From positions 2,591,501-2,655,500 of the forward strand of contig NZ_AP019791.1 in NCBI RefSeq assembly GCF_007164525.1: a stretch of DNA of 64,000 nucleotides. The letters run 5' to 3'. The notes under the pieces were generated by a model. That model was given only the letters and a program-made list of their open reading frames with translations, searched no databases and was not told the origin of the DNA. Positions within the stretch are counted from its first letter, which is position 1. Each line of letters opens with the position of its first letter. The DNA is from Rubrobacter xylanophilus. Lineage in GTDB: Bacteria > Actinomycetota > Rubrobacteria > Rubrobacterales > Rubrobacteraceae. Shown piece after piece: positions 1-64,000 of this stretch. A program made the position numbers and the translations under genes.

Positions 1-380
1 ACTGAGAAACCGCGGCTCTGCAGCCATTCATCTATGATCTCTCCGATACGGCGGCCGAGATAGGTGTCGCTGGTGAGCAGTATGTGCGCATCTGGCCTTC
101 CCGGGCTGGGTTTGAGGTCGCCGCCGAAGTAGGTTATGAGGCCGTTCAGCTCAGCGCTGAGGCTCCTGATCTCATCGAGGTTCTTCGTTCCAGAGAGTAG
201 CCGGCTGCGCTCATCTATGTGCTGGTCGAGTAGCTCCTTGTCTTGGGCAGAGAGATCTCGCTCGGTGTGGTTGGCGAGCTGATTGATTCGTGCCCGCACC
301 TCCTGATCGACGCCGTTCGTGAGCAGACTCGTGCCACAGGTGGTGAGCACGAGCCTGTTCTTACTCTCAGCCATCTCCAT
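1..380 (-). CDS. CARF-domain CRISPR accessory protein, APE2256-like (3' part beyond the window)
   Basis: Only the first ~126 residues are present; the gene runs off the left edge. Reading leftward from the ATG at 380 gives MEMAESKNRLVLTTCGTSLLTN at the start. The sequence TTCGTSLLTN is the nucleotide-binding strand-loop of the APE2256 type of CARF domain (Cas_APE2256), and LLTSDTYLGRRIGEII fits the later Rossmann strands. The start at 380 is chosen because AAGGA lies 6 nt upstream; the in-frame ATG at 374 is an alternative. The gene overlaps the 3' end of cmr6 by 14 nt, so it is probably translationally coupled. Family knowledge: such proteins bind cyclic oligoadenylate made by Cas10 and act as effector nucleases or as ring nucleases that remove the signal. 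The effector domain is not visible, so the role cannot be decided. Confidence 0.8.
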   Translation of the reverse strand, partial: MEMAESKNRLVLTTCGTSLLTNGVDQEVRARINQLANHTERDLSAQDKELLDQHIDERSRLLSGTKNLDEIRSLSAELNGLITYFGGDLKPSPGRPDAHILLTSDTYLGRRIGEIIDEWLQSRGFS

Positions 381-1587
381 GCTCTTTCCTTATCCTGAGC
401 CATCTCTTGGCGAGCTCCCGCTGTCGGGGTTTATGCTTCGGTTTGCCTTTCTTGCCCTTGGTTGCGTCTGGGTTCTTCAAAACATCGCCGTAGTGTTGTT
501 GCATGAATTCGTTGAAGAGCTCTATGGCGTCGCGTTCGGGTTCTGATTCCAGCCGATCCATCCAGCCCTCTATGACACCCTGTTGACTGAAGGCTTCTCT
601 TTGCTCTCGCCAGCGACCCTCAACGCTGGCACGGAAGAGCTCTGCGTAAAGCCCGGACTTGTCTCGCGTCTGCTCTTCTACCTCTCTCCTCTGGCGCTCT
701 TCCTCCTCACGTTTTTGCTTCTCGGCCTGCTCCTTCTCGCGCGCTCTCTCGAAGCGCTCTCTGGCCTCTACGTCCTCGGCGAACCTGCCGTAACCGACGG
801 CGGTCTTGGCTCCTGCTCCGATCCACTCGAGCGCCTCCGCGAGCCACCCCTTTACGGTCCTGCAGTCTTCGGCGTACTCGGGCTTACGCGGCAGGATGCC
901 GAAGACGAAGCTCGCCCCCGCCTTTACGACGAGGAATGGGATCGGGTTCGGACTGTGCCAGTCGGCGGGAGGCTCATCTCCCTGATAGTACGGCACATAG
1001 TGCGGGGTCATGATATCCGCCTTGAGGGAGACCGGAGCGGTAGGGAGGGCATCGAGAAAGACGACCGAGCCCGCGTGGAACGCTCTGTCGTTTTTGCCCT
1101 CGCTTCCGAAGATGCGCTTTATTTGTGCTCTCTCCACTCCCTCGGCCCACTGCATGGCCCACGCCCTTACAGCCCCCTTGATGGAGGAGCCTGGCAGGTA
1201 GGGGGTGCCGAGAGTGTGGTGCCAGGTGAAGCCGTTCTCGACCGGGTGTTGCCGGCCCAGCCCGGTCACGAAGTCCGACTCCAGCCTGTAGTGGAGCACC
1301 TCGCCACCCTTACCCTCCACCAGACGGGCCAGGCGCATTTCGGCTGCCCTGAGCAGCTCTCTGTCGCCGCAGGGTTTTTCGGTTACGGTCTTTATCCAGT
1401 CCTGTTTGGGGTTTATGGTCTTCCTGTCTTTCCCCCGGACTATGGTGAATGCTTCGAGGCTCCAGGCTTCAAGCCCGTGTTTCTGAGGATCTTTGCACCA
1501 CTCGTTGCAGAACTTGTCGTACCAGAGACCGGCGTTGCCCCCTTCCCAGCTCAGTTTGCCCTGGGCTTCCCTGTAGAGCGGGCGCAT
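367..1587 (-). CDS. cmr6: Type III-B RAMP protein Cmr6 with charged C-terminal extension
   Basis: Cas7-like RAMP subunit at the crRNA 3' side of the Cmr effector complex. The ATG at 1587 follows GGAGGAG and shares one base with the cmr5 stop, so the longer upstream reading is not used. Residues ~85-125 hold the Cmr6 core GLGRQHPVENGF and YLPGSSIKGAVRAW. A second signature, GAGAKTAVGYGRF, lies near residue 255 and is the glycine-rich RAMP loop. After it the protein (406 aa) continues with a highly charged, probably coiled-coil stretch of Glu/Arg/Lys and a basic tail, making it longer than a minimal Cmr6. The tail could bind RNA or the neighbouring subunit; this is inference. It is the last cmr gene and overlaps the following CARF gene. 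Confidence 0.9.
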   Translation of the reverse strand: MRPLYREAQGKLSWEGGNAGLWYDKFCNEWCKDPQKHGLEAWSLEAFTIVRGKDRKTINPKQDWIKTVTEKPCGDRELLRAAEMRLARLVEGKGGEVLHYRLESDFVTGLGRQHPVENGFTWHHTLGTPYLPGSSIKGAVRAWAMQWAEGVERAQIKRIFGSEGKNDRAFHAGSVVFLDALPTAPVSLKADIMTPHYVPYYQGDEPPADWHSPNPIPFLVVKAGASFVFGILPRKPEYAEDCRTVKGWLAEALEWIGAGAKTAVGYGRFAEDVEARERFERAREKEQAEKQKREEEERQRREVEEQTRDKSGLYAELFRASVEGRWREQREAFSQQGVIEGWMDRLESEPERDAIELFNEFMQQHYGDVLKNPDATKGKKGKPKHKPRQRELAKRWLRIRKEHGDG

Positions 1588-1982
1588 CACTCCTCCCCCC
1601 TCTCGCCTTCGAGGAAGGCATCGGCGAACTTCTTGAGCCACGTGAGATAGGCGAGGGCCTCGGCCTGCGCGCGGAGGTAGTCGTCCTGTGAGCCCTCCGT
1701 GATGTTCTTCAGCAGATCGCCCCGCGGATAAGGGCTCTCTGCGTCGCCGCCGCAGAGCCAGCCGGAGAGGTGTTCGTAGAGCTGGAGATAGCCCTTGCGG
1801 TCTTTGCGGGACAGCGCGGTAGCCGCAGCCTGTCCGAGTCCGCCCGACAGGATGGCCGCCGGAAGGGCGCTGACGTAGCTCTTGTAGTTGCCGTACCCGT
1901 CTTTCCCTCTCTTCTGCAACTCGGTGATCTTCGCGAGCGCGTGCGCCGCCCGGCGCTGCTCCAGCGTCCTCTCTTCCGCCAT
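1587..1982 (-). CDS. cmr5: Type III-B small subunit Cmr5
   Basis: 131-residue alpha-helical small subunit of the Cmr complex. It begins MAEERTLEQRRAAHALAKI and contains YKSYVSALPAAILSGGLGQAAA followed by YLQLYEHLSGWL, the pattern of Cmr5 proteins. The ATG at 1982 is preceded by GGAGGG four bases upstream and shares a base with the cmr4 stop. An in-frame ATG at 1994 has no ribosome site. Cmr5 forms the minor filament beside Cmr4 and contacts target RNA. The position between cmr4 and cmr6 and the length are normal. Confidence 0.9.
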   Translation of the reverse strand: MAEERTLEQRRAAHALAKITELQKRGKDGYGNYKSYVSALPAAILSGGLGQAAATALSRKDRKGYLQLYEHLSGWLCGGDAESPYPRGDLLKNITEGSQDDYLRAQAEALAYLTWLKKFADAFLEGERGEE

Positions 1983-2776
1983 CAGTCCCTCCATCCGAGC
2001 GAGAACCAGCCCTGCCCGACCGTCTCGTTCCCCCCGACCTGCAGGTAGTCCCCGATCTTCTCTTTCACGTCGTCGAGGGTGCCGTTTTTGCCGTTTCTCT
2101 GGGCGAGCACCGAGTACATCAGGGTGTCGGGCGGGAGCGTCTCTTCGTACCAGAGATTCTCGCTCTTCTTGTTCGTGTCGAGCACGTTCCTGGCCTGCAC
2201 GGGGAGCCCGTAGCGGGCGAACCACGCGAAGTCGTCGTCGTGCAGGATGGTGAGCCGTTCTCCGAGACGTTCTCGGACGTTCTTGTGCGGGATCAGGGAG
2301 CCGACCGCCTCCACCACGTCCTCCGGAACATCTCCCGTGACCTCGAAGCTGCGCTCCTCCAGAAAGAGCCTGCCACTCCCTCCGGCGAGGGCTCTCTTGC
2401 GCTCCACTGCGGGGATGTTGAAGCCCGCGTCCGCTTTCCCGGAGCGCTTCAGGTCGCGCTCGAGGCGCTCCAGGAGGTGCGGGCAGGTGACCCACTTGAA
2501 CGCGCTCGTGAGGCTGCGCACCGGCAGGAGCAGGAGCCGGGCGTCAGAGACGAGGAGGTCGCCCGCATTGTCCTGCTCCCCGAAGATGCGCTTCGCGCCT
2601 TCGTCATCCTGCTGTCTGTAGTCGTCGAGCAGTGCGCCTTTGAGGCTCGAGCCCGCGATGAACGGGTAGTCCGTCGCCGCCTCGCGCGCCACGGGGAGGT
2701 CTATGGCCCCGGTGGTCTGCCCCGTGCCGGGGTGCACGAAGGTCTCGGCCAGCATGCCCACGATCTTTGCTCTCAT
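1982..2776 (-). CDS. cmr4: Type III-B backbone RNase subunit Cmr4
   Basis: 264-residue Cas7-family backbone subunit. Family knowledge: Cmr4 polymerises along the crRNA and each copy cuts target RNA with an aspartate in a loop near residue 26. Here Asp26 is present in TTGAIDLPVAREAAT, so target RNA cleavage should be intact. RAMP features follow: FIAGSSLKGALLDDYR near residue 40 and the late glycine-rich VGGNETVGQGWF. The ATG at 2776 has GGAGGGTGGAG immediately upstream and overlaps the cmr3 stop as ATGA. It is somewhat shorter than many Cmr4 proteins but complete at both ends. Confidence 0.92.
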   Translation of the reverse strand: MRAKIVGMLAETFVHPGTGQTTGAIDLPVAREAATDYPFIAGSSLKGALLDDYRQQDDEGAKRIFGEQDNAGDLLVSDARLLLLPVRSLTSAFKWVTCPHLLERLERDLKRSGKADAGFNIPAVERKRALAGGSGRLFLEERSFEVTGDVPEDVVEAVGSLIPHKNVRERLGERLTILHDDDFAWFARYGLPVQARNVLDTNKKSENLWYEETLPPDTLMYSVLAQRNGKNGTLDDVKEKIGDYLQVGGNETVGQGWFSLGWRD

Positions 2777-3831
2777 CTCCACCCTCCTATCAGGATCTGT
2801 CCGTAGCCCCACTCTCTTTTGTCTCCGATGTGCCTGGTGTGCATCTCTTTCACCTCGTCCGGCTTTGCCGCCTCGGCCTCCATGAACCACGTGCTGCCGG
2901 GGGGAAGGTATGGTTCGAGGGGAAGGGGTTTCTTTTTCTCCGTGTCCCAGCCCCCTATCAGGACCGGCTTCCCGACGCAGGCCGAGACCACCCGACCCGG
3001 CAGCCCTGGAAGCGCTCCGCCGGGCTTTCTCCAGCCCTCGTCTCTTATTCGTGCCGGGGTGATGAGCGTCGCGGTGTAGCGCAGGCTGCCTCCCCCGGGC
3101 TCCAGGCTTGGGGCCTCCGGTAGAGAGAGCTCGCACGGCTTCAGGTTCGCCATGCGGCTCTCCCCTCCGAGCGTGAGCAGACCTGGAGCTTCGCCTTCGT
3201 AGCCTTCGACGCCGGCTGCGAGCGCAACGCCCTTCTTCAGGCGTACGTGGGTTGTCTGGTAGAGGGCATCCTCGTTGGTGGTGCGGCTGTCGGGATCGCG
3301 CTGAATACCGACTCGGTTCTCCCCACTCCAGAGCTCCGAGGCTTCGAAGACGTCTTCTGGATCGGGGGTCTCTCCTCGTAGCGCCTTTTCCATGCCTCTA
3401 CGGGTGAGATACGCTTTTTCCAACGGCTTGAGGCCCTTGGTCCTCGTACTGATCTCGGGAAGCTGCGCCTCCCCGATATCGGTGCTGAGCGCAGCTTCGC
3501 CGGGCCTGAGAAACACAAGGGTCCTGCCTGAGCGCAGCAGGTGCAGCGGGACTGGGAAGAGGGGTTCTCCGTCTTTTGCCACGTAGGTACCGGAGAATCG
3601 CAAGGGACCGAGGTCTGCACCGTCGCCGAGCTTCTTCTTAATGTCCTCTGACCAGTCACCGTACTGCCAGCCGAGCCTGCGGGCGAAGGCGGCCCGGAGC
3701 GCGCCGACGACGGTGGTGGGGGAGGGAGGGAAGGTCCCCAGAACCTCCATCTGCCCCGTCTCACCGGCGTTGAAGGGACTGCCGTCCCTGAAAAAGAGCG
3801 TGTCGAGCGGCTCGAGCAGGTAGTATCTCAC
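2773..3831 (-). CDS. cmr3: Type III-B crRNA 5'-end subunit Cmr3
   Basis: 352-residue Cas5-like subunit that pairs with Cas10 and holds the crRNA 5' tag. The N-terminus YYLLEPLDTLFFRDGSPFNAGE is a Cmr3 hallmark. A RAMP-type end is present, with KPVLIGGWDTEKKKPLPL and the terminal GYGQILIGGWR. The start is GTG at 3831, sharing GTGA with the cmr2 stop; the next gene cmr4 overlaps its stop by 4 nt. Length and order are standard. Confidence 0.92.
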   Translation of the reverse strand: MRYYLLEPLDTLFFRDGSPFNAGETGQMEVLGTFPPSPTTVVGALRAAFARRLGWQYGDWSEDIKKKLGDGADLGPLRFSGTYVAKDGEPLFPVPLHLLRSGRTLVFLRPGEAALSTDIGEAQLPEISTRTKGLKPLEKAYLTRRGMEKALRGETPDPEDVFEASELWSGENRVGIQRDPDSRTTNEDALYQTTHVRLKKGVALAAGVEGYEGEAPGLLTLGGESRMANLKPCELSLPEAPSLEPGGGSLRYTATLITPARIRDEGWRKPGGALPGLPGRVVSACVGKPVLIGGWDTEKKKPLPLEPYLPPGSTWFMEAEAAKPDEVKEMHTRHIGDKREWGYGQILIGGWR

Positions 3832-5711
3832 CTCTCCACCCCCCTTCCCTTGGTCGCGAGGAAGCGCACCAGCATCGCCCCCGAAACATCGAGCGTCCCT
3901 TCATCGGCCGGCTCGCCTCCCCGGCGTTCGCGGCACACCTTCAGGAGTTGCTCGATGACCGCCTCTGCCTTCTCTCTGTCTCCTTCGCGCTCCCGGCTCT
4001 TCAGGTACTCGGCGACGAGGAGTTTTTCGGCGTCGAGGCCGGGTATGAGCGTGTGATCGTCCTCCCCGGTGAGAACCCCGAAGCGTTCGCGCACGTTGTA
4101 GAAGAATCGGCCGGCGAACTGCTCGTCGAAGGAGGACGCGAGGTTCTGCAGGTGTCTTGCGATGAGGGTTCCTCCGGGGCTTTCTTCCCAGCCGGAGACC
4201 CACTCGACGGTGCGCCCGCTGCCGGTGAGCACGCTCACCGCGAGGCTGTCGCGGCCGTTTTTATCTTTGGCAACCTCGTCGAGCAGTCGGTGCGCCTCGC
4301 GCATCACCGAGCGCAGGGTGGTGTTGTAGTGGGCGAAGACGAGCCCGGCGGAGATTGTGGTTCTGAGTGGCTCGCCATCTTCGCCTTTTGGCCTCCGGAC
4401 GCCGAGTACATCATCGAAGGATTTCAGGAAACGCTCCCTGAGCTTCTCCGCCGCGCTCAGGGCTCTGTCGAGCGGCAGGAGCGCGAGCACGTCGTCGCCT
4501 CCGGCGTAGACCGTCCGGCCGCAGTGCTCACCGACGATCTCATCGACCCCTTCGGTGAAGCGCGCCAGCGCCCGGGAGACGTCTTTCGGGTCTATCTGAT
4601 CGTGCTGTAGCAGGCTCCCGAGCCGGTCTCCGTCCATCAAGAGCAGCGCGTAGAAAGGCGATGCCGGGTGCCCCACTGCTCTGTTCAGCTTGCTCAGGAC
4701 GTCGAGCAGCTTCTCTCGTTTCTGCGCGGAGAGCTCGGGCATGGCTCGCTCGTTGTCGAGCGCCGTCTTGTGGAAGAGATTGCCGTCGAGCTTCGCGAAT
4801 CTTCCGGCGCCCCTCAAGCACGGGAGCTTCGTGTCGTACTCACCGAAGGCCCAGCGCGGGGTGCCGTCTTCCTCCAGTATGCACAGATACTCTTTGGCCT
4901 CCGACCTTTCGTGGGCTTCCTCAATCCAGGGAACCGCCGCCATGTACGGTGTCGAGGGCCAGGTGCCCGCCTCGAGCTTCCAGCCGATAACTTCCTCTGC
5001 GACGCCTGGGAAGAGCCGCTTGATGAGCGCGATGGCGCACAGCCGCTCGTGCTCTCCCAGGTTGAGCTCGCCGCTCTCTTGGCGGAGTGCATTCCAGAAG
5101 GCGTCCTGCGACTTGCGCTTCCGTGCCCTCACGTACCCGGAGATCTCCTGCCAGTTCCCCATCAGGGTGCACTTGTCCCCCGGCTCGGCGGGTGGGTGGT
5201 GCGTGCGCCAGTTCTTGCGAAGGTCGAGCCAGCGCTGGTCGCTGCGGTCGCCGGGGTCTTCTCCCGAGACCCAACTCATCTCCCAGAAGCTCTCTACCTG
5301 CCGTTCCCAGATCTCCTTCGTACCGTTGCCATGCTCCGCCACCGGCGCGACGTAGCGCTCCCAGACCACATCGGCGATCCCTTTCCACCCGCTCTGTACC
5401 GCGTCACGGCATCTCTTCGGATCGAAGTCGTCCGGTACCTCCGCCTTGAAGCGGTTCGGTAGCGAGCCGATCTGCGGGTTTTCGTCGGTAGACAGCGGGC
5501 GTCGCATGATCGCCGCGAGGAGCGGGTCGGTCACGTTCGTCTGGCCCCCGACATCGGGAAAGGCTATCTTCCCTCCGCCATCGAGCACCGCGCGCATCGC
5601 CTGCCCGGAGAGGTAGGAGAGCAGGAAAGAACCAGACCAGAGATCACGCGTACGCCGCGCCTGGGAGACGAACCCCTGCACCGGACCGAGGGTGAAGTGG
5701 AGTAGCTTCAT
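3828..5711 (-). CDS. cmr2: Type III-B Cas10/Cmr2 with GGDD cyclase motif and no HD domain
   Basis: Large subunit of the Cmr complex, 627 aa. The ATG at 5711 is preferred to the in-frame GTG at 5717 because AAGGTG is spaced for the ATG. The protein begins directly with LLHFTLGPVQGFVSQARRTR, which in longer Cmr2 proteins follows an N-terminal HD nuclease domain, so that DNase domain is absent here. The palm domain carries LLLMDGDRLGSLL near residue 358 and the cyclase signature YAGGDDVLAL with GGDD at 404-407. It should therefore make cyclic oligoadenylates on target binding. Interference would depend on Cmr4 RNA cleavage and on the two CARF proteins encoded on either side of cmr1-cmr6. Confidence 0.93.
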   Translation of the reverse strand: MKLLHFTLGPVQGFVSQARRTRDLWSGSFLLSYLSGQAMRAVLDGGGKIAFPDVGGQTNVTDPLLAAIMRRPLSTDENPQIGSLPNRFKAEVPDDFDPKRCRDAVQSGWKGIADVVWERYVAPVAEHGNGTKEIWERQVESFWEMSWVSGEDPGDRSDQRWLDLRKNWRTHHPPAEPGDKCTLMGNWQEISGYVRARKRKSQDAFWNALRQESGELNLGEHERLCAIALIKRLFPGVAEEVIGWKLEAGTWPSTPYMAAVPWIEEAHERSEAKEYLCILEEDGTPRWAFGEYDTKLPCLRGAGRFAKLDGNLFHKTALDNERAMPELSAQKREKLLDVLSKLNRAVGHPASPFYALLLMDGDRLGSLLQHDQIDPKDVSRALARFTEGVDEIVGEHCGRTVYAGGDDVLALLPLDRALSAAEKLRERFLKSFDDVLGVRRPKGEDGEPLRTTISAGLVFAHYNTTLRSVMREAHRLLDEVAKDKNGRDSLAVSVLTGSGRTVEWVSGWEESPGGTLIARHLQNLASSFDEQFAGRFFYNVRERFGVLTGEDDHTLIPGLDAEKLLVAEYLKSREREGDREKAEAVIEQLLKVCRERRGGEPADEGTLDVSGAMLVRFLATKGRGVER

Positions 5712-5713
5712 GA

Positions 5714-6661
5714 TCACACCTTATTCAGAAACGTTTGTGCTGTTTGCCATTCTCCACTCGGTGAAGGTTGGCGAGATAAAAATGCTCCGGGGAGGAGCGT
5801 GACGACCGGTGCGGCGCGTCCGTCTGGGAACTGGTGTATGTGCAGGAAAACCGGGCTCGCCCGGCGCTCGTTGGCGTTCTGGTAGCGGGCGCCTTTCATA
5901 CGCAACTGCCGGGGCAACCCGAAGGCTTCACGCAGCGTTTTGCCTCTGCCGCCCAGAGCTTTGAGAAAGTCGCGGTAGGTCTGAGCCAGGGATCTCTGCG
6001 CGGCAGCGGCGTCTGGATATAGCTTTCCTATGGCAAACGCAGTTTTATTACTGATACCAGTATAGGGTCCGGGTTTGCGCTGAGACTGGAGAAGGTTTTC
6101 GAGAGTTTTTCTTAACTCCTGCTCATTCTTTGGAGGTTCCCATTCTTTTATCCCTTCTATCTTCATGAGCGTCAGACTGCCCCAGCTTTTGCGAGATCTC
6201 CCCCCAAGTCCACCAAGGAGGCCCAGCGCCTTCAGCGGGGCTTCCATCTCCTCCAGAGCTCGCCGGTCTCTTGCAGATATGATCAGGCTGAATGTGAAGC
6301 CAGGCTTGATGTAGTCTCTGGTAGGACGCAACTTTTTGTCTACCAAACCGTAGCCCACGTACCCCTGCCAGGTGTTGGGTCCCCACTTCTTTGCTTCTTG
6401 TTTCCCCAGAAACGATTCCAGATTTTCGGCTGCCGTTAGGCGCATCAGCACCTTCGACTGCCCCTCGTCGGTGCTGCCGAAGAGGCGGGCTTCTTCTTCA
6501 CGGATCTTCTCGAGGTCGCCGTATCTGCCCCAGGCGAGGGCGCGCCACCAGAAGCGCAAAGCACCCTTTATGGAGGGGAGCCTCAGCTCGGCTTTTGACT
6601 GATCGGCCCCGCTCATGAACATCGGGGTGACGACGCGGAAGGTGGCCTCTATCTTCTCCAT
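5714..6661 (-). CDS. cmr1: Type III-B RAMP protein Cmr1
   Basis: 315-residue Cas7-like cap subunit of the Cmr complex. The first 70 residues contain RVVTPMFMSGADQSKAEL and LRLPSIKGALRFWWRALA, the classic Cmr1 motif. GLLGGLGGRSRKSWGSLTL near residue 150 is the glycine-rich loop. Two starts are possible, GTG at 6664 and ATG at 6661; AGGAGG is best spaced for the ATG, which overlaps the upstream stop as TGATG. cmr1 is the first gene of the cmr1-cmr6 block and directly follows the CARF-HEPN-CARF gene, which argues that this protein is the block's signalling effector. Confidence 0.92.
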   Translation of the reverse strand: MEKIEATFRVVTPMFMSGADQSKAELRLPSIKGALRFWWRALAWGRYGDLEKIREEEARLFGSTDEGQSKVLMRLTAAENLESFLGKQEAKKWGPNTWQGYVGYGLVDKKLRPTRDYIKPGFTFSLIISARDRRALEEMEAPLKALGLLGGLGGRSRKSWGSLTLMKIEGIKEWEPPKNEQELRKTLENLLQSQRKPGPYTGISNKTAFAIGKLYPDAAAAQRSLAQTYRDFLKALGGRGKTLREAFGLPRQLRMKGARYQNANERRASPVFLHIHQFPDGRAAPVVTLLPGAFLSRQPSPSGEWQTAQTFLNKV

Positions 6662-8406
6662 CACTCCTCCTCTCCTCTTTCCGTTATGTCGATGACCTCG
6701 CCCCTTACGTATGGCCGCTTGCGTTGCTCCTCGGGGTCTCTACGGTCTATGCAGGCTACGGTGCGGGGCTCGAGGCCGAGGTCTCTTCGGAGCGCGGCCT
6801 CGATGCGTTCCACGGCCCAGCCGAGACACGTGGTGCCGCCGGTGCGGTTGACGATGACCTCCTGCGCTGCGGCCCAGCACGGTCCGTGTTCTTTCAGGGC
6901 CTCCTCGACCTTCTCTCGGGCTTCGTCGAAACCGTTGAAGGGATCGTCGAGGATAAGGCAGGAGACTTCGAGGTCTTCGCGGCCGGCTTCGGTCCGGATC
7001 TCGCCGACCTTCTGTTTGGCTTTCTGGCTCGTGATGATGAACAGATGGTCCGGGCTCTCCTGCACGATGGCGGTATAAAGCGCGCCGGGTGTCATCCCGA
7101 GCGGGGAGACGAGCCAGCGCTCGTCCTTGCGTTCGACCTCTGTGTTCCAGAAGCTGGGGGTGGCAAGGTTTCTCTCTATCCTATCGTGGAGGTCGCGCAT
7201 CACCTGTGCGTCGAACTTCACCATGTCCTCGCGCATCCCGGCGTGGGCGAGGGCGTTGCGCCTCTCTCTGACCTGATCCCAGAGTGTGGCCAGCTCTTGC
7301 TGCTCTTTGGAGAGAAGCTTCTTGAGCTGGGACGCTCCTCTGTTCCATGAGGCGATCACCCCGAGCCTGCGCTCCGCTCTCTGACGTTCTTCCCCCTCCA
7401 GCCAGCGTTTCGGGTTCTGCGTGTGGAGTATGACCGCCGAGACGATGAGCTCCCGCATCAGGGTCGCCGCAGCCCGGAGGTCCGAGATGGCGAGGTACCC
7501 GTCGACAAGGTGCGCCTGGCGCTCCAGCTCTTCGATCGTCAGGATCACGCCCTTCTTCGGTTTGTCTCCCTTTGGTACCTTTGGTTCCGGGAGCGCGAAG
7601 CTCTCGAGCCGCTCTTCCAGCTCCTCCCAGAAGCCCCTGAGCGGAGCGAGGTGTGAGAGCTCCTCCTCTGCCTCTGCGGAGCGCGCCTTTTCGAGCGTGC
7701 GGTGAGCTTCGAAGCCGGCCTCGAGCGGTATGCCGGAGGCGAGGGGTGCTTCGAGATCGCGCAGCGCACTGGCCACCTTCTGCAACCGGCTGAACTTCTG
7801 CTGGCTACCAGGCTGGTGCGATCTGCGCTGTATGTTCTTCAGCATCTCGGCCAGGAGCTTCGGGAGCAGGTAATCGGAGAAGAGCCTGACCCCGTAGGAC
7901 CACTCTGGCAAATCCACGAGCGGAGTGAGGTCGAAGATGGGGACGTTGTTGCTCTCGTCCCGGGCCTCGTAGGCTCCGTAGTAGACGCCGAGGATTTTTA
8001 TTCTCTTGCGCGCGGCGTAGTACTGAACCGCCGAGAGGAGCAGGGCCGGGAGGTGGCGGAAGCCGTGGGTGAGGTCCAGGACGACCTCATCGCCTTCTTT
8101 CAGGTGTTCCCCGAACTTCTCGAAGATCTCCCAGAGCTCCGCTTCGGATTTCCCGTCTGGAATGTCGACGGGTGTGCAGGTCCATCCTAGCGCTGCGGCT
8201 TCGGATCGCAGCCCGTCTCTGTACTTATCTCTGGCCCCCTGAGTCAGGAGTGCGACGAGTTCGAGGCCTTTTTCCTCGCCTGTTATGAAACTGCCTATCG
8301 CCACCGGGGCCAGTCTGGTCTCCTTGCGTCGCTCCCCGAAGGTGTAGGTGACCTTCTCGTAGCTTCCCGTCCCGATCGTGCAGATGAGCTTCTTCACCTT
8401 CTTCAC
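6661..8406 (-). CDS. CARF-HEPN-CARF protein (Csx1/Csm6-like predicted RNase with two CARF domains)
   Basis: Predicted cyclic-oligoadenylate-activated RNase of 581 aa. The GTG at 8406 follows AGGAGG by 6 nt and is chosen over an ATG at 8439, which would overlap cas4. Positions below count from the GTG start. The N-terminal CARF domain has LICTIGTGSYEKVTY at ~7-21 and the DxTHG motif VLDLTHGFRHLP at ~109-120, as in the TM1812/Csx2 group. A helical middle part (~170-415) carries RERRNALAHAGM, whose R-x4-H (RNALAH, ~383-388) is the HEPN RNase signature. The last ~150 residues form a second CARF-like Rossmann unit: WLVSPLGMTPGALYTAI, HLFIITSQ and VNRTGGTTCLGWA, the latter matching the TGGT loop of Card1/Can-type CARF domains. 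Two CARF units flanking a HEPN domain in one chain is unusual. The second could sense a different ligand or degrade it; that is inference. Confidence 0.85.
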   Translation of the reverse strand: MKKVKKLICTIGTGSYEKVTYTFGERRKETRLAPVAIGSFITGEEKGLELVALLTQGARDKYRDGLRSEAAALGWTCTPVDIPDGKSEAELWEIFEKFGEHLKEGDEVVLDLTHGFRHLPALLLSAVQYYAARKRIKILGVYYGAYEARDESNNVPIFDLTPLVDLPEWSYGVRLFSDYLLPKLLAEMLKNIQRRSHQPGSQQKFSRLQKVASALRDLEAPLASGIPLEAGFEAHRTLEKARSAEAEEELSHLAPLRGFWEELEERLESFALPEPKVPKGDKPKKGVILTIEELERQAHLVDGYLAISDLRAAATLMRELIVSAVILHTQNPKRWLEGEERQRAERRLGVIASWNRGASQLKKLLSKEQQELATLWDQVRERRNALAHAGMREDMVKFDAQVMRDLHDRIERNLATPSFWNTEVERKDERWLVSPLGMTPGALYTAIVQESPDHLFIITSQKAKQKVGEIRTEAGREDLEVSCLILDDPFNGFDEAREKVEEALKEHGPCWAAAQEVIVNRTGGTTCLGWAVERIEAALRRDLGLEPRTVACIDRRDPEEQRKRPYVRGEVIDITERGEEE

Positions 8407-8416
8407 CAATATCCTC

Positions 8417-8908
8417 CTATGACCAGCAGAACTCTGCATAGGCGCACTTGCCGCAGTAGCGGATGCGCCTGGCGGGTGGTGGCTGGTAGCTCTCCAACAA
8501 CCGCTCCAGCTTCTCTACCGTCTCACTTACCTTCTCTTCGAGCTCCGGGGTTAGCTCGACCTCCTCGCGGAACCGCTCTTTGGGCACCAGGATCTCGCCG
8601 CTGGCCTCGATCCCTTCCTCCCGCAGCCGCAGCAGGTAGTAGCCGACCTGCAGCCGCGCCGCGGGCAGGTAACGGGTGGACTTCTTTATCTCGGAGAAGA
8701 CGAGCCGGCCCCCCTCGCGCCGCACGCGGTCTATCTTCATGCCCGGCAGCTCGATCTCCTTCATCGACCTCTCGTAGTGCTCGAGCTGGTTGAGCCTCCC
8801 CTCGACCAGCAGCTCGAACTCCCTCTCGGGCTCCATCTGCCGCGCCATCAGCCACGCCTGCCGGGGGCAGACCGCGTAAGACTGCACGAGAGTCCCGGTG
8901 ACGCTCAC
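8417..8908 (-). CDS. cas4: CRISPR adaptation exonuclease Cas4
   Basis: 163-residue RecB-like Fe-S exonuclease that trims prespacers and selects PAMs during adaptation. GTG at 8908 overlaps the cas3 stop as GTGA. The single N-terminal cysteine of the iron-sulfur site is in YAVCPRQAWL, and the other three are in YCGKCAYAEFC at the C-terminus. The nuclease core shows a Glu before VEGRLNQLEHYE, then KIDRV and FSEIKKSTR with the E-x-K pair, and a late LQVGYYLLRL helix. Its usual partners cas1 and cas2 are not in the window; they may lie left of position 1. Confidence 0.92.
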   Translation of the reverse strand: MSVTGTLVQSYAVCPRQAWLMARQMEPEREFELLVEGRLNQLEHYERSMKEIELPGMKIDRVRREGGRLVFSEIKKSTRYLPAARLQVGYYLLRLREEGIEASGEILVPKERFREEVELTPELEEKVSETVEKLERLLESYQPPPARRIRYCGKCAYAEFCWS

Positions 8909-11388
8909 AGCATCATCGCCTCGTCTTCGCCCCACTTGTATCCCGCCTCCATGTCGTAGAACGTTGAGTAGTTCGAGCGAACCTCGTCGAACGAGAGATA
9001 GAAGTGCTCCGGGATCTCGGGGTGTTGCGGGGGGAAATTCTTTCGCAGCCGGTTCACGGTGGGGGTTACGGTGAACGGTGCAACCCCCCGGTAGGCGCGA
9101 CGGATCCTGGTACGGTTCTTCTCTTTCTCACGGTAGAGGCTCGCGAGGTGCTCTATGGCCTCCGCGGCTCTCTCGTTTATCTCCACGAGCACCGGCATGG
9201 TCGCAAGCTCCTCCTGTATGAAGCGGTAGCGGCTTATGGTGATGTGCTCACCCTCCCGACGGTCGAACTCGAGCTCCCTTACGGCGGCGATGTATTCGAT
9301 CGAGAAGTCGTCGCCCTTTCGTTCCTCCAGAGTGGCGAAGTAGCGCTCGACGAGAGCGTGGAGCTCCGGCTCATCGACCTCTTCGCGCAGCATCTCGTGG
9401 GAGACTAGGGGGAGCACCCGTCCGTAGACCATCTCGGCGAAGGGACGCGAGTTCTCGTTCTCCAGGAAGACCACGTGCACCGGGGAGGGGTTCGGGGTAT
9501 TGCCGCTTCGGTTGCACCGGCCCGCGACCTGTACGATGGAGTCGAGTGGGCCCTGATCTCTTACGACCTCGTCGAAGTCCAGGTCCACCCCGGCCTCGAC
9601 CACCTGCGTGGAGACGACGAGCGGCTTCGCTCCCCGTCGCATGCACCTCTTGAGCAGGCGCACCCGTCGCGAGCGTTGCCAGGGAGTTATGTTGGTCGAG
9701 AGGTAGAAGATGGAGGCGTCTGATCTCTCCCTGCCGTACTCCCGGTATGAGGAGAGACCGAGGCGTTCTTTCAGCATCCGGTAGAGCTCCACGGAGCTCG
9801 CGATGGTGTTCAGCACCACGAGCAGCGAGCGGTCTGGGGAGTGGATATCCTCGATGAAGTCCGCAAGCTCCTCGAGGGTGCGCACGTCCCGATGGGGCAC
9901 GAGGCGCGTTCTGGAGAGCCCGGCGAAGTTTCGCTCGGGCCTTTCGAGCAGCTCCCTCGCATGGGGGAGGATGCGGGGGCGGGTCGCGGTCATCTGGATC
10001 ACGGTGCAACCGAGGTCCCGGGAGAGCGTCGTGAGGACGTGCCTCACGAGCCTCCACTGTTCGTAAGGGATGCTCTGCACCTCGTCCAGGATCAGGATGC
10101 TCCCCGCGATGTTGTGCAGCCGCTTGAGCGGCCGGTTGCGGTTCGTCAGCAGGCTCTCGAAGAGCGAGACGAAGGTGGTCACCACTACCTCCGGCTCCCA
10201 CGCCTCGACGGAGAGGAGCCGGTCTTCCACCGCCTCATCTTCGTTCTCGCCGCCGTCGAGCCGGGCGAGGTGGTGGCTTCTGAGGAGGGTGCCGTGCGGG
10301 TCATGGGAGAATTCCGGCCACCGGCGCAGCACGCTCTCGATGACGTCGGCGTTCTGCTCGATGATGTTCACGAAGGGGAGGGCGTAGATCACGCGCGGCA
10401 GATGCCCGGTCTCCTTCCGGATGCGCTCCCTGAGCCTGAGCGCCGTCTCCAGCGCGGCGAGCGTCTTCCCCGATCCCGTCGGAGCCGTGAGGCTCAGGAT
10501 GGCCGGGTAGAGCTCATCGATCGGGCTTTCTTCTACCTTCCGGACGCACTCCTTTCGGACTTCCTCCCTGATCCCGGCGAGCCTCTGCGCGGCGGGGGAC
10601 TCGGGACCCTCGCCCCCCTTCAGGGTTCGCACGTGATCCTCCACCAGCCGGGGCGGAATGGGGCGGGGGATGGTCTTTTCTTCAGCGGCGGCCGAGACGT
10701 GCTTGTCTGCGTCTATGAGCGCGGAGAAGAGGAGGAGCAGCCGCCAGTAGCGGCGGGTCGCCTCCGGATCTCCTTCTCTAAGAAGCCTTCGATGCGACCT
10801 GCGCATCTCCGGCAGGAGATGCCACCAGCTTGTTAGCGACAGGAACTCCTGCGCTTCCGGAACCCCGAGCTCCTCCATCTCGGAGACTATCTGCTCCCTG
10901 TGCGCCCCGCGCATGTCTTCTAGCTGCGCTCCGACGGCGGCCAGCTCTCTGCGGAGCCCTGCCGGAAAGTCCGCGAAGGCCGGGGCGTCTCTCAGGTCCT
11001 CCTTGCGGGGCAGCACCTCCTGCGGGGTCAGCAGGTGGCCGTGGTGGCGGTGGATCGCGAGGTAGACGAGAAGCGGGGCTTCGACATCCTCGGGATGCCG
11101 TCTTTTAGCAACGAACGCCCCGAGGAGCGCGGAGACGAAGGAGTGGTGGGAGTACTCTTTTCTGGGGGGCTTCTTCTCCAGCGGCGGGAGCTTCTCCTGA
11201 AAGTAGGTCGTGTACTTGCCGAAGTCGTGGGTGAGCCCGCAGAGCCGGGCAAGCGCGGCGAGGTGCTCTCGCCCCGAGATAGGGAGCGTGAGCACGTTTC
11301 TCTCCGCCATCTGGGCCACCGCCGCGAGGTGGGCTTTCAGGAGCTCCTCCGACCTCCCTCCCCGCGCCGGACGCGCCAGGAACCTCAC
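8905..11388 (-). CDS. cas3: Type I-B helicase-nuclease Cas3 (HD plus DExD/H helicase)
   Basis: 827-residue effector recruited by Cascade to degrade DNA. GTG at 11388 overlaps the cas5 stop as GTGA; the much longer upstream reading is a shadow over cas5. The N-terminal HD nuclease has LTHDFGK with His54-Asp55 and SHHS near 80-83. Helicase motifs follow: APTGSGKT (Walker A, ~302-309), LILDEVQSIP (DEVQ ~435-438), TATRPR, VVSTQVVEAGVDLDFD and QVAGRCNRSG. HD and helicase are fused in one chain in the normal order. A Cas3 C-terminal domain follows from about residue 680. It is complete and appears functional. Confidence 0.95.
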   Translation of the reverse strand: MRFLARPARGGRSEELLKAHLAAVAQMAERNVLTLPISGREHLAALARLCGLTHDFGKYTTYFQEKLPPLEKKPPRKEYSHHSFVSALLGAFVAKRRHPEDVEAPLLVYLAIHRHHGHLLTPQEVLPRKEDLRDAPAFADFPAGLRRELAAVGAQLEDMRGAHREQIVSEMEELGVPEAQEFLSLTSWWHLLPEMRRSHRRLLREGDPEATRRYWRLLLLFSALIDADKHVSAAAEEKTIPRPIPPRLVEDHVRTLKGGEGPESPAAQRLAGIREEVRKECVRKVEESPIDELYPAILSLTAPTGSGKTLAALETALRLRERIRKETGHLPRVIYALPFVNIIEQNADVIESVLRRWPEFSHDPHGTLLRSHHLARLDGGENEDEAVEDRLLSVEAWEPEVVVTTFVSLFESLLTNRNRPLKRLHNIAGSILILDEVQSIPYEQWRLVRHVLTTLSRDLGCTVIQMTATRPRILPHARELLERPERNFAGLSRTRLVPHRDVRTLEELADFIEDIHSPDRSLLVVLNTIASSVELYRMLKERLGLSSYREYGRERSDASIFYLSTNITPWQRSRRVRLLKRCMRRGAKPLVVSTQVVEAGVDLDFDEVVRDQGPLDSIVQVAGRCNRSGNTPNPSPVHVVFLENENSRPFAEMVYGRVLPLVSHEMLREEVDEPELHALVERYFATLEERKGDDFSIEYIAAVRELEFDRREGEHITISRYRFIQEELATMPVLVEINERAAEAIEHLASLYREKEKNRTRIRRAYRGVAPFTVTPTVNRLRKNFPPQHPEIPEHFYLSFDEVRSNYSTFYDMEAGYKWGEDEAMML

Positions 11389-12152
11389 TGCATGAACACC
11401 CCGTACTCGTGAGATTCCTGGTAGGAGACCTCGAAGACCTCGCTCTCCAGCCGGGCGGTTATGTGCGGCCCCGCACGGTTGTACAGCAGATCCCCCGCGG
11501 CGATTAGCCGCCGTCTTTCGTCGAGGGCGAGCGGGGTGCGCTCCTTGACGATCTGGGTTCCCGCCCCGAGACGGGGCGGGCCGGAGAGGGCGGAGGCCGG
11601 GAGCACGGTGCTGATGGGAAGCTCCTCCCCCCGCCTTCCGAGGCTCCAGTCCTCCGTGCTCGCCACGTGCTCCACCCGGCCCGGGCACTCGGACATCCCC
11701 AGGTACGGCGGGTAGACGGGCGCGCCGGATTCCAGAACCTCTCGGAGGCTTTCGAGCCACCTCCGGTCCTCGTGCGTCACGTAGATGCGGTAGCGGAGCT
11801 CTCTGTAGCCCACCTCCGGGAAGATCCATTCCAGCGGTACCTGTATGGGCCCTTTGCTCCCGTCGAAGCCGCCGGCTCCCCCCGTCCAGACGTGGCCCTC
11901 GGTCATCAGGTAGTTGACCTGCTGCATCACCCGCCGCACGGGCACCCGCACGGAAAGCGCTATGTGGCAGCGTTCGAGGCCGAGGTCTTCAGCGTATTCG
12001 TCGCGTTCGTAGCCCATCATCCCGGCGATGAGCCCCGCGACGGTCGTGCGAGGCGGAAATGGATATGAGAGCGAGGAGGAGTTGGTGTAGAACTTGCGGA
12101 ACATGCCGTACGCTCCGCAGAGGTCGAAGACGATAAGCGGGTTCTGCGGCAT
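11385..12152 (-). CDS. cas5: Type I-B Cascade subunit Cas5
   Basis: 255-residue RAMP protein that caps the 5' end of crRNA in the Cascade complex. The N-terminal LIVFDLCGAYGMFRKFYTNSSSLSYPFPPRTTVAGLIAG is typical of Cas5 (Hmari/I-B type), with the PPRTTVAGL motif near residue 35. The C-terminus ends in SHEYGVFMQ. ATG at 12152 lies 3 nt after the cas7 stop and the stop overlaps cas3. Confidence 0.92.
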   Translation of the reverse strand: MPQNPLIVFDLCGAYGMFRKFYTNSSSLSYPFPPRTTVAGLIAGMMGYERDEYAEDLGLERCHIALSVRVPVRRVMQQVNYLMTEGHVWTGGAGGFDGSKGPIQVPLEWIFPEVGYRELRYRIYVTHEDRRWLESLREVLESGAPVYPPYLGMSECPGRVEHVASTEDWSLGRRGEELPISTVLPASALSGPPRLGAGTQIVKERTPLALDERRRLIAAGDLLYNRAGPHITARLESEVFEVSYQESHEYGVFMQ

Positions 12153-12155
12153 CGT

Positions 12156-13100
12156 CTAGAAGGTCTCCAGCCGGTCGCCGAGTCTCTCCTGCAGGCCGCA
12201 CTCGAAGGCATCTCCGAGCTCCGGGTGGGCCCAGAGGCGTGTCCTGACGATGGAGTCCTCGACCGCGCGCACTCTCTCCAGCACCCGATCGTAGCCCAGC
12301 GAGAAGTCCCGGATGTCGCGCAGGGTGTCGAGGGTCTTGCCGTCCTGCGGGGTCAGGACCAGGTCCTCGCGCACGTCCCCGAGCCGTAGAGCCGATCCGT
12401 CCTCATACTCGACGCGCAGGTAGAGCCGCGGGGTCTGCCCGATCTTGCTCCTCGTCGTCGCCTGCTGCGGGATGGCCCTCACCATCGCCTCGTCGAGCGC
12501 GGTGAGGTCTTCGTCGGTGAGCCCGGTGTGTCGGGCGCGGCTCTTGCTCACGATGCCGTAGAAAGCGAGCAGCGAGTAGTGCACCCGCCAGTCTTTTCCG
12601 AAGGTGCCGTACTCGTTCTCCCTGCCCGCGAAGTGGCTCGAGATGGTGGCGGAGTTGTTAATCTCGACCCGGTGCAGCGAGTATCCCCAGCTGAACTGCA
12701 CTGGACCGGTGAAGGTGACCGAGGTGTTCTCCATCGGCATCGTCGCCCCGAAGAGCCGCACGTCCCTGAGACGCCTCAAGAGCCAGTCCTTGAACTCCCG
12801 GCTCTGGCGCGCCTGGCGCTCGTTGAGGTTTGCGCCGTTGTCGCGGTTGTAGTCCGAAAGCAGCACGCTCATGCGCTGCTTGGAGCTGGTCGTCTCGTCC
12901 TGCTCGGTGCGCCTGACCCAGATGTCCTCCCCGGCGTCGAGCCAGTAGTCCCTGAGGTAGCGCTTGAGCCTGACGTCGGAGACGAGGTTGCGCCCGGTTG
13001 CTTCGTCCATGCGCGGGCGGTTCTCGTCGTCCGGGTCGCCGTTTGGGTTGGTGAGCTTAGCGTCGTAGAGGTAGAGGATGTCTCCGTCGTGGATGGCCAA
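12156..13100 (-). CDS. cas7: Type I-B Cascade backbone Cas7 (Csh2)
   Basis: 314-residue RAMP that forms the helical backbone along the crRNA. Hallmarks are LYLYDAKLTNPNGDPDDENRPRMDEATGR at 9-37, followed by LVSDVRLKRYLRDYW, and GATMPMENTSVTFTGPVQFSWGYSLHRVE in the middle. These are features of the Csh2/DevR branch used in type I-B. ATG at 13100 is followed by the cas5 start only 3 nt after its stop. Length is normal. Confidence 0.93.
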   Translation of the reverse strand: MAIHDGDILYLYDAKLTNPNGDPDDENRPRMDEATGRNLVSDVRLKRYLRDYWLDAGEDIWVRRTEQDETTSSKQRMSVLLSDYNRDNGANLNERQARQSREFKDWLLRRLRDVRLFGATMPMENTSVTFTGPVQFSWGYSLHRVEINNSATISSHFAGRENEYGTFGKDWRVHYSLLAFYGIVSKSRARHTGLTDEDLTALDEAMVRAIPQQATTRSKIGQTPRLYLRVEYEDGSALRLGDVREDLVLTPQDGKTLDTLRDIRDFSLGYDRVLERVRAVEDSIVRTRLWAHPELGDAFECGLQERLGDRLETF

Positions 13101-13121
13101 GCCTTCTCTCCTTTCTCTCTT

Positions 13122-15143
13122 CTAGGCGGGCTGCTTCTCTCTCGCGGTCATCGCCCTGAAGGTACGGTGCGAGTAGCCGCTCAGCAGGTAGTAGACGTTC
13201 TCTGAGGGGGTGAGACGCCATACCCTCTGGTTCCGGGTCAGGAGCTCCTGCGCCTGGGCGAAGATGGCTTCGTTGCGGCCCTGCAGGAGCGGTCGGCGCT
13301 CGCCGGAGCGGTCGGTGTAGCGGTACTGGCGGAGCTTGTCGAAGAGCTCGGTGGCCAGGCGCTGGACGCGGGGGAGGGTCATGCCCTGGTAGTTGATCTT
13401 GTTCAGGATCGTCTTCTCCCCACCCCGGCCCTCGGGACCGAGCCGCCACTGGGCGTTCGCGATCTCGGCGACCAGAGCGCCGAGCAGGTACAGGGCCGCC
13501 TGCTGCTCGTCGTAGCCGAGCCTCTTCAGGTACTCCTTCTCCGCTTCGTCGAGGGAGAGCCTCTCCAGGTACTCTTGCGACACTTCTTCCTCCTTCAGCT
13601 GGTCGAGATCCCGCAAGAACGCGAGCAACAGGTTGGTCTGCGCGAGATAGCGGACGAGGGTGAGGTCTTCCATGCCTTCCTTTGGGGCGCTCACCTGGTA
13701 CGATCCCGTGTTGCCGAAGCGATAGGCCCGCGCCAGCTCCATGAAGCCGTCCGTGAGCTCCTTGCGGTCTATGAGGCCGCCGGAGATGAGGGTGTGGTAG
13801 AAGGCCAGGATCTTCTTGTTCAAGTATTCGACTTTCCCATCAGGCTTGCGGACTTTTCGTACTGGGATGAGGTAGTAGATCTGCTGTAGGGTGAGGTCTC
13901 TCGCCTCGTCTCCGTAGAGCTCCTCCCACAGCCGCCCCGTCTCGAACCCCTGCGCGCGCAGCTCCTCCAGGCGGTAGGACGGAATGTCCTGGATGAGCCT
14001 AAGGACCTCGAACTTGGCCTGCTTCTGTTTGTAGAAGAGCAGGTTGATCATGTACCCGCTCGCAAGGTGTTCTTCTCTGAACTCTTCGAGCTCCTCGTCC
14101 AGCTCCCCGGCCTGCACCCTCCCGATGTCGAAGAGCGTCCTGTTGCGGATGCTCCTGAGCGTGCGCACGAGTGCCTCCGGGAACCCGCGCGGGATCTCCA
14201 CGGTGTACAAATCCGGGATCATGTAACCTCTGGCTCCGGCGAAGCCGAAACCCAGCTCCCTCCCTACAAAGCGCTCTCCGACGAGCAATGCCCGGTACGC
14301 TTCTTTCGAGAGGGAGAAGTTCGAGACGAAACCCTTCTTCGTGGCTCCAGAAGCGAACCCCGACTTGTCCGTTATGAAGTACTTGAACCTGAAGCGAGTC
14401 ATATCCGTGGTGACCGGGCCATACTCGCCGCTCAGGTGACAGCGTCCCTCCTCGTCCCCTGTGAAGGCGCTATCCACGAACCTGCGCTCAAGGTACTCGT
14501 GGTAGGCCGGGTCGTCGATCAGAAGTTCTCCGTCGAGCTCGATGGTGAAGAGCACGCCGCTCTCCGGGATCTCCGGAAAACGCTCCCGCAGCGCCTTCAC
14601 CACCCTCTGCGGTACGTTCTTTGGTTTGGTGCCTCCTCTTATCTCCGCTCGCAGATCCTCCCGGGAAGAGCCTTTTATGCCGAGCCTGCTCAGATCCCAG
14701 AGCCGCCTGTTGCGCTGATAGGCGCCACCGCCTTTCACGCCAATCTCTTTCGGTTCGCCAAGGTCGAGATAAAGCTTCTGCACCAGAATCTTCAGCTTTT
14801 TGTAGAGTGCACTCTCAGGGTCTATACGCTGCTCCTCGAGCAGGTTTGGGATGTTCTGGGAGATCAGGTAGCCCAGGTTGTCCGAGGTGAGCCTGTCCTG
14901 CGGGTTGCTACCCGAAGCATTGCCGAGCCACAGGTACCTCGCCGCATCGTTGCCTCTGACGCTGAGTTCTCTCAGCTCCACGCTCAGCGAGGGCTTCCGG
15001 GAGTTTAGCTTCAGGATAGTAATGTAGGATTCGCCTTTCCTGTTTCGAGGAGGTGCTGCGGCGAGCGACTCCAGGACCGCGCGCCGGCCTCCACCGCTCT
15101 CTTCTAAAAGCGCGCGCCCGATCTGGTAGATGCTCTCTATCAT
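13122..15143 (-). CDS. cas8b: Type I-B large subunit Cas8b (Csh1, TM1802-like)
   Basis: 673-residue large subunit of the type I-B Cascade, expected to recognise the PAM. The N-terminus MIESIYQIGRALLEES and the later C-rich strip CHLSGEYGPVTTDMTRFRFKYFITDKSGFASG, followed by KGFVSNFSLSKEAYRALLVGE, match the Csh1/TM1802 family. Many helices follow, including NLLLAFLRDLDQL. The sequence CHLSGE is one half of a possible zinc site; a second CxxC is not obvious. ATG at 15143 overlaps the cas6 stop as ATGA and a 21-nt gap precedes cas7. Confidence 0.88.
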   Translation of the reverse strand: MIESIYQIGRALLEESGGGRRAVLESLAAAPPRNRKGESYITILKLNSRKPSLSVELRELSVRGNDAARYLWLGNASGSNPQDRLTSDNLGYLISQNIPNLLEEQRIDPESALYKKLKILVQKLYLDLGEPKEIGVKGGGAYQRNRRLWDLSRLGIKGSSREDLRAEIRGGTKPKNVPQRVVKALRERFPEIPESGVLFTIELDGELLIDDPAYHEYLERRFVDSAFTGDEEGRCHLSGEYGPVTTDMTRFRFKYFITDKSGFASGATKKGFVSNFSLSKEAYRALLVGERFVGRELGFGFAGARGYMIPDLYTVEIPRGFPEALVRTLRSIRNRTLFDIGRVQAGELDEELEEFREEHLASGYMINLLFYKQKQAKFEVLRLIQDIPSYRLEELRAQGFETGRLWEELYGDEARDLTLQQIYYLIPVRKVRKPDGKVEYLNKKILAFYHTLISGGLIDRKELTDGFMELARAYRFGNTGSYQVSAPKEGMEDLTLVRYLAQTNLLLAFLRDLDQLKEEEVSQEYLERLSLDEAEKEYLKRLGYDEQQAALYLLGALVAEIANAQWRLGPEGRGGEKTILNKINYQGMTLPRVQRLATELFDKLRQYRYTDRSGERRPLLQGRNEAIFAQAQELLTRNQRVWRLTPSENVYYLLSGYSHRTFRAMTAREKQPA

Positions 15144-15907
15144 CTCTTTCTCCTTTTGGATGGGACGGTGATCATCCCGAAGCCCTGAGAGTTCTTGCTC
15201 CCTAGCCCGGTGTCGTAAGCGAGCTGTAGATACGGACGGGGCATCCTCAGCTCGTAGAGGCCCGTCCAGCCCTTGACGACGGTGCCCTTGAAGCGCAGTA
15301 CTTTCTGGTCCGCGCTCCTCACCCGGTACGGCCTGATGCTCGCTTCTTTCAGGTCATCATCGGGGTCTGTATCCCAGCCCAGAGCCCAAACCTTGCGGCT
15401 GATGTTCTCTACGAGGGCCTGGCTCCACTCCTCCTCGTAAGGGGAGTAGTAGTAGGTCTTCTTCTTGCCATTAGGGGCCGTGAGCGTCGTGTAGGCGGTG
15501 ATGGGGGAGAGGGCCCGGACGATCACGGGCTTCTCCCCGTCCATCTCTGGCTCGGGCTCCACTGCTACCTCCTCCACGAAGCACCGCGCCCTCCCGAGCC
15601 TCACTTCGGGCCTCCTGAGCAGGTGCTCGGCGAGGGAGCCGAGCACCTCGGCCTCCGCGGCTCCGAGGTAGAAGTGCACCGGCCCCTCGAAATCGATGCG
15701 GCCCCCCTCCACCCGACGCCTCCCGAAGAGGCGCGAGAAGACGAAGAGCTTGAACCGGCGCTGCCCGTAAGCGTGGCCCCTGTCGTGCAGCCAGCCGGCC
15801 AGCGTGCGGCTTAGGTTGGCGTAGATGAATCCCTGTACCGCGGCGTTGTACTGCAGGGGCAGCCTCAGGGAGCCCTGCTCCCCGGATAAGACCACCTTCA
15901 AACGCAT
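15140..15907 (-). CDS. cas6: crRNA-processing endoribonuclease Cas6
   Basis: 255-residue CRISPR repeat endonuclease, first gene of the cas operon. The N-terminal ferredoxin-like fold carries LPLQYNAAVQGFIYANLSR, with His41 in GWLHDRGH as a candidate catalytic residue. The C-terminal glycine-rich loop GLGSKNSQGFGMI is the Cas6 signature. As the only cas6 of the operon it presumably makes guides for both the type I-B and the Cmr complexes. ATG at 15907 has only a weak AAGAAG ribosome site. The leader of about 64 nt contains a small hairpin. Confidence 0.93.
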   Translation of the reverse strand: MRLKVVLSGEQGSLRLPLQYNAAVQGFIYANLSRTLAGWLHDRGHAYGQRRFKLFVFSRLFGRRRVEGGRIDFEGPVHFYLGAAEAEVLGSLAEHLLRRPEVRLGRARCFVEEVAVEPEPEMDGEKPVIVRALSPITAYTTLTAPNGKKKTYYYSPYEEEWSQALVENISRKVWALGWDTDPDDDLKEASIRPYRVRSADQKVLRFKGTVVKGWTGLYELRMPRPYLQLAYDTGLGSKNSQGFGMITVPSKRRKR

Positions 15908-15937
15908 CTTCTTTCGTCTTTCTAGATGTAGCTTCCC

Positions 15938-15952
15938 TTCCCCGCTGGGGAA
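15938..15952 (-). other. Small hairpin in the cas6 leader
   Basis: TTCCCC and GGGGAA form a perfect 6-bp stem around a 3-base loop, between the putative cas promoter and the cas6 start. It could affect translation or early elongation of the operon. There is no T run, so it is not a standard terminator. Confidence 0.35.
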
Positions 15953-15978
15953 ATCGATGCCGCTCTTACTTTACCGCT

Positions 15979-16007
15979 ATTGTGCTTGTTTTCAGCGGAT
16001 GATGCAA
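15979..16007 (-). promoter_or_regulatory. Putative promoter of the cas operon
   Basis: On the minus strand TTGCAT (16002-16007) and CACAAT (15979-15984) are separated by 17 bp. Both match the sigma-A consensus only in part. It is the best-spaced pair in the 115 bp between cas6 and the preceding gene and would give a leader of about 64 nt. Confidence is limited by the weak -35. Confidence 0.4.
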
Positions 16008-16022
16008 CCCCTCGGGGCGCTC

Positions 16023-16838
16023 TTACTCGAGTGCCTCTCTTTGTTCGAGGCGTCGGGCCTCGAGGTGCTTGAAGGAGAGGTAGAGGCTCAGGCCGAAGTA
16101 GTAGCAGAGGTAGAGCATGGAGAGGCCGAGGAGCAGGGGGGAGGGTTCGGGGAGCTGCAGCAGGATGCCGGCGTAGCAGGCGAGCCAGAGGCCGGAGAGG
16201 GTCAGGGAGAGCCGGCGGAAGGCGGCGGTTCGGGTGGGGTAGATGTAGCGGAGAGGCACGAAGACGAGCGCGGAGCAGAGCACGAGCAGGCCGGAGAGGA
16301 CGGTGGAGTCGAGTTCCAGCACGATGGCGTAGAAGGCGACGACGTTGAAGTAGCTGGGGAAGCCGAGGAAGAAGTGGTCTTCGGTCTTGGCGTCCACGTG
16401 GCAGAACTGGTAACTCGAGGCGAGTAGCGGGATCGCCGCCAGGATCAGACCGGCCACGCCATCGGGCAGGTGCCCGCCGCTCCACAGGAGCACCATGGGG
16501 GCGAAGACGTAGGTGATGTAGTCCACGATGTTGTCCAGGAGCGCCCCGTCGAAGAACGGCAGCGCCTCCTTGACCCGGAAGCGGCGGGCGAGCAGGCCGT
16601 CGGTGCTGTCTATGACGAGCGCGGCGAGCATGAGCCACAGCGCGCGGGCGGCGTCGCCCTCGAAGGCCGCGGCCAGGATGAGCAGGGCGAGCACCACGCC
16701 ACTCGCGGTGTACAGGTGCACCGCGACGGCCCGGAGCCTGAACCAGCGAAGATCTGGCCTCGGGTGCGGGGTATCTTCGGGATGCTCTCTCAAAGGGTGC
16801 GCCTGCTTCCCCTTCCGCGGCGGACCGTGACGACACAA
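16023..16838 (-). CDS. CDP-alcohol phosphatidyltransferase, phosphatidylcholine-synthase-like
   Basis: Integral membrane enzyme, up to 271 aa, that transfers a phosphatidyl group from CDP-diacylglycerol to an alcohol. The motif D-x2-DG-x2-AR...G-x3-D-x3-D is complete: DSTDGLLAR followed by FFDGALLDNIVDYITYVFAP. The DGALLDNIVDYITYV stretch and overall layout with about eight hydrophobic segments resemble bacterial phosphatidylcholine synthase (Pcs), which uses choline, more than PgsA or PssA. The start is uncertain: the longest reading uses TTG at 16838; a TATGAT box at 16844-16849 just upstream could give a leaderless message, and a TTG about 20 codons inside is another option. It lies 115 bp upstream of the cas operon on the same strand but is not obviously part of it. 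Confidence 0.78.
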   Translation of the reverse strand: MCRHGPPRKGKQAHPLREHPEDTPHPRPDLRWFRLRAVAVHLYTASGVVLALLILAAAFEGDAARALWLMLAALVIDSTDGLLARRFRVKEALPFFDGALLDNIVDYITYVFAPMVLLWSGGHLPDGVAGLILAAIPLLASSYQFCHVDAKTEDHFFLGFPSYFNVVAFYAIVLELDSTVLSGLLVLCSALVFVPLRYIYPTRTAAFRRLSLTLSGLWLACYAGILLQLPEPSPLLLGLSMLYLCYYFGLSLYLSFKHLEARRLEQREALE

Positions 16839-16874
16839 TGCTAATCATACCAGCCCGCGTCGCGGATGGGGTGT

Positions 16875-18560
16875 TCAGCCGGTCGAGGCTTCGAGCGACC
16901 GGATGCGGTTTATGGCGCCGGCGACCTCCTGCGCCCGCGGGAGGCTCATCTGCCCGGGGTGGCCGCGGAAGCTGCCCAGGGAGTCCAGCCCCTCCCGCTC
17001 GATGCTGGCCAGGGCCTTCTCGACCACGTCGCGCACCCCGCGGCTGCCCGTCCCGGCGACGAACTCTCCGACGATGCGGGCTATGGCCTCGGTCTGGCCC
17101 GGCTCGACGAGCTGCTCCAGGTAGGTGAGGTCCACCCGCTCGCGGCCGAGCTCGATGGTGGAGAGGCCCTTGCCGCGGGCGGTCTCCCGCTTGCCGCGGC
17201 GGAGGTCTATGGAGGAGGAGCGGAGCCTGCGGTCCTCGGGGGGCCGCACCCGGGCCTCGCCCAGGGGGGCGCGGGGCGGGAACTTCTCGCGGACCTCCAC
17301 CGCCCGCGGGGTGGCGTCCGAGGGGCGGTAGTCCTCCATCAGGATCACGCGGTCCGCCACGTCGAGGTAGTCGCCGACGCCGCCGACCACCACTATGGTG
17401 GAGACCCCGAGGTTCGCGTGCAGCGGCCGCACCAAGTCTATGAACGGGCTTATGGGCTCTTTGCGTACCAGCTCGCGCATCCGCTCGTCCCGGATCATGA
17501 AGTTGGTCGCGCTGGTGTCCTCGTCCACCAGCAAGAGCGAGGTCCCGATCTCCAGCGCCTCCGCTATGTTGGCGGCCTGGGAGGTGGAGCCCGAGGCGTT
17601 GGGGGTGGAGAAGTCGGCGGTGCTGCGGCCGCCGGGGAGGTCCCCGATCATGCCGGAGATGTCCACCCCGGCGACGCTGCGGCCGTCCTCGGCCCGGATC
17701 TTGACGGCGTCCTCCCGGGTGACCACGAGCTCCCTCCCGTCGCCGGGGATGTGGTCGTAGACGCTCCGGGAGAGCGCCTCGAGCAGGGTGCTCTTGCCGT
17801 GGAAGCCCCCGCCCGCGATGAGCGTGACCCCTTCGGGGATGCCCATCCCGGTGATCTCGCCGCGGTTGGGGAGCTCGACCGTGACCCTGAGCTCCTCCGG
17901 GCTCTGGAAGGGTACCGCCCCTCCGGTGAGTGGCCGGTCGCTGGCCCCGCTCTCCCGCGGCAGGATGGCCCCGTCGGCCACGAAGGCCACGAGCCCGAGC
18001 TCGGGTAGCAACCCCCGAAGGTGCCGGGCGTCCTCCACGGTCTCCACGTGCGCGCGGGCCCCGGCCTCGTCTATGCCGCCCGGGACCAGCGACCTCCGGA
18101 TCACCTCGGGCAGCTCGTCGAGCAGCACCGCCCGGGCCGCCCGGGCGTCCACCGTGCGGCCCCGCGCCGGGAGGCCCACCGCCATCCGGGCCTCCACGTA
18201 GTCCCCGGTCACCACCATGGAGGTGCGGGGGAGCACCGCCTGGGAGGGGTGCTGGATCTCTACCCGCCCGCTCCCTCCGGAGCCGCGGTTGCCCCGGACG
18301 ACCTGCCGGATTGCGGCCTCGACGGCGCGGGTGAGGAAGTCCTCGAAGGCGATCCGGCGCACCGGGTTGCCGTAGAGGTCGGGCGGGAAGCGGTTGTTCT
18401 TGGTCCTCACCCGCACGAGCGAAGGCGGGGCGAAGGGGTCGCGCTGCACCCGGTCCACGAACAGGGTGAAGGTGCCGAGGTCGTAGGAGCCCTGCAGGTC
18501 CTTGTAGGCCCCGTAGCCCCGGCGGTCTATCCGGTCGAGTATGGATGCCAGGCGGTTCAT
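16875..18560 (-). CDS. Predicted ATPase of the ABC class (COG3044/DUF2791-like)
   Basis: 561-residue soluble P-loop protein. The family signature is visible: an N-terminal RIDRRGYGAYKDLQGSYDL, a P-loop VTLIAGGGFHGKSTLLEAL near residue 250, STADFSTPNASGSTSQAANIAEALE as the signature region, and LLLVDEDTSATNFMIRDERM with the Walker B acidic pair. It has no transmembrane segments and no partner permease nearby, so it is not a transporter ATPase. Biochemical function of this conserved family is unknown. It stands alone, 118 bp downstream of the small winged-helix gene. Confidence 0.85.
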   Translation of the reverse strand: MNRLASILDRIDRRGYGAYKDLQGSYDLGTFTLFVDRVQRDPFAPPSLVRVRTKNNRFPPDLYGNPVRRIAFEDFLTRAVEAAIRQVVRGNRGSGGSGRVEIQHPSQAVLPRTSMVVTGDYVEARMAVGLPARGRTVDARAARAVLLDELPEVIRRSLVPGGIDEAGARAHVETVEDARHLRGLLPELGLVAFVADGAILPRESGASDRPLTGGAVPFQSPEELRVTVELPNRGEITGMGIPEGVTLIAGGGFHGKSTLLEALSRSVYDHIPGDGRELVVTREDAVKIRAEDGRSVAGVDISGMIGDLPGGRSTADFSTPNASGSTSQAANIAEALEIGTSLLLVDEDTSATNFMIRDERMRELVRKEPISPFIDLVRPLHANLGVSTIVVVGGVGDYLDVADRVILMEDYRPSDATPRAVEVREKFPPRAPLGEARVRPPEDRRLRSSSIDLRRGKRETARGKGLSTIELGRERVDLTYLEQLVEPGQTEAIARIVGEFVAGTGSRGVRDVVEKALASIEREGLDSLGSFRGHPGQMSLPRAQEVAGAINRIRSLEASTG

Positions 18561-18678
18561 CTCAGGGGATCCACCTCCATCGTACGCGAGCCTGCTTTCT
18601 CGCCACGGAGAGAAAGGCTACATCACACGACCCTCTGTACCCAAAAACGCGCCCCCCCTTCCGCGGAGGCCGCGCTCT

Positions 18679-18885
18679 TCAGCTCCTGAGCCGGTAGAGC
18701 GGCTTGTCTTTGCGTCCCTCCCGGCTGCGGACGACCTCTATGCGGCCCTCGGCCTCCAGCTCGTCGAGAGTCCTGCGGATCTCACGCTTGTCCTCGCCCA
18801 GGATCCTGTGCCAGTCGGTGGTGGAGTAGAGCACCCCCTGAGGGATGCTCTCGAGCACCTTGAGGATCTTCTCGCGAACCCCCAT
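18679..18885 (-). CDS. Small winged-helix protein downstream of trpS
   Basis: 68-residue protein starting MGVREKILKVLESIPQGVLYSTTDWHRILG. The pattern helix-helix-RREIRRTLDELEAEGRIEV (residues ~33-51) followed by a charged hairpin VVRSREGRKDKPLYRL fits a minimal winged helix-turn-helix. ATG at 18885 comes one base after the trpS stop, so the two are co-transcribed and likely coupled. The longer upstream reading would lie inside trpS and is rejected. A regulatory role is inferred from the fold only. Confidence 0.7.
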   Translation of the reverse strand: MGVREKILKVLESIPQGVLYSTTDWHRILGEDKREIRRTLDELEAEGRIEVVRSREGRKDKPLYRLRS

Positions 18886-18886
18886 C

Positions 18887-19879
18887 TCAGCCCAGACCCA
18901 TCTTGGCCCGCGCGGCGTGCAGGGCGGGCGCGGCCGCCTTCCGGGCCCGCTCGGCCCCGGCTTCGAGAAGGTCCTCCAGCTCACGCGGGCTCTCCAGGAG
19001 CTCCAGCGCCCGCTCGCGGATGGGCGTGAGCGCCTCGACGACGACCTCGGCGAGATCCTTCTTGAACTCCCCGTAGCCCTTGCCCCGGTACTGCTCCTCC
19101 AGCTCGGGGACGGTTTTGCCGCTTATTGCGGCGTAGATGTCCAGCAGGTTTGTTATGGCCGGCTTGTCCTCTCGGGCCACGATCTCGGTGCCGGAGTCGG
19201 TGACGGCCCGCCGGATCTTGCGCCGCACGGTGTCCGGGTCGTCGAGGATGGCGACGTAGCTCGCCGGCCGGGGCGAGCTCTTGCTCATCTTCTCGTCGGG
19301 GGCGTCGAGCGCCATGACCCGGGCTCCGGTCTTCAGGATCATGGCCTCCGGCACCACGAAGGTCTCCCCGTAGAGGTTGTTGAACCGGCGGGCTAGGGTG
19401 CGGGTGAGCTCGAGGTGCTGCCGCTGATCGTCCCCCACGGGCACGAGGTGCGCGTTGTACAGGAGGATGTCCGCGGCCATGAGCACCGGGTAGTCGAAGA
19501 GACCGACGCTCGCGCTCTCGGTGCCCTCCTTGCGCGCCTTGTCCTTGAACTGGGTCATCCGCGAGAGCTCCCCGAAGCGCGCCACGCAGTTGAGGAGCCA
19601 GGTGAGCTCCGCATGCGCCGATACCTGGCTCTGCCGGAAGATGACGCACCGCTCGGGGTCCAGCCCGGACGCCAGATAGATCGCCGCCACCTCCCGGATC
19701 TTCCGCCGCAACTCTTTGGGATCCTGCGGGACGGTGAGGGCGTGTAGATCCACGATGCAGAAGTAGTTCTCGTAGCGCTCCTGGATGGCGACCCAGTTCT
19801 TTATGGCGCCGACGTAGTTGCCGATGTGTAGGTTCCCGCTGGGCTGTATGCCGGAGAATACCCGCTGTCTCTGGTCCAT
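18887..19879 (-). CDS. trpS: Tryptophanyl-tRNA synthetase
   Basis: 330-residue class I aminoacyl-tRNA synthetase that charges tRNA-Trp in the cytoplasm. The class I signature is GIQPSGNLHIGNYVGAI (HIGN at 18-21) and the second is EKMSKSSPRP (KMSKS near residue 198). The specificity region FCIVDLHALT and GDDQRQHLELTR are present. ATG at 19879 follows CAGGAG. No T-box or tryptophan leader was recognised in the 158 bp upstream. Its position beside the IclR regulator of leucine genes is of interest because related regulators also control tryptophan genes in actinobacteria. Confidence 0.97.
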   Translation of the reverse strand: MDQRQRVFSGIQPSGNLHIGNYVGAIKNWVAIQERYENYFCIVDLHALTVPQDPKELRRKIREVAAIYLASGLDPERCVIFRQSQVSAHAELTWLLNCVARFGELSRMTQFKDKARKEGTESASVGLFDYPVLMAADILLYNAHLVPVGDDQRQHLELTRTLARRFNNLYGETFVVPEAMILKTGARVMALDAPDEKMSKSSPRPASYVAILDDPDTVRRKIRRAVTDSGTEIVAREDKPAITNLLDIYAAISGKTVPELEEQYRGKGYGEFKKDLAEVVVEALTPIRERALELLESPRELEDLLEAGAERARKAAAPALHAARAKMGLG

Positions 19880-20037
19880 CGCTCCTGTTTCTCTTCCGTC
19901 TCTCGTGGTGGGGGTTTCGAAGCCGATTAATTATGCGTGAGGAGAGAGGCCGCCGCTAGAGCGGCCACCGGCGGAACCGCACGACCGAAACAGACGCAAC
20001 CATCGCCCCCGGAGTATATCCGGGCGGGAGGCTCGTG

Positions 20038-20751
20038 TCATCCGCCGAGCGCCCGCCCCAGCTCGCGCGCCGCCGCAACCACCGGCCCCGCGAGCCGCTC
20101 CCCGGGCCTCTCGCCGAGCCTGAAGATGGGCCCGCTGGCACACACCGCACCCCGCAACACCCCCCCGGCACCAAAGACCGGCGCGCTCACGCTCGCCACC
20201 CCGGCCTCCCGCTCGGCCACGCTCTCCGCCCACCCCCGCTCCCGGATCTCGCGCGCCTCCCCAGACCCCAGCCGCTCCCCCCCGTCCTCCGAATAGGCCA
20301 GCAGCACCTTCCCCGCCGACCCCCGCTCCAGCGGCAATACCGCCCCCACCGGTACGGTGTCCCTGAGACCCGCCGCCCGCTCCACACAGGCCACACATAC
20401 CCTGTGCTCCCCCTCCCGTACGTACAGCTGGGTGCTCTCCCCCGTCTCGTCGCGCAGCGCCGCCAGCACCGGCCGGGCCGCGTCGACCAGCCGCGCCCCC
20501 GCCGCCCGGTTCCCCCAACCGTACACCCTCACCCCCAGCGAGTATCCCCGCCGGTCCCTCACCACCAGGTGATGGGCCTCCAGCGCCGAAAGGATGCGGT
20601 GCGCCGTCGGCCGCGGAATGCCCGTCGCCTCCACCACCCCCGCCAGCGGAACCGGCCCCTCCTCCGCCAGCAGCGAGAGCACCGCCACCGCCTTGTCCAG
20701 AACCCCGACCCCGCTCTTGTTTTTCACCACGCCGCGCTCTAAACTGTCCAT
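20038..20751 (-). CDS. IclR-family regulator, NdgR/LtbR-like
   Basis: 237-residue DNA-binding regulator. The N-terminal winged helix is GVLDKAVAVLSLLAEEGPVPLAGVVEATGIPRPTAHRILSALEAHHLV, with the IclR recognition helix GIPRPTAHRIL. The C-terminal effector domain contains GESTQLYVREGEHRVCVACVE and GSAGKVLLAY. In actinobacteria an IclR protein of this size next to leuCD is NdgR/LtbR, regulator of leucine (and in some species tryptophan) genes; leuCD is 0.9 kb away and trpS adjoins. The start at ATG 20751 abuts the divergent ATG at 20752 and would give a leaderless mRNA; a GTG eight codons inside is the alternative. Confidence 0.85.
   Translation of the reverse strand: MDSLERGVVKNKSGVGVLDKAVAVLSLLAEEGPVPLAGVVEATGIPRPTAHRILSALEAHHLVVRDRRGYSLGVRVYGWGNRAAGARLVDAARPVLAALRDETGESTQLYVREGEHRVCVACVERAAGLRDTVPVGAVLPLERGSAGKVLLAYSEDGGERLGSGEAREIRERGWAESVAEREAGVASVSAPVFGAGGVLRGAVCASGPIFRLGERPGERLAGPVVAAARELGRALGG
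20717..20745 (+). promoter_or_regulatory. Promoter of the methyltransferase gene, leaderless
   Basis: TTGTTT (20717-20722) and TAAACT (20740-20745) are exactly 17 bp apart. The ATG of the methyltransferase begins 6 bases after the -10 box, where transcription would start, so the mRNA should be leaderless. There is no Shine-Dalgarno sequence before this ATG, which is consistent. The promoter lies inside the first codons of the divergent regulator gene. Confidence 0.6.
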
Positions 20752-21588
20752 ATGCCAGACAAAATATCTCACGATGTGAGAGACGTCAAAGACGGGGGGG
20801 CTTCGCGGGCGGAGCGGGAGTGGAACGCGGAGGCCTACGAGGAGCTGGCCGACCCCATGACGCGGTGGGGGGCGGCGTTTCTGGGGCGGCTGGAGCTTGC
20901 GGGCGACGAGGTGGTGGTCGACGCGGGCTGTGGGACCGGGCGGGTCACGGAGCTGCTTTTGAGGCGGCTGCCGCGGGGGCGGGTGATCGCGGTGGACGCC
21001 TCGCAGACCATGGTCGAGGCGGCCCGGCGGCGTTTTGCTGGGGACTCGCGGGTCAGGGTGGTGCGGCAGGATCTGCTGCGGCTCGAGGTCGAGGAGCCGG
21101 TGGACGTGGTCTTCTCGACGGCGACGTTTCACTGGATCCCGGACCACGACGCCCTCTTCCGCAGGCTCGCCGCCGCGCTGCGGCCCGGGGGGAGGCTCGC
21201 CGCCCAGTGCGGGGGCGACGGCAACGTCTCGCGGGTACGTGAGGCCACCCGGCGCGTCATGGGCGAGGAGCGTTTCGCCCCTTTCTTCGAGGGCTGGGAG
21301 GACAACAAGCTCTACGCCGACGCCGGGGGCACCCGCAGGCGGCTCGAGGAGGCCGGGTTCGAGCGGGTGGAGACCTGGCTGCACGAGGAGCCCACCACCT
21401 TCCGCTCCGTGGAGCACCTCACCCGCTACCTCGAGGCCATCATCCTCCGCGGGCATCTGTTGCGGCTTCCCGAGGCCGAGCGGAGGCCCTTCGCCCGCGC
21501 GGTTGCCGAGAAGATCGCGGCCCACGACGGGCCGCTGCTAGTGGACTACGTGCGGCTCAACATGCTCGCCGTCCGCGCCGGGGAGTAG
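20752..21588 (+). CDS. SAM-dependent methyltransferase, trans-aconitate methyltransferase-like
   Basis: 278-residue class I methyltransferase. [22 protein letters not shown] precedes the SAM motif [20 protein letters not shown] (~52-71), then [15 protein letters not shown] (acidic residue binding ribose) and [40 protein letters not shown]. The FHWIPDH and QCGGDGN features resemble trans-aconitate 2-methyltransferase (Tam), but substrate cannot be assigned. It is transcribed divergently from the IclR gene and runs into leuCD 53 bp later, so it may be controlled with the leucine genes. Confidence 0.8.
20761..20789 (-). promoter_or_regulatory. Promoter of the IclR gene with palindromic operator in the spacer
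   Basis: On the minus strand TTGACG (20784-20789) and TATTTT (20761-20766) are 17 bp apart. The spacer contains the perfect inverted repeat TCTCAC-GAT-GTGAGA at 20767-20781. The regulator ATG begins about 9 bases after the -10 box, again nearly leaderless. A protein bound to the palindrome would block this promoter, so autoregulation by the IclR product is likely. Confidence 0.65.
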
Positions 21589-21641
21589 GAGCGGTCGGCG
21601 GGGGGAACAGGCAGCGAGACAGCGGCATTCGGAGGAGAAGG

Positions 21642-23045
21642 ATGGACAGGCCCAAAACGCTCGTAGAGAAGATATGGGAGCGGCACGTCGTACGCCGCGC
21701 CGAGGGGGAGCCCGACCTCCTGTACGTGGATTTGCACATGGTGCACGAGGTCACCAGCCCGCAGGCCTTCGAGGCGCTGCGGCTCGCCGGCAGGAAGGTC
21801 AGGAGGCCCGACCTCACCGTGGCCACCATGGACCACAACGTCCCCACCACCGACGTGAGCCTCGGGGTCAGGGACAGGATCTCCGCCAAGCAGATGGAGG
21901 CGCTGCGCAGGAACTGCGCGGAGTTCGGGATACAGCTGCATGAGTGGGGCTTCCTCGGGCAGGGGATCGTACACGTCATCGGGCCCGAGATGGGGCTCAC
22001 GCAGCCGGGGATGGTCATCGTGTGCGGCGACTCGCACACCTCCACCCACGGGGCGTTCGGGGCACTCGCCTTCGGGATCGGCACCAGCGAGGTCGAGCAC
22101 GTCCTGGCCACCCAGACCATCCCGCAGCAGCGGCCGAAGACCATGGCCATCACCGTGGAGGGCGAGGCGCCTCCGGACGTGACCGCCAAGGACATCATGC
22201 TCGGCATCCTGCACCGCATCGGGACCGGCGGCGGCGTGGGGCACGTCATCGAGTACCGGGGCGAGGCCATCCGCAACCTCTCCATGGAGGGGCGGATGAC
22301 CGTCTGCAACATGACCATCGAGGGCGGCGGGCGCGCCGGGATGGTCGCCCCCGACGAGAAGACCTACGCGTACCTCGAGGGCCGGCCGCACGCCCCGAAG
22401 GGCCGGGCCTGGGAGGAGGCGCTCGAGTACTGGCAGAGCCTGCCGACCGACGAGGGCGCCGTCTTCGACAAAGAGGTCGTCATAGACGCGCAGGAGCTCG
22501 TGCCCTACGTCTCCTGGGGTACCACCCCCGCCCAGACCGTCCCGCTCGACGGGGTCGTCCCCGAGCCCGAGAACGAGGGCCACGAGCGGGCGCTCAGGTA
22601 CATGGGCCTCAAACCGGGTACGCCCATGCGTGAGATCGAGGTCGACACCGTCTTCATCGGGTCGTGCACCAACGCCAGGATAGAGGACCTGCGCGCCGCC
22701 GCCCGCGTTCTCGAGGGCCACAAGGTGAAAGATGGCATCCGGGCGATGGTCGTCCCCGGCTCGATGCGCGTGAAGAAGCAGGCCGAGGAGGAGGGGCTCG
22801 ACGAGATCTTCAAGCGGGCGGGCTTCGAGTGGCGCAACGCCGGCTGCTCGATGTGCCTCGGGATGAACCCGGACATCCTCTCCCCCGGCGAGAGGTGCGC
22901 CTCCACCTCCAACCGCAACTTCGAAGGAAGGCAGGGCAAGGGGGGCAGGACGCACCTCGTGAGCCCGGTGGTCGCGGCGGCGACGGCGGTGATGGGACGC
23001 TTCGCCTCGCCCTCGGAGCTCGGCGTCCCCGTGGAGGTGAGCTAG
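21642..23045 (+). CDS. leuC: 3-isopropylmalate dehydratase large subunit
   Basis: 467-residue aconitase-family subunit that isomerises 2- and 3-isopropylmalate in leucine biosynthesis, cytoplasmic, partner LeuD. Motifs seen are MDHNVPTT near residue 62, [32 protein letters not shown] with the first cluster cysteine, [17 protein letters not shown] (second) and [13 protein letters not shown], together supplying the three cysteines for the 4Fe-4S cluster. ATG at 21642 follows GGAGGAGAAGG. The stop codon is directly followed by the leuD ATG. Confidence 0.97.
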
Positions 23046-23633
23046 ATGGAGCCGGTGAAGAAGGTCGAGGGCAAGGCGCTGCCTTTAGGCTACTCGGACG
23101 TGGACACCGACCAGATCGTGCCGAGCGACGCCTTGAAGCGCATCGAACGCACCGGTTTCGGTCAGTTCCTCTTCGCCGAGTGGCGCGAGGATACCGACTT
23201 CGTCCTCAACAAGCCCGAGCACGAGGGCGCGGTCGTCCTCATCGCCGGGGAGAACTTCGGGTGCGGATCCAGCCGCGAGCACGCCGTCTGGGCCATACAG
23301 GACTACGGCTTCGGGGCCGTGATCGCGCCCTCCTTCGCCGACATCTTCAAGAACAACTGCACCAAGAACGGCGTGCTCACCGTCGAGCTCCCGAAGGAGA
23401 CGGTGGAGAAGCTCCTTGCTGCCGTCCGCGAGGACCCGGAGGCGACCGTCATCGTCGACCTCGAGAGCCGCACCGTGAAGGGCCCGGGTGTGGAGACTGA
23501 GTTCGAGGTCGACGACTTCGTCCGCTACCGGCTCTTAAACGGCCTCGACGACGTCGGCCTCACCCTGCAGCACGAGGAGGACATAGAACGCTTCGAGCGC
23601 TCGCGCCCGGGATATATGCCGAGCGTGCGCTGA
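23046..23633 (+). CDS. leuD: 3-isopropylmalate dehydratase small subunit
   Basis: 195-residue swivelling subunit that completes the LeuCD active site. LGYSDVDTDQIVPS at ~14-27 and GENFGCGSSREHAVWAIQDYGFGAVIAPSFADIFKNNCTKNG in the middle are the conserved LeuD sequences. It starts on the base after the leuC stop, so the two proteins are made from one mRNA at equal dose. The C-terminal ~70 residues (TVKGPGVETEF..., DVGLTLQHEEDIERFE) match the full-length bacterial form. Confidence 0.97.
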   Translation: MEPVKKVEGKALPLGYSDVDTDQIVPSDALKRIERTGFGQFLFAEWREDTDFVLNKPEHEGAVVLIAGENFGCGSSREHAVWAIQDYGFGAVIAPSFADIFKNNCTKNGVLTVELPKETVEKLLAAVREDPEATVIVDLESRTVKGPGVETEFEVDDFVRYRLLNGLDDVGLTLQHEEDIERFERSRPGYMPSVR

Positions 23634-23699
23634 CATGGAGGCGTGAGCGGGGGATAGAATGTTCATGGCTCATGTTTTTTACGGGAGTCTTCGGCGCGA

Positions 23700-24860
23700 A
23701 TGCAGGGCGCTGAGGCCGTGCGGGTCCGGCCTCTCGCCAGCATCGAGCAGGTGGAGCCGTCCGCGTGGCGCGCTCTGGAGCCGCCGGACTTCCCGTTCTT
23801 CGACCACGAGTTTTTGCGCGCGCTGGAGCGCTCGGGCAGCGTCGGCAAGGGGAGCGGCTGGTCGCCTGTCTACCTCGTCTGCACCGGCGGCGGGCAGCTT
23901 TTGGGCGCGCTGCCGCTGTACGTAAAGACGGACAGCTTCGGGGAGTACATCTTCGACTGGGACTGGGCGCACGCCTACCATCAGCACGGGCTGTCCTACT
24001 ACCCGAAGCTGGTCGCGGCCGTGCCGTTCACGCCCGCCACGGGTCCGAAGCTCCTCGTGCGTCCTGGCGCCGACCGCGCTGCGGTGGCGGACGCCCTGCT
24101 CGGTGAGGCCCGGAGGCTCGGGGAGGAGGTGGGGGTGAGCTCCTCGCACGCGCTCTTTCTGCCGGAGGGAGAGGTCCCCGAGTTCACGGGTCGCGGCTTC
24201 GCCCTCCGGCACTCGATGCAGTTTCACTGGCGCAACCGGGGCTACGGCTCCTTCGAGGACTACCTGAGCGCGCTAAAGGGCAAGCGGCGGGGTCAGATCC
24301 GGCGCGAGCGCCGCCAGCTTGATGGGGATCTCGCCATAGAATCCCTCACCGGAGAGGCGCTGTATCCCGGGCATGCCGCGGTGATGTACGAGTTCTACAT
24401 CAGCACCTCGGAGAAGAAGTGGGGCAGCCCCTACCTCACGCGCGCTTTCTTCGAGGAGGTCTTCCGGACGATGCGCGACCGCATCCTGTTCGTCGTGGCG
24501 CACGCCGGGGGACGGCCGGTCGCGGGCGCCCTCAGCTTCTTCAAGGGAGACTCGCTCTACGGCCGCTACTGGGGGGCTAAAGTAGAGCGGCGGAACCTGC
24601 ACTTCGAGCTCTGCTACTACCGCCCGGTGGAGTTCGCCATCGAGCGGCGTCTCGGGCTCTTTGAGGCCGGGGCGCAGGGCGAGCACAAACTCGCCCGCGG
24701 CTTTCTGCCCACTTTAACTTACAGCGCGCACGAGATCCGCCACCCCCTCTTCCGGCGCGCCATCGAGCAGTACATCGAGGAGGAAAAAGAGATCGTGGCC
24801 GAAAACCTGGCCTTCTACAGCCGTCACAGCCCGTACAAAGACGGTAAGAGCGTAGCTTGA
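23700..24860 (+). CDS. COG3146-type peptidogalycan/GNAT-like protein
   Basis: 386-residue soluble protein of the DUF482/COG3146 family, a double GNAT-like fold related to FemABX peptidyltransferases. Landmarks are PFFDHEFLRALERSGSVGKGSGWSP at ~31-55, GEYIFDWDWAHAYHQHGLSYYPKL, SMQFHWRNRGYGSFEDYLSALKGKRRGQIRRERR and ARGFLPTLTYSAHEIRHP near the end. The substrate is unknown; the family has been linked by name to cell-wall peptide modification. The ribosome site GGGAG is 12 nt from the ATG. A TAGAAT -10 box at 23656-23661 suggests its own promoter downstream of leuD. Confidence 0.8.
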   Translation: MQGAEAVRVRPLASIEQVEPSAWRALEPPDFPFFDHEFLRALERSGSVGKGSGWSPVYLVCTGGGQLLGALPLYVKTDSFGEYIFDWDWAHAYHQHGLSYYPKLVAAVPFTPATGPKLLVRPGADRAAVADALLGEARRLGEEVGVSSSHALFLPEGEVPEFTGRGFALRHSMQFHWRNRGYGSFEDYLSALKGKRRGQIRRERRQLDGDLAIESLTGEALYPGHAAVMYEFYISTSEKKWGSPYLTRAFFEEVFRTMRDRILFVVAHAGGRPVAGALSFFKGDSLYGRYWGAKVERRNLHFELCYYRPVEFAIERRLGLFEAGAQGEHKLARGFLPTLTYSAHEIRHPLFRRAIEQYIEEEKEIVAENLAFYSRHSPYKDGKSVA

Positions 24861-24873
24861 CGAGAGTGGGCGG

Positions 24874-25743
24874 TCAGCGGCTGAGCTCAACCTCCTCCTC
24901 AAGCCGGTCCAGCTTGTGCGGGTTGCGGATCGCGTAGATGTGGGTGATCCGGCCGCCCTCGACCACGAAGGTGACCGCCGTGTCGAGCTCGCCGTCGAGG
25001 TCGATCCGCGCGGCCGGGGCGCCGTTGAGCCACACGGTGCCGACCACCGCATCCGGCGCGAGCGTCCTGAAGCGGGAGAGGAGGGCCGCCACCCGGTCGC
25101 GACCTGCCACCGGACGCCGGACGGCGGCCACCTCGCCGCCGCCGTCGGCTACCAGCACCACGTCGGGCGCGAGCACGTCGAGCAGCGCCTGGAGATCGCC
25201 GGTCTGCACCGCGGCCAAAAACCGGTCGACCACCTCCTGCTGCTCGGCGCGATCTACCCGTATCCGCGGCCGCCGCGCGATCACGCGCTCCCTGGCGCGG
25301 TGAGCGATCTGCCGGACCGCAGCCGGCGTCTTGTCGAGCGCTGCGGCGATCTCGGAGTAGGGCACATCGAAGACCTCGCGCAGGACGAAGACCGCCCGTT
25401 CGACGGGCGCGAGGGTCTCCAGCACGGTCAGCATCGCGATCGAGACGCTCTCGGCGAGTTCGGCGTCCTCGGCCACGTCGGGACTGGTGAGCAGCGGCTC
25501 GGGCAGCCACTCCCCGACGTACTCCTCGCGCCGGTGTGCCAGCGTCCGCAGCCGGTTGAGCGCCTGCCGGGTGACGATCCGGACCAGGTAGGCTCGCGGG
25601 TTCCGCACTTCGGCGCGGTCGGCGTTTGCCCACCGCAGCCAGGTCTCCTGGACGACATCCTCGGCGTCGGCTGCGGAGCCGAGCATCTCGTAGGCGACGG
25701 TGAAGAGCAGGCTGCGGTGGGTGACGAAGGGGTCGTCGGTCAT
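24874..25743 (-). CDS. ECF41-type RNA polymerase sigma factor with SnoaL-like C-terminus
   Basis: 289-residue extracytoplasmic-function sigma factor. Region 2 is LLFTVAYEMLGSAADAEDVVQETWLRW and NPRAYLVRIVTRQALNRLRT; region 4 is LAPVERAVFVLREVFDVPYSEIAAALDKTPAAVRQIAHRARERV. From about residue 175 a NTF2/SnoaL-like domain follows: VVDRFLAAVQTGDLQALLDVLAPDVVLVADGGG and ITHIYAIRNPHKLDRL. In this family the C-terminal domain replaces a separate anti-sigma factor. ATG at 25743 overlaps the stop of a carboxymuconolactone-decarboxylase gene as ATGA, the standard ECF41 partner arrangement. Confidence 0.92.
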   Translation of the reverse strand: MTDDPFVTHRSLLFTVAYEMLGSAADAEDVVQETWLRWANADRAEVRNPRAYLVRIVTRQALNRLRTLAHRREEYVGEWLPEPLLTSPDVAEDAELAESVSIAMLTVLETLAPVERAVFVLREVFDVPYSEIAAALDKTPAAVRQIAHRARERVIARRPRIRVDRAEQQEVVDRFLAAVQTGDLQALLDVLAPDVVLVADGGGEVAAVRRPVAGRDRVAALLSRFRTLAPDAVVGTVWLNGAPAARIDLDGELDTAVTFVVEGGRITHIYAIRNPHKLDRLEEEVELSR

Positions 25744-26345
25744 GAGGCGGACGCTACTCCCGGCTGTGCGGTCGGCACGGCCAGCGGCTTCAGGCCGCAC
25801 GCCTCCGCGAGGCCGTCCGACTCGTGGATGCCGAGTGCCACGTTGACCCTCGTGGTGAAGTTGGCAAACGCGATGACCGCCGTCAGCTCCACCAGCGCCG
25901 CCGCGCCGAGCTGCTCCAGCAGCCGGGCAGACAGCTGGTCGGTGACCGTCGGCGGCGTCTGGCTCATCGCTTCGGCGTACGCCATCACGTCGCGCTCCAG
26001 CGGCGTGAACACGTCCGACTCGCGCCAGCGCGGCACCGCGCGCGCTTTCTTGAGATCGAGGTTTTCGTTGTGTGCCCGGTAATAGTTGAAGTCGAGACAC
26101 CAGGCGCAACCGATCAGCGACGCAACGGCCATGTGGGCAAACGACTTCAGGTTCTCGTCACACGCATCCCACTTCTGAACCTTGTTGCCGAGCGCGAAGC
26201 TGGCCTTCAGTACCTTGGTGTTGTGCCAGTACACCCCGAGCGGCGTCGGCACCCGTCCCATCAGGTTCTTCTTGGCTATGCGCTTGATCAACGCGCCCTT
26301 GATGCCGGTGATCTCGGCCGGCGGGATCCTGGTGTTGCTGGCCAT
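25740..26345 (-). CDS. Carboxymuconolactone decarboxylase/AhpD-like protein, ECF41 partner
   Basis: 201-residue all-helical protein of the CMD/AhpD superfamily. The redox motif CAWCLDFNYYRAHNENLD near residue 80 carries CxxC, and VELTAVIAFANFTTRVNVALGI near the end fits the second conserved helix. Such proteins can act as alkylhydroperoxidase-like reductases; substrate unknown. It has a strong AGGAGG site before the ATG at 26345 and is coupled to the ECF41 gene. A promoter matching the ECF41 target consensus lies just upstream, so the pair is probably self-regulated. Confidence 0.88.
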   Translation of the reverse strand: MASNTRIPPAEITGIKGALIKRIAKKNLMGRVPTPLGVYWHNTKVLKASFALGNKVQKWDACDENLKSFAHMAVASLIGCAWCLDFNYYRAHNENLDLKKARAVPRWRESDVFTPLERDVMAYAEAMSQTPPTVTDQLSARLLEQLGAAALVELTAVIAFANFTTRVNVALGIHESDGLAEACGLKPLAVPTAQPGVASAS

Positions 26346-26376
26346 TTATCCTCCTTGCCGGTGGTTTTGACATGGA

Positions 26377-26403
26377 GACACCGGCCGGAGCCGATCTGTG
26401 ACA
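26377..26403 (-). promoter_or_regulatory. ECF41-type promoter
   Basis: On the minus strand TGTCACA (26397-26403) is followed after exactly 16 bp by TGTC (26377-26380). The target consensus known for ECF41 sigma factors is TGTCACA-N16-CGTC, so only one base of the -10 element differs. It sits about 31 bp upstream of the carboxymuconolactone-decarboxylase start and would drive that gene and the sigma gene itself. Confidence 0.75.
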
Positions 26404-26526
26404 GCACGGCAGAGATCCATCGTCGCCCGTGGCTGGTGCTCCGCCCCCCTCGGGGTCGATCACCACCGGGGGAAGTCTCCTGAAAGTGGCCCGTCGGGAA
26501 TGGCCGGCTCGTCGCGCTCGACCCGC

Positions 26527-26814
26527 TCAAGAGCGTCGATCTCTCCCCGACAAGGATAAGCCGCGCTCTGTGATTCTCAGATAGCCGCGCCTTGGACGTT
26601 CGATCAAGCGAGCTTTAGATAGGTGCGTGGTAGCCACCCTACAGATTTGCAAATTTCGGCGCCTTGCCGCCCGGGAGCAGTTCGAGGCGTTCCTCTTCGC
26701 TCAGCTCGAAGCGTTGGGCTAAGGTTTCTACCACGTCGCGGAACCTATATCTTTGCCATCTGATACCAGGGTCAGCAATGGGAGCATGACTGCTTGAAAG
26801 TCTGGCATGGCCAT
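26527..26814 (-). pseudogene. Remnant of an Mrr-type restriction endonuclease N-terminal domain
   Basis: The minus strand of this otherwise gene-free stretch encodes, in successive frames, the Mrr_N winged-helix domain. The first piece is MPDFQAVMLPLLTLVSDGKD from the ATG at 26808. It shifts frame near 26740 to RFRDVVETLAQRFELSEEE followed by RLELLPGGKAPKFAN. Near 26640 two single-base losses interrupt an original VGWATTHLSKARLIERPRRG, followed by YLRITERG. The order and spacing match the N-terminal domain of Mrr (SG-x-x-x-FANRVGWA, then an AGL-ERP-RRG-x-x-RIT-x-G pattern). The catalytic PD-(D/E)xK domain is missing. It is a decayed defence gene, about 90 residues long. The rest of 26404-26526 shows nothing I can assign. 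Confidence 0.6.
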
Positions 26815-26851
26815 AGATCTATTGATTGTATTCAAAGCTGCACCTACAGGC

Positions 26852-26857
26852 TAGAAT
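26852..26857 (+). promoter_or_regulatory. Putative -10 box of the LLM oxidoreductase gene
   Basis: TAGAAT lies 38 bp upstream of the GTG start at 26896. No convincing -35 is found at 16-18 bp, so this is a weak assignment. Confidence 0.3.
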
Positions 26858-26895
26858 CGCCCTTGTCGTGCCAGAAGAGCAAGAGGGGAGCGCAA

Positions 26896-27813
26896 GTGAT
26901 CGAAGTCGCGATCATGATCGAGGGCCAGGACGGGATAGACTGGCCGCGCTGGAAGAAGATCGTGCGGACCGTCGAGGACTCCGGCTACGCCGCGCTCCAC
27001 CGCTCGGACCACTTCACGAACCCCTCGGGACCCGTGAAGGACGCCCTGGAGCTGTGGACCTCGCTCACCTGGCTCGCGGAGAACACCGAGCGCATCGAGT
27101 TCGGGCCGCTGGTGACGCCGGTCTCCTTCCGGCACCCCGTGATCACGGCCTGGCAGGCCGCTGCCGTGGACAACCTCGCCGGTGGACGCCTCAGGCTCGG
27201 GCTCGGGGCCGGCTGGCAGGAGCGCGAACACGAGGCCTTCGGCTTCGATCTGCTGGACACCGAACGGCGCTTCGCCCGCTTCGAGGAGGGGCTCGAGGTC
27301 GTAACGCGGCTTCTGCGGGGCACGGAGCCCGCCTCGTTCGAGGGGAAGTTCTACCGGCTGCGCGAGGCGTTGCTGCTGCCGCGCCCGGCCCGCCCCGGCG
27401 GCCCCCCGATCGTCATCGGGGGCAACGGGGTGCGCCGGACGCTGCCGCTCGCCGCCCGCTACGCCGACGAGTGGAACGGCCTCTTCCTGGACGCGAAGGG
27501 GTTCGCCGGGCTCAGCGCCCGGCTGGACGGGATGCTGGAGGAGGCCGGACGGCGGCCTGAGGAGGTGCGCCGGTCGCTGATGGTGCGCGCCGTCTTCGGG
27601 CGCACGGAGCGGCGGGTGCGGGAGAAACTCGGCGGCGTCTCGAGGGAGGACCTGGAGGCGCAGGGCGCCGTCGTGGGGACCGCCGGCGAGTTCGTCGAGC
27701 GGCTGGGGGAGCTGCAGGAGGCTGGGGCGCAGCGGGTCATGCTGCAGTGGCTGGAGACGGAGGATCTGGAGGGCATGGAGGAGCTGGCCTCGGAGGTGCT
27801 GCCGCAGCTGTAG
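26896..27813 (+). CDS. LLM-class flavin/F420-dependent oxidoreductase
   Basis: 305-residue luciferase-like monooxygenase (TIM barrel) that probably uses F420 or FMN. The start is GTG at 26896 with GGGGAG 6 nt upstream; the longer ATG reading crosses the Mrr remnant. Hallmarks are VEVAIMIEGQDGIDWPRWKKIV, ALHRSDHF, ALELWTSLTWLAENTERIEFGPLVTPVSFRHP, LAGGRLRLGLGAGWQEREHEAFGF and GGPPIVIGGNGVRRTLPLAARYADEWN. The substrate cannot be told from sequence. It ends 4 bp before the stop of the convergent DUF427 gene. Confidence 0.88.
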   Translation: MIEVAIMIEGQDGIDWPRWKKIVRTVEDSGYAALHRSDHFTNPSGPVKDALELWTSLTWLAENTERIEFGPLVTPVSFRHPVITAWQAAAVDNLAGGRLRLGLGAGWQEREHEAFGFDLLDTERRFARFEEGLEVVTRLLRGTEPASFEGKFYRLREALLLPRPARPGGPPIVIGGNGVRRTLPLAARYADEWNGLFLDAKGFAGLSARLDGMLEEAGRRPEEVRRSLMVRAVFGRTERRVREKLGGVSREDLEAQGAVVGTAGEFVERLGELQEAGAQRVMLQWLETEDLEGMEELASEVLPQL

Positions 27814-27817
27814 CCCC

Positions 27818-28642
27818 TCAGCGGGACCACTGGGTCACGGGGCGCTCCTGCACCTCGCCGTCCACCTCCAGCTCCACCCGCTCGTTGAAGAAGCAGAGCA
27901 GGCCCCGCACCTTCTCGGCGTCCCGGCGCGGTTCCGGGTAGCTCCAGACCACGTCCTCCTCGGTGCGGTCCCCCGCCCGCACCGACCAGTAGGAGGCCAC
28001 CCCCTTGTACGGGCAGACCGAGGTGGACTCGCTCGGGACCAGCAGCTCCTCCCTGAAGTCCTCGCGCGGGATGTAGTAGCGCGGCGGCAGGCCCGTCTCG
28101 AAGAGGATCACGGGACGCCGCGACTCGGCGACGGGCTCGCCGTTCACGGAGATCCTCACGTGCCGGGAGCTCCGGAGGACGTCTATCCGGTGGTAGGGGT
28201 CCCTGGGATGGACGTCCACCTCCTCGTCCTCCTCGAACCAGCGGTCCATCCGGTCCCAGTAGAAGGCGATGTACCCGCCGAGGCGCGGGGCTCCCTCCAG
28301 CGGCTCCGGGTAGGCCCAGGCCGCGTTCTGCGCCGTCTTCCCCCCTGCGCGGACCGTCCAGTAGACCGCCTCGCCCTTGAACGGGCAGCGGGTGGTGTGA
28401 TCCGTCCTCTCCAGGAGCTCCATCCGCACGTCCTCCTCGGGGAAGTAGTAGACCGGGAGCAGGCCAGCCTCGTGCAAAAGCTTCATCCGGCGACTGTCGG
28501 CGACCGTCTCGCCGCCGAGCTCCACCCGAACCTGCCTAGGGGAGTCCTCGAAATAGAGGACGTGCCCCCGGGGGGCCTTCACCTCGAAGTTGAACTCCCC
28601 GCCCTGCGGCCCGAAGGGGCCGGTGCCGATCGTCAGCGACAT
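27818..28642 (-). CDS. Tandem DUF427 protein
   Basis: 274-residue protein with two copies of the DUF427 domain. Copy 1 (~40-140) has PRQVRVELGGETVADSRRMKLLHEAGLLPVYYFPEEDVRMELL and CPFKGEAVYWTVRAGGK. Copy 2 (~165-265) has RHVRISVNGEPVAESRRPVILFETGLPPRYYIPREDFREELL and CPYKGVASYWSVRAGDR. ATG at 28642 with GGAGGG upstream is chosen; the 46-residue upstream extension has no ribosome site and crosses the divergent promoter region. DUF427 domains are small beta-rich folds common in actinobacteria, of unknown biochemical role. Confidence 0.88.
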   Translation of the reverse strand: MSLTIGTGPFGPQGGEFNFEVKAPRGHVLYFEDSPRQVRVELGGETVADSRRMKLLHEAGLLPVYYFPEEDVRMELLERTDHTTRCPFKGEAVYWTVRAGGKTAQNAAWAYPEPLEGAPRLGGYIAFYWDRMDRWFEEDEEVDVHPRDPYHRIDVLRSSRHVRISVNGEPVAESRRPVILFETGLPPRYYIPREDFREELLVPSESTSVCPYKGVASYWSVRAGDRTEEDVVWSYPEPRRDAEKVRGLLCFFNERVELEVDGEVQERPVTQWSR

Positions 28643-28773
28643 ATATCCCTCCTCTCCCGACCGTTTCGCCACGGGCAGAGAAAATGTAGCATCTCCTCCG
28701 CCCCGCGGAACCTTCCCGGGATGCGGCGCGTAGGTAAAGGGTACCCTGTCCCACAGGAGGAGGCCTTCAGGAG

Positions 28774-29859
28774 ATGTCACCGGAAGACGGGCTGCACCAG
28801 CTGGAGCTCAACCTGCACCCCAACGAGGCCTCGGGGTTGCTCGCCATCGAGGACGGCGGTCTGCTCCGTTTTCGGGGATGGGATCTGGGCTTCTGGGCGG
28901 TACTGGACGAGGGCGAGATCCAGGACTGCATAGCCCTCATAGGTCACCGGGAGGGGACCGGGATCGGGGAGGGCTGGGAGATAGAGCGTCTGCGGGCCCT
29001 GCCGGAGGGCGGCCGCCCGAAGAAGACGGCCGACGCCGAGGCGATCGCCCGCCGCGGCGGCCTCGTCTACGCCTTCGGCTCCCACTTCGGCCGGAAGGAC
29101 GGTCCACTTCAGCCCAAGCGGGGGTTCGTGGCCCGCTTCCGGGAGGACGCGGTCGAGCCCTCTGGCCTGGAGGTGGGGCTGGAGGTCTACCGGGAGAGCT
29201 TCCGGTTGCACCGCCTCGTCAACGACGCCCTGAGAGAGGGCGGGCCGGAGCTCATGCCTCTCCGGGATGCCACCCGCCGGGCCTTCGTGGAGGCCACCGT
29301 CCGCCGCGGCCGGGAGGAGGGGAAGGCCTGGAGCGGGATGGTGCGCGAGGGGGACTACCCGCTGAACTTCGAGGGGGCGGCCTTCCGGGAGGACGGCTCG
29401 CTGCTTCTTGGCCTCCGCTTCCCCACCGCCGCCGACGGGCGTCCCGTGCTGGTCGAACTCGAGGGGGTGGAGCGCCTGTTCGAGGGCGCTCTCCCGGAGG
29501 TGCGGGGCTTTCTGGTGGTGGACGCCGTCGGCCGGGGCGGGGGGATGGCCGGGGTGCGGGACCTCGCTCTGACCCGGGGACCGGAGGGTGAGGAGCTGCA
29601 CCTGGTCACCGGCAACGTGGACAGCCGGGAGGGAAAGAGCGTGCTCGTCCGGGACTACCCGGAGGGGAAGGACACCGTGGCCACCCACTTCCGCTGCCTC
29701 CTCGGGGAGGGATCCGGGCACCTGACGGCGCGCTTCGTCCGGGAGTTCCCCGAGCTGCCGCGGGTCGAGGGGATCGCCGTCTCCGGCGACCGCTTCTTCT
29801 ACGTCACCGACGAGGACGAGGGTGTGCACCTCAGGTCAACCCGGTTGCTCGCCGGGTAG
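28774..29859 (+). CDS. Conserved hypothetical protein, possible DUF3616-like beta-propeller
   Basis: 361-residue soluble protein without signal peptide or membrane segment. It is rich in short beta-strand patterns such as ASGLLAIEDGGLLRFRGWD, LRALPEGGRPKKTADAEAIARRGGLVYAFGSHFGRKDG, PLNFEGAAFREDGSLLLGLRFPTAADGRPVLVEL and VEGIAVSGDRFFYVTDEDEG. The FEGAAF and VEGIAV units resemble strand repeats of DUF3616-like propellers, but I do not recognise it firmly. Its ATG follows a long AGGAGGAGG site. It is divergent from the DUF427 gene and 18 bp before the alpha/beta hydrolase, with which it may be co-transcribed. Confidence 0.7.
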   Translation: MSPEDGLHQLELNLHPNEASGLLAIEDGGLLRFRGWDLGFWAVLDEGEIQDCIALIGHREGTGIGEGWEIERLRALPEGGRPKKTADAEAIARRGGLVYAFGSHFGRKDGPLQPKRGFVARFREDAVEPSGLEVGLEVYRESFRLHRLVNDALREGGPELMPLRDATRRAFVEATVRRGREEGKAWSGMVREGDYPLNFEGAAFREDGSLLLGLRFPTAADGRPVLVELEGVERLFEGALPEVRGFLVVDAVGRGGGMAGVRDLALTRGPEGEELHLVTGNVDSREGKSVLVRDYPEGKDTVATHFRCLLGEGSGHLTARFVREFPELPRVEGIAVSGDRFFYVTDEDEGVHLRSTRLLAG

Positions 29860-29877
29860 GCCAGGAGGGAGCCCGGG

Positions 29878-31206
29878 GTGGATGCGGGGGACCGAAGGGC
29901 GGGGAGGACAAAGCCCCGCAAGATCCAGCTCCTCGTGCTGGCCGGGGCGGCGCTCGCCGCGGTTCTCCTCGCCCTCTTCTTCTGGCCGTGGGTTGCGGCG
30001 CAGATCCGGGCGGTGGTGGTGCTCTCGGCGGTCCTCCGGCCGCCGCTGCTCACCCCCGCCGTCACCGCCCTCACCCCGGAGCCCGCCGTCTCCGACCGCG
30101 AGGTGGCGGGGGTGCCCACGCTGGTCGCCCGGCCGGGAGAGGGAGGGGAGGGCCCGGCGCTCGTCTTCGTCAACGGGGCGGTTCCGCCGGGACGCCACGA
30201 GCCCAACGTCCGGCGGCTCGCCCGGGGGCTCGCCCGTGCGGGCTACGAGGTCTACGTCCCGGACGTGCCGGGGCTGAGGAGCGGTGAGATCTCACCGTCC
30301 ACCGTGGAGGCGACGGTGGAGGTGTCTCGCCGGGCCGCACGGGACTCCGGGGGCGTCGGGCTCGCTGGGGTCTCGGTGGGGGCCTCCATCGCGCTTCTGG
30401 CCGCGGAGGATCCGGGGCTGAACGAGCGGGTCTCCGTCGTCGCCGGCATCGCCCCCTACACCGACCTCGAGACCGTGCTGCGGCTGGCCACCACCGGGAC
30501 CTACCTGCGCGGCGGCGAGCCCGTGCCCTACGGGACGCCGCCCTACCTGCGTCTGGTGGTCGCCCGCTCGCTGGTCGCCATGCTCCCTCCCGGTGAGGAC
30601 CGGCGGGCCCTGATGCGCCGCCTGCCCTCCCTGGAGAGCTACTATCCGCCGCAGCTGGTGGACGACGATCCGCTCGCGGCCCTGCGCGCCTTCGTCGCCG
30701 GGCGTGGGGAAGAGCTCGGTCCCGCCGCCCAGAGCGTCGCCCGGCTCCTCGTCAACGAGGATCCGGAGCGCTTCGACGGGCTCTTCGCCGACCTCCCGCC
30801 ACGCATGAGGCGGCTGGTCGACGAGCTCTCGCCGCTCGCCGGGGCGGAGAGGCTCCGGGCCCCGGTGTACGTGGCCTCCGCCCCCCGCGACAAGTACTTC
30901 CCGCTCTCCGAGTCGCGCCGGCTGGACCGAGCTTCGCCGCGGGTGAGCCTGACCGTCACCCGGGCGCTCACCCACGCCATCCCCCACCCCTCCCCCGACG
31001 ACCTCTCTGCCTTCGCTCGGCTCGACGCCTTCGTGGTCCAGTCGCTGCGGGCCTCAGCCGAGGGAGCGCCGCAGCGCGGGCAGCAAGATGCCGGGCCTGA
31101 GCAGGGCCTGCGGGGGGGCGAGCAGGTTCTTCACCTCCAGCAGCGCCCGGGCCGTGCGCTCGTCCTCCGTCGCCAGGCGCAGCACCTCCTCCGAGACCCG
31201 GTGTAG
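29878..31206 (+). CDS. Membrane-anchored alpha/beta hydrolase-like protein, 3' end overlaps the convergent gene
   Basis: 442-residue reading frame from GTG at 29878 (AGGAGGGA upstream). One hydrophobic segment, residues ~17-45, anchors it in the membrane. The hydrolase domain follows: ALVFVNGAVPPGRHEPNVRRLARGLARAGYEVYVPDVPG, then VGLAGVSVGASIALLAA with a G-x-S-x-G nucleophile elbow (GVSVG), and LRAPVYVASAPRDKYFP and THAIPHPS with late Asp and His. The domain ends near residue 390; the remaining ~50 residues, rich in Gln/Gly/Arg, are read through the opposite strand of the FAD gene. A lost stop or frameshift near 31050 may explain this tail. Substrate unknown. Confidence 0.72.
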   Translation: MDAGDRRAGRTKPRKIQLLVLAGAALAAVLLALFFWPWVAAQIRAVVVLSAVLRPPLLTPAVTALTPEPAVSDREVAGVPTLVARPGEGGEGPALVFVNGAVPPGRHEPNVRRLARGLARAGYEVYVPDVPGLRSGEISPSTVEATVEVSRRAARDSGGVGLAGVSVGASIALLAAEDPGLNERVSVVAGIAPYTDLETVLRLATTGTYLRGGEPVPYGTPPYLRLVVARSLVAMLPPGEDRRALMRRLPSLESYYPPQLVDDDPLAALRAFVAGRGEELGPAAQSVARLLVNEDPERFDGLFADLPPRMRRLVDELSPLAGAERLRAPVYVASAPRDKYFPLSESRRLDRASPRVSLTVTRALTHAIPHPSPDDLSAFARLDAFVVQSLRASAEGAPQRGQQDAGPEQGLRGGEQVLHLQQRPGRALVLRRQAQHLLRDPV

Positions 31207-32391
31207 GAGCCGGCGGGCCGGGCCCAGCTCCTTGATGTTGGAGGCCGCTGCCCACTGGGCGTCGCTGGAGGCGCTGATCCTCCAGGCCGCCGCCACCGCC
31301 CGCGCCTGAAGCCGGTGGAAGCGCCGCCCGAGACGGCGTGTGCCGCCGCTTTCCAGCGCCTCCCCGAGCGCCCGCGCGGCGAGCGCCGCCGCCGTCATCC
31401 CCGTTCCATAGGAAGGGTTGAGGGTGCAGAAGGCGTCTCCCGCGACCAGAAACCCCTCCGGCAGGCGCGCCCGCTCGTAGTGCCTGCGCCGGTTGGCGGT
31501 CTTCCGGTAGCCGTAGACCGGGGAGATCGGCTCCGCCTCCGCTATGGCGCGGTGGAGGATCGGGCTCGGCAGGCTGCGGGCGAAGCGCTCGAAGCCCTCC
31601 GGGTCGGTCGGCGGATAGTCCCCCGCGATGCCCAGCAGGACCACCGTCCAGCGGCCGCCCTCGACCTCCCGCAGCGAGCCGCCCCGCGGGTTGCGGGGCC
31701 AGCCCGGGAGGACCGCCAGGCTCCTCCAGTCCCCGGAGAAGCCCTCCGGCACCCGGTACCAGCGGGTGGCGTAGCCGAGCCGGGCGTCGACCACCGTCTC
31801 CGCGGGCGGCTCGTAGCCGAGCGCCGCGAGCCAGCGGGGGGCCCGGGAGCCCTGCCCGCTCGCGTCCAGCACCACCTCCGCCGGAAACCGCTCGCGCCCG
31901 CCGCCTCCCCGCACCCGCGCCTCCACGCCGCGCACGCGCCCGTCCTCCACCAGGAGCCCGGTGACCTCCCGGCCCTCCACGAAGCGCACCCGTCCCTCCC
32001 GCAGCAGCCTGCGCCGGATGGTCCACTCCAGCAGGGGGCGGCTCACCGAACGCATGGTCACCCCCGAGCGGAAGCGGGGCAGGAGCCCCGTCGGGAGCGC
32101 GGTCACCGTGTCCAGGGCCTGGTCTATCCGCGGGCAGCCCGCGGCGGCGAGCTCGGCGTCGAGCCCGGGAAAGAGCTCCTCCAGGAGCCCGCTGCCGCGG
32201 GTGGCGAGGCTGTGCAGGTGGCGGCCCTGGGGGACCCCCTTGCGCGGCGTGGGTTCCGGGGTCAGGGCGTCGCGCTCCAGCACCGTCACCCGCCCGAAGT
32301 GCCGGGCGAGCACCCGCGCCGCGAGCAGGCCGGCGATCCCCGCGCCGACGACCACCGCCTCGCCCCTTTTCGGTCGTCTTCCGTCGGTCAT
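31054..32391 (-). CDS. FAD-dependent oxidoreductase/monooxygenase-like
   Basis: 445-residue flavoprotein of the group containing PQGRHLHSL (geranylgeranyl-reductase/aromatic-hydroxylase fold). The FAD dinucleotide motif AVVVGAGIAGLLAARVLARHFGRVTVLERD is at ~11-41. VVLDASGQGSRAPRWLAALGY is the GD/DG-like middle motif, and GFLVAGDAFCTLNPSYGTGMTAAALAARAL near residue 330 is the second FAD-binding site. No signal peptide. The 3' end overlaps the convergent hydrolase gene by 153 bp. A divergent lipid operon starts 63 bp beyond its ATG. The substrate is unknown; a lipid or isoprenoid is plausible from context only. Confidence 0.82.
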   Translation of the reverse strand: MTDGRRPKRGEAVVVGAGIAGLLAARVLARHFGRVTVLERDALTPEPTPRKGVPQGRHLHSLATRGSGLLEELFPGLDAELAAAGCPRIDQALDTVTALPTGLLPRFRSGVTMRSVSRPLLEWTIRRRLLREGRVRFVEGREVTGLLVEDGRVRGVEARVRGGGGRERFPAEVVLDASGQGSRAPRWLAALGYEPPAETVVDARLGYATRWYRVPEGFSGDWRSLAVLPGWPRNPRGGSLREVEGGRWTVVLLGIAGDYPPTDPEGFERFARSLPSPILHRAIAEAEPISPVYGYRKTANRRRHYERARLPEGFLVAGDAFCTLNPSYGTGMTAAALAARALGEALESGGTRRLGRRFHRLQARAVAAAWRISASSDAQWAAASNIKELGPARRLLHRVSEEVLRLATEDERTARALLEVKNLLAPPQALLRPGILLPALRRSLG

Positions 32392-32454
32392 GAGATCTCT
32401 CGGGGAGAGATTCTATGGCCACGTTCACGACCGGCAGCGAAGGAAGACACTTTA

Positions 32455-33123
32455 ATGTATGGTATCCGGAGGGTTTTCTGGACACGTGCAGGCTCTGGCC
32501 GGAGAACGTACGGCAGGAGGTTTCCCCGGGAAGCGTTGGGTGCCGGATTGGATCTGACCCGCCGCGCGCTGTTCGTGCGCGCCATGATCTCCAGCCCCCG
32601 GCAGGTCGGGGCGGTATGGCCGACCTCCCGCCGGGCGGTGCGGGGCCTGCTGGACATGGCCGACCTCGGCGGGGCGCGCACGGTGCTCGAGTTCGGTGTT
32701 GGCACCGGGGTGTACACCGCCGAGATCCTGCGCCGGGTCCCACCCGACGCGCGGGTTCTGGGCTTCGAGGTGGACGGTCGGCTCTTGCGGGCGGTCGCCG
32801 CCCGGCTCCAGGACCCCCGCCTCACGCTGGTGAACGACTCGGCCGAGCACGCGGAGCGCTACCTCCGCGGGGGGGCGGCGGACGTCATCGTGAGCAGCCT
32901 CCCCTTCACCACCCTGCCCGCCGCCACCCGGGAGGCGATCCTGGACCTCTCCTGCCGGCTTCTGGACCCCGGGGGCTCCTTCCTCGTCCTCCAGTACTCC
33001 CCGGCGGTGCTCGGGGGGCTGCGGCGGCGCTTCGGGCGAGTGCGGCGCCGGCTGTGCCTTCCGAACCTCCCCCCGGCCTTCCTGTTCGCCTGCGAGGGGC
33101 CCCGGACGGAGGGCGGGCGGTGA
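32455..33123 (+). CDS. Phospholipid N-methyltransferase-like (PmtA-type) methyltransferase
   Basis: 222-residue SAM-dependent methyltransferase. The stretch RALFVRAMISSPRQVGAVWPTSRRAVRGLLDM before motif I is characteristic of the PmtA/KsgA-like group acting on phosphatidylethanolamine. Motif I is TVLEFGVGTGVYTAEILRRV and later VIVSSLPFTTLPAATREAIL carries the SSLPF signature of phospholipid methyltransferases. ATG at 32455 follows GAAGGAAG. It overlaps psd by GTGA. Making PE (psd) and methylating it in one operon points to phosphatidylcholine synthesis, though methylated intermediates are also possible. Confidence 0.78.
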   Translation: MYGIRRVFWTRAGSGRRTYGRRFPREALGAGLDLTRRALFVRAMISSPRQVGAVWPTSRRAVRGLLDMADLGGARTVLEFGVGTGVYTAEILRRVPPDARVLGFEVDGRLLRAVAARLQDPRLTLVNDSAEHAERYLRGGAADVIVSSLPFTTLPAATREAILDLSCRLLDPGGSFLVLQYSPAVLGGLRRRFGRVRRRLCLPNLPPAFLFACEGPRTEGGR

Positions 33124-33755
33124 GCCGGCGCAGCTGGGCCGTCGCCCGGCCCTACGTCCTCGGCGCGCTCCTGCCGGGGCTCGCCCTGCTCTCCGCCGGG
33201 AGGCGCTCCGGGTGGTGGTTCGTGGGGCTCGCCGGCGCGCTGCTCCTCTTCTTCCGGGACCCCGAACGAAGGGCCGTCCGGCGGCCGGGCGTGGTCTATG
33301 CTGCGGCGGACGGTGTGATCTCGGCGGTCGAACCCGCCGAGGATCCCTGGCTCGGGGGACGGGCGGTGCGGATCGTCACCTTCCTCTCGCTGTACGACGT
33401 GCACGTCACGCGCAGCCCCCTCGCTGGGGAGGTCGCCGCGCTGGAGAAGGAGGAGGGGGGACACCTCCCCGCCTTTCTCGGGGGCGCCGGGAGGAATTCG
33501 GGCTACAGGGTGTGCCTGGAGGGGCCGGACGGGCGCGCCGCCGTCGAGATGCGGGCCGGGATGGTCGCCCGCAGGATAACGCCGTGGATCGGGGAGGGCG
33601 AGCCGGTGAAGGCCGGGCAGCGGCTCGGCCTCATACACCTCGGCTCCCGCACCGACGTTCTCCTCCCGGCGGCGGGGACCGAGGTGATAGTCCGGCCGGG
33701 ACAGCGGGTGAGGGCCGGGGTCTCCCCGCTCGCCCGCAGGGAGGACGGGCGGTGA
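33120..33755 (+). CDS. psd: Phosphatidylserine decarboxylase, short archaeal-type
   Basis: 211-residue proenzyme that makes phosphatidylethanolamine at the membrane. After two hydrophobic N-terminal segments come LLFFRDPERRAV, VYAAADGVISAVE, VRIVTFLSLYDVHVTRSPLAGEV (the YDVHV active-site motif) and IHLGSRTDVLLPAG. The Gly-Ser pair in LGSR is the self-cleavage site that creates the pyruvoyl group; GSR instead of GST is normal for this short form. The GTG start overlaps the upstream stop and its own stop overlaps pssA, so three lipid genes are coupled. Confidence 0.92.
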   Translation: MSRRSWAVARPYVLGALLPGLALLSAGRRSGWWFVGLAGALLLFFRDPERRAVRRPGVVYAAADGVISAVEPAEDPWLGGRAVRIVTFLSLYDVHVTRSPLAGEVAALEKEEGGHLPAFLGGAGRNSGYRVCLEGPDGRAAVEMRAGMVARRITPWIGEGEPVKAGQRLGLIHLGSRTDVLLPAAGTEVIVRPGQRVRAGVSPLARREDGR

Positions 33756-34309
33756 GCGGGATGCTCCGCCTGCCGTCGCTCATCACCTGCGCCGGGCTCG
33801 TGTGCGGGTTCGTCGGGCTGCTTTTCGCCGTCCGCCACGACTTCGGGCGGGCGGCGCTGCTGGTGGGCATTGCGGCCCTGCTCGACGCGCTGGACGGGCT
33901 GTTCGCCCGCCGCCGCGGAAGCGAATGCGAGTTCGGGACCAACCTGGACTCGCTCGCCGACCTCGTCTCCTTCGGGGTGGTCCCCGCCCTCGCGCTCTAC
34001 CTGCAGGCCCTGCACCGGCTCGAGGGTCTCGGCGTCGCGGCCTCCGCGGCGTTCGTGGTGTGCGGGGCGCTGCGCCTCGCCCGCTTCCCGCTGGTGAAGA
34101 GCGACCGCTGGTTCGTGGGGCTGCCCATCCCCCCGGCGGGGGTGGCGCTCGCCGCCCTCTGCGTGGTCGAGCCGCCGCCCCTCGCGGCGGCGCTCGCCGC
34201 GGCCGGGCTCGCCGCGCTCATGGTCAGCAGGCTTCCCTTCCCCACCCTCGCCGGGCTCGCCGCGCTCGGGCGCGGGCGGACCTCGCGCTTCGCCGGGCGT
34301 CCGGACTAA
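33752..34309 (+). CDS. pssA: CDP-diacylglycerol-serine O-phosphatidyltransferase
   Basis: 185-residue integral membrane enzyme producing phosphatidylserine, the substrate of Psd. The CDP-alcohol motif is AALLDALDGLFARRRGSECEFGTNLDSLADLVSFGVVPAL with all acidic residues in place, followed by LRLARFPLVKSDRWFVGLPIPPAGVALA, typical of PssA. About five hydrophobic helices are present. Start at GTG 33752 (GGGAGG 7 nt upstream) or ATG 33761. It completes the PS-PE-methylated PE route encoded by this operon. Confidence 0.92.
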   Translation: MSGMLRLPSLITCAGLVCGFVGLLFAVRHDFGRAALLVGIAALLDALDGLFARRRGSECEFGTNLDSLADLVSFGVVPALALYLQALHRLEGLGVAASAAFVVCGALRLARFPLVKSDRWFVGLPIPPAGVALAALCVVEPPPLAAALAAAGLAALMVSRLPFPTLAGLAALGRGRTSRFAGRPD

Positions 34310-34327
34310 AAATTCCTCCCCCCGCCC

Positions 34328-34355
34328 TTGTGTTCCGCCCGCGGCGTGTTAGAGT
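34328..34355 (+). promoter_or_regulatory. Putative promoter of the cold-shock gene
   Basis: TTGTGT (34328-34333) and TAGAGT (34350-34355) are separated by 16 bp. They would give an untranslated leader of about 110 nt, long enough for a structured control region as in other csp genes. Confidence 0.5.
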
Positions 34356-34386
34356 AGCCGGGCTGGTTTGGATTGATGGGCCGGAG

Positions 34387-34432
34387 AGCCGCCGGGGTCG
34401 CCCACAACGGAAGCCGGGCGATCCCGGCGGCT
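34387..34432 (+). promoter_or_regulatory. Long hairpin in the cold-shock gene leader
   Basis: The leader can form a 17-bp stem. AGCCGCCGGG at 34387-34396 pairs with CCCGGCGGCT at 34423-34432. TCGCCC (34398-34403) pairs with GGGCGA (34416-34421). A G-T pair joins the two stems, and the loop is 12 bases. It ends 40 bases before the ATG, and no T run follows. A temperature-dependent translation switch is possible, as known for cspA leaders. Confidence 0.55.
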
Positions 34433-34472
34433 TCGTTCTCCGGTCCGAGACACAGAAAGGCGGGCGCTGGAT

Positions 34473-34676
34473 ATGGCCCAAGGCACGGTGAAGTGGTTCA
34501 GCGAGGAGAAGGGCTACGGCTTCATCTCCCCGGACGACGGGAGCGAGGACCTCTTCGTCCACTACTCCGGGATAGCGGGTGAAGGGTTCAAGACCCTCGA
34601 GGAGGGGGCGCGGGTGACCTACGAGGCCACCCGGGGCCGCAAGGGGATGCAGGCGGAGAACGTCTCGCCGCTCTAG
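34473..34676 (+). CDS. Cold-shock domain protein
   Basis: 67-residue OB-fold protein that binds single-stranded RNA/DNA and melts mRNA structure. RNP1 is KGYGFISP (residues 13-20) and RNP2 is LFVHYS (27-32), in the standard order [18 protein letters not shown]. Length is typical of CspA. The ATG at 34473 has only a weak GGCGGGCG-rich region upstream. The gene is monocistronic, between the promoter and leader hairpin upstream and the strong terminator just downstream. Confidence 0.96.
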
Positions 34677-34702
34677 CGGCTGCGGGAGCACCGACTCTCA
34701 GA

Positions 34703-34731
34703 GGGCCCGGGGGCTTGCCCCCGGGTCCTTT
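34703..34731 (+). terminator. Terminator of the cold-shock gene
   Basis: A 12-bp GC-rich stem (GGGCCCGGGGGC pairing with GCCCCCGGGTCC, one G-T pair) with a very tight loop is followed by TTT. It lies 26 bases after the stop codon. Confidence 0.7.
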
Positions 34732-34758
34732 GACGTTCCGGAGTTCGTGGGGTACATT
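34730..34758 (+). promoter_or_regulatory. Promoter of the riboswitch-terC transcript
   Basis: TTGACG (34730-34735) and TACATT (34753-34758) are 17 bp apart, a good sigma-A promoter. The -35 box overlaps the tail of the preceding terminator. Transcription would begin at about 34765, the first base of the riboswitch. Confidence 0.75.
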
Positions 34759-34765
34759 CTCCCGG

Positions 34766-34935
34766 TGTCGGGGAGTAGCCACCCGCCGCAGAGCGCGGCG
34801 GGTCCGGCGGGCCGTCAGCACGGAGTTCTCGCGGGGACTCCCGGCCGGCCGGCTCACGCGGAGGCGTAGGATCGCGAGGGCGAGACCGCGGTCGTGCAAG
34901 GTTTGGCCGCGGCTCTCGCCCTTTGGTGCGTCTCG
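34766..34935 (+). ncRNA. yybP-ykoY manganese riboswitch
   Basis: The leader of terC shows the conserved pieces of the yybP-ykoY element. GGGGAGTAGCC at 34770-34780 is the first binding loop. A 9-bp stem follows, ACCCGCCGC (34781-34789) with GCGGCGGGT (34795-34803), and then CCGTCAGCACGG. The second conserved loop is GGGCGAGACC at 34878-34887, whose GGGCGAGA pairs with TCTCGCCC at 34914-34921. Family knowledge: this class senses Mn2+ and very often precedes TerC/Alx genes, as it does here. The part between ~34820 and 34870 is an extended variable helix. Control is probably by translation or by the terminal stem, since no T run is seen. Confidence 0.82.
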
Positions 34936-34976
34936 TGACGCCCGCGGTCCGAAACGGAGAGGAGGCTCTGTCCCCG

Positions 34977-35894
34977 ATGAACACCTTCCCGCTGTGGGCC
35001 TGGGGCGGGTTCACCGCCCTCGTCGTCCTGCTGCTCGTTCTGGACCTCGCCGTTCTCGCGCGCGGTTCCCGGGAGATCTCCTTCCGGCAGGCCGCCCTGC
35101 TCAGCGCGTTCTGGGTCGGGGTGGCGGTGGTCTTCGGGGTGGTGCTGTTCTTCGTGGCCGGCGCGGGGCGGGCCGCGGAGTACTTCACGGGCTACATCGT
35201 CGAGAAGAGCCTCTCGGTGGACAACGTCTTCGTCTTCGCGCTCATCTTCTCGTACTTCGCGGTGCCCTCCCGCTACCAGTACCGGGTGCTCTTCTGGGGG
35301 ATCGTGGGGGCTCTGGTGCTGCGCGGGGTCTTCATCCTCATCGGGGCCGAACTTCTGGAGCGCTTCGACTGGATCGTCTACGTCTTCGGGGTCTTTCTCA
35401 TCTACACCGGCATCCGGATGGCGATGCACCGCGACGTGGAGGTGCACCCCGAGCGCAATCCCGTCCTCCGGCTCGTGCGCCGCTTCGTGCCCATGACCAA
35501 GGACTTCCAGGGGGAGAGTTTTTTCGTCCGGCACTCCGGCAAGCTCCTCGCGACCCCGCTCTTCGCGGTCATCACGGTGGTCATGACCACCGACGTGATC
35601 TTCGCCGTCGACTCCATCCCGGCCATCTTCGGCATAACCTCCAGCGCGTTCATCGTGTGGAGCACCAACGCCTTCGCGGTGCTGGGGCTCAGGCCGCTGT
35701 ACTTCATGCTCGCCGGGATGATGGAGCGCTTCGTCTACCTGAATTTCGGCCTCTCGGTGGTGCTCGTCTTCGTGGGGGGCAAGTTCATCTGGAGCGAGCT
35801 CTTCGGTAAGGTGCCCATCTGGGTCTCGCTGCCGTTCATAGCGGGGGCGATCGGGATCTCCATCGCGGCCTCGCTGTGGAAGACCCGGGGCTGA
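34977..35894 (+). CDS. TerC-family membrane protein, predicted manganese exporter (Alx-like)
   Basis: 305-residue polytopic membrane protein with about eight helices. TerC hallmarks are YIVEKSLSVDNVFVFALIFSYFAVP, YVFGVFLIYTGIRM and TPLFAVITVVMTTDVIFAVDSIPAIFGITS, whose acidic residues in membrane helices (SVDN, TTDVIFAVDS) likely bind metal. It is full length for the Alx branch. ATG at 34977 with GGAGG upstream is used. The Mn2+ riboswitch in its leader supports a role in manganese efflux or metallation of secreted proteins. mutS begins 32 bp after the stop. Confidence 0.92.
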   Translation: MNTFPLWAWGGFTALVVLLLVLDLAVLARGSREISFRQAALLSAFWVGVAVVFGVVLFFVAGAGRAAEYFTGYIVEKSLSVDNVFVFALIFSYFAVPSRYQYRVLFWGIVGALVLRGVFILIGAELLERFDWIVYVFGVFLIYTGIRMAMHRDVEVHPERNPVLRLVRRFVPMTKDFQGESFFVRHSGKLLATPLFAVITVVMTTDVIFAVDSIPAIFGITSSAFIVWSTNAFAVLGLRPLYFMLAGMMERFVYLNFGLSVVLVFVGGKFIWSELFGKVPIWVSLPFIAGAIGISIAASLWKTRG

Positions 35895-35926
35895 AAGCGC
35901 CGGGGGAGCCTCGTAGAATAAGGCCC

Positions 35927-38281
35927 ATGCTCGGACGCTACGCCGAACTCAAGGCCCAGCTTCCGCCCGGGACGATCCTCTTCTACCAGGTCGGCACCTT
36001 CTTCGAGACCTTCGAGGAGGATGCCAAGACGGTCTCCCGCGAGCTCTCGCTGCGGCTCACCAGCCGGGAGGCCGCCGGTGAGGGGCGGGTTCCGCTGGCG
36101 GGGGTGCCGGGGCACGCCCTGCAGGAGCACGTGGCCGCGCTCTTGAGGAAGGGACACTCGGTGGCCATCGCCGAGCAGCGGCAGCATCCCACCAAGCCCC
36201 GGCAGTTCACCCGGGAGATCACCCAGATCCTCACCCCCGGCACGGTGATCGAGGACAACGTCCTCTCCGCCGGGAGGTCCAACTACCTGGCCACCTTCGT
36301 CGTCCGGGACGGGCGGGCCGGGATAGCGGTGGCGGAGGCCTCGACCGGGGAGTTCTCGGGGACGGTGGTGCCGGAGGCGGAGCTGCCGGCCGAGCTGGAG
36401 CGCTGGTCGCCGCGGGAGGTGGTGGTCCCCGAGCGGACGGCGGTGGAGGAGCTTCCCCGGCTGGAGGCGCGCGTGAGCACCGCCCCCCGCTGGACCTTCG
36501 AGCCCTCCGCCGGGGAGCAGGCCCTGCGGCAGCACTTCGGGGTCGCGAGCCTCAGGGGCTACGGGCTGGACGGGAGCCCGCAGCTCGTGGCGGCCGCGGG
36601 GGCTCTGATCCGCTACCTGAGCACCCTGCGCGGCGGCAGCCCGCCGGAGCAGATCGTCTCCTTCAGGCGCTACGACCCCGGTCAGGCGATGCTGCTGGAC
36701 GCCGCCACCCGGAGGAACCTGGGGCTGGAGGAGCTCATCTCCACCACAGACCGGACCAGAACCCCGATGGGCCAGCGGACCCTGCGGCGCTGGCTGGAGC
36801 GGCCGCTGCTCGAGGCCTCCCGCATCAACCAGCGGCTCGAGGCGGTGGACGCCCTCTTCCCGGACTACATGCTGCGGGAGGGGGTGCGCGAGCACCTGGG
36901 GAGCATCCCGGACATCGAGCGGATCGCCACCCGGATCGTCCGGCTCTCCGCCTCCCCGGGCGACCTGCTGGCCCTGCGCGGGGCGCTGGAGGCGCTGGGG
37001 CCGCTCAGGGAGGCGCTCGGGCCGGCGGCGGAGCGCAGCGAGCTCCTCCGGCGGGCCCTCGCGGCGATGGAGGAGCCGCCGGGGGTCAGGGAGCTTATCG
37101 CGGCCGCGATAAGCGAGGAGGAGGGCGAGATCATCCGCCCCGGCTACTCGGAGGAGCTGGACGAGGCCCGCTCCTTCCGCGACGGGGCCCACGAGTGGCT
37201 GACCCGCTTCGAGGCCGAGGAGCGCCTGAAGACCGGGCTCAAGACCCTCAAGGTCGGCTACCGGGACGGCGAGGGGTACTTCATCGAGGTGGCGGGCAAA
37301 GAGGCTCACCGGGTCCCGCCCCACTACGAGCATCGCAAGGCCCTGAAGCACAACGCCCGCTACGTCACGGTGGAGCTCAAGGAGCACGAATCCAGGATGC
37401 TCACCGCTCGCGAGGAGGTCGAGCGGCTGGAGCGCAGGATACTGGGTGAGATCCGGGCGGCCGTCAAAGAGGCGGCGCCGCAGCTGCAGCGTATAGCCCG
37501 CGCGGTGGCGGTGGTGGACGTCGTCGCCTCCTTCGCCGCCGCGGCGGCCGAGCTGCGCTACTGCCGTCCGGAGGTGACGGAGGAGCGCGGGATCCGGATC
37601 TCCTCCGGGCGCCACCCGGTCGTCGAGCACGCTACCGAGACGCCCTTCGTCCCCAACGACGCCCGGCTCGCCGGCGACGCGCGCCTGCAGATCATCACCG
37701 GCCCCAACATGGCCGGCAAGTCCGTCTACCTGCGTCAGGTGGCCCTGATAGTCCTGCTGGCCCAGACGGGCTCCTACGTCCCGGCGGACGAGGCACGGAT
37801 CGGGGTCGTGGACCGCATCTTCACCCGGGTCGGGGCGGAGGATCGGCTGGCGAGCGGGGAGTCCACGTTCATGGTGGAGATGACGGAGGCCGCGGGGATC
37901 CTGAACGGCGCGACGGAGCGCAGCCTCGTGATCCTGGACGAGGTCGGGCGCGGGACCTCGACCTACGACGGGATGAGCCTGGCCTGGGCCATAGCGGAGT
38001 ATTTGCACGACGACGTCCAGGCCCTCACGCTCTTCGCCACCCACTACCACGAGCTGACACGCCTGGCCGACTCGCTGCCCGGCTGCCGCAACCTGAAGGC
38101 GGTGGTGGAGGAGGTGGGAGGGGAGATCGTCTTTCTGCACCGGATAGAGCCCGGCGCCGAATCCTCCTCCTACGGGGTGCACGTGGCCCGGCTGGCCGGG
38201 CTGCCGCCACGGGTCACCGACCGGGCGCAGGAGATCCTCTCCCGCCTGGAGGCCGAAGGGGTGAAGGGGTTCGCCGGGTGA
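35927..38281 (+). CDS. mutS: DNA mismatch-recognition protein MutS
   Basis: 784-residue mismatch sensor and ATPase. The N-terminal mismatch-binding domain starts MLGRYAELKAQLPPGTILFYQVGTFFETFEEDA; the FxE wedge is present as F-F-E. Connector and core domains follow, for example DAATRRNLGLEEL and MGQRTLRRWLERPLL. The ATPase has GPNMAGKSVYLRQVAL at ~592-607, AEDRLASGESTFMVEM, LVILDEVGRGTSTYDGMSLAWA and LFATHYHEL. No long C-terminal extension. ATG at 35927 is preceded by AAGG. The stop overlaps the mutL GTG. Canonical MutS-MutL is missing from most actinobacteria, which is relevant for placing the organism. Confidence 0.96.
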   Translation: MLGRYAELKAQLPPGTILFYQVGTFFETFEEDAKTVSRELSLRLTSREAAGEGRVPLAGVPGHALQEHVAALLRKGHSVAIAEQRQHPTKPRQFTREITQILTPGTVIEDNVLSAGRSNYLATFVVRDGRAGIAVAEASTGEFSGTVVPEAELPAELERWSPREVVVPERTAVEELPRLEARVSTAPRWTFEPSAGEQALRQHFGVASLRGYGLDGSPQLVAAAGALIRYLSTLRGGSPPEQIVSFRRYDPGQAMLLDAATRRNLGLEELISTTDRTRTPMGQRTLRRWLERPLLEASRINQRLEAVDALFPDYMLREGVREHLGSIPDIERIATRIVRLSASPGDLLALRGALEALGPLREALGPAAERSELLRRALAAMEEPPGVRELIAAAISEEEGEIIRPGYSEELDEARSFRDGAHEWLTRFEAEERLKTGLKTLKVGYRDGEGYFIEVAGKEAHRVPPHYEHRKALKHNARYVTVELKEHESRMLTAREEVERLERRILGEIRAAVKEAAPQLQRIARAVAVVDVVASFAAAAAELRYCRPEVTEERGIRISSGRHPVVEHATETPFVPNDARLAGDARLQIITGPNMAGKSVYLRQVALIVLLAQTGSYVPADEARIGVVDRIFTRVGAEDRLASGESTFMVEMTEAAGILNGATERSLVILDEVGRGTSTYDGMSLAWAIAEYLHDDVQALTLFATHYHELTRLADSLPGCRNLKAVVEEVGGEIVFLHRIEPGAESSSYGVHVARLAGLPPRVTDRAQEILSRLEAEGVKGFAG

Positions 38282-39873
38282 GGCTCTTCCCGCGCCTTCT
38301 CTCCGAGGAGCCTGCGGGCTACGGGGGAGGTCGGGTGCGGGTCCTCCCCCCGGACGTAGCGCACAGGATCGCCGCCGGCGAGGTGATAGAACGCCCGGCC
38401 TCGGCGGTGAAGGAGCTGGTGGAGAACTCTCTGGACGCCGGTGCTTCGCGCGTCGAAGTGGAGATCTCCAGCGGTGGCGTCTCCCTGATCCGGGTACGCG
38501 ACGACGGGTCGGGCATGACCCCGGAGGACGCCGGACGCGCGGTCGGGCGGCACGCGACGAGCAAGATCCGCTCGGTGGACGACCTCTCCCGGGTGAACAC
38601 GCTGGGCTTCCGGGGGGAGGCGCTGCACGCGATCGGTGCGGTCTCTTCCCTCACGCTCACCACCCGCCCGGCGGACGGGGAGTGCGGCTGGCGCGTGAGG
38701 GTCCTGGCCGGCGAGCCGGCGGGCTCCGGGCCCACCGCGCACCCGCTGGGCACCACGGTGGAGGTGCGCGACCTGTTCCTGAACCTGCCGGTGCGGCGGG
38801 GGTTTCTGGGCACGGCGCGGGCGGAGGGGAACGCGGTGGCCCGCGCCGTCGAGGCGCTGGCGCTCAGCCGCCCGGAGGTGGGCTTCTCCCTGCGCGCGGA
38901 AGGACGCCCGGTGCTCTCGCTGCCGCCCGCTGCGAACCTGCGGGAGCGCGTAGCCCAGGTGCACGGGCTGGCCGTGGCGGGATGCCTGCTGCCGGTCTCG
39001 GGACCGGCGGTGCGGGGGCTGGTGAGCCCGGTCTCGGAGGGCTTCCCGACGCGGCGCTACCTGCACGTGACGGTGAACGGCCGGGTGGTGGACCCGGAGT
39101 CCTTCGCCCCGGCGGTCGCCAAGGCCTACGCCGACCTGCTTCCGAAGGGCCGCCATCCGGCCGCGTTTCTCCGGGTGGAGCTGGATCCGGAGGAGGTGGA
39201 CGTGAACGTGCACCCGGCCAAGCGGGCGGTGCGGCTCAGGGGCGGGAGATCTGCCTACCCCCTGGTGGTCGGCGCCGTACGCGCCGCGCTGGAGCTCGGC
39301 GGGCGAAGGGGCGGAGGATCCTCCCCGGGGCAGGCGGGCGGCGGGCTCTCGCTCATCGGACAGTTCGCCGGGCGCTGCATCGTGGCCCAGCAGGGAGACG
39401 AGCTGCTCCTCGTCGACCAGCACGGGGCCCACGAGCGTGTCCTGTACGAGCGGCTGCTCTACGGGCCAGCGGAGCCACCCGTGTCCCTGGAGCCCCCGGC
39501 GGTGGTCCGGCTGCCGGGAGGGCCCCTGCGGGACGAGGTGTGGGCTTTCGAGAGCGAACTTGCTGCGGCGGGCTTCCGGCTGGAGCCCTTCGGCGAGGAC
39601 GCGGTGAGGGTGCTCGCCGCGCCGTCCGGGGTGGGGGAGGTCGCCGCGGGGTTTCTGGGCGCCCTGGAGGCCCTGGCCGGCGGCGAGGACTACCTGAAGG
39701 CGCTCGCCTGCCGGGGAGCCGACCGCTTCGGCGAAGAGCTCGACCGCGCCAGGATGGCCCGGCTTTTGGAGGACTGGGCGTCCACCCGGTTCCCGGAGGT
39801 TTGCCCGCATGGACGCCCCATCGTCCGGCGCATCGCCCTCGGAGAACTGCTGCGCGGTTTCGGGAGGGCTTAG
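38278..39873 (+). CDS. mutL: DNA mismatch repair protein MutL with endonuclease motifs
   Basis: 531-residue GHKL ATPase coupling MutS to strand cutting. The ATPase shows IAAGEVIERPASAVKELVENSLDAGA (~35-60), VRDDGSGM, GRHATSKI and LGFRGEALHAIG. The C-terminal domain contains DQHGAHERVLYE near residue 380, a variant of the DQHA(x)2E(x)4E metal site with Gly for Ala, and CPHGRP near residue 507, so it should be a nicking endonuclease. It is rather short because the linker (GRRGGGSSPGQAGGG) is reduced. GTG at 38278 overlaps mutS; the stop overlaps a small convergent gene by 3-4 bp. Confidence 0.95.
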   Translation: MRLFPRLLSEEPAGYGGGRVRVLPPDVAHRIAAGEVIERPASAVKELVENSLDAGASRVEVEISSGGVSLIRVRDDGSGMTPEDAGRAVGRHATSKIRSVDDLSRVNTLGFRGEALHAIGAVSSLTLTTRPADGECGWRVRVLAGEPAGSGPTAHPLGTTVEVRDLFLNLPVRRGFLGTARAEGNAVARAVEALALSRPEVGFSLRAEGRPVLSLPPAANLRERVAQVHGLAVAGCLLPVSGPAVRGLVSPVSEGFPTRRYLHVTVNGRVVDPESFAPAVAKAYADLLPKGRHPAAFLRVELDPEEVDVNVHPAKRAVRLRGGRSAYPLVVGAVRAALELGGRRGGGSSPGQAGGGLSLIGQFAGRCIVAQQGDELLLVDQHGAHERVLYERLLYGPAEPPVSLEPPAVVRLPGGPLRDEVWAFESELAAAGFRLEPFGEDAVRVLAAPSGVGEVAAGFLGALEALAGGEDYLKALACRGADRFGEELDRARMARLLEDWASTRFPEVCPHGRPIVRRIALGELLRGFGRA

Positions 39874-40028
39874 TCCTCCGCGTCGATCAGGCTCTGCCCC
39901 AGGTTCAGGATCGTCGGGGCCCAGAGGCCGACGAAGATCGCGGACTCCCGCTTGCCCTGCGCGTACAACAGTAGCGAGAGCAGAATGGACAGCAGGGTGC
40001 CTCCCACATAGATGCCTTTGCCGCTCAA
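39870..40028 (-). CDS. Small membrane protein of 52 residues
   Basis: This short gene begins at TTG 40028 with the strong site GGAGGTGAGG just upstream. The product starts MSGKGIYVGGTLLSILLSLLLYAQ, continues GKRESAIFVGLWAPTILNLG and ends QSLIDAED. It has one clear membrane helix (residues ~6-22), a basic cytoplasmic turn GKRES and a second hydrophobic stretch IFVGLWAPTILNL. I recognise similar short proteins in actinobacteria but no function. It is convergent to mutL, touching its stop codon, and divergent from the gamma-glutamyltransferase gene. Confidence 0.65.
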   Translation of the reverse strand: MSGKGIYVGGTLLSILLSLLLYAQGKRESAIFVGLWAPTILNLGQSLIDAED

Positions 40029-40053
40029 GGAACCTCACCTCCCGGCTAGAGGA

Positions 40054-40077
40054 ATACCTCCGGTGCCCCAGAGGTAT
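40054..40077. promoter_or_regulatory. Inverted repeat between divergent genes
   Basis: ATACCTC and GAGGTAT form perfect 7-base arms 10 bases apart, centred midway between the small membrane gene (start 40028) and the gamma-glutamyltransferase gene (start 40129). A dimeric regulator could bind it. A TAAACT -10 box for the rightward gene is at 40096-40101. Confidence 0.4.
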
Positions 40078-40128
40078 ACCCGAAGTCGCCGGGTGTAAAC
40101 TGTGTGCGGAATTCCAGAGGGAGGTGGT

Positions 40129-41760
40129 ATGTTCCGGAGCGAGGGCGCGGCCTCGAGGACGGAGGTCCGGCGGCCGGATGGCGGGGGGCGATCCACGGTG
40201 TACGGGAAGCGGGGGGCGGTTGCCTGCGAGCACCCGCTGGCCGCGATAGAAGGGATCCGGGTGCTGGACGAGGGGGGAAACGCCGCCGACGCCTGCGTGG
40301 CGATGGCGGCCTGCCTGGCCGTGGTCGCCCCGATGACCACCGGCATGGGCGGGGACGCCTTCCTGCTCTACTACGAGGCGGAGAGCGGCCGGGTGGTGGG
40401 GGCCAACGGCTCCGGCCGTGCGCCGCGGGAGGCGACCATCGAGGAGCTGCGCTCCCGGGGCGTCAAGGAGATGCCGGAGCGCGGCGGGCTCTCGGTGACG
40501 GTCCCCGGCGCGGTCCGGCTGTGGGAGGACGCCGCGAAGAGGCTCGGCCGGCTCCCGCTGGAGCGGCTGCTCGCGCCGGCCCGCCGGTACGCGGAGGAGG
40601 GCTTCCCGGTAACGGAGGTGGTCTCCCGCTACTGGGAGGTGGCGGAGGAGCTTCTGGGGAGGCGGGAGGCCTCGGCGCGCTGTTTTCTGCCCGAAGGCCG
40701 GGTCCCGCGCCCCGGGGAGCTCTTCCGGCAGCCGGATCTTGCACGCACCCTGGCGCTCGTGGCCGAGTCCGGGGCGGATGCCTTCTACGGGGGCGAGGTG
40801 GCCCGCAGGATCGCCCGGGCGGTGCGGGAGGACGGCGGCTACCTCTCGGAGGAGGATCTCGCGTCCCACGAGACGGCCTGGGTTGAGCCCATCCACACCG
40901 ACTACCGGGGGCTGAGGGTTTACGAGATCCCGCCTCCCGGACAGGGCATAGCGGCGCTGGAGATGCTCAACGTCCTCGAGGGCTTTGAGATGGGTTCGCT
41001 CGATCCCTGCGGGGCCGAGCGGATCCACCTGGAGGTCGAGGCGAAGAAGCTGGCCTTCCGGGACCTCTTCGAGAAGGTGGGCGACCCGGAGTTCGCCGCG
41101 GTGCCGGTGGAGGAGCTTCTCTCCAAAGAGTACGCGGCCCGGCTGCGGGAGGAGATCTCGCCGGAGCGTGCCGCCGTTCCCTCGGTCGGCCCGGCGCTCG
41201 GGACCGACACCACCTACCTGTGCGCGGTGGACGCCGAGGGCAACGGCTGCTCGTTCATAAACAGCCTGTACATGGGCTTCGGCAGCGGCGTCGTGGCCGA
41301 CGGCACCGGCGTGTGCCTGCAGAACCGGGGACGCTCCTTCCGGCTGGTCGAGGGGCACCCCAACGCCCTCGCCCCCGGCAAACGGCCGATGCACACCATC
41401 ATCCCGGGGCTGGTGACCCGCGACGGGGCGCTGTGGGCCGTCTTCGGGGTGATGGGCGGCCCGATGCAGCCGCAGGGCCACACGCAGCTGCTCTCGAACC
41501 TGATCGACCACCGCATGTCTCCCCAGGAGGCGGTGGACCACCCCCGGCACTTCCACGACCACGAGGGGGACGTGCTGCTGGTGGAGGGACGTGTCCCGCC
41601 TCCCGAGCTGGAACGGCTGCGCCGGATGGGCCACCGGGTCGAGGTCGGTCCGGACTACGCCATCCCCACCGGCGGGGCCCAGCTCATACGCGTCCTGGAG
41701 GGTGGCGTGCGGGCCTGCGGGAGCGACCCCCGCAAGGACGGCTGCGCGCTGGCTCAGTAG
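40129..41760 (+). CDS. Gamma-glutamyltransferase-family Ntn hydrolase, cytoplasmic
   Basis: 543-residue gamma-glutamyltranspeptidase-like protein. The N-terminal half has GKRGAVACEHPLAAIEGIRVLDEGGNAADACVAMAACLAVVAPMTTGMGGDAFLLYY. The self-cleavage nucleophile should be Thr361 in TDTTYLCAVDAEGN, followed by the second-subunit motifs FINSLYMGFGSGVVADGTGVCLQNRG and PGKRPMHTIIPGL. No signal peptide is present, so it is cytoplasmic like the YwrD branch, whose real substrate is often not glutathione. ATG at 40129 has GGAGG upstream. Its stop overlaps that of the convergent PP-loop gene. Confidence 0.88.
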   Translation: MFRSEGAASRTEVRRPDGGGRSTVYGKRGAVACEHPLAAIEGIRVLDEGGNAADACVAMAACLAVVAPMTTGMGGDAFLLYYEAESGRVVGANGSGRAPREATIEELRSRGVKEMPERGGLSVTVPGAVRLWEDAAKRLGRLPLERLLAPARRYAEEGFPVTEVVSRYWEVAEELLGRREASARCFLPEGRVPRPGELFRQPDLARTLALVAESGADAFYGGEVARRIARAVREDGGYLSEEDLASHETAWVEPIHTDYRGLRVYEIPPPGQGIAALEMLNVLEGFEMGSLDPCGAERIHLEVEAKKLAFRDLFEKVGDPEFAAVPVEELLSKEYAARLREEISPERAAVPSVGPALGTDTTYLCAVDAEGNGCSFINSLYMGFGSGVVADGTGVCLQNRGRSFRLVEGHPNALAPGKRPMHTIIPGLVTRDGALWAVFGVMGGPMQPQGHTQLLSNLIDHRMSPQEAVDHPRHFHDHEGDVLLVEGRVPPPELERLRRMGHRVEVGPDYAIPTGGAQLIRVLEGGVRACGSDPRKDGCALAQ

Positions 41761-43088
41761 GGGGGGTTCTTCGCGCCGGCGGTCGAGAGGCGTTTCGCGA
41801 CGGACTCCGCGGCGTACCGTGCTCCGGGGATCCTCAGAAGGAGCTCCGCGATCCGGTCCGCGATCCGGTAGCGGATCCTCCGCCGCCGCTCCTGCCTGCG
41901 CAGGCGCTGCTTCAGCCGGGCGTTTTCCTGCCGCAGGTTCCTTATCCTCTGCCGGAACCTCTCCAGGTTCTCCTCTCTGTAGCCGCTGTGGGCGATGATC
42001 GCCGCGCCCCGCTCCAGCGCGTCCTGCAAGGCCCGGACCAGCTCCTCGTTGTCGGGGGTGCCCTTCAGGGCCCGGAGGTTCTCCCGGGCGAAGTAGCTCT
42101 CGCTGTAGCCGGTCAGATCCAGGGCCCGGACGGCCTCCGGATCTATCTCGTCCGGGAGCGTCTGGCACCGCTTCAGGGCGCCTGCGGCCTGGAGGTTCAG
42201 CATACTCCTGAGGCATTTCTCGCAGCCGCCGCAGTTGCCGGCTCCGCCCGTCCGGTCGCAGACCTGCAGCCACTTCATGGCGGGGGCGAAGCCGGAGATC
42301 TCCGCGGCCTTCCGTACCCTGCGGACCTCGCAGCCGTCGTGGTAAAAGCTGGTCCTCTCGGTGCTCCAGAGGGGATCCAGGATGGGATGGGTGCCCTGGG
42401 GCCTGAGGTTGTCGTAGTTGGAGGTCGTGGAGCCGGCCACGAACACCTTCCCGACCACATGCTGGAAGAGCAGGGCGGCGCTCGCTATCCAGGGGCCGTG
42501 GGCGTATTTCCAGGGTATGCGGTGCTCCCTGGAGAGCTGCCGGAAGTTGGTGTCCACCTCTATGAGGGCTTTGCCCGTGGCCTTCGCCACCTCGCGCACC
42601 CTGCGGAGGGCTCGCTCCCTGGCCCGGGGATCCTCCCCCTGGGGGTGCAGGTAGAGGAGGTGCGTGATCTCCTCCCTGTGGCGCATCAGCGTGTGGAAGG
42701 AATCTATCCCCCCTCCGAAGACGCAGGCCACGCCCTCCGCCGGCCGGTTTGCAGGAGCCGTTCCCATACCCTCCGCGCGGATCCCGACCTTCCGGAAGAC
42801 GCTCTCCCACATGTTGAAGATGTCCTGGATCTGGGCCGTCGCCTCCAGGAGCCTCGGAGAGACCCCACCCGGGATGCTCAGCTGCTCCCCGTGCCGCATC
42901 GCCAGAAGCAGCAGCCCGGGGACGAGGAAGTCCAATCCCGGGTAAAGCCTCTCGCTGGAGGCGTAGTGGAGCTCCAGCTCCTCGCCTCCCAGCGTCGCGG
43001 ACACGCAAATCTCTCGTCCCGACGCGTCCCAGACGACATCCTCCACGCGAAGCCCGGAGCTCCGCCCGCCTTCCGTCTCTCCTTGCAC
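41754..43088 (-). CDS. PP-loop (alpha-hydrolase fold) protein with zinc motif and coiled-coil tail, function unknown
   Basis: 444 residues from GTG 43088, after GGAG at 9 nt; the very long upstream reading covers other genes and is rejected. A PP-loop is visible as VACVFGGGIDSFHTLMRH near residue 130, similar to QueC, GuaA and TtcA-type ATP pyrophosphatases. FVAGSTTSNYDNLRPQGTHPILDPLWSTE follows. Four cysteines, C-x9-CxxCxxC in QVCDRTGGAGNCGGCEKCL near residue 285, could bind zinc. From residue ~375 a basic coiled coil (ENLERFRQRIRNLRQENARLKQRL) is followed by an amphipathic end. It is probably an ATP-activating enzyme on an unknown substrate. It is divergent from a QueT-type transporter gene. 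Confidence 0.75.
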   Translation of the reverse strand: MQGETEGGRSSGLRVEDVVWDASGREICVSATLGGEELELHYASSERLYPGLDFLVPGLLLLAMRHGEQLSIPGGVSPRLLEATAQIQDIFNMWESVFRKVGIRAEGMGTAPANRPAEGVACVFGGGIDSFHTLMRHREEITHLLYLHPQGEDPRARERALRRVREVAKATGKALIEVDTNFRQLSREHRIPWKYAHGPWIASAALLFQHVVGKVFVAGSTTSNYDNLRPQGTHPILDPLWSTERTSFYHDGCEVRRVRKAAEISGFAPAMKWLQVCDRTGGAGNCGGCEKCLRSMLNLQAAGALKRCQTLPDEIDPEAVRALDLTGYSESYFARENLRALKGTPDNEELVRALQDALERGAAIIAHSGYREENLERFRQRIRNLRQENARLKQRLRRQERRRRIRYRIADRIAELLLRIPGARYAAESVAKRLSTAGAKNPPY

Positions 43089-43250
43089 CTCTTTTCTCTC
43101 CTCTCGCCTCTCCACTAGCCCCGCGAACCGCAAAAGAGCGACCGAGAGGTCGTGCGCGGCTCCGGGGACCGATGCAGATACCCGCGGCGGATGTCGTTGT
43201 ACACTCTGCCTCGCAGGCAGCGTAGAGGTTCCGGCTGAAAGGAGGGCGAG

Positions 43251-43727
43251 TTGGTCCCGGCTCACGCGGCACGGGCGCGCACGGTGGCGGTCGCCGGGGT
43301 GGTGGGCGCCCTCTACGTCGTGCTCTCCCTGGCGGTGGCCCCCATCGCCTTCGGCCCGCTGCAGTTCCGCGTGGGGGAGGCGCTCAAACCCCTCGTCATA
43401 AAGCACCCCGCCGTCATACCGGCCCTCGGGGTGGGCACCGTGATCATCAACCTCTTCTCGCCGTTCGCCGGGGTGCTGGAGCTGGCCTTCATGCCGGTCG
43501 TGGACATGGTCGGCGGCGCTCTGTGCTGGTTCGTCGCCCGCGCCGTCGGCGGGACCTTCGGAAGCTACCTGGCCTCCTTCGTCTACGCCGTCTTCACCGC
43601 CGCCGGCGTCGGCGTCGTGCTGCACGTGGCCGCAGGACTCCCCTACCTGCCCTCCTTCGCTTCCGTCGCCGCTTCCGAGGTCATCCTGCTGCTCGCCGGA
43701 AACGCCGTGCTGGTGCGCCGGGTCTAG
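43251..43727 (+). CDS. QueT-family membrane transporter (ECF S-component-like)
   Basis: 158-residue membrane protein with about five helices. AVAPIAFGPLQFRVGEALKPLVIKHPAVIPALGVGTVIINLFSPFAGVLELAFMPVVDMVGG is characteristic of QueT, a substrate-binding component of an ECF transporter thought to carry a queuosine precursor. The start is TTG at 43251 with AGGAGG 5 nt upstream. No preQ1 riboswitch could be drawn. The ECF energising module is not in the window. Unassigned sequence of 162 bp separates it from the divergent PP-loop gene. Confidence 0.85.
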   Translation: MVPAHAARARTVAVAGVVGALYVVLSLAVAPIAFGPLQFRVGEALKPLVIKHPAVIPALGVGTVIINLFSPFAGVLELAFMPVVDMVGGALCWFVARAVGGTFGSYLASFVYAVFTAAGVGVVLHVAAGLPYLPSFASVAASEVILLLAGNAVLVRRV

Positions 43728-43799
43728 AGCTTCTGTATACTGGATACTAACCTTCTCCGGGGTTCTGTGGGAGAGCGTGGAGTGGGGGAGGAGGTAGCG

Positions 43800-45086
43800 G
43801 TGGCTGACGTTACCGGCGGTGTTCGGCGGGAGGATACGGAGCGGGCTCCGAGGACGTGGGGCGAGCGTCTGAGGTTCGTGGGGCCGGGGCTGGTCGTTGC
43901 GGCGACGGGGGTGGGGGCGGGGGACATGGTCTCTTCGCTCTCGGCGGGGACCAACTTCGGGACCGTTCTGATCTGGGCGATCGTCATCGGGGCGCTGCTC
44001 AAGTACGTGCTCACGGAGGGGCTTGGGCGGTGGTACATGGCGAGCGGGACGACCATCCTCGAGGGCTGGCGGTCGCTCGGGCTGTGGGCGAGCCTGTACT
44101 TCGTGATCTATCTGCTCATAGTCACCTTCGTCTTCGGGGCGGCGGTGATCTCGGCCTCTGCGCTGGCGACCACGGCGATGTTCCCCGGGGTGATGCCGCT
44201 GTGGGCGTGGGCGGTGCTGCACGGCATCTTCGGTTTTGTGGTCATCGGCATCGGGCGCTACAGGCTCTTCGAGCGGATCATGGAGTTCTTCGTGGGCCTG
44301 ATGTTCGTGACGGTGATAGGGCTTGCGATCATGCTGACCCCCAACCTCGGGGAGCTGGCGCTCGGGGTGGTCGTCCCCCGGATACCGGAGGGGTCATTGC
44401 TCTACGCGCTGGCGGTCATCGGCGGGGTCGGGGGGACCTTCACGCTGGCCTCCTACCCCTACTGGGTGCGCGAGCGGGGCTGGAGCCGGCCGGCCTGGAT
44501 CCCGACGATGCGGCTGGACCTGAGCGTGGGCTACCTCTTCACCGCGCTGTTCATGGTCTCCATGCTGGTGATAGGCGCGGAGCTGCTCTTCGCCCGGGGC
44601 GAGGGGATCAGCGGTGGGGAGGGTCTCGTGGCCCTCTCGGACCCCATCCGGGAGCGCTTCGGGGCCCTGGCGAGCTGGTTCTTCCTCATCGGCTTCTGGG
44701 CCGCGGCCACGAGCTCCATCCTCGGTGCCTGGAACGGTGCGGCCTACCTGTTCGCCGACTCGGTCCGCACCATCCTGAGGGTGCCGGACGAGCGGGCCGA
44801 GGAGTACCTCTCGGAGACGGGCCTCTGGTTCCGGCTGATGCTGGTGTGGATCACCTTCCCGCCCATGCTCCTGCTCTCCTTCGGCCAGCCGGTCTTGCTG
44901 GTGGTGATCTACGCCGCGCTGGGAGCCTTCTTCATGCCGTTCATGGCCTTCACCCTGCTCTGGCTGCTCAACTCCCGGCGGGTGCCCCCAGAATACCGTA
45001 ACGGCTGGCTCTCCAACGCCATGCTCGCCGCCGCGATCCTGCTGTTCGTGGTGGTGGGGGTGCAGGAGGTGGCCGGAGCCCTCTAG
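43800..45086 (+). CDS. Nramp-family transporter lacking the canonical metal motif
   Basis: 428-residue membrane protein with about 11 helices. The Nramp fold is clear from RLRFVGPGLVVAATGVGAGDMVSSLSAGTNFGTVLIWAIVIGALLKYVLTEGLGRW in helices 1-2. The helix-1 metal motif DPGN of classic Nramp is replaced by GAGDM, and no MPH is seen in helix 6 (GGVGGTFTLASYPYW instead). It therefore belongs to a divergent branch and may not transport Mn2+ or Fe2+ in the usual way. GTG at 43800, 5 nt after GGAGG, is a better start than the GTG at 43767. The stop overlaps the convergent PRC-BON gene. Confidence 0.85.
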   Translation: MADVTGGVRREDTERAPRTWGERLRFVGPGLVVAATGVGAGDMVSSLSAGTNFGTVLIWAIVIGALLKYVLTEGLGRWYMASGTTILEGWRSLGLWASLYFVIYLLIVTFVFGAAVISASALATTAMFPGVMPLWAWAVLHGIFGFVVIGIGRYRLFERIMEFFVGLMFVTVIGLAIMLTPNLGELALGVVVPRIPEGSLLYALAVIGGVGGTFTLASYPYWVRERGWSRPAWIPTMRLDLSVGYLFTALFMVSMLVIGAELLFARGEGISGGEGLVALSDPIRERFGALASWFFLIGFWAAATSSILGAWNGAAYLFADSVRTILRVPDERAEEYLSETGLWFRLMLVWITFPPMLLLSFGQPVLLVVIYAALGAFFMPFMAFTLLWLLNSRRVPPEYRNGWLSNAMLAAAILLFVVVGVQEVAGAL

Positions 45087-45706
45087 CCGACCTCCACGTC
45101 GGTGGTGTCCACCTCCAGCACCTCCGGAATGCCCATCAGCTCCTCGACGACGGCCTCGAGATCCTCCTGTGTCGAGACGGACCCGGTGAGCTCCACCACG
45201 CCGTCCCGGATGGAGCCCACCTCCAGCTCCGTGTCCGCAAGCAGCTCCTCGACCTCCGCCCTGAGATCCTCGCTCTCTTGCATCCTGGGTTCCACCTCCT
45301 CTTCTCCAGTGTCAGGGTCTATATACGCGTCCGTGCGCGGATAGCCGGAGTCCGCGCTGGTCGATCCCTCGTCCTCCCATTCCTCCCGCGCCAGCTCCTC
45401 CGGCGCCTGCGCCTCGGAACCGCTGACCGGCCCGGTGACGAACTGCCCCTCGTGCGGACGGTCCTCGACCTCGCCCCGCGCAGGCGCATAGCCCTCGAAA
45501 TGCTCCCCGGAACGCAGCGTCACGAACTCCACCTCATCGTCCACCGAGACGTCCGTCACCGGTACCTCGAAGCTCTCTCCCTCCCTCTCCACCACTACCC
45601 GGGTTACGGCCCCGCTTCGCTCGTCGCGAACCGCCTCCACGATCCTGCCTACCGGTTCCCCCTCCGGTGTCCGAGCCTCGAGCCCGGTCAGCTCCCGTCC
45701 TTCCAT
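45083..45706 (-). CDS. PRC-barrel plus BON-domain protein
   Basis: 207-residue acidic cytoplasmic protein. The N-terminal PRC-barrel is MEGRELTGLEARTPEGEPVGRIVEAVRDERSGAVTRVVVE and following strands to about residue 75. A linker of ~60 acidic residues leads to a BON domain: LRAEVEELLADTELEVGSIRDGVVELTGSVSTQEDLEAVVEELMGIPEVLEVDTTDV. ATG at 45706 (AAGGAGG 11 nt upstream) is preferred over TTG at 45733. Such proteins are often stress-related and may bind membranes or polymers. It is convergent to the Nramp gene. Confidence 0.82.
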   Translation of the reverse strand: MEGRELTGLEARTPEGEPVGRIVEAVRDERSGAVTRVVVEREGESFEVPVTDVSVDDEVEFVTLRSGEHFEGYAPARGEVEDRPHEGQFVTGPVSGSEAQAPEELAREEWEDEGSTSADSGYPRTDAYIDPDTGEEEVEPRMQESEDLRAEVEELLADTELEVGSIRDGVVELTGSVSTQEDLEAVVEELMGIPEVLEVDTTDVEVG

Positions 45707-45786
45707 AAGCCGATCGACCTCCTTCCACCGCAAGCAAAACCCGCAAAGCCCCTACTTACCACACTTCGCGCCCCTCGAATCCTGCT

Positions 45787-45814
45787 TGATCTCATCTTTT
45801 TCAGTAATAAAATA
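45787..45814 (+). promoter_or_regulatory. Promoter of the clpC/clpE-like gene
   Basis: TTGATC (45787-45792) and TAAAAT (45809-45814) are 16 bp apart within a strikingly AT-rich stretch for this genome. It predicts a leader of about 97 nt. No CIRCE, HAIR or CtsR operator was found close to it. Confidence 0.6.
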
Positions 45815-45917
45815 TGAGCGTGTCAAGCTTAGATTTTCGAGGTTATGGAGTTTGGTTCTCTGGGAATCTAAGGCTCTGCACGAATTTACGATCTTCTTCG
45901 GGAGGTTTCAGGGTCAG

Positions 45918-48581
45918 ATGATATGCGAGAACTGTGGGGTTCGGCCGGCGAGCGTGCAGGTCTTTCAGCAGCAGGGTGGGCAGCGCAGGGAGACCTACCT
46001 GTGCACCCAGTGTGCGCGCGAGCTGGGCATGATCGGGGGTGGTTCCGGTCTGCTGAACCCGTTTGAGATGTTGCACAATCTGCTCCAGCAGCATTCACAG
46101 GGGCCTGGCAGTCTCTTCGAGGCGCTCTCCCGGGAGGCTCAGGAAGCGGTGATGCGTGCCCGGGAGGCCTCTGCGGGCTCTGGCGGGGAGGCCGCCATCG
46201 GCACCGACCATCTGCTGGCCGGGATCGTCTCCGGGGACAACGTGGCCACGGAGGCGCTGCGGCGCGCGGGGGCCGACGTTGAGGGCATGCGGGCCAAGTT
46301 CCGCGAGCAGCGGGGGGATCCCGGGGAGAAGGTCTACACCTTCACCCCCAGCGCCAAGCGGGCGCTGCAGCTCTCCTTCACGGCGGCGAGGCAGATGGGC
46401 GCGCCGCAGGTCGGTGCCGAGCACCTGCTGCTCGGGCTGCTCGGCGAGGGTGACGGCAACGCCTACCGCATCCTCTCCCAGCACGGGGCGGGGGATGCCG
46501 AGGCGCTGCGGCGTGAGATCCTGCGCCTGCTGCAGCAGCGCGGCGGGCAGGTGGGGGCCGGGATGCCCGGTGCGGCGTCTGGCGGCACGGGGATGCCCGG
46601 CGGGCCGCAGGGGCCGCACAGCCGGACCCCGGTGCTCGACCAGGTCAGCCGCGACCTCACCCGGATGGCGCGCGAGGGCGAGCTCGACCCCGTCATCGGG
46701 CGGGCCGGCGAGATAGCCCGGGTGGTACGCATCCTCTCGCGGCGCACCAAGAACAACCCCGTGCTCATCGGCGAGGCCGGCGTGGGCAAGACCGCCATCG
46801 CCGAGGGGCTGGCCCAGCGGATAGTCTCCGAGGACGTGCCCGAGGTGCTCAAGGGCAAGCGGGTCGTCGCCCTCGACGTCGGGGCGCTGGTCGCCGGCAC
46901 CCGCTTCCGCGGGGACTTCGAGGAGCGGATGAAGCAGCTGCTCGCCGAGCTGCAGCAGGAGGAGAAGAACATAATCCTGTTCATCGACGAGCTGCACACC
47001 ATCGTCGGCGCGGGTGGCGCCGAGGGGGCGGTGACCGCCTCCAACATGCTCAAGCCCGCGCTCGCCCGGGGCGAGCTGCAGGTCGTCGGGGCCACCACCC
47101 TCGACGAATACCGCAAGAACATTGAGAAGGATCCGGCGCTCGAGCGGCGCTTCCAGCCGGTCCTGGTCGAGGAGCCCACGGTGGACGAGACCATCGCCAT
47201 CCTCTTCGGGCTCAGGGACCGCTACGAGGCTCACCACCGGGTGCGGATCTCGGACGAGGCCATCATCGCGGCCGCGCAGCTCTCCGAGCGGTACATCACC
47301 GACCGCTTCCTGCCGGACAAGGCCATAGACCTGCTGGACGAGGCGGCCGCCGAGGTGCGCCTGCGCTCGACGGTGCCGCCGGTGGACCTCAAGCGGATCG
47401 AGGAGGAGATAGCCTCTCTCGAGAACCAGAAGGAGGACGCGGTGCGGGCCGAGGACTACGAGCGGGCCGCCCAGTACAAGCAGCGTATAGAGCAGCTCAA
47501 GCTCGAGCTGCGGGAGAAGCAGGAGGGCTGGGCCGGCAACCGGGAGGCCAACGCGCCCGAGGTCCGACGGGAGGACATCGCCCGCATCCTGGAGGAGTGG
47601 ACCGGCATCCCGGCCACCAACATCGTCCAGGAGGAGGCCGAGCGGCTGTTGAACCTGGAGGACGTGCTGCACGAGCGGGTCATCGGGCAGGACGAGGCCG
47701 TGAAGGCCGTCGCCGAGGCCATAAGGCGGGCCCGCGCGGGGATAAAGGACCCCAAGCGTCCGGTCGGGAGCTTCATCTTCCTCGGGCCCACGGGCGTGGG
47801 CAAGACCGAGCTCGCCCGCACCCTCGCCGAGTACCTCTTCGGCGAGGAGGAGGCGATGATCCGGATCGACATGAGCGAGTACCAGGAGAAGCACACCGTC
47901 AGCCGGCTGGTGGGCGCGCCTCCGGGCTACGTGGGCTACGAGGAGGCCGGGCAGCTCACCGAGCAGATCCGGCGCCGGCCCTACAGCGTGGTGCTCTTCG
48001 ACGAGATCGAGAAGGCCCACCCCGACATCTTCAACACGCTGCTGCAGATTTTGGACGACGGGCGGCTCACCGACGCCCAGGGGCGGACGGTGGACTTCCG
48101 CAACGCGGTCATCATCATGACCTCCAACGTCGGGAGCCAGCACCTGGTCTCCGAGCGGCAGTTCGGGTTCACCGCCCGCGAGGGCGTGGACTTCCGGGAG
48201 ATGGAGCGCCGGGCCAGGAACGCCCTGGAGCAGACCTTCCGCCCGGAGTTCCTGAACCGGATCGACGAGATCATCGTCTTCCGGCCGCTCTCCAAGGAGG
48301 ACGTGATGCGGATCGTGGACATCATGCTCCGGCGGCTGAACAAGCACCTGGAGAGCCAGCGGATCTCCGTGGAGGTGACCCCGGAGGCCCGGGAGTTCCT
48401 GGCCGAGGAGGGCTACGACCCGAAGTTCGGCGCCCGGCCGCTCTCCCGTGCGATCCGGCGCCACATCGAGAACCCGCTCTCCAGCAGCATTATCGAGGGC
48501 GGGTTCGGCCCGGGCGACACGGTGGTCGTGGACCGCGACGGCGACCGGCTGACCTTCCGGGCGAAGGCCCCGGTCTCCTGA
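45918..48581 (+). CDS. Clp protease ATPase, ClpC/ClpE-like with N-terminal zinc finger
   Basis: 887-residue Hsp100 unfoldase that feeds ClpP. It begins with a zinc finger [16 protein letters not shown]...LCTQCA (two CxxC pairs, residues 3-36) as in ClpE. Next is a Clp_N double repeat ([23 protein letters not shown]). AAA1 has [15 protein letters not shown] near residue 285 and [17 protein letters not shown]-like coiled middle domain ([22 protein letters not shown]) follows. AAA2 has [15 protein letters not shown] near 623 and [16 protein letters not shown]. The finger makes it closer to ClpE than to actinobacterial ClpC, which lacks it. ATG at 45918 follows GGGAGG by 12 nt. Confidence 0.93.
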
Positions 48582-48602
48582 GAGAGGGCGCAATTAGAGA
48601 GG

Positions 48603-48638
48603 GGAAGAGCCCCCGGGAGAGCTCCCGGGGGCTCTTCC
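48603..48638. terminator. Bidirectional terminator between the Clp ATPase and GST genes
   Basis: A near-perfect 17-bp stem is centred on the loop at 48620-48621: GGAAGAGCCCCCGGGAG pairs with CTCCCGGGGGCTCTTCC. It lies 21 bp after the clp stop and directly adjoins the stop of the convergent GST gene, so it can serve both. T runs are absent, as often in this genome. Confidence 0.75.
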
Positions 48639-49343
48639 TCATCGCCCGTACTGCCTCTTCCCGAAGAGCACTTCGCGGGCTCGCTCGTCCATCTCCTCCG
48701 CGGAGCGGCGCAGCTCCTTTCCGACCTCGAGCGCACGCCTCACGGCCGGGCGGGACTCGATGGCCCCGTACCAGCGTTTCAGGTTGGGGAAGTCCTCCAG
48801 CCGCTGGCCCTGCCGCTCGTGGGAGATCAGCCAGGGGAAGATCGCCATGTCCGCGATGGTGTACTCCTCGCCCGCGACGTACTCGCTCTCGGAGAGCCTG
48901 CGGTCTATGACCCGGTAGATCCTGGCGGCCTCGTTGGTGTAGCGCTCGATGGCGTAGGGGATCTTCTCCGGAGCGTAGGCCCGGAAGTGGTGGTTCTGCC
49001 CCAGCATCGGGCCGACGGTGCCCATCTGGAACATCAGCCACTCCAGCGTCCGGTACTTTTTGCGCGGCTCCTGCGGGTAGAATTTGCCGGTCTTCTCGCC
49101 GAGGTAGATCAAGATGGCCCCCGACTCGAAGACGCTGATGGGCTCCCCGCCGGGCCCCTCGGGGTCCACGATGGCCGGCATCTTGTTGTTGGGGCTTATG
49201 CGGAGGAACTCCTCCCTGAACTGGTCTCCGGCGGTGATGTCCACCGGCCTTATCTCGTAGGGTACCCCGGCCTCCTCGCAGAAGATCGTGATCTTGTGCC
49301 CGTTGGGCGTGGGCCAGTAGTAGAGCTCTATGGGTCTCGCCAC
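48639..49343 (-). CDS. Glutathione S-transferase-like protein (YghU/YfcG, nu-class-like)
   Basis: 234-residue thioredoxin-fold plus helical-domain protein. The N-terminus IELYYWPTPNGHKITIFCEEAGVPYEIRPVDITAGDQFREEFLRISPNNKMPAIVDPEGPGG, with ISVFESGAILIYLGEKTGKFYP, is the nu-class GST pattern: a Thr-Pro-Asn-Gly motif instead of the usual catalytic Tyr/Ser, and the glutathione-binding ESGAI. The C-terminal domain has YTIADMAIFPWLISHERQG. Family members act as disulfide reductases. GTG at 49343 is preceded by GGGGAG. Actinobacteria generally use mycothiol, so the thiol used here is uncertain. Confidence 0.88.
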   Translation of the reverse strand: MARPIELYYWPTPNGHKITIFCEEAGVPYEIRPVDITAGDQFREEFLRISPNNKMPAIVDPEGPGGEPISVFESGAILIYLGEKTGKFYPQEPRKKYRTLEWLMFQMGTVGPMLGQNHHFRAYAPEKIPYAIERYTNEAARIYRVIDRRLSESEYVAGEEYTIADMAIFPWLISHERQGQRLEDFPNLKRWYGAIESRPAVRRALEVGKELRRSAEEMDERAREVLFGKRQYGR

Positions 49344-49421
49344 TTCTTCTCTCCCCTTTTGCCGTACCGCTCTTCGGAAGGAGAGGCTACCACAGGGAGC
49401 GGCCGCCTCCGGGGGGAGGGA

Positions 49422-51497
49422 TCACAACCCTTTCGGCAGCCGTGGCAGGTAGAGCCCGCGGAGGTAGTCGCGGACCATGCGCCGGGCGGAGAAGGCGGGC
49501 GCGACGGTGGCTATGGCCTCCCGCATCACCTCGACCCAGCCCTCCGGGACGCCGCTCTTTTCCCGCCGGTAGTAGAGGGGGACGACCTCCTCCTCGAGCG
49601 CCGCGTAGAGCGCCGCGGCGTCCACGGCGTCCTGCTCCTCCTCGGAGGCGTACTCCCGCTCTTCTCCGACGGCCCAGCCGTTCCTGCCGTTGTACGCCTC
49701 CGGCCACCACCCGTCCAGTACGCTGAGGTTGGGGACACCGTTGAGGGCGGCCTTCTGGCCGGAGGTGCCGCTGGCCTCGAGCGGCCTCCTCGGGTTGTTG
49801 AGCCACACGTCCACCCCCTGCACCAGATACCGGGCGATCCCGATGTCGTAGTCCTCCAGGACGACCAGCCGCCCGCCGAGGGCTTCGGCCGCCCCGTGCA
49901 GCTCCCGGATGAAGGCCTTGCCCGGCTCGTCGGCGGGGTGGGCCTTGCCGGCGAAGACGAACTGCACCGGGCGCTCCGGGTCTTCGGCGATCCGCCGCAG
50001 GCGTTCGGGGTCGCGCAGCAGCAGCGTGGCCCGCTTGTAGGTGGCGAAGCGCCGGGCGAACCCGATGGTGAGCGCCTCCGGGTCCAGAGGGCGGCCCGAG
50101 ACCCTCTTCACGAGCGCCAGAGCCTCCCGCTTGGCCTCCACGTGGGCCTCCCAGAGCTCGGCGGCGGGGATCTCCCGGACGAACCTCCAGGCCTCCGGAT
50201 CGTCCACAGCCACCCTCCAGCCCCGGCCGTATCGGTCGAAGAGGGCGGCCAGCCGGGGGGCGAGCCAGCTTTCGGTGTGGACCCCGTTGGTGACGTGGGT
50301 TACGGGGCGGCCCCACATCTTTTCGGTGACCCCGCGGTGCAGCGCCGAGACCGCGTTGGTCGCGGCGGAGAGGTTCATCGCCAGCGCCGTCATGTTGAAG
50401 GCGTCGCCGGCGCCCGCGCGTCCGAGGGCCCAGAGCCCCTCGGGCGAGGTGCCGAGCTTTTCCGGCCAGCCGGACATGAACTCCCAGAAGAGCTCCGGAG
50501 GGAAGGCGTCGTGGCCGGCGGGCACCGGGGTGTGGGTCGTGAAGACCCCGGTGGATGCCGCTTCCTCCCAGGCCGCCTCGAAGGACCGGCCGGCGAGGAC
50601 GAACTCGCGCATCCTCTCCAGCCCGGAGAAGGCCGCGTGCCCCTCGTTCATGTGGAAGACCGCCGGGGAGAAGCCGGCGGCCCGCAGCGCCCGCACCCCG
50701 CCGACGCCCAGGACCAGCTCCTGGGCTATCCGGGTGCGGGGCCCGCCGCCGTAGAGGCGGGCGGTGATCCTCCGGTCCTCCGGGGCGTTCTCCGGCAGGT
50801 TCGCGTCGAGCAGGAGCAGCGGCACCCGCCCGACCTCCACCCGCCAGATCCGGAGCAGGAGCCCGCGTCCGGGAAGCCCCACCTCGATTCGCACCTCGCG
50901 GCCTTCGTCGTCGAGCAGGGGCCTCACCGGCAGCTTCCCGGGATCCAGCGCCTCGTAGACCTCCTGCTGCCGCCCGTCCGGCCCGATCCGCTGGCGGAAG
51001 TAGCCCTCGGAGTACAGGATTCCCACGCCCACCATGGGGACCCCGAGGTCCGAGGCGCTCTTCAGGTGGTCGCCCGCCAGCACCCCGAGCCCTCCGGAGT
51101 ACACGGGGAGCGATTCGTGCAGCCCGAACTCGGCCGAGAAGTAGGCCACGGGGCCCGGGAGGTCTCCCCGGATGGGAGCTCCGAGGTACCCTTCCAGGGC
51201 CTCCAGCGCCCGCTCGTAGGCGGCGAGGAAGCCGCCGTCCCGGGCCGCGGCCTCCAGGTTGCGGGTATGCAGCAGGAGGAGCACCGGGTTGTGTCCGCTC
51301 TGCTCCCACAGCTCGCCGTCCAGCCGGGCGAAGAGCTCTGAGATCTCCGGCCGCCAGCTCCAGAGGAGGTTGTACGCCAGCTCCGGGAGCCGGCTCAGGG
51401 TTTCGGGGATGCGCGCTTCTTCGGACACGAGGGTGCATTTTAAGGCCAAACCCGCGGGGATCAAATCCCCCGCAGGTTCGGCGGCGTTTTCAGACAC
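49422..51497 (-). CDS. glgP: Alpha-glucan phosphorylase (GT35)
   Basis: 691-residue PLP enzyme releasing glucose-1-phosphate from glycogen or maltodextrin. The short bacterial-archaeal form is indicated by LPELAYNLLWSWRPEISELF at ~38-57 and VAYFSAEFGLHESLPVYSGGLGVLAGDHLKSASDLGVP. The active-site strip VWLNNPRRPLEASGTSGQKAALNGVPNLSVLDGWW near residue 570 contains the PLP lysine in SGQKAALNG. HVTNGVHTESWLAPRL and GFARRFATYKRATLLL are also conserved. The GTG start at 51497 lacks a ribosome site; GTG about 24 codons inside is an alternative. It follows a hypothetical gene by 12 bp and may be co-transcribed. Confidence 0.92.
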   Translation of the reverse strand: MSENAAEPAGDLIPAGLALKCTLVSEEARIPETLSRLPELAYNLLWSWRPEISELFARLDGELWEQSGHNPVLLLLHTRNLEAAARDGGFLAAYERALEALEGYLGAPIRGDLPGPVAYFSAEFGLHESLPVYSGGLGVLAGDHLKSASDLGVPMVGVGILYSEGYFRQRIGPDGRQQEVYEALDPGKLPVRPLLDDEGREVRIEVGLPGRGLLLRIWRVEVGRVPLLLLDANLPENAPEDRRITARLYGGGPRTRIAQELVLGVGGVRALRAAGFSPAVFHMNEGHAAFSGLERMREFVLAGRSFEAAWEEAASTGVFTTHTPVPAGHDAFPPELFWEFMSGWPEKLGTSPEGLWALGRAGAGDAFNMTALAMNLSAATNAVSALHRGVTEKMWGRPVTHVTNGVHTESWLAPRLAALFDRYGRGWRVAVDDPEAWRFVREIPAAELWEAHVEAKREALALVKRVSGRPLDPEALTIGFARRFATYKRATLLLRDPERLRRIAEDPERPVQFVFAGKAHPADEPGKAFIRELHGAAEALGGRLVVLEDYDIGIARYLVQGVDVWLNNPRRPLEASGTSGQKAALNGVPNLSVLDGWWPEAYNGRNGWAVGEEREYASEEEQDAVDAAALYAALEEEVVPLYYRREKSGVPEGWVEVMREAIATVAPAFSARRMVRDYLRGLYLPRLPKGL

Positions 51498-51509
51498 CGG
51501 TGGTGGGAG

Positions 51510-52184
51510 CTAGCCACGAAGCTCGCGCAGCAGCTCCTTCAGGCGCGGCACCACCTCGTCGAGATCTTCGGCCGCGCAGCGGATGTGCAGGTGGATGCTG
51601 AGCGAGGGTCCGGCACCGGCCTCCAGCGTGACCTCCGCCGGCTCCCTCTTCGCCGGTTCTCCGGGTTCGCCGGAGGCCTCTTCGCCCTCTTCCTCCAGGG
51701 TGGCCGTAAGCTGGCCGGGGGCCTCCTCTCGCAGCAGCCCGGCGGCTTTCAGGATCTCGATCACCGTCCCCGCCCCGGTCATCACCGGCTTGTTGCGCGG
51801 CTGGCCGGCGGCGTGGGCGACGTAGGCCTGCAGGGTGGGGTAGAGCATCCCCTCGCGCAGCTTCACCGCCGAGACCACGTTCTGCAGGAACTCGCTGGAG
51901 GAGACCAGGGCGCGCCAGGAACGCCGGATGCCCTCCGCATCCTTGCGGGCCAGCGCGAGCGCCAGCTCCCTGCCGCGCCGGGTCACCAGCCGCTCGCGCT
52001 CCCCGGTGAGCACCCCGATCTCCACCAGGAAACCGTTGGTCCGGCTCGCGCTCGACTGGTGGACGGCGTTCAGCTTGCCCACGTCCCCGGGGCTGGCCGC
52101 CGAATCCCGGGTTCCGTAAGCGATGATGATGTTCGCCAGCTCCTCGTAGGAGCAGCCCGGGAGCCTGAAGCCTCCCTCTGCCAT
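51510..52184 (-). CDS. Hypothetical protein with possible helix-turn-helix start
   Basis: 224-residue soluble protein that I do not recognise. Residues ~1-70 look helical and winged-helix-like (YEELANIIIAYGTRDSAASPGDVGKLNAVHQSSASRTNGFLVEIGVLTGERERLVTRRGRELALAL). A middle part contains FLQNVVSAVKLREG and TGAGTVIEILKAAGLL, then an acidic linker (EEEGEEASGEPGEPAKREPAE) and a C-terminal strand-helix unit LSIHLHIRCAAEDLDEVVPRLKELLREL. A regulatory protein is possible. ATG 52184 follows GAGGAGG. It stands divergent from the phosphate-type promoter at 52242-52307. Confidence 0.6.
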   Translation of the reverse strand: MAEGGFRLPGCSYEELANIIIAYGTRDSAASPGDVGKLNAVHQSSASRTNGFLVEIGVLTGERERLVTRRGRELALALARKDAEGIRRSWRALVSSSEFLQNVVSAVKLREGMLYPTLQAYVAHAAGQPRNKPVMTGAGTVIEILKAAGLLREEAPGQLTATLEEEGEEASGEPGEPAKREPAEVTLEAGAGPSLSIHLHIRCAAEDLDEVVPRLKELLRELRG

Positions 52185-52241
52185 CCGCGCCTCCTCTTCT
52201 CGGAGAGCGCCTCTATTCTAGACCAGCCGGACCGGGAGGTG

Positions 52242-52307
52242 ATTAACCGGGATTTAAGACCGCTTTCGTCCTCCTTTAACCCGCGTCGGCAGGAAGCCCC
52301 TTAGAAT
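52242..52307 (+). promoter_or_regulatory. PHO-box-like promoter 1: four 11-bp direct repeats plus -10
   Basis: Four head-to-tail 11-bp units occupy 52242-52285 exactly. They begin ATTAACC, TTTAAGA, TTTCGTC and TTTAACC, and the last unit is TTTAACCCGCG. Sixteen bp later comes the -10 box TAGAAT (52302-52307), so the last repeat covers the -35 position. This is the layout of promoters activated by PhoB/PhoP-type response regulators, which bind 11-bp tandem repeats. It drives the RTX-like gene at 52343. Confidence 0.75.
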
Positions 52308-52342
52308 CCCTCCCGTATCCTGGATGCGAAGGGAGATCGCTC

Positions 52343-52792
52343 TTGACCCTCAGACAGAAGTCCGCTCCACCGCTCGCCGGGCTCCCGCGCGCCGAACCCG
52401 CCGCTTCCCGGCTGCCCGGGTTCCTGCTCGCGGCGTTCGGGGTGCTGCTCATCGTCCTCTCCGTGCCGGACCTCGCCTCCGGCGCCGTGCTCGGGGGGCG
52501 GGAGGACGAGACGCTGCGGGGCGGTGCCCGGGACGACGCCCTCGTCGCGCTCGCCGGGCACGACGCGTTGTGGGGGCTGGGGGGCCGGGATCTGCTGGCC
52601 GGCGGCCCGGGGGACGACGAGCTCTACGGCGGCGCCGGGGCCGACGTGCTGCTCGGCGGGGAGGGCTCCGACTTCATCGAGGGAGCCGACGGCGAGCCGG
52701 ACCGCATCCTCTGCGGTCCCGGAGAGGACGTGGTCAACGCCGACCCTCAGGACCGCGTGGCCCCCGACTGCGAGACCGTCTACCGGGACTGA
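52343..52792 (+). CDS. Small secreted or anchored RTX-like calcium-binding repeat protein
   Basis: 149 residues from TTG 52343 (GGGAG 8 nt upstream). A single hydrophobic segment LPGFLLAAFGVLLIVLSVPDLASGA (~24-48) is a signal peptide or anchor. Residues ~50-112 contain about six nonapeptide-like units of the GGxGxDxLxG type: GGREDETLRGG, GHDALWGLGG, RDLLAGGPGDDELYGG, AGADVLLGGEGSDFIEG. These form the calcium-binding parallel beta-roll of RTX proteins. Two cysteines flank GPGEDVVNADPQDRVAPDC at the end. Function is unknown. The PHO-box-like promoter suggests expression in phosphate shortage. Confidence 0.75.
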   Translation: MTLRQKSAPPLAGLPRAEPAASRLPGFLLAAFGVLLIVLSVPDLASGAVLGGREDETLRGGARDDALVALAGHDALWGLGGRDLLAGGPGDDELYGGAGADVLLGGEGSDFIEGADGEPDRILCGPGEDVVNADPQDRVAPDCETVYRD

Positions 52793-52796
52793 TCCT

Positions 52797-52862
52797 TTTA
52801 AAGGACTTTTATCCTCGTTTTGAGCCTCCTTTAACCCGCGGCGGGGCACCGGCGGCTATCTT
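52797..52862 (+). promoter_or_regulatory. PHO-box-like promoter 2: four 11-bp direct repeats plus -10
   Basis: Four exact 11-bp units fill 52797-52840. They begin TTTAAAG, TTTATCC, TTTGAGC and TTTAACC, and the last is TTTAACCCGCG, identical to that of promoter 1. After 16 bp the -10 box TATCTT is at 52857-52862. The geometry equals promoter 1 to the base. It lies 5 bp after the RTX-like gene and drives the PHP-glycosyltransferase gene. Confidence 0.78.
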
Positions 52863-52910
52863 TGCCACGGCGGGCAGAGATTTCGCGTTTCTTCCGGGGA
52901 GGATGGACCT

Positions 52911-55175
52911 GTGGCGGACGCGGTAACCAGAATAGACCTGCACCTGCACTCGCGGGCCTCCGGGACGGCGACGAACTGGTGGGTGAAGGGGTTGGGCTCC
53001 GGGGTGGAGGCCCGGGAGTCCTACACCGACCCCGAGGACGCCTACCGGATGGCTCGGGAGGCGGGTATGGACTTCGTCACCCTGACCGACCACGAGACGA
53101 TAGAGGGCGCGCTCGGACTGAGCGGCAGGCACGCGGATTTCATAATCGGCGAGGAGGTCTGCGCGGCGTTCCCCGAGGACGGAAGCCTGGTGGACGTTCT
53201 CGTCTACGGTTTGGACGAGGAGGACCACCGGGAGATCCAGGCCAGGCGCGGCGACGTCTACCGGCTGGTCTCCTACCTCCGGGAGGCCGGGCTCGTGTAC
53301 GTCCTGGCCCATCCCGCCTACGGGCTCCCGGAAGCCTCGACGCGCGCCGCGGTGGAGCGCCGCCTGCTGCTCTTTGGCCTCTGGGAGTTCGTGAACGGCT
53401 CCCGCCCGGCCGAACAGAACCGTCTGGCCCGGGAGTTGGCCGAGGGAGTGGGGCCGCTGGAGCTGCGGCAGATGGCCGGCCGGTGCGGTCTGCCGGTCCC
53501 TCCGCATCGCCGGGTGCGGGGCACCGGAGGCTCGGACGACCACGGCGGGTTGTACGGGGGGAAGACCTTCACGCTGCTGCCCCGGGTCTCGGGTCCCGAG
53601 GAGTTGCTCGAGGCGCTGGCAGCCGGGGAGTGCGAGCCGGGGGGAGCCGACGGCTCCCCGGACAGACTCGCCCACACCGCCCTGAGGATCGCCGGGGGCG
53701 CCCTGAAGGAGGGAGAGAGCTGGCACGCCGCCCGGTTGCTGCAGCGTCTCTCTCCGACCGGCAGGCTGCACCCCGCGAGGGGTGCCGGCGGGGGGCTGCG
53801 CGAGCGGCTCCCGCTGCTGAGCCGGCTGCCGGAGGCGGGGATGAAGGGGGAACTGGTCCGGCGCTACGAGGACCGGGTCGCCGGGGCGCTGGAGGGCGTG
53901 GGTTCCGGGTTCCCGGCGCTGGACCTTCTCGGGGCGCTCGGCGGCATTCTGGAGGGGCACGGCTACATAGCGCCCTACGTCGCCCTCCACGGGTATTTCG
54001 GTCGCGAGACGGAGAGGGCGCTTCGCCTGCGGCGCGAGCTGCTTCCCGCCCGGTGCGGGGCGGTGAAGGTCGGCGTCTTCGTGGACGGGCTGGACGGGAT
54101 CCACGGGGTGGCGACGATGTACCGGAACATCGAGTCCCTCGCCGGGGGAGGTGAGCTGAGGGTCGTGCGGTGCAGGGAGGAGCTGGGGATCGTGGCCCGG
54201 GTTCCCGTCCCGTTCTACGGGGGGTTGGAGCTGGAGGTGCCCTCCCTGGTCTCCGTGCTGGAGCATGTGACCGGAGAGGGTTACGACACCCTGCACGTCG
54301 CGACCCCCGGACCGCTCGGCCTGGCAGCGCTGGTGGCGGGTCTGGTGCTGCGCATACCGGTCGTCGGGGCCTACCACACCGAGTTCGGGACCTACGCGCG
54401 GGTCCTCTCCGGGGATCATTTCGTGGCCGACATGGTCGAGGTCACCGTCCGGGAGTTCTACGAGCGCTGCGCAGCCGTCGTCGTACCCTCGCGTGCCACC
54501 TCCCTGTCTCTGCGGGCCCGGGGTTACAGGATCCGGCGCTTCGAGCTTTTGCGGAACGGGGTGGACGGCGACCTCTTCAGCCCGGAGCGCAGGGACGGCG
54601 GGCTGCGCCGGGCACTCGGGGGCGGCAGGAAGCTTTTGCTGTACGTCGGGAGACTAAGCAGGGAGAAGGGGCTCGAGGGGATGGCCGCCGGGTATCTCCG
54701 GCTGCGCCGCCGGCGCGGCGACGTCCATCTGGTGCTCGCCGGGGAGGGGCCGCTCAGAGGAGACCTGGAGGAGAAACTCGGGGAGACCGCCACCTTCACC
54801 GGCCTCGTGGAGGGGGAGGAGCTGGCCCGGATCTTCGCCTCCTGCGACGTCTTCGTTTTCCCCAGCCTGACCGACACCTTGGGACGCGCGGTGTTGGAGG
54901 CGCAGGCTTCGGGGGTTCCGGCGGTGGTCTACGGAAGCGGGGGACCGTCGGAGTGCATCCTCCCGGGCGAGAGCGGCTTCGTCGCGGACCCGGGGGACGA
55001 GGAGGGGTTCTTCTCGCTGGTGGAGGTGTTGCTCGACGACGAGGCCCGGAGAAGGCGCATGGGGCGGGCGGCCAGGCGTTTTGCGGGGTCCATGGGGTGG
55101 GAGGCGGTCGCCGGGCGGCTCCTGGCGCTGCACGCTGAACTCGCCCGTAGAGAGCGGTCGGTCGCCCCGGCATGA
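52911..55175 (+). CDS. PHP-domain/GT4 glycosyltransferase fusion protein
   Basis: 754 residues from GTG 52911 (GGGGAGG 8 nt upstream). The N-terminal PHP phosphoesterase domain has its metal ligands in RIDLHLHSRASG (His11, His13), TLTDHETIEG (His61), LAHPAYG (His133) and GSDDHGG (Asp208-His210). A ~130-residue linker includes helices. From ~385 a GT4 (GT-B) transferase follows: VGVFVDGLDGIHGVATMYRNI, VVGAYHTEFGTYAR, EFYERCAAVVVPSRATSLSLRARG, ELLRNGVDGDLFSPERRD, LYVGRLSREKGLEG and the E-x7-E region FPSLTDTLGRAVLEAQASG. The GT half resembles MgtA/SqdX-type enzymes making phosphate-free glycolipids. With the PHO-box promoter, lipid remodelling during phosphate starvation is a reasonable inference. 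Its ATGA overlap ties it to the next, broken gene. Confidence 0.85.
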   Translation: MADAVTRIDLHLHSRASGTATNWWVKGLGSGVEARESYTDPEDAYRMAREAGMDFVTLTDHETIEGALGLSGRHADFIIGEEVCAAFPEDGSLVDVLVYGLDEEDHREIQARRGDVYRLVSYLREAGLVYVLAHPAYGLPEASTRAAVERRLLLFGLWEFVNGSRPAEQNRLARELAEGVGPLELRQMAGRCGLPVPPHRRVRGTGGSDDHGGLYGGKTFTLLPRVSGPEELLEALAAGECEPGGADGSPDRLAHTALRIAGGALKEGESWHAARLLQRLSPTGRLHPARGAGGGLRERLPLLSRLPEAGMKGELVRRYEDRVAGALEGVGSGFPALDLLGALGGILEGHGYIAPYVALHGYFGRETERALRLRRELLPARCGAVKVGVFVDGLDGIHGVATMYRNIESLAGGGELRVVRCREELGIVARVPVPFYGGLELEVPSLVSVLEHVTGEGYDTLHVATPGPLGLAALVAGLVLRIPVVGAYHTEFGTYARVLSGDHFVADMVEVTVREFYERCAAVVVPSRATSLSLRARGYRIRRFELLRNGVDGDLFSPERRDGGLRRALGGGRKLLLYVGRLSREKGLEGMAAGYLRLRRRRGDVHLVLAGEGPLRGDLEEKLGETATFTGLVEGEELARIFASCDVFVFPSLTDTLGRAVLEAQASGVPAVVYGSGGPSECILPGESGFVADPGDEEGFFSLVEVLLDDEARRRRMGRAARRFAGSMGWEAVAGRLLALHAELARRERSVAPA

Positions 55176-56386
55176 GCCCGGAAGCCCGGGGATTACGGGT
55201 TCTGAAGGTCTGCCCGGCCTTCCCCGCCGGCGAGGAGGAGGGGAGGGACCCCTGGTTGCTGGAGCTCGTGCGGCGTTTGCGGGAGGCCAGGCTGGAGCTG
55301 GAGGTGCTAGCCCCCCTCCCGGGAGGGCCGCGGAGGGCGGGAGGAGGTGTGCGGCGTGCCGGTGCACCGCCACCGTTACGCCCCGCGCCAGGCGGAGATC
55401 CTGCACCGGAGGGTGTCCGGGAAGAGGGTCCTCGACGGCCTGTGGCGACTCGCGTTTCCGGGAGTTGGCCTCGTTGCAGCCGGAGCCTTCGCCGCGGGCA
55501 GGCTGGCCCGCCGGAGGGGATACGCCGTGATCCACGCCCACTGGCCGCTGCCCGCCGGCCTCGTCGCGCTGACGGGCGCGGGCCGCGCCGGAAAGGCCGC
55601 GTCTGGTCGCCACCTTTCACGGGGCGGAGCTCGCCGCCTGCGGAGGCAACCGGCCGCTGCAGGGTCTTTTGGCGACCGTCTGCGCCGGGCTCGACGCGGC
55701 GGTGGCGAACTCCAATGACGAGGATGGCGCCGGTCGTCATCCCCTTCGGTCCCTCGAGGCTGGCGGTGGAGGGCCGGGGGACGTCCCGCGGGCGCTCTGC
55801 TGTGGTGCTTGCGGTGGGCCGTTTGGTGGAACGCAAGGGGTTTGCCGGGCTCGTCAAGGCCTCCGGCCGGTTGCGTGGGCGGGCCCGGGTGGTGATAGTC
55901 GGGGAGGGGGAGGCCCGTGAGGAGCTTCTGCGGAAGGTTAGGGCCGGGGGAGTCGGGGACGTGGTGAGGATCGCCGGCCGCGTGAGCGGTTCCGAACTGG
56001 CCCGGCTCTACCGGGAGAGTTCGGTCTTCTGCCTGCCCGCCGTGGTCGACCGGCGGGGATGCACCGGGGGGCTCTGGGTGGCGATCACCGAGGCCATGTT
56101 CCACGGTCTCCCGGTCGTCGCCGGTCGTGTCGGGGGGATACCCGACGCCGTCGTGCACGGCGAAACCGGGCTGCTCGTTGAGCCCGGCGACCATGAAGCC
56201 CTCGCCTGCGCCCTGCTGATGCTGCTCGCCGACCCCGGGCTCGCGCGCGAGATGGGAGCGGCGGGCCGGCGGCGGGCCGAACGGCTGTTCTCCTGGGAGC
56301 GGGTCGTGGCGGATCATCTCGGACTGTACGAGAGGGTCGTCACGGGGAGAGGCGCTGGATCTCCGGCCTCCCCGCAGGGACCCTGA
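55172..56386 (+). pseudogene. GT4 glycosyltransferase broken by three frameshifts
   Basis: An open frame of 404 codons exists, but its centre is nonsense. The true sequence changes frame three times. Frame A (from ATG 55172) gives GLRVLKVCPAFPAGEEEG and LELEVLAPLPGGP. Near 55325-55345 it moves to frame B: REEVCGVPVHRHRYAPRQ and VIHAHWPLPAGLVAL. Near 55590-55605 it moves to frame C: RLVATFHGAELAACGG and GLLATVCAGLDAAVANS. Near 55710-55740 it returns to frame A: APVVIPFGPSRLAVEG, VVLAVGRLVERKGFAGLV, EAMFHGLPVVAGRVGGIPDAVV. Each piece matches the normal GT4 order. Three same-direction shifts restore the frame, so the ORF stays open in GC-rich DNA. The middle third is destroyed and activity is unlikely. 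Sequencing error is less likely with three events. Confidence 0.8.
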
Positions 56387-58126
56387 AGCGCGCCAGCGTG
56401 TCTGCCCGCGGGTTTTCCTGGGGCTCCCGAATAGTCCGCACGTACTTCATGGTACAGACCAGCTCCCGCTCCGTGAGCTCCATAACGTTGTAGCCGTGCG
56501 TCGAGGAGTCGAAGAACTCGTAGTGGGGGTTGCTTATCCGCAGGGCGTCCTCCAGCCTTGCCGGGCTCCTCACTGCGGGGCCGGAGGGCGACTGTCCGAG
56601 GCGGGCTATCTCGTAGAGGTTGGAGGAGGTCACGGAGCCCCCGACGAAACAGACCCCGACGGCGTTCGGCGGTTCGTTCGAGGGGTCGTCGTAGTCCTCC
56701 TTGGCGTACCCGGCGGCGAAGGAGTGGATGTCGCCGGTTATGATCACGAAGTTCTCCACCCCGGCGCGGCGTATGCTGCGGGCTATCTCCGAACGCTCCG
56801 CTCCGTAGCCGTCCCACTGGTCCAGGGTCAGTAGACGCCTCCCGGCGGGACCGGAGGGACGCCCGGCAGGATGCCTCTCTCGGCCCCCAGGAAGGTGTTG
56901 AGGATCTTCGTCTGCATGAACTGCACCTCGTTGCCCCATATCTTCCAGGTGCTCCGGGAGCCGGTGATCTTCTGCAGGAGGAACTCCTTCTGTAGCGGGC
57001 CGAGCATGGTGCGGCCCGGGGCGCTCTCCCTCCCGCATCCCGGGGTCACGTAGCGGTTGCGGGTCTCGAGGCCGCACGGCGGACCGTCCCTGTAGAGCCG
57101 CTCGTCGGTCATGACGAGGGTGGCCAGCCTTCCGAAGTCGAAGGACCGGTAGACCACGATCTGCTCGAGCGGACCCTTCGCCGGGTCGAAGTACACCCCC
57201 ACGGGGTTGAACTCCACCCATGCCCGGCTGGCCGCGGCCCGGCGCTCCGGGTCTCTCATCCTTCCGGAGGCGTCGGGCGCGAAGACCTCAAAGGAGTCGT
57301 TGGCGAACTCGTGGTCGTCCCAGGTCATGATGAAGGCGAAGTTCTCGTGCACCCGTTGCAGGTTGCGGTCTGTCTTGTACTTCTTGTACAGGAATCTGTA
57401 GTCCTCCAGGGTGTCGGCCTCTCCCGGCCTCCTGGATCCCAGCGCGGAAGGGGGAATCCGGCGTTCCGGAGGCCCGCCGCCCTGGAAGCTCTCCTCGGCC
57501 ACGGTCTCGTAGATGTAGTCGCCAAGGTGCACGACGAAGTCCACCCGCTCCCGGGCCAGGGCTCCCAGGGCGTTGTAGTAGCCGTTTGTGTAGTCCTGGC
57601 ACGAGACGTAAGCGAACCTCAGGCGTCCGGGAGAGTCCGCCGCGGCCGGAAGGGTCTTGAACCTTCCCGTCCTGCTCGCCGCCCCGCCGTAGTAGAAGCG
57701 GTAGCGGTAACTCCGGAAGGGCTCCAGCTCCGGCCTTCTGAGCTGGACCTTGACGGTGTAGTCCCTGTCCGGCCCCGTCCGGGCGACGCCGCTCAGCAGG
57801 GGTTTTCTGAACGCCGCGGCGTCGCTCCGATCGTCGTCGGGGGCAACCCGGTACCCTACCCGTACCTCACCCCTCCGGCGGGGAGGCCGGACGCGGGTCC
57901 AGAGCACGATGCCGTCCGGCCGGGGATCTCCGGAGGCCACGCTCTGCGGGAAGAGTTCCGGTGCTACGGTGGAGGTTCGGAACAGCTCCCGGGCCTCGGC
58001 CGTGCCGGCTCCGGCCCAGATCACCACGCCGGTGGCGAGCGAGTACTTGAGGAAGCCGAGCCGGCTTATGCAGACTTCGTCCAGGCGATCCAAGTCCCGA
58101 GAACCCCCTCTTTCTCTGTGTTCCAC
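56340..58126 (-). pseudogene. phoD: PhoD-family phosphatase interrupted by a frameshift
   Basis: The first frame runs from GTG 58126 to a stop at 56828 and carries the phosphatase core: VASGDPRPDGIVLWTRV, RFAYVSCQDYTNGYYNALGAL, VDFVVHLGDYIYE, MTWDDHEFANDS. It ends PPGGVY. The adjacent frame continues without a gap as LTLDQWDGYGAERSEIARSI, then NFVIITGDIHSFAAGY and GVCFVGGSVTSS, down to a stop at 56340. One missing base at about 56830, within TAC-TGA, splits the gene; adding one C restores a normal ~595-residue PhoD. The second piece holds the metal ligands of GDIHS, so the first piece alone cannot work. Possible reasons are true decay, programmed frameshifting or sequence error. The N-terminus has SRLGFLKYSLATGVVIWAGAG, a Tat-like signal with only one arginine. 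Confidence 0.8.
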
Positions 58127-58137
58127 CGGACGGAGGA

Positions 58138-58170
58138 AGTGTAGCGTCCCCCAACACCCGGCGGGTTAAA
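58138..58170 (-). promoter_or_regulatory. PHO-box-like promoter 3, upstream of phoD
   Basis: On the minus strand TTTAACCCGCC (58160-58170) is followed after exactly 16 bp by the -10 box TACACT (58138-58143), the same spacing as promoters 1 and 2. Upstream units are degenerate: the preceding 11-mer is GTTTTTTCGCG, and TTTAACACAGA is 24 bp away. Transcription would begin within a few bases of the GTG at 58126, so the message is almost leaderless. Confidence 0.65.
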
Positions 58171-58174
58171 CGCG

Positions 58175-58199
58175 AAAAAACTCTCTGTGTTAAAGAGAG
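58175..58199 (-). terminator. Rho-independent terminator after trpB2
   Basis: On the minus strand CTCTCT (58194-58199) and AGAGAG (58181-58186) form a 6-bp stem with a 7-base loop, followed directly by TTTTTT (58175-58180). It is 16 bp after the trpB2 stop. Its loop contains TTAAC and it abuts phosphate-type promoter 3. Confidence 0.75.
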
Positions 58200-58214
58200 G
58201 GCGCCTCTTTTCCT

Positions 58215-59567
58215 CTACGCGGGAAGCTCCTGCAGAGCCCGGTCTATCTCCTCCTGCGAAAGCTCGAGGTCCGGGAGCGCCCCGGCCAGGTAGCGCTCGT
58301 AGGCGGAGAGGTCGAAGTGCCCGTGGCCGCACATGTTGAAGAGGATCACGCGCTCCTCCCCGGCCTCCCTGGCCTCGAGCGCCAGGTCCATCGCCGCCTT
58401 TATGGCGTGGTTGACCTCCGGCGCGGGGACTATGCCCTCGGCCCGCGCGAACGCCACCCCGGCCTCGAAGGTCTCGTTCTGCAGGTAGGCGCGCGCCTCC
58501 ACGAGCCCCTCGTGCACGAGCGCGGACAGGATCGGCGAGTCCCCATGGTAGCGGAGCCCCCCGGCGTGTATCCCGGCCGGCACGAAGGAGTGGCCTAAAG
58601 TGTACATCTTCATCAGGGGGGTCGTCCCGGCGGTGTCGCCGAAGTCGTAGGTGAAGCGGCCCTTGGTGAGCGTCGGGCAGGAGGCGGGCTCCACCGCGAT
58701 AAAGCGGGTGTCCCTCCCGTTCACCAGGTTCTCGCGCAGGAAGGGGAAGGCGATCCCGCCGAAGTTCGAGCCGCCGCCCGCGCAGCCGACGACCACGTCC
58801 GGGTACTCGCCGGCGAGCTCCATCTGCTCTATGGCTTCCTGCCCGATCACGGTCTGGTGCAGGAGCACGTGGTTGAGGACGCTCCCCAAGGAATACTTCG
58901 CTTCCTCGCTCCCGACCGCGTCCTCGACGGCCTCCGAGATGGCGATGCCTAAAGAGCCGGGGGAGTCGGGGTGCTCCTCGAGGATCTTGCGTCCCGCCTG
59001 GGTGATATCCGTGGGGCTTGCGTGGACCTCGGCGCCGTAGGTCTGCATCATGATGCGGCGGTAGGGCTTCTGGTCGTAGGAGACGCGCACCATGTAGACG
59101 GTGCACTCCAGGCCCATCTGGCGGCAGGCGAAGGCCAAAGAAGAGCCCCACTGACCCGCGCCGGTCTCGGTGGTGAGGCGCCGGACGCCCTCCTCGCGGT
59201 TGTAGTAGGCCTGGGGGACGGCGGTGTTGGGCTTGTGGCTCCCGGTGGGGGAGACCCCCTCGTACTTGTAGTAGATGCGGGCGGGGGTATCCAGGAGCCT
59301 CTCCAGGCGCCGGGCGCGGAAGAGGGGCGTGGGGCGCCAGAGGGCGTAGATCCTTCGCACCTCCTCCGGGATGGGGACGCGCGACTCGGCCGTGACCTCC
59401 TGCTCGATGATCGCCCGGGGGAAGATCGGGGCGAAGGCCTCCGGCCCCACCGGCTCGCGGGTGGCCGGATCGAGCGGCGGCTCCAGCGCGAACGGCAGGT
59501 CCGGCACGATGTTGTACCAGCTCTGCGGGATGTGCTCGTCGCCGAGAACGAACTTCGTGGGCTCCAC
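58215..59567 (-). CDS. Tryptophan synthase beta chain type 2 (TrpB2)
   Basis: 450-residue PLP enzyme of the TrpB2 branch, which condenses indole and serine without tight TrpA binding. Typical N-terminus: [20 protein letters not shown] and [27 protein letters not shown]. The PLP lysine is in [19 protein letters not shown] near residue 112, then [20 protein letters not shown], the phosphate loop [19 protein letters not shown] and the late [23 protein letters not shown] 59567 is preceded by AGAGGTGG. No trpA or other trp gene adjoins, so indole salvage or a stand-alone role is possible. It ends in its own terminator. Confidence 0.95.
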
Positions 59568-59639
59568 CTCTAACCTCCGGTCTTGCTGCAGCGGCTTCCG
59601 CGACAGATTAAGCTCTTCCGGCCTCCGCCGCCAGCCGCC

Positions 59640-61328
59640 CTACCCCTCCCGCGTGATCCTCGGGTTCGCGAACGGGTCGGGTGCCTCGAAGGGCTGCGGG
59701 AGGCCGTCTATGTACGCCTCGAGCGCCTCGAGGTCGCTGCCGAGGGTCTGCTGGTTCGTGCCCTCCTTGAAGACCGTGAAGCCGTCGCCGCCGGTTGCGA
59801 TGAAGCTGTTGGCCGCGACGGTGTAGGTGGCGGAGCGGTCTATGGGGGTGCCGTCCGGGAGGGTGACGCTGGTTATGCGCTCTCCGGCGGGCCGCGAGGC
59901 GTCGTAGGAGAACTCCAGGCCGCTCACCTGCAGGATGCGGGTCCTCGGGTTGCCGCTGGGGTCGGTCTGGAACTGCTGCTCGAGGAGCGCGTAGATCTGG
60001 TCCCCGGAGAGCTCCATCCGCGCCACCTGGTTGTCGAAGGGCTGTACCGCGAAGAGCTCCCCGAAGGTCACCTCGCCCGCGGCTATGTCCGCCCGGATGC
60101 CGCCGGGGTTCATGAAGGCGAAGTCGGCGCCGGCGTACTCTCTTTGCGCGTCGGCGATGAGGTCTCCGAGCGCGCTCTCGCCCGCGGGCGTCGTCGCGCG
60201 GGTTATGTCCTCTGCGGCGACCCCGACGACCCGGTTTGCGACCGGCGCTATCTCCCGCTCGTACTCGGCGACGAGGGCGGCGACCTCGGGGTCGGGCGCG
60301 ATGGCGTCCCGGTAGGTGGTTATGACCTCGGCCTTGGCGCCGACGACGTCCTTCGTCCTGCGGTCGATGCGCAGGTCCACGTCCTCTATGGCGGTGCCGA
60401 AGCTGTAGGCCTGCACGAGCAGCTTGCCGTCCACGCGGGTGTTCATGAATGTGTGGCTGTGCCCGGCGATGACGGCGTCCACCGCGTCGCTCATCTGCGC
60501 CGTCTCGGTCACGACCTCGCCGGTGGCGGTCTCGCCGCTCTGAAAGCCGCCGGAGTGGGCGAGCACGACGATCGTCTCGACGCCCTTCCTTCTGAGCTCT
60601 GGGACGTAGCGGTTCACGGTGTCGGAGATGTCCAGGAAGTCGAAGGGGGCGACGGCGTCGGGGATGACGATCTGCTCGGTCTCCGGCGTCACCACCCCGA
60701 TAAACCCGATCTTCACGCCCCTGCGCTTGATGATCTCGTAGGGCGGCAGGATCGGGTCTTCGGTGCCGGCCCAGACGGTGTTGGCGGCGATGTAGGGGAA
60801 CTGCGCCCCGGGGAAGTCCGGGTCGGAGGTGTTCACCGGCTCGCCGTCGGGGCCGGTCTTGAACTGGTTGCCGTCGGTCCTCTGCCTGCCCTTGAGGAGG
60901 CGGAACATCTCGGTCTTGCCCTCGTCGAACTCGTGGTTGCCAAGGGTACCGAGGTCGAGGCCCATCAGGTTCATCGCGTGGACGGCGGGCTCGTCGTGGA
61001 AGTAGCTGGAGATCAGGGGCGACCCCCCGACGGAGTCCCCGGCGTGGATGCGGATCGTGCCCTTCGGGTTCTCGCGCTCCTCGCGGTCGAGGTAGGCGGC
61101 CAGGTACTCCGCGCCGCCGACCGGGCGCCCGTCCACGCTGCGCGGCGACTGCAGCCAGCCGTGGAAGTCGTTGAAGCCCAGGATCTGGACCTCCGCGATC
61201 CTGCCCTGCGGTGCGGGCCTGTCCTTCTTGGGCCTGGACTCGGCGTCCGCCGCCCAGAAGACAGACAACGCGAGCGCCAGCGCCGCGGCGAGCGCGACGA
61301 GGGTGCTCGTGGATCTGCTCTTTGCCAT
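59640..61328 (-). CDS. Secreted 5'-nucleotidase / 2',3'-cyclic phosphodiesterase (UshA-like)
   Basis: 562-residue extracellular metallophosphoesterase releasing phosphate from nucleotides. A Sec-type signal peptide is clear (LVALAAALALALSVFWAADAES, residues 10-31). The calcineurin-like domain has QILGFNDFHGWLQ (~48-60), IHAGDSVGGSPLISSYFHDEP, LGTLGNHEFDEG, VVLAHSGG and VIAGHSHTFMNTRVDG. The C-terminal 5'-nucleotidase domain has ALGDLIADAQREYAGADFAFMNPGGIRADI, FGELFAVQPFDNQV and the substrate clamp SYDASRPAG, FIATGGDGFTVFKEG. ATG 61328 is 9 bp after the glpQ-type gene. It is third in an operon of phosphate-scavenging genes. Confidence 0.93.
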   Translation of the reverse strand: MAKSRSTSTLVALAAALALALSVFWAADAESRPKKDRPAPQGRIAEVQILGFNDFHGWLQSPRSVDGRPVGGAEYLAAYLDREERENPKGTIRIHAGDSVGGSPLISSYFHDEPAVHAMNLMGLDLGTLGNHEFDEGKTEMFRLLKGRQRTDGNQFKTGPDGEPVNTSDPDFPGAQFPYIAANTVWAGTEDPILPPYEIIKRRGVKIGFIGVVTPETEQIVIPDAVAPFDFLDISDTVNRYVPELRRKGVETIVVLAHSGGFQSGETATGEVVTETAQMSDAVDAVIAGHSHTFMNTRVDGKLLVQAYSFGTAIEDVDLRIDRRTKDVVGAKAEVITTYRDAIAPDPEVAALVAEYEREIAPVANRVVGVAAEDITRATTPAGESALGDLIADAQREYAGADFAFMNPGGIRADIAAGEVTFGELFAVQPFDNQVARMELSGDQIYALLEQQFQTDPSGNPRTRILQVSGLEFSYDASRPAGERITSVTLPDGTPIDRSATYTVAANSFIATGGDGFTVFKEGTNQQTLGSDLEALEAYIDGLPQPFEAPDPFANPRITREG

Positions 61329-61337
61329 CCGTTCCTC

Positions 61338-62345
61338 CTATGTCCCGTTCGATGCTCTCCGCCCGCGCTCCTCCTCGCCCCTGCAGGCGTCGTTCGCCCG
61401 CTCGGCGAGGGCGGCGGCGCGCTTCCTGCCGTCTATGGCGCTCTCGCCGAGGACCGCGTCGAGCCGGTCGGGGAAGTTCGTGAACATCCCGTCCACGCCC
61501 GTCGCGATGAGTCCCTCCATCTCTGCGCTCTCGTTGACGGTGTAGGGGTGAACGTCGAGGCAGCGGGCGTGCGCCGCCCCCACGAGCGCGGCGTCCACGT
61601 CGTCCTTCGAGGGACCGATGCCGACCGCGTAGGCGGCGGTGGCGTCGAGCCTGGCCTGGATCGTCTCGCTCGTCTCCGTGCCGGAGAAGAGCTGTATCAG
61701 GGGCAGCGAGGGGTCGAGCGCGTGGACCTTCTGCAGGCTGGCGGGGGAGAAGGACTGGATGAGGACCTGCCACCGCTCGGCGGCGGGACGTCTGAGCCCG
61801 TACTCGTCCATCAGCCGCAACAGCTCCTCCTCCATCCCGGGTGCGGCCTCGGGGCTCTTGGTCTCGATGTAGTAGTTGACGCTCTTGCGGTACCTCTGGA
61901 AGACCTCCTCGAGCGTGGGTATCTTGAGGCCCACGTACTCCGGCCTCGCGTACTGCGGGTACGCCTCGTTGAACCAGCTCCCCACGTCGCAGGTCTTTAT
62001 CTGCGCGAGCGTCTTCTCGCGCACGAGGCCCGTGCAGTCGCCCGGCCCGGACTCGGCCGTCGGCCTGGCGGTGCGGTCCAGCGTCTCGTCATGCAGGACG
62101 ACGAGCACGCCGTCGCGCGTCATCTGCAGGTCCTGCTCGATGTAGTCGGCGCCCATCCTGAGCGCCAGGTCGTAGGCGGCGAAGGTGTGCTCCGGCGCGT
62201 ACCCGGAGGCGCCCCTGTGCCCGACGTTCAGCACCACGTCCTCGGGCTGCTTCGCCCCGGCGGGCGCAGCCGCGAGCAGGACGGCCGCCAGCGCCGTCGC
62301 GAGCAGGGCGGAGAGCGCCCCCCTTCTCGTCGTTGCTCCGTGCAT
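61338..62345 (-). CDS. Secreted glycerophosphodiester phosphodiesterase
   Basis: 335-residue GDPD/GlpQ-like enzyme that hydrolyses deacylated phospholipids to glycerol-3-phosphate. A signal peptide (GALSALLATALAAVLLAAAPAGAKQ) is present. The catalytic motifs are LNVGHRGASGYAPEHTFAAYDLALRMGADYIEQDLQMTRDGVLVVLHDETLDRT, with His-Arg, the Glu-x-Asp pair and the second His. KIPTLEEVFQRYRKSVNYYIETKSPE and VDGMFTNFPDRLDAVL fit the barrel end. ATG 62345 lies 46 bp after phoD2. It provides organic phosphate together with its neighbours. Confidence 0.93.
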   Translation of the reverse strand: MHGATTRRGALSALLATALAAVLLAAAPAGAKQPEDVVLNVGHRGASGYAPEHTFAAYDLALRMGADYIEQDLQMTRDGVLVVLHDETLDRTARPTAESGPGDCTGLVREKTLAQIKTCDVGSWFNEAYPQYARPEYVGLKIPTLEEVFQRYRKSVNYYIETKSPEAAPGMEEELLRLMDEYGLRRPAAERWQVLIQSFSPASLQKVHALDPSLPLIQLFSGTETSETIQARLDATAAYAVGIGPSKDDVDAALVGAAHARCLDVHPYTVNESAEMEGLIATGVDGMFTNFPDRLDAVLGESAIDGRKRAAALAERANDACRGEEERGRRASNGT

Positions 62346-62390
62346 GGTCTCCCCCCTTCTCTCGGTTTGTCGCGCCGGCGCGGTGACCCG

Positions 62391-63947
62391 TCACCGCGCC
62401 GGCTCCAGCTCGACGGAGTAGAGCGTCTCTCCGTAGAGATCCTTGAGGCTCACGGTCATGACCCCGGTGTCGCCGTCGATGGCGGCGTGGCCGTAGAACT
62501 GCAGGCCGTCGGAGGGTGGCTGGTTCGGGTAGTCGGCGGCCCTCTGGAAGACGACCCGCGGGCCGAAGGTCGCATCGAGCTCGTTTGGCCCGAAGGTGCC
62601 CGCGTGCAAAGGTCCGGAGACGAACTCCCAGAAGGGGTCGAAGTCCCGGAAGGCTGCCCGGGAGGGATCGTAGTAATGCGCCGCCGTGTAGTGCACGTCG
62701 GCGGTGAGCCAGACCGTGTTCCTTATCCTCTCGCGCTTGATGAACGAGAGGAGGTCGGCGACCTCCAGCTCGCGCCCCAGCGGCGTGCCGGGCCGGGCGT
62801 TGGCTATGGCCTCGAAGGCCGCGCCGTCGGGGACGACGAGGCCGACGGGCAGGTCGGAGGCGATGACCTTCCAGGTGGCGCGCGAGGTCTTCAGCGCGCG
62901 CTTCAGCCAGCGGAGCTGGCGCTCGCCGAAGAGCTCGGTCGTCTCGCTCCGGACGGGCTGGTCGTTCGTGGTGTTGGGGCCGCGGTAGGTTCGCAGGTCG
63001 AGGAAGAAGATCTCCAGCGAGGGACCGTAGCTTACCTTGCGGTAGATCTCGCCGCGCCGCCGCAGCGGCAGGTACTCCCGGAAGGCGCGGCGGGCCCGCG
63101 CGGCGAGCACGTCCACATCCTTGACGGTGTAGCGCGGGTCCTCGAGCACCTCGCCCGGGTACCAGTTGTTGGTGACCTCGTGGTCGTCCCACTGGGCGAA
63201 GGTGGGGACGGCGGCGTTGAAGCGCAAGAGGTTCTCGTCCAGGAGGTTGTATTTGTAGTTGCCGCGGAACTCGTCGAGCGTCTCGGCGACCTTGGCCTTC
63301 TCCTCGGTGAGGACGTTGCGCCAGAGGGTGCCGTCGGGCAGCACGACCCTCTCCTCCAGGGGGTTGTCGGCGTAGATGTTGTCGCCGCTGTGGACGAAGA
63401 AGTCCGGCTCCTCCCGGAGCATGGTCTCGTAGATCCTCATCCCGCCGAAGTCGGGGTTGATGCCCCAGCCCTGCCCGGCGGTGTCCCCGCCCCACACGAG
63501 GCTCACGCCGCGCCTGCGGTCGGGGGCGGTGCGGAAGCGGCCGTAGGCGGGCTCCCCCACGCGCCCCGGCCGCTCCTCGTCCTCGAAGCTGATGCGGTAG
63601 AAGACCTCCTCGCCCGGGGGCAGCCCCCGCAGCTCGAGCCGCGCGGTGAGGTCGGTCTGCGGGGTGGCGACGGGACCGCGGTAGCGGCGGACCCTGCGGA
63701 ACGACTCGGTGGGGGAGACCTCCACGATCATGCGGGCGGGCCGGTCGGCGCGTGCCCAGACCACCCCGCCGCGGAGACCCACGTCGCCGCTCTGGACGCC
63801 GTGGGTGACGTGGGGACGCCCCGGTGCGCCGACCCGCCTCGGCCGCGCCCACACCGGGGAGCCGGAGATCAGGATCAGGCCCGCCGCGGCGCCGAGAAAG
63901 CGGCGGCGGGTAATCCCCGCCCGGGGGCGGCTATCTCGCTGTGCCAT
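62391..63947 (-). CDS. phoD: PhoD-family alkaline phosphatase/phosphodiesterase, Tat-exported
   Basis: 518-residue secreted phosphatase. A canonical Tat signal is at the N-terminus: GITRRRFLGAAAGLILISGSPVWA (residues 11-34). PhoD motifs are THGVQSGDVGLRGGVVWARADRPARM, VSLVWGGDTAGQGWG, PDFFVHSGDNIYADNPLEE, FAQWDDHEVTNNWYPGE, FFLDLRTYRGPNT, VWLTADVHYTAAHYYDP and FWEFVSGPLHAGTFGPNELDATFGPRVVF. It is complete, unlike the frameshifted phoD at 56340-58126. It is first of a phoD-glycerophosphodiesterase-nucleotidase operon; the promoter is probably beyond position 63948, where only 53 bp remain in the window. Confidence 0.95.
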   Translation of the reverse strand: MAQRDSRPRAGITRRRFLGAAAGLILISGSPVWARPRRVGAPGRPHVTHGVQSGDVGLRGGVVWARADRPARMIVEVSPTESFRRVRRYRGPVATPQTDLTARLELRGLPPGEEVFYRISFEDEERPGRVGEPAYGRFRTAPDRRRGVSLVWGGDTAGQGWGINPDFGGMRIYETMLREEPDFFVHSGDNIYADNPLEERVVLPDGTLWRNVLTEEKAKVAETLDEFRGNYKYNLLDENLLRFNAAVPTFAQWDDHEVTNNWYPGEVLEDPRYTVKDVDVLAARARRAFREYLPLRRRGEIYRKVSYGPSLEIFFLDLRTYRGPNTTNDQPVRSETTELFGERQLRWLKRALKTSRATWKVIASDLPVGLVVPDGAAFEAIANARPGTPLGRELEVADLLSFIKRERIRNTVWLTADVHYTAAHYYDPSRAAFRDFDPFWEFVSGPLHAGTFGPNELDATFGPRVVFQRAADYPNQPPSDGLQFYGHAAIDGDTGVMTVSLKDLYGETLYSVELEPAR

Positions 63948-64000
63948 TCTCTGCGACCTCAGCTCCCGATGCGCCTCTCGCCGCGGCCGGTCTTGAAGAC

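Follow-up and report, generated by a model that had tools for sequence, protein, structure and literature searches.

Replacement of phospholipids by glycolipids is a main way in which bacteria save phosphate, and the known source of the diacylglycerol is PlcP, which is known as a metallophosphoesterase of the calcineurin type rather than as a PHP protein. A gene in Rubrobacter xylanophilus raises the question of whether one polypeptide might both free a lipid acceptor of its phosphate and glycosylate it. The gene lies in the window (the whole 64,000-nucleotide stretch of DNA analyzed here) and was described, in a sequence-only reading, as a PHP phosphoesterase fused to a GT4 glycosyltransferase under a phosphate-type promoter [Table 1]. 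A search of the open-licence literature returned no description of a PHP-GT4 fusion.

Table 1. Coordinates of the features discussed, numbered from the first position of the window
Feature	Position	Strand	Details
Second Pho-box-like triple repeat	52253..52279	+	TTTAAGACCGC TTTCGTCCTCC TTTAA; 2 mismatches
Pho-box-like element	52796..52839	+	four 11-bp direct repeats, TTTTAAAGGAC TTTTATCCTCG TTTTGAGCCTC CTTTAACCCGC
PHP-GT4 fusion gene	52911..55175	+	754 aa, GTG start
PHP metallohydrolase domain	52923..53645	+	residues 5-245; AlphaFold, Foldseek, ligand conservation
Helical linker	53646..54062	+	residues 246-384; hydrophobic stretch; AlphaFold helices 308-328 and 335-377
GT4 glycosyltransferase, GT-B fold	54066..55154	+	residues 386-748; Pfam, Foldseek, tree
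Downstream GT4 gene	55172..56386	+	start overlaps the stop of the fusion gene; part in other frame, ~55347-55718
PhoD-like alkaline phosphatase	56340..58126	-	frame break near 56830; ORF 56828-58126 plus part of 56340-57221

The fusion gene and its two domains

The open reading frame is a genuine gene. Its G+C content at the three codon positions (0.75/0.50/0.89) is the coding pattern of its own genome, and relatives in Rubrobacter and Chloroflexi span the full length at 51 to 81% identity. The AlphaFold model of the whole protein has a pLDDT of 89.8 and a pTM of 0.89, and the proposed union of PHP and GT4 in one protein is confirmed by the Pfam GT4 matches and by the PHP fold of the N-terminal half. 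In 56 of the 63 full-length family members, the hydrophobic stretch of the linker ranks in the top 1% of the 19-residue windows of the respective protein (top 1.6% in the 754-residue protein itself). This feature fits a peripheral membrane protein and is consistent with a membrane contact of PHP-GT4 via the linker.

The PHP half is a divergent branch of the PHP superfamily, as judged from its sequence. It misses the curated cut-off of the Pfam PHP profile (PF02811; 11.7 vs 26.4 bits), and an NCBIfam match to the CehA/McbA metallohydrolases (residues 7-165, E 5.7e-7) is under its own cut-off. When the PHP halves of three Rubrobacter copies were used on their own as queries, sequence searches of Pfam and PDB gave no significant match, and recognition required the fold together with a broader alignment. 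The model of this half (pLDDT 94.2) has the distorted TIM barrel of the PHP fold, and its top Foldseek match is the PHP domain of RNase AM (7ug9, E 1.9e-8), followed by BAD_1165 and TM0559. The ligands follow the H-x-H, D-H, E, H, D-x-H order of the superfamily: H11, H13, D60-H61, E82, H134, and D209-x-H211. The claim that all PHP ligands are present stands, the set being intact; the numbers given as H133 and D208-H210 each have to be raised by one, and E82 has to be added to the list. RNase AM (YciV), TM0559, BAD_1165, and cv1693 share this fold and these ligands; unlike PHP-GT4, however, they have no GT fusion, and RNase AM and cv1693 have been described as acting on RNA or nucleotides.

Conservation was assessed over 80 sequences, stand-alone PHPs included. 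H13, D60, H134, and D209 are invariant in all 80 and H11 is kept in 79, while Glu is found at position 82 in 73, His at 61 in 64, and His at 211 in 71. The exceptions follow lineages: H61 is replaced by Gln in twelve Verrucomicrobia fusions and H211 in eight fusions, the former (mostly together with H211) in one Verrucomicrobia group, whereas E82 is replaced by Gln in six fusions, mostly of another Verrucomicrobia group. These changes in two Verrucomicrobia lineages suggest that the PHP chemistry may differ within the family. In one copy (L037), Tyr replaces the last His of the PHP set, and the GT motifs are altered in this copy and in L035; some copies, therefore, need not be fully active.

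The GT half exceeds the Pfam cut-offs for PF00534 (106 bits, E 1.9e-30) and PF13439 (58 bits, E 1.2e-15), the matches covering residues 420-723, and its structural matches in Foldseek are BshA, MshA, and PimB'. It carries the motifs TPGP and YHTEF as well as D655-x7-E663, which corresponds to the E-x7-E donor motif; the first place is Asp or Glu in most members, E663 is present in 63 of 63 fusions, and S652, D655, and T656 are nearly invariant. The best curated match is NF053787 (NCBIfam, N-acetylglucosaminyl phosphatidylglycerol synthase), a family with a lipid acceptor, to which the GT half is related without being a member (118.8 bits, with the cut-off at 480).

The closest unfused GT4, with 34 to 40% identity, is encoded beside sqdB in nine Rubrobacter genomes, which identifies it as SqdX; SqdB itself is identified by its SQD1 match (E 2.7e-190). 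A tree built from 42 GT domains (22 fused) places all fused GT halves in a single clade (98/96), close to SqdX and separate from the other GT4s of the genome, in agreement with the SqdX-like character proposed earlier for the GT half. The R. xylanophilus protein groups with the Chloroflexi copies. PHP-GT4 and SqdX both have a GT-B fold, and sqdB belongs to the same inferred regulon as PHP-GT4 (see below). SqdX, in contrast, lacks a PHP half, forms a clade of its own, and is encoded separately in the same genome, at 581414. An identity of PHP-GT4 with SqdX was rejected, since the fused GTs fall outside the clade that holds the 581414 protein. In addition, sqdB is not adjacent to PHP-GT4 but ~0.9 Mb away by the shorter route, if the chromosome is circular. 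With SqdX as its nearest unfused relative, the GT half is predicted most likely to glycosylate a diacylglycerol-type acceptor, and we consider it probable that it is lipid-directed.

Probable phosphate-control elements

The four 11-bp repeats sit 72 to 115 bp 5′ of the GTG start. In pattern searches of the genome, the exact TTTTA-N6-TTTTA-N6-TTTT had one match at no more than one mismatch, with 0 expected from shuffles of the window. The looser TTTWA-N6-TTTWA-N6-TTTWA with two mismatches gave 16 matches at ~11 places, and a control pattern gave 7. Among these places are sites 68 to 153 bp 5′ of pstS (pst-phoU), sqdB, and phoD. PHP-GT4 thus shares an 11-bp direct-repeat box with pst and phoD of the same genome, by which we recognize a Pho regulon, and the "phosphate-type promoter" of the sequence-only reading is borne out. 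Boxes also precede all four Rubrobacter PHP-GT4 copies with upstream DNA (own genome, G018, G009, and L034), and phoD in G009 is likewise preceded by 11-bp-type repeats. The box matrix was written by hand from the own-genome sites, so the p-values of those sites are circular; phoD in G009 and PHP-GT4 in G018 are independent of the matrix, and L034, encoding an 81% identical protein, is less so. With 150 to 200 shuffles per region, the smallest p can be given only as "below about 0.007".

Across the family, 11 of 79 upstream regions have a double GTTCACC box at p≤0.02 versus 1.6 expected, nine of them in Actinobacteria; in Thermoleophilia and Solirubrobacteraceae, this actinobacterial double box is enriched 76 to 114 bp 5′ of the coding region. 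A CTGTCA-type PhoB box is found at one Arenicella locus (L089). The E. coli PhoB consensus matches one of the 79 regions, which is not above chance, and most non-actinobacterial copies among them have no recognized Pho box. For the R. xylanophilus gene, we regard Pho regulation as very likely.

Repeats of this type precede other genes as well. The triple repeat at 52253..52279 (Table 1) lies 5′ of a gene for a small RTX calcium-binding repeat protein (52343-52792, + strand), the product of which is probably secreted. Moreover, a related repeat is located 64 bp 5′ of a gene for an AP-endonuclease-2-like TIM-barrel protein. A relative with 53% identity is encoded directly 3′ of PHP-GT4 in G009 (the two genes are at L140:2176-3126 and L025:343-1272), a related gene lies near L055, and the TIM-barrel gene may belong to this phosphate response.

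Distribution, split forms, and gene neighborhoods

With the PHP half as query, the GTDB species genomes yielded 80 loci. Full-length fusions number 63, the R. xylanophilus product included, and are distributed over about ten phyla, so that the present protein does not stand alone. The titles of their records assign them to Rubrobacter, Chloroflexi, Verrucomicrobia, Planctomycetes, Thermoleophilia/Solirubrobacteraceae, Gammaproteobacteria (Arenicella), KSB1, Fibrobacteres, Brevinematales, FCPU426, and Sabulitectum. Among 39 Rubrobacteria genomes, four have PHP-GT4, one as a contig-edge fragment. The simplest account would be a single old fusion with some lateral spread. Two records titled Bifidobacterium breve MAGs (L044 and L045) hold Thermoleophilia-like loci near-identical to L105 and are apparently mislabelled.

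Three loci (L048, L087, and L069) encode split forms, in which PHP is joined to the acceptor-side GT-B half without the donor half; a complete GT4 adjoins the split form in L048 and L087. We read this arrangement as a sign that PHP shares the lipid site, that is, that it may produce the acceptor.

In the window, the apparently frame-interrupted GT4 gene downstream would be a pseudogene or reflect a sequencing error; at the equivalent place in the relative L034, a GT4 match is uninterrupted to the contig end. The PhoD-like product is 58% identical to that of a PhoD-like gene beside PHP-GT4 in G009, and elsewhere the genome has another PhoD-like gene, which is intact and has a Pho box (L142 1569-3257). 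Genes for a 5′-nucleotidase-like and a glycerophosphodiester phosphodiesterase-like protein (59640-61328 and 61338-62345, both on the - strand) are close by, which suggests a phosphate-scavenging neighborhood. At the other end of the window (positions 1-16000), the minus strand encodes proteins similar to components of type III-B and type I CRISPR-Cas systems.

In other genomes, pst genes occur within ~10 kb of PHP-GT4 or split PHP at five loci, each from a different phylum or class (L047, L069, L086, L057, and L043), in the first two on the same strand and a few genes away. All five have a pstC match and three of them pstS or phoU, while unrelated control proteins matched at 0 to 2 loci each; PstB-type ABC ATPase neighbors (10 loci) were left uncounted as unspecific. 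In addition, phoD is beside L035 and near L098. At L037, PHP-GT4, btaA (PF11899, E 1e-112), and a btaB-like methyltransferase gene are consecutive. This BtaA is the only one among the 39 Rubrobacteria; R. xylanophilus itself has none, nor do 37 of the other 38, and betaine lipid was therefore rejected as a general partner. An OlsB-like acyltransferase gene (PF13444) is directly 5′ in Arenicella (L074, L085, and L090) and near L058 and L060. Together with sqdB in the same inferred regulon, the btaA-btaB and olsB-like neighbors agree with the link to phosphate-free lipids suggested earlier. A gene for a DUF2334 deacetylase-like protein is near 26 loci, in Verrucomicrobia mostly directly upstream. 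We read its product as possibly deacetylating an aminosugar headgroup; these neighbors fit aminosugar polymers equally well as aminosugar lipids. An unnamed long protein with the motif DGxAPFFxGxxxGxTNWSK is also encoded next to PHP-GT4, in a Chloroflexi genome (L039:10420-12186) and in an unclassified genome (L060:12072-14099).

A putative lipid-remodeling enzyme and its alternatives

The promoter, the relatives, and the neighbors suggest a role in the exchange of phospholipid for sugar lipid under phosphate starvation. The best explanation, with a probability of roughly 0.55, is that PHP-GT4 is a phosphate-starvation-induced, bifunctional membrane-lipid remodeling enzyme. At low phosphate, the Pho response regulator would turn on production of the protein by way of the 11-bp repeats, and the hydrophobic linker helices would keep it at the membrane. 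The PHP half would then split a glycerophospholipid or phosphatidate at its phosphate ester, yielding diacylglycerol and free phosphate. The GT4 half (SqdX/MgtA/Agt-like) would add a sugar to that diacylglycerol, giving a phosphate-free glycolipid. Since the genome has its own SqdX-like GT4, this product must be a different or a redundant glycolipid. The order PHP first and GT second is that of the sequence-only reading and is the most economical. The sequence itself provides the fusion, the intact sites, the fold, the Pho boxes, the SqdX kinship, and the neighborhoods; we infer the membrane contact, the lipid substrate, the reaction order, and the sugar donor. There is good support for Pho regulation and for a role in lipids; for the substrate of the PHP half, the prediction that it makes the acceptor of the GT half has, at best, about even odds.

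An established arrangement offers a parallel. PlcP encoded with btaA-btaB or with agt, under Pho boxes, is known from lipid remodeling (PMC4796936), and the PlcP and Agt pair is found in Phaeobacter, SAR11, and Agrobacterium (PMC4796936, PMC8231724, PMC9239053). PHP-GT4 shares with this system the Pho box and the linkage to genes for phosphate-free lipids, including btaA-btaB neighbors (at L037), and Pho-regulated diacylglycerol release coupled to glycosylation is predicted for it as well. PlcP, however, is a separate protein, whereas one PHP-GT4 chain would carry both activities and do the job of phospholipase C and glycosyltransferase. Its hydrolase half has a PHP fold according to Foldseek; the fold of PlcP is known as calcineurin-like.

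Several points count against the best explanation: the Gln and Tyr replacements among the PHP ligands, the SqdX-like GT4 of the genome itself, the lack of a recognized Pho box in most non-actinobacterial copies, the DUF2334 neighbors, and the kinship of the PHP half, whose nearest solved relatives are nucleotide and RNA phosphoesterases. This kinship would suit a Pho-regulated glycolipid synthase whose PHP half does not work on the acceptor: it might cleave the released nucleotide or a phosphodiester in a headgroup, or it might have a regulatory role and be partly degenerate, as the H61Q/H211Q and E82Q changes across whole lineages might indicate. The four ligands invariant in every sequence speak against such a role, and the retention of PHP with the acceptor-side half in split forms that lack the donor half argues against action on the nucleotide product; we consider this alternative unlikely. 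GT4 or DUF2334 deacetylase-like neighbors and a weak similarity to TuaC-type GTs would fit an envelope polymer enzyme that dephosphorylates and then extends a glycan intermediate linked to a lipid or polyprenyl carrier, helping to replace phosphate-rich wall polymers when phosphate is short. Pho regulation suits this as well, a phosphate-controlled switch to teichuronic acid being known from Bacillus. Yet the family is widespread among Gram-negative phyla, which lack teichoic acids, its loci have no conserved polymerase, flippase, or ligase neighbors, and both the btaA-btaB and olsB-like linkage and the proximity to SqdX point to lipids, which makes a polymer role decidedly improbable. Synthesis of the sulfolipid SQDG, with PHP-GT4 as another SqdX supplied with UDP-sulfoquinovose by the co-regulated SqdB, would account for the shared Pho box and for SqdX as the closest relative of the GT half. 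It is very improbable given that the genome encodes a separate protein within the SqdX clade, that SqdB occurs in 35 of 39 Rubrobacteria and PHP-GT4 in four, and that no clear sqdB is near the other PHP-GT4 loci.

The bifunctional lipid-remodeling reading is directly testable, as it ties a single gene to a single lipid change. In its fullest form, a PHP-family phospholipase C or phosphatidate phosphatase would share one polypeptide with the diacylglycerol glycosyltransferase that consumes its product. The arrangement would offer an alternative to PlcP-Agt across about ten phyla, and its split versions would keep PHP with the acceptor-side GT half; we hold this tentatively, at somewhat less than even odds. 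If true, it would represent a previously undescribed one-polypeptide route of lipid remodeling and would give the PHP superfamily a membrane-lipid substrate. It would also explain a phosphate-saving lipid swap in soil and freshwater Verrucomicrobia, Planctomycetes, Chloroflexi, Thermoleophilia, and Rubrobacter.

Follow-up and report, generated by a model that had tools for sequence, protein, structure and literature searches.

We analysed a 64,000-nt window of Rubrobacter xylanophilus (NCBI RefSeq assembly GCF_007164525.1, contig NZ_AP019791.1, positions 2,591,501 to 2,655,500 of the forward strand), in which a gene for a PhoD phosphatase lies on the minus strand behind a repeat-containing promoter region (58131-58194). 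The first part of the phoD frame, at 56828..58126, covers PhoD_N and most of the PhoD domain (PF09423, 2.9e-59; PF16655, 9.8e-21), and past a break in the frame a further minus-strand ORF at 56340..57221 holds the rest of PhoD (PF09423 positions 228-339, 1.9e-20). As the preliminary description of this DNA had stated, the gene is preceded on the same strand by the 11-bp unit TTTAACCCGCC (58160..58170), a 16-bp spacer (58144..58159) and the -10 hexamer TACACT (58138..58143). The unit scores 9.4 bits and the spacer is unconserved in relatives; transcription is predicted to start 7 nt after the hexamer, at 58131 (+/-2, minus strand). The likely start codon of phoD is a TTG at 58091..58093 (minus strand) with AGAGGGGG upstream, and it is conserved in the relative L004 as a TTG behind AGAGGAGG. 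We consider this TTG at 58093 a likelier start than the GTG at 58126 that opens the long ORF; the GTG is doubtful, and its leader would be only some five bases long.

Two more units lie upstream of the proximal one on the minus strand. The middle unit, GTTTTTTCGCG (58171..58181), is weak but in register, and resembles the middle unit GTTTTCGGTCG of the relative L005. The distal unit, TTTAACACAGA (58184..58194), is perfect and strong (16.9 bits) but 2 bp out of register, located 24 bp rather than 22 bp from the strong proximal unit; read in the 11-bp register instead of at -24, the distal frame scores -3.6 bits. The statement that good conservation is confined to the promoter-proximal unit therefore had to be revised, since the distal unit, although out of register, outscores it. 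In L004, a Rubrobacter sp. MAG with an 83% identical PhoD and the nearest relative sharing the phoD gene order, the corresponding distal unit keeps the 22-bp distance and stays in register. The same region contains a probable intrinsic terminator of trpB (58175..58199, minus strand), with the stem CTCTCT/AGAGAG followed by T6; the fold of 58176-58203 has an energy of -6.2 kcal/mol, and a hairpin of the same kind in L004 has -6.5 kcal/mol. Both here and in L004 the distal unit overlaps the loop and the arms of this probable terminator, giving the stretch two roles.

On the plus strand, the window contains two sister sites, each with four 11-bp units, a 16-bp spacer and a -10 hexamer. Site A (52242..52307; TAGAAT) lies ahead of a gene at 52343..52792 encoding a small protein of 149 aa that carries calcium-binding nonapeptide repeats of the RTX type (PF00353, 2.8e-14) and probably a signal segment or membrane anchor, and its units ATTAACCGGGA, TTTAAGACCGC, TTTCGTCCTCC and TTTAACCCGCG follow each other in 11-bp steps. 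Site B (52797..52862; TATCTT), with the units TTTAAAGGACT, TTTATCCTCGT, TTTGAGCCTCC and TTTAACCCGCG in the same steps, precedes a gene at 52911..55175 for a protein of 754 aa whose C-terminal half is a glycosyltransferase of the GT4 type (PF00534, 1.9e-30). The shared proximal unit TTTAACCCGCG is at 52275+ in site A and 52830+ in site B. Since sites A and B and the phoD copy all have 16 bp between proximal unit and -10 hexamer, the phoD element is indeed a third copy with the same spacing, as had been proposed. Site A is conserved in the sister genome G001, and site B in the ortholog L141; the 330 bp examined upstream of another site B ortholog, L140, contain no box; that gene may lie inside an operon. 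The N-terminal half of the site B glycosyltransferase resembles, by eye, a metal-binding domain of the PHP type (DLHLHS), with no Pfam PHP match. The protein is a candidate for the synthesis of a phosphate-free glycolipid or wall polymer under phosphate limitation.

The promoter of pstS provided an anchor that is independent of the sites chosen in the preliminary description. We located pstS genes in 18 of the 39 family genomes, and the upstream regions of 16 relatives yielded 15 distinct sites, all with the layout of the box at the organism's own pstS (TTTAACACGGA TTTAGCGCTCA GTTTACATAAT TGAAACTACGG, 16 bp, TATCAT), a fixed geometry that is partly by construction because the sites were found by their best match to the G001 site (L150, where the match begins inside the gene, was left out). 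A matrix was trained on these 15 sites from relatives, with the own pstS held out, and applied to 127,870 window positions. In the position-specific model, site A ranked first (15.8 bits) and site B second (10.0 bits), the latter 20 bits clear of the third-best position (-10.7 bits). The most regular and strongest boxes are those at pstS.

The phoD copy is far weaker by sequence than sites A and B, pstS or the second phoD gene of the genome (phoD2), and also weaker than the phoD boxes of relatives. Its proximal unit, 16-bp spacing and -10 hexamer together rank 4th among 127,936 window positions, and with the full four-unit pstS matrix it ranks 66th (position-specific) or 70th (pooled) of 127,870, a low rank that results from the out-of-register distal unit at 24 bp. 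Of 6000 background chunks, 18 attain its three-unit score of 0.5; the chunks were taken from window positions 1-50000, a pool free of known Pho promoters, and being G+C-rich and mostly coding they may make such fractions look somewhat too favourable. The TTTAACCCGCC 11-mer alone, with up to two mismatches, matches the window 12 times against 8.56 expected, and 14 of 100 shuffles reach 12; for lack of enrichment, it was not used as evidence. When combined with the geometry, the pattern becomes rare: for TTTAACCCGC[CG] followed by 15-17 bp and TANNNT, the whole 3.02-Mb genome has exactly three matches, each of them in the window, and the reversed control gives 0. With TTTAAC, a gap of 10-32 bp and TANNNT, the whole genome gives 24 matches, among which the gap equal to the 16-bp spacer is the commonest (4 of 24), a modest excess (Poisson about 0.014 for a preset gap). 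Across 99 genomes, the exact TTTAACCCGC[CG] string is present in three, namely the own genome, G001 and G020; what is conserved in the family is the core and the geometry, not the exact 11-mer. The gene downstream of the G020 copy was not recognised as a phosphate gene. An Rfam search over the window gave no match.

The check that had been suggested, a comparison of phoD upstream regions in relatives, found a box in 13 of 13 distinct Rubrobacteraceae regions, so the refuting outcome named with it, a motif not kept in relatives, did not occur. These 13 boxes derive from six named loci (six of the 80 named were scored) and 12 further Rubrobacteraceae loci; upstream of another named locus, L017, no box was seen on inspection. 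Twelve of the 13 outscore every one of the 6000 background chunks; the exception, L007/L101, is the weakest and is equalled by 18 of the 6000. When any spacer from 8 to 26 bp was allowed, 10 of the 13 orthologs had their best -10 hexamer at 16 bp and the others at 22, 9 and 17 bp, and TANNNT stands at the expected place in 12 of the 13 boxes, one base later in L103. The orthologous promoters have three in-register units and an unconserved spacer: mean relative entropy is 1.87 bits in the unit 1 and unit 3 cores and 1.57 bits in the -10 hexamer, against 0.28 bits in the spacer and 0.45 bits in the unit tails. Conserved cores and -10 hexamer next to variable spacer and tails are the pattern to be expected of a bound site, rather than of common descent alone. 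Another phoD family, more distant at 35-40% identity and represented by 17 loci, carries the box in 16 of 17 promoters, each at a level reached by under 0.5% of the background, and includes the own phoD2 (C1:2151108-2152238), a complete gene with a good box.

To follow the operator through the family, we used a pattern of two TTTAAC cores 22 bp apart, then 21 bp and TANNNT, with one mismatch, which gave 77 matches in 39 Rubrobacteraceae genomes, while the reversed control gave 2. We read the genes downstream of 29 of the 77 matches, plus L179; three of the 29 had no ORF. Genes were classified by Pfam or by identity with phoD, with L180, L191, L193, L194, L200, L202 and L203 standing outside the Pfam scan. 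Among the targets read, genes of phosphate acquisition are behind 10 of the 29 matches (PhoX four, PhoD three, and one each of GDPD-type, metallophosphoesterase and phosphonate-binding). The most frequent single class is that of the small RTX-repeat proteins, behind 7 of the 29 (L178, L181, L183, L185, L187, L189 and L197), of which five are above the Pfam cut-off, L185 is just below it and L178 was assigned by likeness only. The other targets are three ABC-transporter permeases (one scanned, two alike by eye), two DUF2079 proteins, one xylose-isomerase-like protein and six unclear cases. In the own genome, the pattern with three mismatches gave 14 matches against 5 in the control, including pstS, phoD2, sites A, B and C, and a xylose-isomerase-like gene at C1:1632611. 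The box of this last, TIM-barrel gene (L125; C1:1632611-1632665, plus strand) is very good, and G001 has a similar one at C1:2476908.

Across 149 sampled genomes of the phylum, an excess was seen in Rubrobacteraceae only, except for two genomes of one other family; a looser pattern run over 136 genomes outside the family gave 43 matches and 43 in the control, with no overall excess. G094 and G125, of family f18 of the phylum, show the same geometry in 11 matches against 0 in the control. Within Rubrobacteraceae, the relative G028 has 11 of the 77 family-wide matches, mostly with a variant proximal unit like TTTAACTCAGG; the regulon may have expanded there, or the matches may belong to a dispersed repeat. 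Within the window, no box was found in the 300 bp upstream of the longest ORFs of a 5'-nucleotidase, a GDPD and a third PhoD, and the idea that all window phosphatases form one PHO-box regulon was dropped.

A PHO box consists of two 11-nt direct repeat units, and the pst operon is the most conserved member of the Pho regulon, other common members being PhoD, GDPD-type and 5'-nucleotidase enzymes (PMC4415409). Against the at least two direct 11-nt units of such a box, sites A and B have four each; the motif is present at the own pstS and at pstS of 16 relatives; and at all three window sites it has a fixed placement beside the -10 hexamer, 16 bp away, replacing a -35 element. Because the repeat stands as the operator of the pst operon, it is the PHO box of the literature (PMC4415409), and the repeat family, previously called unknown, belongs to this described type. 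The link that had been drawn from the repeat to a phosphate gene and a regulon gains support from its conservation at phoD, phoD2 and pstS in relatives. Repeats with an 11-bp period and a fixed spacing are conserved before phoD, pstS, PhoX and similar genes throughout the family. We read the phoD element, with a probability of roughly 0.87, as a PHO-box promoter to which a regulator would bind, inducing phoD when phosphate is scarce. Points against this reading are the low rank of the copy by its own sequence, the shifted distal unit, the interrupted phoD frame, the lack of a close phoD match in the sister genome G001, the failure of the best OmpR-type regulators to reach the PhoB cut-off, and the missing boxes at the other phosphate genes of the window. 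The type is already known, and the box at phoD is one more example of it, not a novel kind of switch.

In the mechanism that we propose, phosphate starvation would lead to a phosphorylated OmpR/PhoB-family regulator equivalent to PhoP, which would bind the tandem 11-bp units (core TTTAAC) head to tail. The bound regulator would recruit a sigma-70-type RNA polymerase to the -10 hexamer 16 bp past the last unit, with no need of a normal -35 element, and this recruitment would turn phoD on when phosphate is scarce. At phoD, where the distal unit is displaced by two bases, we expect weaker cooperative binding than at pstS; partly degraded as it is, this copy probably belongs to the regulon as a weak or decaying member.

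Several other readings of the element have to be weighed against this one. That the element is an ordinary promoter with a repeat-like -35, or a chance match, is very improbable: the lack of enrichment of the 11-mer in the window and a three-unit score reached by 0.3% of background chunks speak for it, but the orthologous promoters all carry three in-register units around an unconserved spacer, and the family-wide count of 77 against 2 is hard to reconcile with it. We also regard it as unlikely, to a lesser degree, that the repeats serve some other regulator of the OmpR/PhoB type, such as an MtrA-, RegX3- or other nutrient-type protein, with phosphate genes as only part of its targets. Among the six best OmpR-type regulators of the genome, none reaches the PhoB equivalog cut-off and four score best as MtrA, and the DUF2079 membrane proteins, the xylose-isomerase-like protein and the glycosyltransferases are not classical phosphate genes, all of which would suit such a regulator; against it, the boxes reach their greatest strength and regularity at pstS, and the PhoX, PhoD, GDPD and phosphonate genes form the largest classifiable group of known function. 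The best candidate for the regulator, L167 (C1:1899890-1900558), also speaks for a PhoB-type protein, being alone among the six in having PhoB as its best NCBIfam model (221 bits against a cut-off of 296) and being followed by a histidine kinase. Upstream of the six regulators there is no convincing autoregulatory box.

A closer competitor, to which we give somewhat less than an even chance, is that an ancestral PHO box persists at phoD as a relic, and that useful induction or production of PhoD has ceased in this genome. In its favour, the distal unit is shifted by 2 bp to -24 and the frame is interrupted near 56830 (56828-56850, minus strand), whereas the L004 frame runs intact over 589 codons. 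A close match to the phoD of the window is also lacking in the sister genome G001, and the complete phoD2 with its good box is present elsewhere in the own genome. Yet the proximal unit and -10 hexamer are intact, and the substitutions relative to L004 by codon position (47/28/145 over the 395 codons before the break and 23/16/68 over the 161 codons after it) are dominated by third-position changes on both sides, so that either selection acted until recently and the break is young, or a sequencing error accounts for the break. Regarding the surroundings of the gene, G001 lacks a 5.4-kb stretch (window 52793-58220) that here holds site B, phoD and two glycosyltransferase genes; in G001 the site A gene is directly followed by trpB (L093:6706-6731).

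Returning to the PHO-box reading and extending it from phoD to the family, we lean slightly towards a Rubrobacteraceae Pho regulon with a family-specific operator, made of TTTAAC units and a rigid 16-bp spacing, whose commonest non-classical target is the small RTX calcium-repeat protein. If so, an uncharacterised calcium-binding surface protein would be at the core of the phosphate-starvation response of this lineage. Through the 55-bp pattern, a repeat that had no name can be read as an operator and used to list the phosphate-starvation genes of a deep and poorly studied actinobacterial lineage, and the list offers uncharacterised members that can be tested, namely the small RTX proteins, the DUF2079 proteins and the glycosyltransferase pair. 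In the literature searched, we came upon no study of Rubrobacter PHO boxes and, judged by title, none of Rubrobacter gene regulation.

Among known systems, the PhoP boxes of Bacillus subtilis are TTAACA-like repeats, and thus likewise have an A/T-rich TTAAC core in direct repeats. The PhoB boxes of Escherichia coli are alike in their tandem 11-nt units and in an activator that works with the sigma-70 polymerase, and unlike in their core sequence, the units being CTGTCAT (PMC4415409). The PHO boxes of Streptomyces coelicolor PhoP are composed of 11-nt direct units with GTTCACC as the most conserved motif (PMC4415409, PMC6283541, PMC7866108). They resemble the Rubrobacter boxes in the 11-nt direct repeats, in having several units of unequal strength and in pstS as a conserved target, and differ in the core, which is GTTCACC there and TTTAAC/TTTAACC in Rubrobacter. 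Set against the Streptomyces system, the Rubrobacter boxes are distinguished by a last unit that keeps its 16 bp to the -10 hexamer across genes and genomes.
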